IMG/VR virus record: IMGVR_UViG_3300031368_000248
Coordinates: 1-20,817 of that record
Source of the DNA: a virus
DNA length: 20,817 nt
Direction: 5' to 3' (one strand)
The notes under the pieces are model-generated. The model searched no databases, was not told the origin of the DNA, and was given only the letters and a program-made list of their open reading frames with translations. This document shows positions 1 through 20,817 of the stretch, piece by piece. How positions within the stretch are numbered: the first letter of the stretch is position 1; every line of letters starts with the position of its first letter. The translations under genes were made by a program, and so were the position numbers.

Positions 1-1
1 G

Positions 2-196
2 GGTTATCTCGATGCGCTCAACTTGAATTATCTAAAAATCAAGACGCACCAGGACTACAACTTCACCGAGCCCAAGTGGGAATATGACAAGGAACAACCT
101 GATGCCAAAACCGCGAACACCCGTTGGGTAGGTCAGTTGGTATGCAGCAATAGGAAGGCTCACTGCCGGCACACCGGCCTCACTGAGCCTAACTAA
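2..196 (+). CDS. Major capsid protein, C-terminal end (partial)
   Basis: The frame is open from the window edge and encodes the last 64 residues before a TAA stop, so the 5' part lies outside. The tail reads LNYLKIKTHQDYNF near the start and WVGQLVCSNRKAHCRHTGL near the end. This resembles the C-terminus of a group of phage major capsid proteins that end in a pattern like W-x-G-N-L-x-C-S-N-R-R. Location fits: small possible decoration genes and head-tail adaptor-like genes follow directly. The product would be the shell subunit of the head. The identity rests on a short stretch recalled by pattern, so another head protein is possible. Confidence 0.65.
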   Translation, partial: GYLDALNLNYLKIKTHQDYNFTEPKWEYDKEQPDAKTANTRWVGQLVCSNRKAHCRHTGLTEPN

Positions 197-219
197 GAGG
201 TGTTAATTAACCGGGTTAT

Positions 220-243
220 GGCCGTCATGAGGCGGCCAACGCC
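220..243 (+). other. GC-rich hairpin after the capsid gene
   Basis: GGCCG at 220-224 can pair with CGGCC at 233-237 around an 8-base loop. A competing stem pairs GGCG at 231-234 with CGCC at 240-243. No run of T follows, so this is not a standard intrinsic terminator. It could slow polymerase or protect the 3' end of the abundant capsid message, which is inference. It may also be chance. Confidence 0.25.
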
Positions 244-264
244 CTCAATTTAAGGAGATTTGTG

Positions 265-612
265 ATGATAACTGGAAATCTTATTCACATGATGCTCGTA
301 TCGCAAGAAACCTACTTCGTGGCAGCGCCTTACAACTGCAATGTTGCGGATGTTCTTGCAGTATCTGAAGATACCGGCATGGATGGAGAAACCGTTACGG
401 TAACTGACGGTATTAGTGGTACAGCCATTGGAGTAGCCACATTCGCCACTGACGTAGCAGGTGAACTTGCTGGTTATGTGCCATCGGCTGGAAACCGGGA
501 AGTAGATAAGGGCGACATCATACAGATAGTGACTTCTGAATTTGATCATGCCACTGACAAAGTTCACGTAACGCTCGTTCTCGATCCTTATAGAATAACG
601 CCGGCAACGTAA
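265..612 (+). CDS. Small beta-rich virion protein, possible head decoration protein (copy 1)
   Basis: The protein has 115 residues, is acidic and rich in short beta-prone stretches, with no cysteine cluster, signal peptide or membrane segment. It begins MITGNLIHMM and contains ETYFVAAPY, DTGMDGETVTV and a C-terminal VHVTLVLDPYR. A GTG lies one codon upstream at 262. ATG 265 is chosen because AAGGAG at 252-257 is then correctly spaced and because the next gene starts with the same MITG. It is a clear paralogue of the next gene. Its place right after the capsid gene suggests a capsid-binding decoration or stabilising protein. I know of no measured function, so the role is inferred from position, size and beta character. 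Confidence 0.75.
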   Translation: MITGNLIHMMLVSQETYFVAAPYNCNVADVLAVSEDTGMDGETVTVTDGISGTAIGVATFATDVAGELAGYVPSAGNREVDKGDIIQIVTSEFDHATDKVHVTLVLDPYRITPAT

Positions 613-652
613 AGATTAATCATTCAAGACCTTAAATCTAAGGAGACATGTC

Positions 653-994
653 ATGATTACAGGTGACGCGATAGACATGATGTTGTTAGAGAGTGAAACT
701 TACTTCGTAGCAGCTCCGTATGCCTGCCATATTAAGGATGTTCGTGCAATCTCTCAGGACACCGGTATGGCTGATGAAACTGTTGTGGTTAGTAATGGCA
801 TTGGTGGAACGACTATCGGTACAGCCACATTCGCTACCGATGTAGCGGGAGAACTCGCTACTTATGTAGCGGCAGATGCAGACCAGGAGATAGCCAAAGA
901 TGGCATTATTCAAATCGTAACTTCTGATTTTGATCAGGTTACGGATAAGGTTCACGTAACACTGATACTCGATCCTTATCGGCTGCAAGTATAA
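653..994 (+). CDS. Small beta-rich virion protein, possible head decoration protein (copy 2)
   Basis: The protein has 113 residues and is a tandem paralogue of the gene before it. Both share MITG, the ETYFVAAPY block, a DTGM..ET segment, ATFATDVAGELA, IIQIVTS.FD, and VHVTL.LDPYR. Over half of the positions look identical by eye. Copy 2 lacks the short C-terminal extension after DPYR. AAGGAG at 640-645 sits 7 bases before ATG 653. Two diverged copies side by side suggest a hetero-oligomer or two surface sites on the capsid rather than a recent duplication. The function assigned is the same inference as for copy 1. Confidence 0.75.
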   Translation: MITGDAIDMMLLESETYFVAAPYACHIKDVRAISQDTGMADETVVVSNGIGGTTIGTATFATDVAGELATYVAADADQEIAKDGIIQIVTSDFDQVTDKVHVTLILDPYRLQV

Positions 995-1034
995 CGATAC
1001 GTAGTCTTTCAACGCCTTAAATAAGGAGTGTTAA

Positions 1035-1955
1035 ATGGCTACGTTATCTACACTACAGGAAAAGGTTAAAAAGGCCCTTCTACCAGATATCACTGCATTC
1101 GGAACGACGGATATTACCGCATATCTGAATGAAGGGGTAAACCGCATAGCTGCGGGGATAGCCATGTATGAGGGAGTGCTGTCCCCGCCCCTACCTGAAC
1201 TCCATAAAACTGCAAAGGTGAATACGGTTGTTATAGCCGATGCAACCACGATTGCATTTGTGGACGGGGGCGCGAGTGCGGATACCATCACCGATTCGGA
1301 TAGTGCCTTTGTGACATCCGGTTTTGCGGCAGGGATGCTTATTCATGTATCCGGATCTTTGAATAATGATGAGTCGTATCATTCTCTAGCTACGGTTGCA
1401 GCGGGCACTATTACCCTTGTGAGCACGGATGAGCTCACCGCAGAGAGCGCAGGGGAAGAAGTGACCATAAAATCTCCCTGTGTGGCTCTTCCTTCCGATT
1501 ATGGCCGTGGACTCTTCTATGTGTCGAGTGGTTCCCAGGATAAACGGATTCAGGTTTTCGATTCCTTTCACAAGCTCTTACGGAAATACCCCCTTCTCGA
1601 TGAGGACGGCGATGTAGCGGTTGTAGCGGTTAAGGGTGATCTCCTTTACTACCAGCCGATGCCAACTACTGCTGAACCCCTCACGCTTCACTACTACAGG
1701 GTTCCAACTGAAATGTCTGCCAGTGATTCCACACCAGACGGCGTACCATCGCACCTCCATGAACGATTATTGGTGAACTACGCCGCGAAGGAAATCCTTG
1801 GCATGGTGGAGCAATCCACAAAGGGGAAAACGCTCAGATCCGAGAAATTTGAAGAAAAGTTTCAGAAAGCCATGGGCGACCTCCTGGCTTTTATCGGTCC
1901 CGAGGACAAAGAACCCATCTACTACGAGAGTGATGCGGAGGATGGGTATTATTAA
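1035..1955 (+). CDS. Phage head-tail adaptor-like protein with inserted beta domain
   Basis: The protein has 306 residues. The N-terminal 50 form a helix-rich segment (LQEKVKKALL, ITAYLNEGVNRIA) typical of phage adaptor proteins that bind the portal. The C-terminal part has motifs I associate with this group: LPSDYGRG, LLYYQPMP, LHYYRVP, and LLVNYAAKEILGMVE, then an acidic tail. Residues about 71-146 are an extra domain (TTIAFVDGGASADTI, GFAAGMLIHVSGS, LTAESAGEEVTI) that recurs in the protein at 4369. Such modules appear in many phage structural proteins. AAGGAG lies at about 1023-1028, 6 bases before ATG 1035. Probable role is joining the portal ring to the tail. The family is judged from sequence pattern only. 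Confidence 0.75.
   Translation: MATLSTLQEKVKKALLPDITAFGTTDITAYLNEGVNRIAAGIAMYEGVLSPPLPELHKTAKVNTVVIADATTIAFVDGGASADTITDSDSAFVTSGFAAGMLIHVSGSLNNDESYHSLATVAAGTITLVSTDELTAESAGEEVTIKSPCVALPSDYGRGLFYVSSGSQDKRIQVFDSFHKLLRKYPLLDEDGDVAVVAVKGDLLYYQPMPTTAEPLTLHYYRVPTEMSASDSTPDGVPSHLHERLLVNYAAKEILGMVEQSTKGKTLRSEKFEEKFQKAMGDLLAFIGPEDKEPIYYESDAEDGYY
1245..1472 (+). other. Inserted small beta domain (copy A) in adaptor-like protein
   Basis: These ~76 codons encode a domain with the core IAFVDGGASADTI, a GF.AG..I.VSGS segment and a LTAE..G..VT ending. A second copy of the same architecture lies at 5140-5376. Flanking sequence reads as continuous adaptor sequence if the domain is removed. Protein similarity is strong while the DNA has diverged, so the copies are not a recent duplication. 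Confidence 0.7.
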
Positions 1956-1969
1956 AGGAGAAACATAAA

Positions 1970-2647
1970 ATGGCAGCAATATCCTTACCATATAGCGCGG
2001 CTGAAGCATTGGTGCAGGTACGGGCGCTTATAGGCGAACCAACTGCGGGTTTTTGGAGTGATGAGGAGTTGAACAACTGGGTGATAGAAGCTGCGGTGGA
2101 TATTTCCACCAAGACGCTGTGTTACGAGCATAAAAACACGCTGGCCTTAGTTGCGAATCAACTTGAATATACAGACTTTCTCGCGGCTCCTACTACTAAC
2201 GGGATTGCCCAGGTAGTGAAGGTATATACCTGCATCTATGATGATGGCAGCAATGGCTATCGGGGATTAAACAAGATACACCCTCGCATGATACAGCACC
2301 TACCGCAGGCAACCCCAGGTCCTCCCTATTATTACTATCACTTTGGGGGAAAATTAGGGTTTTTCCCTCTTCCTACTGCAATCGAAGCGGCACTTACCGG
2401 CCCCATTATCGTGAATTGCTCGCTTGTAGCGGATGCAATTACCGACCTGCCGGATCACTATCAGCAATTCGCTATTGTCTATGCGGCTGCGATGGCACGG
2501 TTCAAGGAGCGGAAAAATAGGGAAGCCATGGAGCTCTACACGCAATATATCAACGCCATGAATTTCCATAGGGTTGACCTTTACGAGCGTCCGGTAGACG
2601 CCAAGAGCGATATGCAGATACCCGATAGAACGGTTGTAGCGCAATAA
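1970..2647 (+). CDS. Adaptor-like tail-connector protein, paralogue 1
   Basis: The protein has 225 residues. The N-terminal third is helical, with SAAEALVQVRALIGEPTAGFW and SDEELNNWVIEAAVDISTKT, a pattern seen in phage adaptor/connector proteins of the gp6/SU10-adaptor kind. A central YRGLNKIHPRM and PYYYYHFGGKLGFFPLP lead to a final helix with AIVYAAAMARFKERK and a PDRT C-terminus. It is about half identical to the next gene and also related to the one after. AAGGAG lies 9 bases before ATG 1970. A connector-ring component is likely. How it differs from its paralogues cannot be told from sequence. Confidence 0.75.
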   Translation: MAAISLPYSAAEALVQVRALIGEPTAGFWSDEELNNWVIEAAVDISTKTLCYEHKNTLALVANQLEYTDFLAAPTTNGIAQVVKVYTCIYDDGSNGYRGLNKIHPRMIQHLPQATPGPPYYYYHFGGKLGFFPLPTAIEAALTGPIIVNCSLVADAITDLPDHYQQFAIVYAAAMARFKERKNREAMELYTQYINAMNFHRVDLYERPVDAKSDMQIPDRTVVAQ

Positions 2648-2659
2648 AGGAGATATAAA

Positions 2660-3337
2660 ATGTCAGCATTAGATTTATCAGATGGCTATACAGCAGCCGA
2701 AGCCCTGCAACAGGTAAGATCACTCCTAAACGAACCCACCGCAAACTACTGGACGGACGATGAACTCAATAAGTGGATTCAAGAAGCCTGCATAGACATC
2801 ACAACCAAGACCCTGTGCTATGAGAAATCAGGTGATATTACGCTCGTTTCAACGCCTGTGCTTACTTATGGCGCTCTGGATGGCGGTGATTCTATTGACG
2901 ATATCCTCAAGATTTACGGGGCGGTATATTATGACAGCACCAATGTCTATAGGGGCTTGATGAAAATTCATCCCCGGATAGTTGGCCGTACACAGGAACG
3001 GACACCAGGGGAACCTTATTACTATTATATCTTTGGCGATGAACTCGGCATTTTCCCTGTAAGCAATGCTGCGGTAGTAACCGCTACCGGCAAGGTTAAG
3101 GTTTTCTACTCCATGGCAGATGAAACTATTACCAATCTGCCCTACTACTATCAACCTCTAGCCATTTATTACGCGGTTGCCATGGCTCGACGCAAGCAGA
3201 AGATGGAAGCGGAAGGTAGACAGTGGCTTACCATGTATATCAACTCGATTCATTTCTACCGTGCGGATCTGTATGAGCGGGGTATTGATTCTAAGGAAAT
3301 GTTTCAGATTCCCGACAGGGCTATAGCAGTAGGATAA
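2660..3337 (+). CDS. Adaptor-like tail-connector protein, paralogue 2
   Basis: The protein has 225 residues, the same length and layout as the preceding gene. Shared blocks include AAEAL.QVR.L..EPTA, W.D.ELN.W..EA..DI.TKTLCYE, YRGL.KIHPR, PYYYY.FG..LG.FP, and DLYER followed by QIPDR. AAGGAG begins in the previous stop codon and ends 7 bases before ATG 2660, so the two are probably translated at similar levels. The paralogues may form successive rings of the tail or alternate in a mixed ring. Both ideas are inference. Confidence 0.75.
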   Translation: MSALDLSDGYTAAEALQQVRSLLNEPTANYWTDDELNKWIQEACIDITTKTLCYEKSGDITLVSTPVLTYGALDGGDSIDDILKIYGAVYYDSTNVYRGLMKIHPRIVGRTQERTPGEPYYYYIFGDELGIFPVSNAAVVTATGKVKVFYSMADETITNLPYYYQPLAIYYAVAMARRKQKMEAEGRQWLTMYINSIHFYRADLYERGIDSKEMFQIPDRAIAVG

Positions 3338-3344
3338 AAATGAA

Positions 3345-4376
3345 ATGGCATGTCTATTCACTACAGCATATTTATTGCAGACAATCCGGGCGATACTCAA
3401 CGAGAAATCGGCTGTACGATGGATTGACGACCAACTCAACAAATGGGTTCAGGAAGCGTCCATAGATATCAGCACGAAAACGGGTTGCTATGAACAAACG
3501 CACATCTTTCGGACATCTGAGAATGCCCTAGAATATGATGAACCAGATGGGTGCGTTAAGGTTCTCGGGTGCATGAAAGGAGGATATGATGATCAAAGCG
3601 AATGGGTTCAACATTTTGATGATGATTGGCAAGAAGGTGATTGTGTATATGCCAGTGCCACATGGGATGGAAGCAAATGGATAATAGTGCTTAATGGTGG
3701 TATCGCTCAAAGCTTAGATGTTAAAACCGGTGCTTCATGGTATAGTGGTTATACTCCCACAAAAATAAGGATTACTTGGAACCATGTATCAAAAATATCC
3801 ACATATTTTTATGCTTGGCCTGATTGGTTTTCAGATTCTGGTTATGAATCATTAGATGAAATAAATTTAGATACATCAGATGGTGATATTACTCGTCTAT
3901 GGATATGTGATTTAGATGGTTTGTTTCATCCGCCACAGACCTATAATATTACCAACATTGAATTTTATGAAGAAAATATACTTTCCGACACCGATTACCG
4001 GGGCCTCAGTCAAATACATCCCCGCCTTGTAGGGCACCTACCGATTTCGATCACCGATGAGCCTTATCACTGGTATCATCATCATAGCAAGATAGGGATT
4101 TATCCCGTTCCCGATGATGAATATATAGTTACCGCCTTTTACTCCAAAGTTACGGAAACCATTACCGACCTTCCATGCTGTATGCGATGGCTTGCGGTGC
4201 CCTATACCCTCGCAATGGCGCGACTATCCGAAGGATGGAAAGATGACTTTGAGATGTTCATGGCTATGTATCTCAATAATTTGATGTTTCACAAACAAGA
4301 CATATATCGGTCAAGGCTTGATATAGATGCACGGGATAAGTTTGAGATACCAATGGGAAAAGTAGCGAATGGCTGA
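3345..4376 (+). CDS. Adaptor-like tail-connector protein, paralogue 3, with large insertion
   Basis: The protein has 343 residues. The ends match the two upstream paralogues: RAILNEKSAVRWIDDQLNKW, DISTKTGCYE, then YRGLSQIHPRLVGHLP, ITDLP, AMARL and EIP near the C-terminus. Residues about 79-213 are an extra segment rich in Trp, Asp and Tyr that the paralogues lack. That segment is clearly AT-rich. I do not recognise its fold, but a beta-sandwich of binding type is plausible. ATG 3345 lies 7 bases after the previous stop with only a weak AGGA ahead, so translation is probably coupled. The C-terminus overlaps the next gene by 8 bases. Confidence 0.75.
   Translation: MACLFTTAYLLQTIRAILNEKSAVRWIDDQLNKWVQEASIDISTKTGCYEQTHIFRTSENALEYDEPDGCVKVLGCMKGGYDDQSEWVQHFDDDWQEGDCVYASATWDGSKWIIVLNGGIAQSLDVKTGASWYSGYTPTKIRITWNHVSKISTYFYAWPDWFSDSGYESLDEINLDTSDGDITRLWICDLDGLFHPPQTYNITNIEFYEENILSDTDYRGLSQIHPRLVGHLPISITDEPYHWYHHHSKIGIYPVPDDEYIVTAFYSKVTETITDLPCCMRWLAVPYTLAMARLSEGWKDDFEMFMAMYLNNLMFHKQDIYRSRLDIDARDKFEIPMGKVANG
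3579..3983 (+). other. AT-rich domain insertion in adaptor paralogue 3
   Basis: About 135 codons interrupt the conserved adaptor sequence between VKVLGCMK and the YRGLSQIHPR block. Sixty-base counts inside give 42, 38, 33 and 27 percent G+C (3661-3900), against 53 percent for 4021-4080 just after. The boundary matches the end of paralogue homology. It looks like a module acquired from a source of different composition. The fold is unknown. Confidence 0.65.
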
Positions 4377-6606
4377 AAATGATGAAATAGGCATTCTTGC
4401 AGAATACATCAGGTCCAAAATCCCTGTTGATATACCTGTGGCTCCCAATATGGAGATATTCACGGAAGAAGTCAGGGCCAAAACTCCCGCTGATATACCT
4501 GTAGCTTCCGATAAACAGATAATCGAACAAGTACCTCCTCAGCCTATACTTATCGAAGAATTGCCCTCGGCTCCCGACATGGAGGTAGTTCAAGAACATC
4601 CGCTCGCCACAATGTCCCTTGATTCGCTTTATGAAGCACCGAATACAGAGCTGAAAAACGTCTTCATCCCCTTTGACGGCAAATGGCTACCGGACAATGA
4701 ACCGATCGAGATAGGGGCGAAAAACTTCAAAACCCTTCAGAATTATAGATATGCCGGAGATGAGATCATACACCTTGAGAGCGTTCTGGGGTACTCCAAG
4801 ATAAACACCACCTCTTTGAGCACCTATAATTACGAGAATATCCGAAACGGCTTTCAACTACGGAGCGAATTCACCAAAAAGACCTACGTGTTGGTACATA
4901 CCGAGCACGACACAGTGGCGAGCAACTATTCTAAGGTTTATCAAAACCAGACGGCAATCCCGAGCCAAGGAGATTTTGTAGCCACCGCCCTTCATACGGA
5001 TTCAGGCTATTCCCTAGAGGGTAGATTCTCCGATGCCCCGGGAGGCCAGGTCTGCTATTGCAACGGCGAGGAGACTTGTATCTGGGCGGGTGAGGAGATG
5101 CGCTGTGCGGGATTTTTCAGTATCTACGTTCCCACGGTCACCGCTACTGATATCGCTTTCGTTGATGGTGGGGCCAGTGCCGATACGATTGTAAGCGATG
5201 CTCAGAACTTCATTCAGGCAGGATTTAAAGCGGGGCAGATAATAACGGTATCGGGAAGTACCAGCAACAATAATTCTTTCCGACTTGTGAGCATTTCTAA
5301 CGATGGGCTCACCCTTACACTTGACACGGGTGTCCTTACCGCTGAAGTGAAAGGGGATACCGTTACCGTCACGGTCCCAACACATTACGATTATCAGAAG
5401 GCAACGGATTATACCGATAGGATTAACAATGCGATAAACTCCGCTGCGGAAGCTGCATACGTTGTCGGAACTACCGGCTATAAATGGCTCGTGTTATCGA
5501 CGAGACCACTTCAAGGCGTTAAATATGCTTTGCGTACAGCCAATGGTACGGGATCAGCCACCACAACTTGCAAGATTTGGGATGGTGATTCTTTCGAGGC
5601 CGTAGATACCCCATCAGACGGAACTGATTCTGGTGGATCGATGAAGCAGAGCGGCACATTCTCTTGGAATTACAGTTCCAGCCCAGTCGCAAAACCTCTC
5701 TATTTTGAGGGCCTTTATCTCTATGCGTATCTCTTTGAGCTTTCCGCAGGAACTGCCTACATCTATCAGGTTACGCTAGATGCACCCTTTCAGAATGCAG
5801 TCGATATATGGGATGGCGTATATCGGCAACCCATATCATTTCAGGTATCAAGTGGATTATCAAAAGGCGGGGGAGAGGTCTCAGGAGATTCTCACGGTTT
5901 AATCGCTGAAGATGCGTATCCATGGATTTATGGCACTGGCCATGGATTGCGATTATGGTCAACGACTGATTTCAATAACATAAAGGTTGGTGCAGTTTTA
6001 ACTATTGTAGATTGGTCTCATACAGTAACAGTAACGCATAAGTTAGATAGTGGCTACCATATAGTGATTGATTCACCTTATACACAGTATACAGCATGGA
6101 GAGCCTTCACCTATGAAAATCCTTATGATCCCGGGACTGCGAAATACAAGAACTATACCCTTGAAGTCAATGAACCCTCCTTTGCGGATTATCCTATTGG
6201 AGCTGTTTTGGATGCTCTGGATACATATAATCATATTATCGTTATGTTTGAAGAGCGTATGTCTGCTATTTGGATTGAGATGATAGCAGGACTGGTAAAT
6301 ACAAATACATCCGTTGCATCTGTGAGTTACTGGAATGGCACTGACTATATTGGTAATCCAATCGTGGCCGATACTACTGGTGCGGGCAAATCCCTCAATG
6401 AATCCGGATTGATTAGTTGGAACCCTCCTGCTGAAACGAGTGAGTTTCGCAAGACCGAATTCGGCATTACGGGCTACGCCTACAAGATTAGCTTTACTGG
6501 TACGCTTTCGGGCACGGCAGGAGGAGCCCACGAGGTTGTGATTGATACCATCAAGGGTATCCCCGCACAAAACACGGTTAAGCCGTTCAAGTTCTCCGGG
6601 CAATAG
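4369..6606 (+). CDS. Tail nozzle/stopper-type protein, N-terminal frame
   Basis: The frame gives 745 residues and ends at TAG 6604-6606. Residues 16-78 are an acidic, proline-rich linker with imperfect P.DIPVA repeats. From residue 118, NFKTLQNYRY, NGFQLRSEF, YVLVHT, GRFSDAP and YCNGEETCIWAG match a family of large podoviral tail proteins with beta-propeller character, as I recall it. Residues 258-336 are the same inserted beta domain as in the adaptor at 1035. Residues about 385-477 and 635-735 look like two copies of one beta module, separated by an insertion at about 495-590. The sequence stops at KPFKFSG, exactly where the family normally continues, and continues in the next frame. The start ATG overlaps the previous gene (ATGGCTGA). 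Confidence 0.75.
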   Translation: MAENDEIGILAEYIRSKIPVDIPVAPNMEIFTEEVRAKTPADIPVASDKQIIEQVPPQPILIEELPSAPDMEVVQEHPLATMSLDSLYEAPNTELKNVFIPFDGKWLPDNEPIEIGAKNFKTLQNYRYAGDEIIHLESVLGYSKINTTSLSTYNYENIRNGFQLRSEFTKKTYVLVHTEHDTVASNYSKVYQNQTAIPSQGDFVATALHTDSGYSLEGRFSDAPGGQVCYCNGEETCIWAGEEMRCAGFFSIYVPTVTATDIAFVDGGASADTIVSDAQNFIQAGFKAGQIITVSGSTSNNNSFRLVSISNDGLTLTLDTGVLTAEVKGDTVTVTVPTHYDYQKATDYTDRINNAINSAAEAAYVVGTTGYKWLVLSTRPLQGVKYALRTANGTGSATTTCKIWDGDSFEAVDTPSDGTDSGGSMKQSGTFSWNYSSSPVAKPLYFEGLYLYAYLFELSAGTAYIYQVTLDAPFQNAVDIWDGVYRQPISFQVSSGLSKGGGEVSGDSHGLIAEDAYPWIYGTGHGLRLWSTTDFNNIKVGAVLTIVDWSHTVTVTHKLDSGYHIVIDSPYTQYTAWRAFTYENPYDPGTAKYKNYTLEVNEPSFADYPIGAVLDALDTYNHIIVMFEERMSAIWIEMIAGLVNTNTSVASVSYWNGTDYIGNPIVADTTGAGKSLNESGLISWNPPAETSEFRKTEFGITGYAYKISFTGTLSGTAGGAHEVVIDTIKGIPAQNTVKPFKFSGQ
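5140..5376 (+). other. Inserted small beta domain (copy B) in tail nozzle/stopper protein
   Basis: These ~79 codons encode DIAFVDGGASADTI, GFKAGQIITVSGS and a LTAEVKGDTVTV ending. They match copy A at 1245-1472 at protein level. The copy sits in an otherwise unrelated protein, which marks it as a mobile structural module. Confidence 0.7.
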
Positions 6607-6613
6607 GCTTATG
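6595..6613 (+). other. Apparent +1 frameshift joining two halves of the tail protein
   Basis: Upstream frame reads TTC TCC GGG CAA TAG. The downstream frame reads GGC AAT AGG CTT ATG. Removing one G from GGG (6598-6600) gives a continuous F-S-G-N-R-L-M-L and a single protein of about 1111 residues, the form I expect for this family. This could be a single-base error in a G run, a real inactivating mutation, or programmed +1 slippage before a slow CAA-TAG context. Confidence 0.7.
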
Positions 6614-7705
6614 CTCTGTGGATATACCCAGGGGAAAGAGGGCAACAGAGTTGACTATTCGGTAAGCGAAGCCGCAGATGTGTTCAACGGTGACGAATCG
6701 AGCATGGACGGCATACAGAGCCTTTACGTAGGAGGCAAGGACGATCTTACCTGTGGAATCGAACTATTTAACCGCTTTGGTTCCAACATTATCAGTTCCT
6801 TCCTACTCTTTAAAAACACCGAAACGTATCTGCTTACCGGCGATGGGCCGGATAATTACAGGCTATATACGATCTCAAGAACCATCGGTTGCCCTGCTCC
6901 CCTGACTATCGCAGTGGCAGAAGTGGTATTTGCCGACGGGATAACCCGCAGGGTAGTGATATGGATGTCCTACGCCGGCCCTATGATGTTCGATGGTGCT
7001 GCAATTATGCCTATTCCCGGGATTAACAAATATTTTGACCCTGCTAAAACTGCCCGATTGGAGACTGCTAGCATCAAAAGATGCCGAGGGTGGTTTGATG
7101 CCACATATAGAGAATATAATCTTGTAATCCCTTCCGCATCTGGAGCCACAAACTGCACTGTATGGGTGTTTTATGATCTTGTAAGAAAACGCTGGTCTGA
7201 GAAAAAACCCGGTGCATCGGAGATACCGCAGGCCGCTTGGCCCGTGATCGATACTGATGGGAAACAATACATCTATGCCGGTATCAATGACGGCAATATG
7301 ATGAGGTTGGAAAACGGAGCTACATGGGCAGATGATTCAGCAACCGCTATGTCTCCTGTGATAGAAACCGGTGATTTCTTTCCATCGGGCGATTTATGGC
7401 ATATCACTACAATCCGACGGGTGAAAACGATTGTTAAGAAAATAACTGAAGCGAGCAAGAATCTTACAACTACACACTATAAGGATACGGAAGCAACAGG
7501 AACCTCATTGACTGCCCATAACCTTGACGCTGGAGATCCTATCAGTAAATTTACGCAAGCTGCGCCTAGTGGTACACCATTGTTCGGGTGGGCTCATCGT
7601 TTTAAATTTGAACTGAGTGCTGGGTTTGTTACGGAAACTCAATTTCACCCAATCGGATTCGGGTATCAATATCTTATCGAGCGGGATGATGAATACGATA
7701 TATAA
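6611..7705 (+). CDS. Tail nozzle/stopper-type protein, C-terminal frame
   Basis: From ATG 6611 the frame encodes 364 residues. Homology-like sequence begins a few codons earlier (NRLMLCGYTQGKEGNRVDYS), in the frame reached by a +1 shift from the previous gene. Motifs NRVDYSVSEAADVFNGDESS, LYVGG.DDLT, ELFNRFGS, LLFKNTETYLLTGDGP, IGCPAPLTI, and later WMSYAGPMMFDG and VFYDLVRKRWSEK fit repeated beta-propeller blades of phage tail stopper/nozzle proteins. There is no good ribosome site before ATG 6611 (only AGG at 6605-6607, 3 bases away). Separate expression would need reinitiation after TAG 6604-6606. Most likely this is the second half of the preceding gene. Confidence 0.7.
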   Translation: MLCGYTQGKEGNRVDYSVSEAADVFNGDESSMDGIQSLYVGGKDDLTCGIELFNRFGSNIISSFLLFKNTETYLLTGDGPDNYRLYTISRTIGCPAPLTIAVAEVVFADGITRRVVIWMSYAGPMMFDGAAIMPIPGINKYFDPAKTARLETASIKRCRGWFDATYREYNLVIPSASGATNCTVWVFYDLVRKRWSEKKPGASEIPQAAWPVIDTDGKQYIYAGINDGNMMRLENGATWADDSATAMSPVIETGDFFPSGDLWHITTIRRVKTIVKKITEASKNLTTTHYKDTEATGTSLTAHNLDAGDPISKFTQAAPSGTPLFGWAHRFKFELSAGFVTETQFHPIGFGYQYLIERDDEYDI

Positions 7706-7715
7706 CATTGCGATC

Positions 7716-7736
7716 AGTCGCCCGTTAAGGGTGACT
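7716..7736 (+). terminator. Possible intrinsic terminator after tail gene
   Basis: AGTCGCCC (7716-7723) pairs with GGGTGACT (7729-7736) over 8 bp with one G-U pair and a 5-base loop. It lies 10 bases after the stop of the tail protein, at the only clear gap in the gene block. A T-rich but interrupted tail follows (AAATTGCTTTGTTAGATTTTG). The U tract is poor, so it may act as an attenuator or RNA-stabilising stem instead. Confidence 0.4.
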
Positions 7737-7781
7737 AAATTGCTTTGTTAGATTTTGTTTCTAAATAAAAGGCCATACTTT

Positions 7782-7916
7782 ATGTTTTATCATGAAATAT
7801 ATAATCAACAAAAGAGGATGGATTATCGCTTGTATCGTAAACCAGGAGATTATTATTGTTTCAAATGCAATCACTTTTACCTCCTAAAATTTAATATGGA
7901 GAGAAATAATGAGTAA
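7782..7916 (+). CDS. Possible micro-protein with one CxxC motif
   Basis: This is an open frame of 44 codons, basic and rich in Tyr, Asn and Lys, with RKPGDYYCFKCNHFYLL in the middle. One CFKC pair could bind metal only with a partner or as a dimer. AAGG at 7769-7772 is 9 bases before the ATG, a weak ribosome site. The stop overlaps the start of the next micro-ORF by 8 bases, a coupled arrangement seen elsewhere in this block. Composition is about 28 percent G+C across 7741-7920, unlike neighbours. It resembles no family I know, and it may be a chance frame in AT-rich DNA. Confidence 0.3.
   Translation: MFYHEIYNQQKRMDYRLYRKPGDYYCFKCNHFYLLKFNMERNNE
7879..7901 (+). promoter_or_regulatory. Possible Shine-Dalgarno-masking hairpin
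   Basis: ACCTCCT at 7879-7885 equals the anti-Shine-Dalgarno core of 16S rRNA. CTCC at 7881-7884 can pair with GGAG at 7898-7901, the ribosome site of the micro-ORF starting at 7909. The stem is only 4 bp with a 13-base loop, so it would be weak alone. Confidence 0.25.
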
Positions 7917-8041
7917 TGTCCAGAACCTAATCTCTATTCTAACGCTCCCCGGCGATTATAGGCACAACCATGTTAGACCATGGGAGCCATCTTATCGGGT
8001 CATATGGGCGGGGGAGTCACTTACCCATAGACATTACTCAT
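7909..8041 (+). repeat. 12-bp perfect inverted repeat spanning 133 bases
   Basis: ATGAGTAATGTC at 7909-7920 is the exact reverse complement of GACATTACTCAT at 8030-8041. The left arm contains the start codon of the 54-codon frame. Inside, CCATG/CATGG (7968-7972/7979-7983) and TATGGG/CCCATA (8003-8008/8024-8029) can form further hairpins. The whole could fold as a multi-branched RNA. Confidence 0.5.
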
Positions 8042-8073
8042 CTGAAGGGCAGATTTTAACAAAACGGTTATGA
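7909..8073 (+). CDS. Micro-ORF coupled to the next gene
   Basis: The frame encodes 54 residues starting MSNVQNLISILTLPGDYR and ending GQILTKRL. GGAG at 7898-7901 lies 7 bases before the ATG. Its stop codon overlaps the start of the following gene (ATGA at 8070-8073), and that gene lacks its own good ribosome site. This supports real translation of this frame. There is no membrane segment or known motif; it has five His and two Trp. Either it is a small phage protein of unknown role or it acts as a leader peptide for the genes below. The same DNA may also fold as RNA (inverted repeat 7909-8041). Confidence 0.5.
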   Translation: MSNVQNLISILTLPGDYRHNHVRPWEPSYRVIWAGESLTHRHYSSEGQILTKRL

Positions 8074-8288
8074 AAAGTCAATCCTTAAATAACGACAACC
8101 AATGGCAGACATTCCTCAGGACGGGCAAGAATGTGCCCTTGGCCATAAAGCCTAAGAAGAAAACCGACGTGCAGAAAGCACTAAAAGCAAAATATCCGGG
8201 TGTTCCTATCCCTACGCATAGGCCGACGAGAATGATATCGGCCAAACAGCGAAGGGCGGTGAAACGCCAGGAAGGAGAAAGGCAATGA
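8070..8288 (+). CDS. Small basic protein of unknown function
   Basis: The protein has 72 residues and is strongly basic (KPKKKTDVQKALKAK in the middle, RMISAKQRRAVKRQ near the end), with no membrane segment or cysteine. It could bind DNA or an acidic virion partner. The start ATG overlaps the stop of the upstream micro-ORF, and only weak sequence precedes it as a ribosome site, so translation is probably coupled. The end overlaps the next start (ATGA at 8285-8288). I do not recognise the family. Its position at the head of a run of putative ejection-protein genes suggests a virion or assembly role. Confidence 0.65.
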   Translation: MKSQSLNNDNQWQTFLRTGKNVPLAIKPKKKTDVQKALKAKYPGVPIPTHRPTRMISAKQRRAVKRQEGERQ

Positions 8289-8662
8289 GGGATTGGAAAA
8301 CATCGCCTAGATATCAAAGGGCATTGCAAAGGCTCATGCGTATGAGTCCTGAACAAAAGGCAATCTTTACCAGCGCAAACCTTGACGAGGTGTTTGCCGA
8401 TGAAGAAATGAAAGGGCGACTTAATTCCATGCGTATGGCTGCAAACAAAGAGGCACAAGCAAAGAGCCTTGAGTTGGGCGAAAGGGGCCTTGGGTTGCAA
8501 GAAAAGGAATTCAGATTCGCTAAACGGCAAATCCCCATAGCTACCGCTATCGGACTGGGTGAAGTCGGTGCATCGACCTACATGGGATTGCAGAGAATCA
8601 GAGCCGATACAGAATTAGCCGAAAGATTAAAGCTCAGGCAAGGCTTATATAGGAGATATTAA
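8285..8662 (+). CDS. Putative small internal virion protein
   Basis: The protein has 125 residues and is mostly alpha-helical. Residues 1-80 are charged helices (MSPEQKAIFTSANLDEVF, LELGERGLGLQEKEF). Residues 83-101 are hydrophobic (IPIATAIGLGEVGASTY), followed by a charged helix. The segment I-A-T-[AG]-I...[EQ]-V-G-A also occurs in the next protein, with a charged helix just before it in both. AAGGAG at 8272-8277 is 7 bases before ATG 8285. Size, helix content and place before the giant protein resemble small ejection proteins such as those of T7 or P22, by layout only. I cannot name a family. Confidence 0.65.
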   Translation: MRDWKTSPRYQRALQRLMRMSPEQKAIFTSANLDEVFADEEMKGRLNSMRMAANKEAQAKSLELGERGLGLQEKEFRFAKRQIPIATAIGLGEVGASTYMGLQRIRADTELAERLKLRQGLYRRY

Positions 8663-8663
8663 A

Positions 8664-9266
8664 ATGGCAACACAATTAGGTGCGGTTACAGGCCGCAGGA
8701 TACCCTCACAGTATCGGTCCATCATTAATGCCGAGGCTTCACGACTGCCCGATATGTATGCAATGAGAGAAGATAGAAAATACCGTGAGAACTTGTCGGC
8801 ACAACGAGAGAGAGAACTTCAACTGGCGGAAGAAAGCCAAAGGATACAGGAAAGACAAGCCAAGATTGCAACGGGAATAAGTGCTGCTCAGGTAGGGGCT
8901 ACGGGTTATCTGGCACGAAGTATGACGGCTGGGGGAGGAACAGCCACGCCCGCAACTACGGTTCCCATTGGCTCAAGCCCTGACTTTTATGGTGCTCCTG
9001 GAACTCCTGTACCACAAGCAACCACCATGGGTTATCTCGGTACTGCTGGTGCTGGTTATATGGGTGGAAAGATAGGTGGACGTCTTGGCGAAAAATATAT
9101 TCCAGAAGGTTTAGTAAAAGGCAAAGAGTCAAGGGGTAGATGGGGATCAATGGCCGGAGGAGCTGCGGCAGGGGCGGCATATGGCACATGGCTAGCACCA
9201 GGCGTAGGTACTGGTATCGGTGCAGTAATCGGCGGTGTTGCAGGCCTTGTTTCATCCTACTTTTAA
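8664..9266 (+). CDS. Putative ejection protein with glycine-zipper C-terminus
   Basis: The protein has 200 residues. Residues 30-68 are a highly charged coiled-coil helix, then IATGISAAQVGATGY (about 68-82), then a Gly/Ala/Pro-rich linker with many Thr. Residues 161-197 are a glycine zipper (GGAAAGAAYG, GTGIGAVIGGVAGLV) able to span a membrane or self-assemble. This organisation fits internal virion proteins that leave the head and help form a channel in the host envelope. AGGAG at 8651-8655 precedes ATG 8664, one base after the previous stop. The function is inferred from layout and neighbours; no enzymatic motif is visible. Confidence 0.7.
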   Translation: MATQLGAVTGRRIPSQYRSIINAEASRLPDMYAMREDRKYRENLSAQRERELQLAEESQRIQERQAKIATGISAAQVGATGYLARSMTAGGGTATPATTVPIGSSPDFYGAPGTPVPQATTMGYLGTAGAGYMGGKIGGRLGEKYIPEGLVKGKESRGRWGSMAGGAAAGAAYGTWLAPGVGTGIGAVIGGVAGLVSSYF

Positions 9267-9281
9267 TGAGGAGTAATTATC

Positions 9282-10547
9282 ATGGCAGATTATGGTTTAG
9301 TACCCAGAGCATTACGAGGTTTATCTGAAACTGTCTATCGTGGAATGGCGGGTATTGGTGAATCTCGCCTAAAACGTGCAGACATAGGTTTAGAGGAAGC
9401 CCGCACAGGATTTGAGATAAAAAAGGCCGAAGAGGAGCGGGCACACAGAGAAAAAGTATTTGGTGTTGAGCAGGAAAGGTATGCGGAACAAGCCCCAATT
9501 AGAGAGGCAAACATTGAACAGGCCAACCTAACAGGTGAAACAGCACGGAAAGGGCTGGAGAAATTAGGCAGGGAAAAAAGGGCGCTCGAAGAGCCTGTTA
9601 CCCATAGTTGGCTTGCAAAGATTACCGGTGTGAGAGATCCCGAGGATCTTATCAATCGTCTTCCTAATGTCGTGAAAGGCGTAGAGGAAGGATATGGGGC
9701 CAAAGCGGATCAAACAGGCGTATTTATGACGGCCCAAGGGCCTCTCACAAAGCGACAAATTCAGGAGAGTCCCGACCTTTTCAATGCCATCGATCTGCTC
9801 AACCGAGATTACGTATATCAGCTACAATCGGAAATGGTAGATCCCGCTACCGATGAAAAGAGAAGGGCAAGATTGAAAGAGGTGCTGAAGGACAAAGAAC
9901 ATATCTACGCAACACAGTTAGACCACATGCTATCGCTTCAAGCCCATGCCTCTAACATATTGCCAGAAGGACAGCAAAAGGTACTTCAGACTAACATCGA
10001 CCGGATAAAGGATAAGATCAAATACCATAGGGAGCAAAAGGGCAAGGAAAAACTGGAGAGGATTAAACAGACAGGCAAGGGCAAAGAAGCCGAGGTACAG
10101 TTTCAGTATTGGAATAAGGATGGCAAAAAACACACAGTCTATCTACCAAAAGCCACAGTTCCCGCATTTGAGAAAGCGATACTGGATGCGGGAGGGGGTA
10201 CGGAGAAGCCGGAAAAACCAGAGAAAGGGAAAGAACTCAAGGTGAGCGATTTCAATTCCCTTATCGGTCTTATCGATAAATACACCAATAAGGGCGAAAG
10301 AGAGCTCACGCCTGAACAAAAGAAGATCATCAACGATGCAGCCAATACTATCGGTTATGAATACAAAGAGGTAACAGGCAAAATTATGCCTTCTGAAAAA
10401 CGATGGTATTGGACAGATCCCGAAACCAAGAAGCGATGGACACTGGTTAAATCCAGTGGTGAACCGGGCGGTGTGAGGCATAAGATTGAAAAGCCGAAGT
10501 CATATAAGCCCAAATCAAAGAAAGCAGACCCGTTAGGCATTAGATAA
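9282..10547 (+). CDS. Putative internal virion protein, coiled-coil
   Basis: The protein has 421 residues and is very rich in Lys and Glu. Residues about 20-105 predict a long coiled coil (ADIGLEEARTGFEIKKAEEE onward). A central region (THSWLAKITGVRDPEDLINR, MTAQGPLTKRQIQ) and more helix follow. A Lys/Pro-rich stretch (TEKPEKPEKGKE) separates a small C-terminal domain with KRWYWTDPETKKRW. There is no membrane segment or catalytic motif. GAGGAG at 9268-9273 is 8 bases before ATG 9282. Its last stop base is the first base of the giant gene's ATG (TAATG), so the two are translationally coupled. A partner of the giant ejected protein is a reasonable guess. Confidence 0.7.
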   Translation: MADYGLVPRALRGLSETVYRGMAGIGESRLKRADIGLEEARTGFEIKKAEEERAHREKVFGVEQERYAEQAPIREANIEQANLTGETARKGLEKLGREKRALEEPVTHSWLAKITGVRDPEDLINRLPNVVKGVEEGYGAKADQTGVFMTAQGPLTKRQIQESPDLFNAIDLLNRDYVYQLQSEMVDPATDEKRRARLKEVLKDKEHIYATQLDHMLSLQAHASNILPEGQQKVLQTNIDRIKDKIKYHREQKGKEKLERIKQTGKGKEAEVQFQYWNKDGKKHTVYLPKATVPAFEKAILDAGGGTEKPEKPEKGKELKVSDFNSLIGLIDKYTNKGERELTPEQKKIINDAANTIGYEYKEVTGKIMPSEKRWYWTDPETKKRWTLVKSSGEPGGVRHKIEKPKSYKPKSKKADPLGIR

Positions 10548-13500
10548 TGAATTTATCTGAGATACGAAAACAATACCCTGATTATGATGATCTTTCCGAT
10601 GATCAGTTAGCAAGGGGTTTTCACCAGAAGTTCTACACCGATATGCCGTGGAATGATTTCAAGAAGAAGATCGAGTATGTCCCCGGCAGGGTAGTTGAAA
10701 CGAAACCCATAGAGATTGAAAAGCCCTCCTTTGCCAAAGATGTAGCCCTTCAGACCGCGAAGGATGTTGTGGGAGTCATTCAAAAAGTGCAAGCTGGAGT
10801 TACCGAAGCAATAACATTCGGTGTTGTTAAGCCAGAAAAAGGTACTGTTGGAATCCCTTTTACATCAATTCAAAAAAAAGTCAGGGAACCGATAAGTAAA
10901 ATACTCAAGGAACGATATGGCGTTTCTCCTGAGATTGCTGAAAGCCCTTATATTGGCATCCCAGGCCAATTCATGGGAATTATCTTGCCTTGGTCCATAA
11001 CCTCCAGGCTAGTTGGTTATGGCGTGAACTACCTCAGGGCCCTGCGGATCGGCAAGAACTTGATGAAAATCACCGATACCGCAAGAAGAACAGAGGCCGC
11101 AGGAAATATCATAAAGAAAGCAGCGGCCAGGGTAGGCCAGCAAGCCATCACGGGGGGGATTGTCGGTGGCGCTCGTGTGCGGGAAGAAGATGAATCGCTG
11201 TTGCGAAACGTCCTCACTACCGCCGCCCTTGGCGCAGGTCTGCAAATGCTTGGAGAGGGTGTCAATGTTATAGCCACATCCACAGGATTCAGCAGATATG
11301 GAGCATATAGACGCTTAAAGAAAGACTTCACCGACCTACTCTATAAAAACAGGAAAGAACCGCTCAGCAAGGCAGAGGTTGAAGATGTTGCGGATATGGC
11401 GATCAACAAAGCCGCCCAGGATGCGGGACTAGAAAAACTCACAAGGAAAGACCTGAATTCCCTACGGAAAAGTGTGAAGGATATCCGGGGAAAGGTAGAG
11501 AAGGCCCGGGCAGAGAGGGGCGAACCAGTAGCGGAGCCAAGACCGGAAGAAGCCGTAGCCGAAACCCAGACCCAGAAACAGGCCTTTCTAAGGAGAATCG
11601 GCCAGGATGTAGCAGACCCCGCAAACCCCATTACCCCCGCAAATGTCGCTTTCATGGGTGAAAACCCCGCCGTACAAGCCCTTGGCATTACCCAGGAGGA
11701 GCTTAATGCGGTCGCAACTAAGGCAGTAGGGGATACCATAGTAGCGTCTACCACCACAGATGTGTTTGCATCAGGCGATAGGGCAGTAGAGCAATTCCTT
11801 GAAGAGGCCAAAGATGTTGAACCACTTGAGATTATGGAAGAACCTAAAAAGGTTGTCCCCCGGGAACCAACTCCTCTGCAGTTGGTTAAGCGTGAGGCGG
11901 TTGCAGAGGAGAAGGTTGAGCCAAAGCAAGTCCATGATTATAGCAATACACAGGTCAATATCCCGGAAAAGGAAGCCTCTGAAGTCCGCAGTTTTGCTAA
12001 AGAAATACCCGATGCTGAAATCTATGAAGACCCTAAAGATGATTCTTACGGCAGGATCGATGACCCCCATGTAACCGTTCGGTATGGGATGGAAACCCTT
12101 GACCCCAAAGAAATTGAACCTGCTTTTAAAGGGGTTGGACCGATAAAAATCAAGATGGGAAAAGTCTCTATCTTCGAGACTGATAAATATGATGTTGTCA
12201 AGATTGATATTGAAAGTGAAGACCTGGAAAAGGCAAATAAACAAGTGGGAGAAACCGTTGATTTACCGGGAGAAACACACAAGGAATATAAACCACACGC
12301 TACTATTGCCTATGTGAAGAAAGGCGAGGGCAAAAAATATATTGGCAACACTTTCTTTGAAGGTAAAGAGATAACCATTGATGAAATTACATTAATCTCA
12401 AAAGATGGAAAAGTACACCCAATAAAGTTAACTGGAAAAGAGGAAATAATAGAGGAGGCCAAACCTATCGCTACATTCGCACATTATTGGGAAGTACCAG
12501 GAAAAGAACCAATTCCTTTCTATACAGTAAAAGGCGGTAGATATGACGGAAGTACCATCGCCGCAAAGACACTTGAAAAGGAAGGGATTGCAATACCGGA
12601 GACACCGGAGAAGCCTGTTAAGGTCGAAAAACCACCCACAGAAGCGATAGGCGTCCCAGGGATCGAAGAAAAGGCAGAGGCGAAGGGTGAGGTCATACCT
12701 AAAGTAAAAGACGAGATTGATTCACTTATTGAACAATATGAGGCAACTGGCAGGGTTGCCCATAGATACCCAAAGAAAAAGGAAATCTCTCTTAGTGGAA
12801 GAACGATGTCTGAAAAGGTTGCTATCACTAAGATGAAAGAAGTCATCAAAGGAGAAGCACCCAAGGCGAAAGAGACATGGGAGATGACAAAGAAAGAAAT
12901 TGAAGAAGAACACGCTTTTGAAGATATAAATACTTATGCACTTCATACAAACGCAATCCAACAAGCCCTCTCCAAAAACAAACCCGTCCCCCGCCATGTC
13001 CTAGAGGAGTACAAGGGGGAGAAGTGGGCGGATGAAGCATTGAAGAAAAGTCGCCCTAAAAAGATCGGCGATGCTCAAAAGGTAATGGGAATAGATGCCA
13101 TTGTAGCAAAAACTGAACGTATTGATGGCATTGATTATGAACTTTACAATGCAAATGCGCTAAAAGACAAGCGAGGAATAGTAAGAGCTTATGATGTGGA
13201 GTCTGGCAATGTAATCAGCATGAAAGAGTATCCAACGTATGACCAGGCTGAAACAGCGTATAACGATGCCATTAAAGCCCTTAAAAAAAACCCCCCCCCC
13301 ATCAAAAAAGGGGCGGCCAAGGCTATCCCCAAAGCCAAGGCCACTAAGTCCGTCATCCTCAAAGACAAAAAGCAACTTCTCGCTGATATAGATAAAGCGA
13401 TTGAGAAGGCACCAGAATCAGGCACAGAGACAGCAGAAAATATGATGCACTTCGATATTGATGGTGGCGCAGATATTTGGAATACAGAGGCAGCCTTAAA

Positions 13501-16500
13501 GGAATTTAGAAGCAGGGTTGCTAAAACCGCAGAAAGTAAACCCCTCACGATTACCAAAATATCTGAATCCCGTGAATCAGCGCCTACCCTAGAAAAAGAG
13601 GTAGACCAAACTATCAAGATGTATGGTGAGGCAAGTAAAGCCGCAGATATTATTGAGCGTCAAAGCAAGAAGCTGGAACCCACAGAAAGAGAACAAGTAA
13701 AACATCAAAGACTTATTGATGAATTAAGACGTAGGGCTGAAATCACTTCAGTGCCAGAAGACCAAGTATCTGATAGATTTTCCGAAGTCGAAAAGAAAGT
13801 TAAAGCGGAAGCGTATGAACTTGAAAAATCCAAAGCTATGCAGGCCAAAGAAGAACGAAGACAGCAAGCAAAAAAGGCAATTAAAAGGCATTCATCCTAT
13901 AAGGAATTAACTAAACTCATAAAAGAACATGATGAATATGGGAAAATCGACTTCACAAGAACGAAAGGTGAGCTTGAAAATGATCCCCTTAATTATCAAG
14001 GGGCTGAATATACAAAGAGTGGCAAGCGCCTCACAAAACATAGAGGACGGATAAAAGAAATACAGGAAAAGATAGCCAAGGATCTGAATATCAGAAGAGG
14101 ATATTCAGAATATGCTAGAGCATTTGGAGGTGGTAGGCGAAAAACGGAAGGCGATTTTGATCTCTCAACTTATTGGACAGAGGAAGCAAAGAAGGGCGAG
14201 ACAGAGGAGATTGAAGAGAAGATTGAGGATTTTGGAGAAAAAATCGGTGGAGCCCGTAAAGATACAGCAGAGCGTGGATACACCATGACCAGAAAGGCAA
14301 TAAAAGAGGGTGAAGGGATTGAACCATGGCGTAAGAAATTCGTGGCCATGGAAAGGGTTGATGGAACTGGTTGGACTATCGGGAAGGCTGGGGATAAGTT
14401 CGGCATAAGCAGAAGGCCAGGGCAAGTTTTTGCATCAAAAGAAGAGGCTGAGGCAACTATACCGATATTCGCCGTCGCTGAAAATCACAGAGTTTATAAT
14501 GACCGCGAAAACAAAGATGAATGGTCAATATTCAAGCGGGTAGGGAAAAGAAAGCTGTTTAAGGTTGTTGGTAAAACATTTCCTTCCAGAGAGGAAGGAA
14601 TGAAATACATGACCCTACATGCTGAGGAAATACTGAATATCAAAACAGCGTTCGGTGAAGAAATATTACCTATACCGGAAATAGCCGTCAGGAAAGGAGT
14701 AGAGAGAAGAACAAAAGATGCAACACCTGAAATGTTTATGGAGACATTCGTACCAAGAGGGATTGAATTCGGTAACTGGAATAACCAGGAAGAGCGCCAA
14801 CAGGTGTTAAATCACGCCTACGATGGACTCCTTGACCTAGCAGAAGTACTGAATATACCACCAAAGGCTTTAATGCTTGATGGTGATCTTGCCATCGCCT
14901 TTGGTGCAAGAGGACATGGATTGTCAGCGGCAAAGGCTCACTATGAACCGAAATATGGGGTCATCAACTTAACAAAGATGAGAGGTGCTGGAAGCCTTGC
15001 TCATGAGTGGTTTCATGCCTTGGATCATTACTTTGCGCGGCAGGACACGAAGGCCATCGCTGAAAGAGAAAAGGATAAGCATGGAAACTTAGTTTATAAA
15101 ACCAAGGCAGGCCGATATAGTTTCCAGAGCTATGGCCCGAGCTATAAATCGAAGGTACGTCCCAAATTGCAGGAAGCCTATGATATCCTAATGGCAACCA
15201 TGTTTAGGAAGGCAGAGAAATATGTTGATGACATGACTTATGCTGAGAAATTCTTTGGGGCTGCCAGGGATCAACTTGAGAAACAAATCAGTAGCATACG
15301 AAACGATTTAGACCAAGACTTGACGAAAACATATACGTGGAGAAAGAATAAACGAGGGCTTCTCCCTGCATCAAATGAACAACTCACTGAATTTGATACC
15401 CTTACGAAGATTCTGATTGAGGGTGGGAACCTTGAAACTAAGTTTATCGCATCTGAAAAGACGAGAAGGTATGGGGGTGGGCGTTACTCGAATGAAACCT
15501 TAGAGGCAATCAGCAAGATACTGAAAAGCGTTAGGAACAGGAACGGCTTTACTTCTGATCATGCAGGGCTACTTGACCGTTTATCTGCGGCAATGCGAAC
15601 TTACTCTGAACGTCTCAAGCTATTTGATGATGCCAAAAAACGAATTGAAAAGACGAAAAAAATCCCTACATCGTATGCCGTTGAAGCAAAAAAGATGGAT
15701 CAGGCTAGAACAGGTGATTACTGGAGCGAACCGCATGAGATGGCAGCAAGAGCGTTTTCTTCTTACATTGAAGATAAGATCGCGGGACAGGGAAACCAGA
15801 GTGATTTTATAGTTTACCATGCTCACGGCGGGATTTTCCTACCGATGATAGACGGCTATGTAGCAAGGCCATACCCTGAAGGAACAGAGCGAGTTGCTAT
15901 AAACGAGGCATTTGATAAACTTTTTGAGATAATGGAAAGCAAGGAGACCGAGAGAGGCGTTAGCTTGCTCCGTCTTGAACCCGCCCTCGAAGCAGAACTC
16001 CAAGGCTACTCCTTCACCAAACGCCAACAAAAGAACGCGATCCGCACGGCTCCCCTTGTTGTGAACTGGCTCAAACGCGCCGGCGCCGACAAAGAAGTAT
16101 TGGACCGGATCACTGTGGAGCTCAAGCCCTTTATCGACCTAAGGGGTAAGAACATAACCAAAACCCTCCGGGATTGGTCAACTGAAGGTGTGGACATGGG
16201 TAGGATACTCGGAGCTACTACCTTCAGTAAATATCATGCCCTCATTCAGCTTGCCATGAATGGGCAAAACATAGCCGGTTTAGAGCGATCTACCTATCAC
16301 GAGTGGTATCATGTGGCTAAACGCTGGATGTTGCCACAGAGCGATGTAAATGCCCTCGCAAAGCACTTTAAAACTGAAGAGAGTGAAGCGGATTCGTTCG
16401 CCGACTACATGAAGAACTCAAAGACGACTGATAAGGAACCCGGCTTTATCAAACGATTATTCCTCAAGCTCAAGAGGATGATCAATATAATCCGCAACGG

Positions 16501-19500
16501 GTTGAAAGGGATGGGATTCAAAAGGCCAGAGGATATATTCGGAAAGATCAGGACGGGGGCATATAAGCCAAAAGCCAGGGGTGCGGAAACAACGGCAGTT
16601 GGGATGAAGGGGGAAACGAGAGCAACATTGAGTGGACTTGATTTTGAAATGTTGAAGGAAGATAAATCCGTCTTTTGGCATGGGACACCAAGTGGCGATT
16701 TGCGAGGCTCACATTATGGCCTTCATGTTGGAACTTATCAAGCGGCAAAAGAAGCCTTAAATGCCAGAATTGGAATACCAGCAGAAGGTGAATGGGATGG
16801 AACCCGTGAATACGGGAAAACGCTTCTTGCTGGCAAAAAAAGACTTAAAGAATTAGATCCTAAAGAATTTAACCAAACAGGGTTCAATGCTGGAGAAGAT
16901 ATTCCAGAAAAAAATTATTACCCAACACAACGTAAACAAATAGCGAAATACAGTGATCGATCTGAAGTTCTATTCAATTCAAAGCCAAACATCTTCCCCG
17001 TAAGGATTAAGGGGAAAATGACAAATACGCCATACACGCCACACGAAGATTTCAAAGCTAATGCTTTAATGGCTAGACAGATAAAAAAGGGGAAGGCAAA
17101 AAAAGGATATTATTATGAGCAAGTAGGTGAAGATGCTGGTTCAATATCAGCAGTCGTTCCTAATCTTCAGCATCTTGAAATGATTACCGAAGAAACTAAG
17201 CTCTCCTTAGAAAAAGATCTTTCCAAAGAAGAAAAGCTCGCCAATGAGTACGTTGAAAAGGCCCTCGGCAAAGTCCAAGAAACCAAAGTCACGGAACTCG
17301 AGCCCGAGGAGGTATCCCCCGAGGCCTACGAAAAGATCAAGGCACAAGAGGCACAGAAGCCCATCGAAAAGCTCATTGCACAGGCCAAGAATGACGAGCG
17401 CCTTATCTACCATGTGCGGAGCACCCTGAAGAAGGCCATGTCCATAGGCAAGAAAGAGGGGATCGCAAAGCAGAAGGCACATTATCAAGAGGTAGTTGCC
17501 CGGGCAAAGGCACGGAAAGAGCAGATCGCCAAGATCCGGAAGATGATAGATGAGCTCAAAAAGGTAGATACCGAAAAGATGTCACCCCAGGAAGCAGAGC
17601 CCGTGAAGGATCTCCTTGAAGGCATCAACCTAGTGAAGCCGACAAAAAGAACCGTGGCGCGGCTTACCAAGACTAGGGAATATCTTGAAAGCGATTATGA
17701 CGCGGAGCTCCCCGGCTATGTGATGGAAAACCTCAAACGGCTGGACAAGAGTAATATCAGGGATATGTCGGTCGAAGAGATAGCGTCCATCCATACCGCG
17801 GTAATGCACTATATCCACCTCAACAAGCTCAAGAACACGATCAAAGTTCGCAGGGAAGCGAGACGCAAGGCAGAGGTATTACGTGCGTCTGTCGCGGAGA
17901 TGAAACCACCGAAGAAGGTTAAAGATGAAATTGTCTCCTCACAAAAAAGCAAGGTGGGGAGAACCAAAAAGACCGCGAAACTCATCACGGATACGTTCGG
18001 AATCCGGCATGATCACTATGATCTCATCATAGAGTCCCTTGCAGGCCAGAATAGCACCATGGATAAGGTGCTCTATCAGGGTATCAAAGAGGGGATAATT
18101 GAGCAGTTGAAGTACAAGCAGGATACCTACAAGAAATTCTTGAAAGACTTGGGGGATGATTTCTCGGAGAAGCACGGGATCGATGATATAGGCAAGTGGC
18201 TGAACGAGGAAGTTGTTACCGGAAAATTCAGGCTTACCCGGGGTGAGAGAATGGCACTGCTTCGCCATGCCCTCAACGAAGGCAATCTCAGGCATTTACT
18301 TGCGGGGGGATTCGGATTTCGCACCAGTGATACGCCTAACAGGGTTTATAAGATCACAGCCAAGGAACTGAATGAGATATTGCAAAGCCTCACCCCTGCG
18401 GAAAAACACTTTGCAGGGGACCCGGTGAATAAGCTCTTTGAGGAGCAATACAAACGACTCAATGATGTATTTTATGCGAAAAACGGCTACCCGTTACCCA
18501 AGACCACAGACCCATACTATCCCATTGAGGTAATGCCCATAACTCTCGGTACGGATCTTGAGACCGTGGAGGCATTGGAGCAATTCAAGGGCAAATGGAC
18601 CCGCATAGGCTTAGAAAAGGGTATGCTGGAAAAGAGGGTAAAGTCCAGGAAGCCCCTTTACCTTAGCTCGATAGTATTTGATATCAATCGTAGCGTAATG
18701 AAATCCGCTGCCTATGTAGGGCTTGAACTGCCTTTGAGCAATGCCTCAAAGCTACTCTATGATCAATACTTCCGCACCGAACTTGAAAATAGATACGGAA
18801 AGCAGACATGGCGAGAGATAGAAAAGGGTCTGCGGGACATAGCAGGGGATTACCAGAGCTACACTACCGTTGAAGAAATGGCTTTGAAGTTGAAAAATAA
18901 CCTGTCTGTAGCCATGCTCGGAGTAAACCCCTTTGTAATGTTCAAGCAGGTTCTTTCCCTCCCCATATATCTGCCTTATGTAAAAGCAGAGTATATGATC
19001 CAGGGAATGATTGACTTTACAGTACATCCCATAGAAGTAAGCGAGCGACACAAGATATTTTCCCCTGAATACCTTGAAAGGGTAGAAGGGGGGTACAGCA
19101 GGGATGTAGCCGATGTGTTCAAAGGCGCCGCAATGAAGCGACTCTATGCTGGAAGGACAACCGTAAAAGAAAAGTTCATGGGTGGGATACAACTTTTTGA
19201 CCGTACCGCTGTTAGTGCCGGTATGCAAGGGGCTGTTTTGCAGGTGTTGGATGAATTCGCTCAGGGGAAGTTATCAAAGGAAGTTCGTATCGCCCTCGAT
19301 ATGAAGGACAGCGACATAATGAATCTCACCCCTGCACAGAAAATGAAGCAGGCTTATAAGTTTGCTGACTATACCACGGAAAGAACGCAACCAATGTTTT
19401 CCCCGGAGCATCGGTCTTCCCTTTCCCGGGGGGCCACGCTTGAAAAATTAGCTACCATGTTCGGGGCTTTTACCAACCAAGCCCTTAATCTAATGAGGAG

Positions 19501-19984
19501 AACCTACAGGGAAGTAAGACGTACAGGTGATAAAGCGGCTTATGCAAAATGCGCTAAGGCGCTTTTCCTTATTCTCGTGGTCAACACCATGGGCGTTATG
19601 GCGATCGATGAGATACGGAACAGGCTTTACGGGAGAAAAGGGACTTCCATCGCTGGACGCATCCTCAACACATGGACGGGTTATATGTTTTTTGTTCGGG
19701 ATCTCGCAAGTTCGGTGATCAGCAAGATAGAGAAGGGAACCTTTCTCGGCTACGACGTTGAACTTCCCATCCAGAGAGTACCGGAACTGCTTTCAAATGT
19801 CATCGCCAATGGAGTAAAAGTTTTTACCGAAAAATCAGACAAGAAACGAAGTAAGGCTGCAACTAGGTTTGTAGATGATGCTTTCAATCTTATCCTTACC
19901 ATGCAAGGCATTCCCTACGAAACCCCCAAGAAACTTATCGTGAGTGCAACTAAGCAAAAAAAGGAGGCCACGGCAGCTTATTAA
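10547..19984 (+). CDS. Giant phage polyvalent protein, probably virion-ejected, with 2H, two zincin and ADP-ribosyltransferase-like modules
   Basis: The protein has 3145 residues. The N-terminus (IRKQYPDYDDLSDDQLARGF) is a motif I associate with large phage internal proteins. A Gly/Ala-rich hydrophobic stretch lies at 199-243. A 2H phosphoesterase-like domain is at 479-628 (HVT 508-510, HAT 584-586). A short YDGSTIAAKTL element (about 640-690) and a WEMTKKE...VPRHVLEEY element (778-822) recur in polyvalent proteins. A duplicated small domain is at 1264-1365. An LPD1-like zincin is at 1395-1500 (HEWFH 1486-1490; PHEMAARAF 1729-1737). A second zincin is at 1880-2000 (HEWYH 1918-1922; E1947). 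An ADP-ribosyltransferase-like domain is at 2035-2215. Coiled coil fills about 2215-2480. A conserved C-terminal part spans about 2785-3020, with a hydrophobic segment at 3004-3022. Polyvalent proteins of this build are known from phages and plasmids. The exact substrates are unknown. Confidence 0.85.
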   Translation: MNLSEIRKQYPDYDDLSDDQLARGFHQKFYTDMPWNDFKKKIEYVPGRVVETKPIEIEKPSFAKDVALQTAKDVVGVIQKVQAGVTEAITFGVVKPEKGTVGIPFTSIQKKVREPISKILKERYGVSPEIAESPYIGIPGQFMGIILPWSITSRLVGYGVNYLRALRIGKNLMKITDTARRTEAAGNIIKKAAARVGQQAITGGIVGGARVREEDESLLRNVLTTAALGAGLQMLGEGVNVIATSTGFSRYGAYRRLKKDFTDLLYKNRKEPLSKAEVEDVADMAINKAAQDAGLEKLTRKDLNSLRKSVKDIRGKVEKARAERGEPVAEPRPEEAVAETQTQKQAFLRRIGQDVADPANPITPANVAFMGENPAVQALGITQEELNAVATKAVGDTIVASTTTDVFASGDRAVEQFLEEAKDVEPLEIMEEPKKVVPREPTPLQLVKREAVAEEKVEPKQVHDYSNTQVNIPEKEASEVRSFAKEIPDAEIYEDPKDDSYGRIDDPHVTVRYGMETLDPKEIEPAFKGVGPIKIKMGKVSIFETDKYDVVKIDIESEDLEKANKQVGETVDLPGETHKEYKPHATIAYVKKGEGKKYIGNTFFEGKEITIDEITLISKDGKVHPIKLTGKEEIIEEAKPIATFAHYWEVPGKEPIPFYTVKGGRYDGSTIAAKTLEKEGIAIPETPEKPVKVEKPPTEAIGVPGIEEKAEAKGEVIPKVKDEIDSLIEQYEATGRVAHRYPKKKEISLSGRTMSEKVAITKMKEVIKGEAPKAKETWEMTKKEIEEEHAFEDINTYALHTNAIQQALSKNKPVPRHVLEEYKGEKWADEALKKSRPKKIGDAQKVMGIDAIVAKTERIDGIDYELYNANALKDKRGIVRAYDVESGNVISMKEYPTYDQAETAYNDAIKALKKNPPPIKKGAAKAIPKAKATKSVILKDKKQLLADIDKAIEKAPESGTETAENMMHFDIDGGADIWNTEAALKEFRSRVAKTAESKPLTITKISESRESAPTLEKEVDQTIKMYGEASKAADIIERQSKKLEPTEREQVKHQRLIDELRRRAEITSVPEDQVSDRFSEVEKKVKAEAYELEKSKAMQAKEERRQQAKKAIKRHSSYKELTKLIKEHDEYGKIDFTRTKGELENDPLNYQGAEYTKSGKRLTKHRGRIKEIQEKIAKDLNIRRGYSEYARAFGGGRRKTEGDFDLSTYWTEEAKKGETEEIEEKIEDFGEKIGGARKDTAERGYTMTRKAIKEGEGIEPWRKKFVAMERVDGTGWTIGKAGDKFGISRRPGQVFASKEEAEATIPIFAVAENHRVYNDRENKDEWSIFKRVGKRKLFKVVGKTFPSREEGMKYMTLHAEEILNIKTAFGEEILPIPEIAVRKGVERRTKDATPEMFMETFVPRGIEFGNWNNQEERQQVLNHAYDGLLDLAEVLNIPPKALMLDGDLAIAFGARGHGLSAAKAHYEPKYGVINLTKMRGAGSLAHEWFHALDHYFARQDTKAIAEREKDKHGNLVYKTKAGRYSFQSYGPSYKSKVRPKLQEAYDILMATMFRKAEKYVDDMTYAEKFFGAARDQLEKQISSIRNDLDQDLTKTYTWRKNKRGLLPASNEQLTEFDTLTKILIEGGNLETKFIASEKTRRYGGGRYSNETLEAISKILKSVRNRNGFTSDHAGLLDRLSAAMRTYSERLKLFDDAKKRIEKTKKIPTSYAVEAKKMDQARTGDYWSEPHEMAARAFSSYIEDKIAGQGNQSDFIVYHAHGGIFLPMIDGYVARPYPEGTERVAINEAFDKLFEIMESKETERGVSLLRLEPALEAELQGYSFTKRQQKNAIRTAPLVVNWLKRAGADKEVLDRITVELKPFIDLRGKNITKTLRDWSTEGVDMGRILGATTFSKYHALIQLAMNGQNIAGLERSTYHEWYHVAKRWMLPQSDVNALAKHFKTEESEADSFADYMKNSKTTDKEPGFIKRLFLKLKRMINIIRNGLKGMGFKRPEDIFGKIRTGAYKPKARGAETTAVGMKGETRATLSGLDFEMLKEDKSVFWHGTPSGDLRGSHYGLHVGTYQAAKEALNARIGIPAEGEWDGTREYGKTLLAGKKRLKELDPKEFNQTGFNAGEDIPEKNYYPTQRKQIAKYSDRSEVLFNSKPNIFPVRIKGKMTNTPYTPHEDFKANALMARQIKKGKAKKGYYYEQVGEDAGSISAVVPNLQHLEMITEETKLSLEKDLSKEEKLANEYVEKALGKVQETKVTELEPEEVSPEAYEKIKAQEAQKPIEKLIAQAKNDERLIYHVRSTLKKAMSIGKKEGIAKQKAHYQEVVARAKARKEQIAKIRKMIDELKKVDTEKMSPQEAEPVKDLLEGINLVKPTKRTVARLTKTREYLESDYDAELPGYVMENLKRLDKSNIRDMSVEEIASIHTAVMHYIHLNKLKNTIKVRREARRKAEVLRASVAEMKPPKKVKDEIVSSQKSKVGRTKKTAKLITDTFGIRHDHYDLIIESLAGQNSTMDKVLYQGIKEGIIEQLKYKQDTYKKFLKDLGDDFSEKHGIDDIGKWLNEEVVTGKFRLTRGERMALLRHALNEGNLRHLLAGGFGFRTSDTPNRVYKITAKELNEILQSLTPAEKHFAGDPVNKLFEEQYKRLNDVFYAKNGYPLPKTTDPYYPIEVMPITLGTDLETVEALEQFKGKWTRIGLEKGMLEKRVKSRKPLYLSSIVFDINRSVMKSAAYVGLELPLSNASKLLYDQYFRTELENRYGKQTWREIEKGLRDIAGDYQSYTTVEEMALKLKNNLSVAMLGVNPFVMFKQVLSLPIYLPYVKAEYMIQGMIDFTVHPIEVSERHKIFSPEYLERVEGGYSRDVADVFKGAAMKRLYAGRTTVKEKFMGGIQLFDRTAVSAGMQGAVLQVLDEFAQGKLSKEVRIALDMKDSDIMNLTPAQKMKQAYKFADYTTERTQPMFSPEHRSSLSRGATLEKLATMFGAFTNQALNLMRRTYREVRRTGDKAAYAKCAKALFLILVVNTMGVMAIDEIRNRLYGRKGTSIAGRILNTWTGYMFFVRDLASSVISKIEKGTFLGYDVELPIQRVPELLSNVIANGVKVFTEKSDKKRSKAATRFVDDAFNLILTMQGIPYETPKKLIVSATKQKKEATAAY
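11981..12430 (+). other. 2H phosphoesterase-like domain inside the giant protein
   Basis: Two HxT motifs, DPHVTVRYG and KPHATIAYV, lie 76 residues apart (H508/T510 and H584/T586), each on a beta-strand-like segment, as in 2H phosphoesterases. The stretch is AT-rich (35 percent G+C in 12301-12360), against 58 percent in 11521-11580. The family cleaves or makes 2',3'-cyclic phosphates in RNA and nucleotides. Phage T4 Acb1, which destroys CBASS cyclic nucleotide signals, belongs to it. Confidence 0.75.
13283..13300 (+). repeat. A8-C10 homopolymer pair inside the giant gene
   Basis: Eight A followed by ten C encode Leu-Lys-Lys-Asn-Pro-Pro-Pro in frame. The frame continues intact here. Such runs are prone to replication and polymerase slippage and to sequencing miscalls. 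Confidence 0.9.
14729..15745 (+). other. LPD1-like zincin metallopeptidase module
   Basis: Conserved pieces are RGIEFGNWNNQEERQQVLNH, YDGLLDLAEVLNIPPKAL, LAIAFGARGHG, YGVINLTKMRGAGSLAHEW, then FHALDHYF. They match the large polyvalent protein-associated metallopeptidase-like family I know as LPD1. HEWFH (1486-1490) supplies two zinc ligands and the catalytic Glu. A possible third ligand is in YWSEPHEMAARAF (about 1725-1737). Proteolysis is likely but unproven. Confidence 0.8.
16184..16560 (+). other. Second zincin-like metallopeptidase module
   Basis: STYHEWYHVAKRW carries HEWYH at 1918-1922, with EADSFADYM (E1947) 25 residues after the second His, the usual place for a third ligand in Glu-zincins. 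The following helical tail (GLKGMGFKRPEDIFGKIRTG) is common after such modules in phage polyvalent proteins. The spacing supports an active site different from the first zincin. Confidence 0.75.
16649..17190 (+). other. ADP-ribosyltransferase-like domain (polyvalent type)
   Basis: FWHGTPSGDLRGSHYGLHVG (H2045) resembles the H-G-T...G-x-H-F-G-T start of ART-PolyVal domains, and YYYEQVGEDAGSISAVVPNL (E2195) resembles the usual end, with the catalytic-type Glu near Glu-Asp. The stretch is AT-rich (28 percent G+C in 16861-16920) between flanks near 57 percent. NAD-dependent transfer of ADP-ribose to a host target is likely, but the target is unknown. Confidence 0.65.
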
Positions 19985-19986
19985 TT

Positions 19987-20817
19987 ATGTACCGTCATTT
20001 CATATCAAATAGTCAGCGCAGGGTTCTAGGCATACAGGATAAAAGTTCTGTGTACCGGGGAGAAGTGCCAGAGGCACAGGGAGTAGCGACGGTATCGACT
20101 ATCGTTGAAGAACCGGCTCCCGCACAACAATTTGTAGGGACTCTACCCGAAAGTTATCTCTCCGAGCTCACTCCTTGGCTCGATGCGGTAACACTTTATA
20201 ATACCGGTTCAGTAGATCTCGGTTCAGGATACCTCGCTGCCGATGTTGTGAAAATACATGACTCCGATGATTCCCATGAACTAAGCTTTGTATGGAATGA
20301 AGCGGAAACATCTGCGGATCGAACTTTAAACCTGCTCGTAAACGGAGGGGACCGGACCCTTGATCTCGCTGAAAATCTCAAGATATTAGACGGCCAGGAT
20401 ATAGAACTCCATGCCTCGGGCGGAGAAAAGGCCCAACTTGCCATTGATACACAGAATGCGGAGAGAACATTAGACCTCAGCGAAAATCTTACTGTAGCAG
20501 ACGGCTACAATGTCACTCTGCAAGCCCTCGGCCAAGCCAACAGCCTTATCCTAAATGAGAACCTTACGGTAGGTGACGGTTACGCTGGCACCTTGACCTT
20601 CTCGGTTGCGAGTAAAGTTCTCACTGTTGATGAATCGGCCTCTATGAGTGATTTCGTGCGGGAAGCTGATTTCGATGCAACGACGTTTCTCTATGCTACC
20701 GCCGATAACACACCTCAAGCCAAAACCCCTGCCGAAACAATGGCGATTCTCTCAAGTGAAGCTACTGAAGCATTTGATTTTAACTCACAGAATCTTACTT
20801 CGGTAGGGACGATAGGG
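19987..20817 (+). CDS. Tail fibre-like protein, N-terminal part (partial)
   Basis: The frame starts at ATG 19987, two bases after the giant gene's stop, and is open to the window end (277 codons). AAGGAGG at 19961-19967 is 19 bases upstream, too far for an ideal ribosome site, so coupling to the upstream gene is likely. Residues 1-60 are a linker. Then come beta-rich repeats: RTLDLAENLKILDGQDIEL, RTLDLSENLTVADGYNVTL and SLILNENLTVGDGYAGTL. Later ATADNTPQAKTPAETMAILS and AFDFNSQNLTSVGTIG match sequences I associate with phage tail fibre or tailspike stalks. Receptor-binding domains would lie beyond the window. Confidence 0.75.
   Translation, partial: MYRHFISNSQRRVLGIQDKSSVYRGEVPEAQGVATVSTIVEEPAPAQQFVGTLPESYLSELTPWLDAVTLYNTGSVDLGSGYLAADVVKIHDSDDSHELSFVWNEAETSADRTLNLLVNGGDRTLDLAENLKILDGQDIELHASGGEKAQLAIDTQNAERTLDLSENLTVADGYNVTLQALGQANSLILNENLTVGDGYAGTLTFSVASKVLTVDESASMSDFVREADFDATTFLYATADNTPQAKTPAETMAILSSEATEAFDFNSQNLTSVGTIG

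What the first reader, a model, noticed from the sequence alone, without database searches (positions are those of the whole stretch)
10547..19984. Single 3145-residue protein combining 2H, two zincins and an ADP-ribosyltransferase-like domain
The ORF is about 9.4 kb and has no internal stop. The enzyme modules sit between phage-type terminal regions, next to putative ejection genes. Polyvalent proteins with peptidase and ART modules are known in phages and conjugative elements. This exact set and order may be new. The layout suggests a multi-tool effector stored in the virion.
Basis: partly seen in the sequence, partly recalled or inferred. Interest (0 to 1): 0.72.

Follow-up and report, generated by a model that had tools for sequence, protein, structure and literature searches.

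The report
Giant multi-enzyme phage ejection protein
A short-tailed phage encodes one 3145-residue protein whose two ends look like those of proteins that phages eject into bacteria with their DNA, and whose middle carries an RNA/nucleotide-cutting enzyme, two metal proteases and an ADP-ribosyltransferase-like domain, making it a new member of the known class of phage "polyvalent" injected proteins.

Summary
In detail: window 10547-19984 is one open frame of 3145 aa with a 2H phosphoesterase, two HEXXH zincins and an ART-like domain. It is a polyvalent protein, a class described in 2017 (PMC5512222), so the kind is known and the combination is a new mosaic. What I add: (1) residues 1-48 are a module without a Pfam model, found at the extreme N-terminus of 84 of 84 ORFs (about 340 to 3900 aa where complete) in podovirus-like contigs, including proteins matching 'DNA ejection protein' profiles; (2) the C-terminal 820 residues are homologous to Bordetella phage BPP-1 Bbp10 (E 2e-17), the giant third member of its ejection-protein cassette; (3) zincin 1 and LPD1 look like two halves of one gluzincin (best matches lethal factor and PPEP-2), with an invariant LPD1 glutamate as probable third zinc ligand; (4) the ART-like domain belongs to a family of at least 35 sequences that no Pfam, PHROG or NCBIfam model covers; its model (pLDDT 89) matches almost only ARTs. 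Module pairs recur elsewhere, and L212 has 2H-PRTase-zincin2-ART-PolyVal next to the same tail gene. Most likely an ejected, self-processed multi-effector. Packaging in the virion and all activities are inferred.

The parts
10547..19984 (+). giant polyvalent/ejection protein, 3145 aa
10547..10690 (+). N-terminal module, residues 1-48; shared by podovirus ejection and polyvalent proteins
12026..12409 (+). 2H phosphoesterase domain, residues 494-621, catalytic motifs HVT (508) and HAT (584)
14189..14581 (+). conserved region (residues 1215-1345) found just before zincin 1 in nearly all relatives
14564..15196 (+). zincin 1 core, residues 1340-1550, HEWFHALD at 1486-1493, conserved H1465
15197..15694 (+). 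helical insert between the two halves of zincin 1, residues 1551-1716
15695..15940 (+). LPD1 (PF18796), residues 1717-1798; invariant E1731, probable third zinc ligand of zincin 1
16214..16576 (+). zincin 2, residues 1890-2010, HEWYH 1918-1922 and conserved E1945
16664..17191 (+). ART-like domain, residues 2040-2215, family without a database model; conserved H2045, H2060, W2083-G2090, E2195, D2196, S2199, S2201
17495..19960 (+). C-terminal Bbp10-type region, residues 2317-3138 (phrog_28077), with one strong hydrophobic helix at 2997-3024
8664..9266 (+). 200 aa Gly-zipper protein, candidate small ejection protein
   Evidence: PF13441 E 4e-4, below cut-off; gene position
9282..10547 (+). 421 aa protein, candidate middle ejection protein; its TAA overlaps the giant's ATG (TAATG)
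   Evidence: gene position compared with BPP-1, L086, L110, L212
4369..7705 (+). tail protein, one 1094 aa ORF in near-identical L082, split in the window by an 8-base difference

Best explanation
The protein is a podovirus ejection protein of the gp16/Bbp10 position that has been expanded into a polyvalent effector. It is made with the late structural genes and packaged in the head with the smaller 200 aa and 421 aa proteins. It leaves the virion before or with the DNA. Its N-terminal module and its Bbp10-type C-terminus, with a hydrophobic helix, do the packaging, ejection and membrane work. Inside the cell, zincin 1 (a gluzincin made of the HEXXH half plus LPD1) and possibly zincin 2 cut the chain, freeing the 2H domain to destroy an RNA end or a 2'-5'/cyclic nucleotide signal and the ART domain to ADP-ribosylate a host target. 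Shown by computation: frame, module identities, homology of both ends, gene order, mosaicism. Inferred: packaging, ejection, self-cleavage, catalysis and targets.
For: Domain content and size match the polyvalent class (PMC5512222). The N-module lies at the N-terminus of 84/84 ORFs, and some of these (L129, L105) match 'DNA ejection protein' and 'internal virion protein' profiles. In P22-like phages the N-module giant sits behind the head-completion and stabilization genes. The C-terminus is homologous to Bbp10 (phrog_28077 E 5e-63; hhalign prob 98.9, E 2.2e-17 over 627 columns); in BPP-1 it follows an 'internal virion protein' and a transglycosylase. Gene order tail protein, 200-500 aa protein(s), giant is the same in L086, L110 and L212. 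Zincin 1 plus LPD1: invariant H1465, H1486, E1487, H1490, D1493 and E1731 in 38 sequences; VIA Z 7.9 lethal factor, 7.2 PPEP-2, also neprilysin, vibriolysin, thermolysin. ART: the 50 listed VIA rows are nearly all ART-fold enzymes; the viral library returns ART-PolyVal proteins.
Against: No virion proteomics. Structural Z-scores are modest (ART 5.3, zincin 7.9), and Foldseek against the PDB gave no E below 0.1. The ART acid residue is not settled (H-H instead of H-Y). Packaged but unprocessed giants exist (N4 vRNAP, cited in PMC5512222), so cleavage is not a given. Residues 650-1215 and 61-450 have no recognised relatives except in near-identical L082. The idea that 2H degrades a signal rests on analogy; the window's 2H falls below the Acb1 cut-off.
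Confidence: 0.72

Rival explanations
1. It is mainly a structural ejection protein: the ends build the conduit and the enzyme domains are cargo that stays in one chain and acts without cleavage (like N4 virion RNA polymerase).
For: Both ends match ejection-type proteins; PMC5512222 notes that N4 vRNAP is packaged unprocessed although it has a metallopeptidase domain.
Against: Two zincins with intact HEXXH and third-ligand candidates conserved across 38 and 4 sequences suggest that peptidase activity is kept.
Confidence: 0.25
2. The zincins attack host proteins rather than the protein itself, so the polypeptide is a set of host-directed effectors.
For: The best structural matches of zincin 1 (lethal factor, PPEP-2) cut other proteins. 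PMC5512222 lists this option.
Against: A fold match does not give the substrate; long low-conservation linkers between modules fit self-processing as well.
Confidence: 0.25
3. It is a late-expressed intracellular protein that is never packaged.
For: No proteomics is available; packaging is inferred from homology and position.
Against: N-module shared with ejection-protein matches, C-terminus shared with Bbp10, ejection-cassette gene order.
Confidence: 0.08
4. The modules are chance motifs in a long helical structural protein.
For: ART and zincin 2 get no database family hit.
Against: Conserved families with invariant catalytic residues, significance of 2H and LPD1, consistent fold matches.
Confidence: 0.02

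Closest known systems
Polyvalent proteins (Iyer et al. 2017, PMC5512222)
   Same: giant phage protein next to late virion genes, mixing zincin metallopeptidase, 2H, ART and LPD domains
   Different: this exact set was not found elsewhere; the ART belongs to an unmodelled family, and the ends are Bbp10-type and N-module-type rather than LPD38 or N4-RNAP
Bordetella phage BPP-1 Bbp10 (2052 aa)
   Same: homologous C-terminal region of about 630-820 residues, HEXXH in the middle, third gene of the ejection cassette
   Different: Bbp10's own HEXXH region (CLCA_X, PMC3650047) is not alignable to zincin 1; no N-module seen at its N-terminus
L212 (IMGVR_UViG_3300014656_000003), 3187 aa protein
   Same: 2H, zincin 2, ART in that order, after a homologous tail protein
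   Different: phosphoribosyltransferase in place of zincin 1-LPD1, ART-PolyVal instead of the window's ART family, different N-terminus
Giants of Vibrio phage 1.183.O, Thalassomonas phage BA3 and Ruegeria phage 45A6
   Same: same N-module, same position behind tail/ejection genes, 2600-3900 aa
   Different: C-terminus is LPD38; of the enzyme modules only a degenerate zincin 2 in 45A6 was detected
Giant proteins of Stx-converting phages (phrog_616)
   Same: zincin 1 region about 40% identical
   Different: other modules differ; annotated as LPD5 or hypothetical

Membership tests
Phage polyvalent proteins | two or more unrelated enzymatic or LPD domains in one polypeptide | tested here: met
Phage polyvalent proteins | encoded among late virion genes | tested here: met
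   adaptors, tail protein, ejection-type genes directly upstream
Phage polyvalent proteins | packaged and injected | not testable with these tools
   only indirect: homologous ends
Phage-type zincin MPTase (PMC5512222) | HEXXH, Asp three residues after it, conserved His at end of strand 2, Glu in a later helix | tested here: met
   H1486-E1487-H1490, D1493, H1465, E1731 invariant in 38 sequences; helix order; zinc coordination itself not tested
Gluzincin fold | structural match over both the HEXXH helix and the Glu helix | tested here: met
   PPEP-2 Z 7.2, rmsd 3.6, 150 residues, model 59-454; lethal factor Z 7.9; Z under 8, so read with the conserved residues
Zincin (zincin 2) | HEXXH plus downstream Glu conserved in relatives | tested here: met
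   H, E, H and E1945 invariant in 4 sequences; its part of the model has low confidence, so fold not confirmed
2H phosphoesterase superfamily | PF13563 above cut-off, two H-x-[ST] motifs | tested here: met
Acb1 anti-CBASS protein | PF23474 above curated cut-off | tested here: not met
   19.5 bits against 27; a relative, L041, does pass (29.3)
ART superfamily | ART fold with conserved active-site residues | tested here: inconclusive
   fold matches nearly all ARTs (Z up to 5.3) and H2045/H2060 conserved; catalytic acid not assigned, NAD use not tested
ART-PolyVal (PF18760) | match to the Pfam model | tested here: not met
   no match in the window at E up to 10 while several relatives match; profile comparison prob 0.3
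Bbp10 / phrog_28077 | homologous C-terminal region | tested here: met
LPD38-ended giants | PF18857 at the C-terminus | tested here: not met
   no match in the window; 11 of the 12 other N-module giants tested have it

The most novel reading that the evidence does not exclude
The 48-residue N-terminal module is a transferable virion-packaging/ejection tag that phages attach to anything from a 500-residue ejection protein to a 3900-residue polyvalent effector. In addition, LPD1 is not a separate domain but the third-ligand half of a lethal factor/PPEP-like peptidase that cuts the ejected chain, and the ART-like domain founds a new H-H type family of injected ADP-ribosyltransferases.
Probability: 0.3. 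Interest if true: 0.72.

Novelty: new member of a known kind. Interest (0 to 1): 0.48.

Why it matters
How polyvalent proteins enter virions is open. A short N-terminal module shared by ejection-type proteins and giants in at least 84 ORFs makes this directly testable by fusion and deletion. The zincin 1-LPD1 reading would turn a domain of unknown function into a peptidase half present in about 80 loci here, and the ART-like family (35 members, some in short ORFs of about 200 aa) is a new target for biochemistry. The protein itself is a mosaic of known parts.

Tried and rejected
Chance-motif reading rejected (conservation, shuffles). ART-PolyVal membership: no sequence support. C-terminus as divergent LPD38: no support from hhalign or HMM. 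Zincin 1 as the CLCA_X zincin of Bbp10: no profile match. tblastn for the ART and C-terminal parts in phages and plasmids, and peptide-pattern scans of viral and genome contigs for these parts, found nothing; a degenerate DNA pattern for GTREYG.TL then found the ART family, and a tblastn with a relaxed limit found Bbp10. Sequence searches against solved structures gave no significant hit for the whole protein, the N-module, the ART or zincin 1. Papers on the BPP-1 genome (doi 10.1128/JB.186.5.1503-1517.2004) and the cyanophage A4 pre-ejectosome (PMC12002296) are not held, so BPP-1 virion proteomics and the identity of A4 chain 9k3a_B could not be read. Foldseek against the PDB gave only weak hits for both models; its top ART hit is the A4 pre-ejectosome chain (E 0.22, not significant). 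Combined alignment A2 misaligned the zincin 2 rows and was not used for folding. Neighbours of the short ART ORFs gave no informative Pfam context.

Full report
Observation. The frame 10547-19984 on the + strand is open for 3145 codons. Its ATG overlaps the stop of the preceding 421 aa gene as TAATG. The window is a 20,817-base virus record, so probably a fragment. The direct searches identify LPD1 (residues 1717-1798, E 2e-18) and a 2H domain (494-621, E 1.2e-7) above curated cut-offs, and PHROG matches to giant phage proteins of unknown function. Two HEXXH motifs and two H-x-T motifs are present; two HEXXH in a shuffled version of the protein occur in 0.2%.

Zincin 1 and LPD1. About 80 viral loci carry a module of ~130 residues, zincin 1 and LPD1 in this order. 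In 38 aligned sequences H1465, H1486, E1487, H1490, D1493 and E1731 are invariant. The first five fit the phage-type metallopeptidase described by Iyer et al. (HEXXH, Asp three residues on, His at the end of strand 2). The invariant glutamate in a later helix, expected as the third zinc ligand, lies in LPD1. The AlphaFold model (mean pLDDT 79.5; most blocks of the zincin 1 core and LPD1 well above that) matches lethal factor (Z 7.9), PPEP-2 (Z 7.2, rmsd 3.6, 150 residues, model range 59-454), neprilysin, vibriolysin and thermolysin. These ranges span the HEXXH helix and the LPD1 helix. Foldseek alone gave no significant hit.

Zincin 2. Relatives occur in L006, L086, L210, L212, L213 and others. 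HEXXH and a glutamate 23 residues after it (E1945) are invariant in four aligned sequences. Its part of the model is of low confidence, so the fold is not confirmed.

ART-like domain. No family library covers it. A degenerate pattern for GTREYG.TL found 35 relatives in viral contigs and a few genome contigs, some in ORFs of about 200 aa, others inside giants. The alignment shows an almost invariant H2045 (HG[TS]), H2060, most of the block W2083-G2090, E2195, D2196, S2199 and S2201. The model has pLDDT 89. The 50 VIA rows shown are nearly all ART-fold enzymes (tankyrase Z 5.3, PARPs, RES/MbcT/ParT toxins, diphtheria-type enzymes, Tpt1/KptA, Arr), and the viral library returns ART-PolyVal proteins. 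Z-scores are low, so the uniformity of the list and the conserved histidines carry the argument. The domain is not ART-PolyVal by sequence.

Ends. Residues 1-48 are shared with giants of P22-like and other podoviruses. A scan of viral contigs found 229 relatives, of which 80 were kept; in the 84 ORFs examined the module is always at the extreme N-terminus, in ORFs of about 340 to 3908 aa where complete. Of ten shorter ones scanned, L129 matches a 'DNA ejection protein' profile (3e-11) and L105 an 'internal virion protein' profile (1.5e-5). 11 of the 12 other N-module giants tested contain LPD38; the window does not. Its residues 2317-3138 are instead homologous to Bbp10 of Bordetella phage BPP-1 and relatives (phrog_28077 E 5e-63; tblastn 22% E 7e-5; hhalign E 2.2e-17). 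Bbp10 follows an 'internal virion protein' and a transglycosylase gene in the structural cassette. A hydrophobic helix lies at 2997-3024.

Context and mosaicism. Upstream are SU10-type adaptors, a tail protein, a Gly-zipper protein and a 421 aa protein. L086, L110 and L212 keep adaptor and/or tail genes, 200-500 aa proteins and then a giant. Module combinations found: 2H/zincin 2 (L086, L212), 2H/zincin 1-LPD1 (L039, L041), zincin 1-LPD1/zincin 2 (L006, L213), N/zincin 2 (L091), ART/zincin 2 (L210), 2H/ART in both orders (L197, L199). L212 reads 2H-PRTase-zincin 2-ART-PolyVal. No other protein in the retrieved set has all modules, but the sampling was by similarity and not exhaustive.

Interpretation. 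The class is the polyvalent proteins of Iyer et al. 2017. I place the protein at the gp16/Bbp10 position of the ejection cassette, with enzyme cargo in the middle. Ejection and self-processing are inferred. The 2H domain may degrade an RNA end or a cyclic or 2'-5' nucleotide signal, and the ART may modify a host target; both follow the proposals for the class. The virion reading is the least direct step and would be settled by mass spectrometry.

Noticed in passing
window 4369-7705, position 6600: The window lacks 8 bases relative to 99%-identical L082, which splits a 1094 aa tail protein into 745 and 387 aa frames; deletion between short repeats or assembly error.
   Followed up: yes
window 1035-4376: Four consecutive genes match the SU10 adaptor family; 1970-2647 and 2660-3337 are clear paralogues.
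   Followed up: partly
window 1035-1955 and 4369-6606: A module (IAFVDGGASADTI...) is shared between the first adaptor gene and the tail protein.
   Followed up: no
window 262-612 and 653-994: Two tandem, very similar small genes of 116 and 113 aa (MITGxxIxMMLxxxETYFVAAPY).
   Followed up: no
window 13283-13314: Homopolymer stretch A7-C10-ATC-A6-G4 inside the giant frame, prone to slippage or sequencing error; L082 ends before it, so no check was possible.
   Followed up: no
window 10547-19984: The 3145 aa protein has about one cysteine in all (0.0% by composition).
   Followed up: no
L083, L084, L087, L006 N-termini: Other giants start with different short repeated acidic motifs (YLSDEEVF, TLDDIL, MSDEEL), possibly alternative N-terminal tags.
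   Followed up: no
L210: ART and zincin 2 occur together in an ORF on a contig binned as a Diapherotrites archaeon; may be a prophage or a binning error.
   Followed up: no
L187, L176, L203: ORFs of about 200 aa with the ART-like domain lie directly after 630-820 aa ORFs; the neighbours gave no informative Pfam match.
   Followed up: partly

Follow-up and report, generated by a model that had tools for sequence, protein, structure and literature searches.

2H phosphoesterase domains have been described in phage polyvalent proteins, including forms fused to MuF or portal, and were proposed to act as RNases or to degrade immune nucleotides; the MuF and portal fusions agree with the RNase reading, and the phage polyvalent domains lack an association with RNA ligases (Iyer et al. 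2017, PMC5512222). The 2H fold is shared by Acb1, whose base contacts are Y12, W74, F107, E141 and W147, with W147 acting as a lid and E141 contacting adenine (PMC9117128). Here we describe a 2H domain in a viral stretch of 20,817 nucleotides (IMG/VR record IMGVR_UViG_3300031368_000248, positions 1 to 20,817; the window), for which an initial annotation had proposed a 2H-like domain, possibly directed against CBASS, inside a giant, probably ejected protein. That idea is known in outline (Iyer et al. 2017, PMC5512222), which limits the surprise, and the window protein is a well-conserved further example; what is added is the window member itself, the limits of the clade around it, a signature segment of that clade and the position of the clade with respect to Acb1.

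A 2H domain within a giant protein

The domain lies within a long open frame with the following features (window coordinates).

10547–19984, + strand: 3,145-aa polyvalent, probably virion or ejection protein with the 2H module (open frame)
11933–12436, + strand: 2H phosphoesterase cassette, residues 463–630 (PF13563 over cut-off, alignment boundary, AlphaFold2 model)
12068–12076, + strand: first catalytic motif, H508-V-T510, followed by Y513 and G514 (motif and column conservation)
12296–12304, + strand: second catalytic motif, H584-A-T586, within Y581-K-P-H-A-T-I-A-Y589 (motif and column conservation)
12314–12346, + strand: clade signature V590-K591-K-G593-E-G595-K-K-Y598-I-G600, after the second motif (column conservation)
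15002–15016, + strand: HEWFH, residue 1486, possible zincin-type peptidase motif (motif only)
15695–15940, + strand: LPD1 domain (PF18796), residues 1717–1798 (66.6 bits against a cut-off of 27)
16298, + strand: HEWYH, residue 1918, second possible zincin-type motif (motif only)

Residues 463–630 almost certainly form a 2H phosphoesterase domain. A search of the whole giant protein with PF13563 (2_5_RNA_ligase2) exceeded the 27-bit cut-off (32.4 bits, E = 1.2e-7), the same profile gave 38.9 bits for the domain in the genome search, and PHROG 755, the family that includes T4 Acb1, matched with E = 2e-6. A pair of HxT/S motifs proves little by itself, since at least two arise in 4.8% of shuffles of the 2H stretch; at the DNA level, 49 HxT codon matches were observed against 60.5 expected, so that the motif by itself is uninformative. 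Solved structures searched with the single sequence returned weak matches only, and a family profile was required. Placement in the 2H superfamily draws on the two H-x-T/S motifs (H508/T510 and H584/T586) together with a two-lobed predicted fold. Both motifs had been read in the initial annotation and are borne out, with HVT at residue 508 (nucleotide 12068) and HAT at residue 584 (nucleotide 12296); the span originally given (11981–12430, residues 479–628) was correctly located but slightly short of the conserved module. With both motifs present, the active site appears intact and catalysis is predicted. PADLOC returned no match.

Among the other pieces of the giant protein, LPD1 alone exceeded a Pfam cut-off, and further PHROG matches were to families of unknown function. 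The two HExxH motifs are possible zincin sites, which might cleave the giant protein into pieces, and a WHGT...HYGLHVGT stretch (window 16676, around residue 2044) resembles the HGT...G motif of ADP-ribosyltransferases. The former were unmatched in Pfam and the latter matched neither Pfam nor solved structures, so we claim neither peptidase nor ADP-ribosyltransferase domains for this protein.

Gene neighbourhood and probable virion carriage

Upstream of the giant gene and on the same strand are genes typical of the particle.

1970–2647, + strand: SU10-type head-tail adaptor, first (PF24175 over cut-off)
2660–3337, + strand: SU10-type head-tail adaptor, second (position and likeness)
3345–4376, + strand: SU10-type head-tail adaptor, third (PF24175 over cut-off)
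8664–9266, + strand: 200-aa protein with a glycine zipper (Gly-zipper and tape-measure matches, both weak and under the cut-off)

The order runs from the adaptors to the glycine-zipper protein, the giant gene and another large ORF at 19987, which we take to resemble the T7-like gene order of podoviruses. The N-terminus of the giant protein matches large proteins of phages with 36–53 kb genomes, several from marine hosts, and its C-terminal third weakly matches Bbp10 of the Bordetella podophage BPP-1. Together with the virion-protein fusions seen in relatives (below), this neighbourhood and these terminal matches make it quite probable that the giant protein is virion cargo, and we infer that it is packaged and ejected into the host. 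The protein also has the makeup of a polyvalent protein, being 3,145 aa long and multidomain (LPD1 and 2H), with its gene among virion genes. The original placement of the domain in a giant, probably virion-borne protein is therefore supported by LPD1, the gene context and the fusions in relatives.

Three features of the same region stand apart from this question. The three successive ORFs at 1970–4376 begin alike, and the head-tail adaptor gene is seemingly triplicated. The adjacent ORFs at 262–612 and 653–994 (116 and 113 aa) look alike by eye, which suggests tandem duplication of a probably capsid-associated small protein. The ORFs at 4369–6606 and 6542–7705 share a stretch in different frames; a frameshift, or an error in sequencing, may have divided what is a single tail gene.

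Conservation of the domain

Relatives were gathered from viral contigs, from bacterial genomes and from phage records, yielding 99 loci with the 2H domain, a number that includes some repeat copies of single loci and some near-identical entries. The domain also occurs in a cultured phage, Tunturiibacter phage Tunturi_5 (gp321). These comprise 69 in frames of at least 600 aa and 27 small stand-alone proteins, and among the viral contigs of IMG/VR at least 541 stretches encode a relative of the domain. In a 75-row alignment, H508, G514, Y581, P583, H584, T586 and Y589 are invariant and I487, G502, Y513, F543, D549, V550, K591 and G593 nearly so; T510 is also invariant in a 69-row alignment that leaves out rows from annotated records, where both HxT motifs are unvaried. 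By column, the first motif shows H 100%, T 100%, Y 91% and G 100%, and the second 100% at each of Y581, P583, H584, T586 and Y589. A segment of the clade's own, K-x-G-x-G-x-K-Y-x-G, follows the second motif (K591 94%, G593 96%, G595 90%, Y598 90%, G600 91%).

Among relatives, dN is 0.20–0.40 and synonymous sites are saturated, so that dN/dS is without value; low amino-acid divergence alongside saturated synonymous sites nevertheless points to purifying selection on the domain. Its location in virion-associated proteins would suit an inactive or structural relic kept for binding or assembly only, but the unvaried catalytic motifs and the low dN make a relic highly improbable.

A mobile cassette

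When the window protein was compared with whole relatives, most aligned over residues 463 to about 630 only, and the sharp start at residue 463 recurred across relatives; a few share more (for example, L017 over residues 2302–3130, at 61% identity). Twenty-five larger relatives scanned with Pfam gave the following partners of the 2H domain, which in several of these proteins was the sole domain found.

Portal: L058, L068, L070, L079, L081, L091 and L094; just under cut-off in L048
MuF: L068 and L097; L070 and L079 under the cut-off
Possible prohead protease: L042, below cut-off
SLT lysozyme-like domain: L028 and L039
LPD38: L031 and L034
ART-PolyVal: L007 and L017
Histidine phosphatase: L057 and L093
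Topoisomerase IB: L091
Zeta toxin/AAA_33: L081

Three proteins are unusually composite. A single 1,270-aa phage protein (L081:528-4337) carries portal, 2H and Zeta toxin/AAA_33; another (L091:3-4145) joins portal and 2H to a topoisomerase IB domain of nearly full length; and one giant protein (L057:2596-12048) combines an FtsK gamma domain, histidine phosphatase and 2H.

In the tree, stand-alone and large-protein versions interleave, with 8–9 changes between them, at least 5 of which are forced by supported branches. Given this interleaving and the varied fusions, the 2H domain is a modular cassette that phages have transferred repeatedly among their proteins, often onto virion components.

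The ART-PolyVal fusions bear on an improbable reading, in which the substrate is ADP-ribose 1'',2''-cyclic phosphate or a related compound made from NAD, and the domain works alongside the ADP-ribosyltransferase domains of some polyvalent proteins. It draws on the shared polypeptide in L007 and L017, the possible ART-like HGT...G motif around residue 2044 and a fold match to plant CPDase (TM 0.66); however, Pfam did not recognise ART in the window protein, just two of the larger relatives have it, and most fusions are without an NAD-related domain.

Predicted fold and relation to Acb1

An AlphaFold2 model of residues 469–631, built from the 69-row alignment, was confident (pLDDT 94, pTM 0.88), and its good structural matches were 2H enzymes only. 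Comparison with Acb1 and LigT-type enzymes, suggested at the outset, thus gave no sign of a fold outside the 2H type. By E-value, the penguinpox cGAMP PDE ranked first (E = 3.4e-4), followed by BCSR5 Acb1, YjcG, CPDase, human Usb1, a Thermus thermophilus protein (1iuh) and FBB1 Acb1. TM-scores were 0.66 for YjcG, 0.66 for plant CPDase, 0.59–0.62 for human Usb1 and 0.47–0.56 for Acb1, so the modelled domain is by fold at least as near YjcG, CPDase and Usb1 as Acb1; because YjcG and CPDase score higher than Acb1, the comparison gives no choice of substrate. In a library of viral structures, the best match (TM 0.87) came from an uncultured phage and is likewise a large protein.

At the sequence level, Acb1 is closer. 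The family profile matched BCSR5 Acb1 best among solved structures (E = 8e-8), ahead of plant CPDase (9e-5), FBB1 Acb1 (4e-4) and YjcG (9e-4), and HHalign favoured Acb1 over a shorter span (E = 4e-14, versus 1e-9 for cellular LigT/ThpR); the cellular LigT-like protein L114 likewise scores well against the clade family. Some relatives exceed the 27-bit cut-off of the Acb1 family PF23474 (L062 and L093, 35.3 bits; L050, 29.9; L010, 27.6), which places the clade near Acb1 yet not as part of it. In the tree, the nine Acb1 sequences group apart (support 100/100) across a very long branch, with the window domain outside. Of the five base contacts of Acb1, ring-bearing residues were seen at two positions only: that of W74 is taken by F543 (99% F) and that of F107 by H, F or Y in 92%; E141 and W147 are without evident counterpart in the clade alignment.

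Membership of Acb1 was rejected, the window domain scoring 19.5 bits against the 27-bit cut-off, falling outside the Acb1 clade and showing no evident lid residues. Of the anti-CBASS link first proposed, what stands is that Acb1 is the nearest sequence relative of solved structure.

Proposed function

In the account we favour, a podovirus-like phage carries a 2H cassette of a phage-specific clade as cargo in its polyvalent virion protein, and the cassette would most likely enter the host together with the DNA. Its two HxT motifs are predicted to support metal-independent cleavage of phosphodiester or cyclic-phosphate bonds beside a ribose 2'-OH, and, as with Acb1, the substrate would be a small nucleotide with an accessible 2'-OH adjoining the bond that is cut; a defence signal is the likeliest candidate. 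Hydrolysis of a signal nucleotide may, by analogy, be the main role, a reading that we hold tentatively and whose least certain part is the substrate. In its favour are the Pfam and PHROG matches, the structural matches to penguinpox cGAMP PDE and phage Acb1, the sequence nearness to Acb1, the relatives above the Acb1 cut-off, the ring-bearing residues at two base-stacking positions, the fusions to portal, MuF, SLT, ART-PolyVal or LPD38 and the low count of RNA ligase PF09414 in relatives' records. Several observations argue against it. TM-scores favour YjcG, CPDase and Usb1 over Acb1, whose E141 and W147 have no evident counterpart and whose sequences group apart in the tree. Some relatives fuse 2H to the portal, which normally remains with the particle, so that only a domain freed by cleavage could enter the cell. 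L081 with its Zeta/AAA_33 domain fits RNA end healing.

The main rival, held with less confidence, casts the domain as an RNA enzyme whose targets would be tRNAs or other RNAs cleaved by the defences of the host; it would be either an RNase of the Usb1 type or a 2',3'-cyclic phosphodiesterase for the healing of RNA ends. The best structural matches include CPDase (TM up to 0.66) and Usb1 (up to 0.62), the K-x-G-x-G-x-K-Y-x-G segment could touch longer RNA, and the domain is fused with a kinase-like Zeta/AAA_33 domain in L081 and with histidine phosphatase in L057 and L093; the MuF and portal fusions were also read in favour of an RNase (Iyer et al. 2017, PMC5512222). Yet the nearest sequence relative of solved structure is Acb1, and the RNA ligase family PF09414 occurs in only 6 of 34 relatives' records, many of which are fragments, PF09414 being the sole ligase family searched. 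That count is in line with the reported lack of RNA-ligase association (PMC5512222).

On entry, the targets of the window module could be nucleotide alarm signals of the host or the ends of RNAs. The most specific version of signal hydrolysis, which we regard as rather unlikely in full, is that a virion-delivered 2H enzyme outside the Acb1 clade degrades a cyclic or 2'-5'-linked defence signal at the onset of infection, ahead of all phage gene expression, its cassette having moved repeatedly between portal, MuF and ejection-type proteins. If the module does destroy a defence signal, its counter-defence would not depend on the expression of phage genes, which would set it apart from the small Acb1 proteins known so far. 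As the clade is large and sharply bounded, one purified domain could test a function common to many phages.

Comparison with known systems

The closest described group is that of Iyer et al., with which the window protein and its relatives share a 2H domain in large multidomain proteins, stand-alone forms and fusions to MuF or portal, the lack of an RNA-ligase association, and the same proposed roles; at the level of the published description, there is no evident difference in kind. An individual counterpart is A0A6J5RHA8 from an uncultured Caudovirales phage (annotated '2'-5' RNA ligase superfamily'), which has the same 2H domain (TM 0.87, 34% identity) in a large protein predicted in several pieces; its sequence has diverged from the window domain.

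LigT/ThpR and YjcG (PF02834/PF13563) share the fold and catalytic motifs, the window domain passing the PF13563 cut-off and matching YjcG at TM 0.66. A long branch separates the window clade from them, and five positions past the second histidine the clade has a tyrosine, against arginine in three of four cellular LigT proteins in the comparison. With Acb1 (T4 gp57B, PF23474/PHROG 755), the window domain shares the 2H fold, H-x-T-x-x-Y twice, Y-x-P-H-x-T at the second motif and ring-bearing residues at two base-stacking positions. It differs in the extra K-x-G-x-G-x-K-Y-x-G segment, in showing no evident C-terminal lid residues and in being embedded in a giant protein, whereas Acb1 is a small stand-alone protein.
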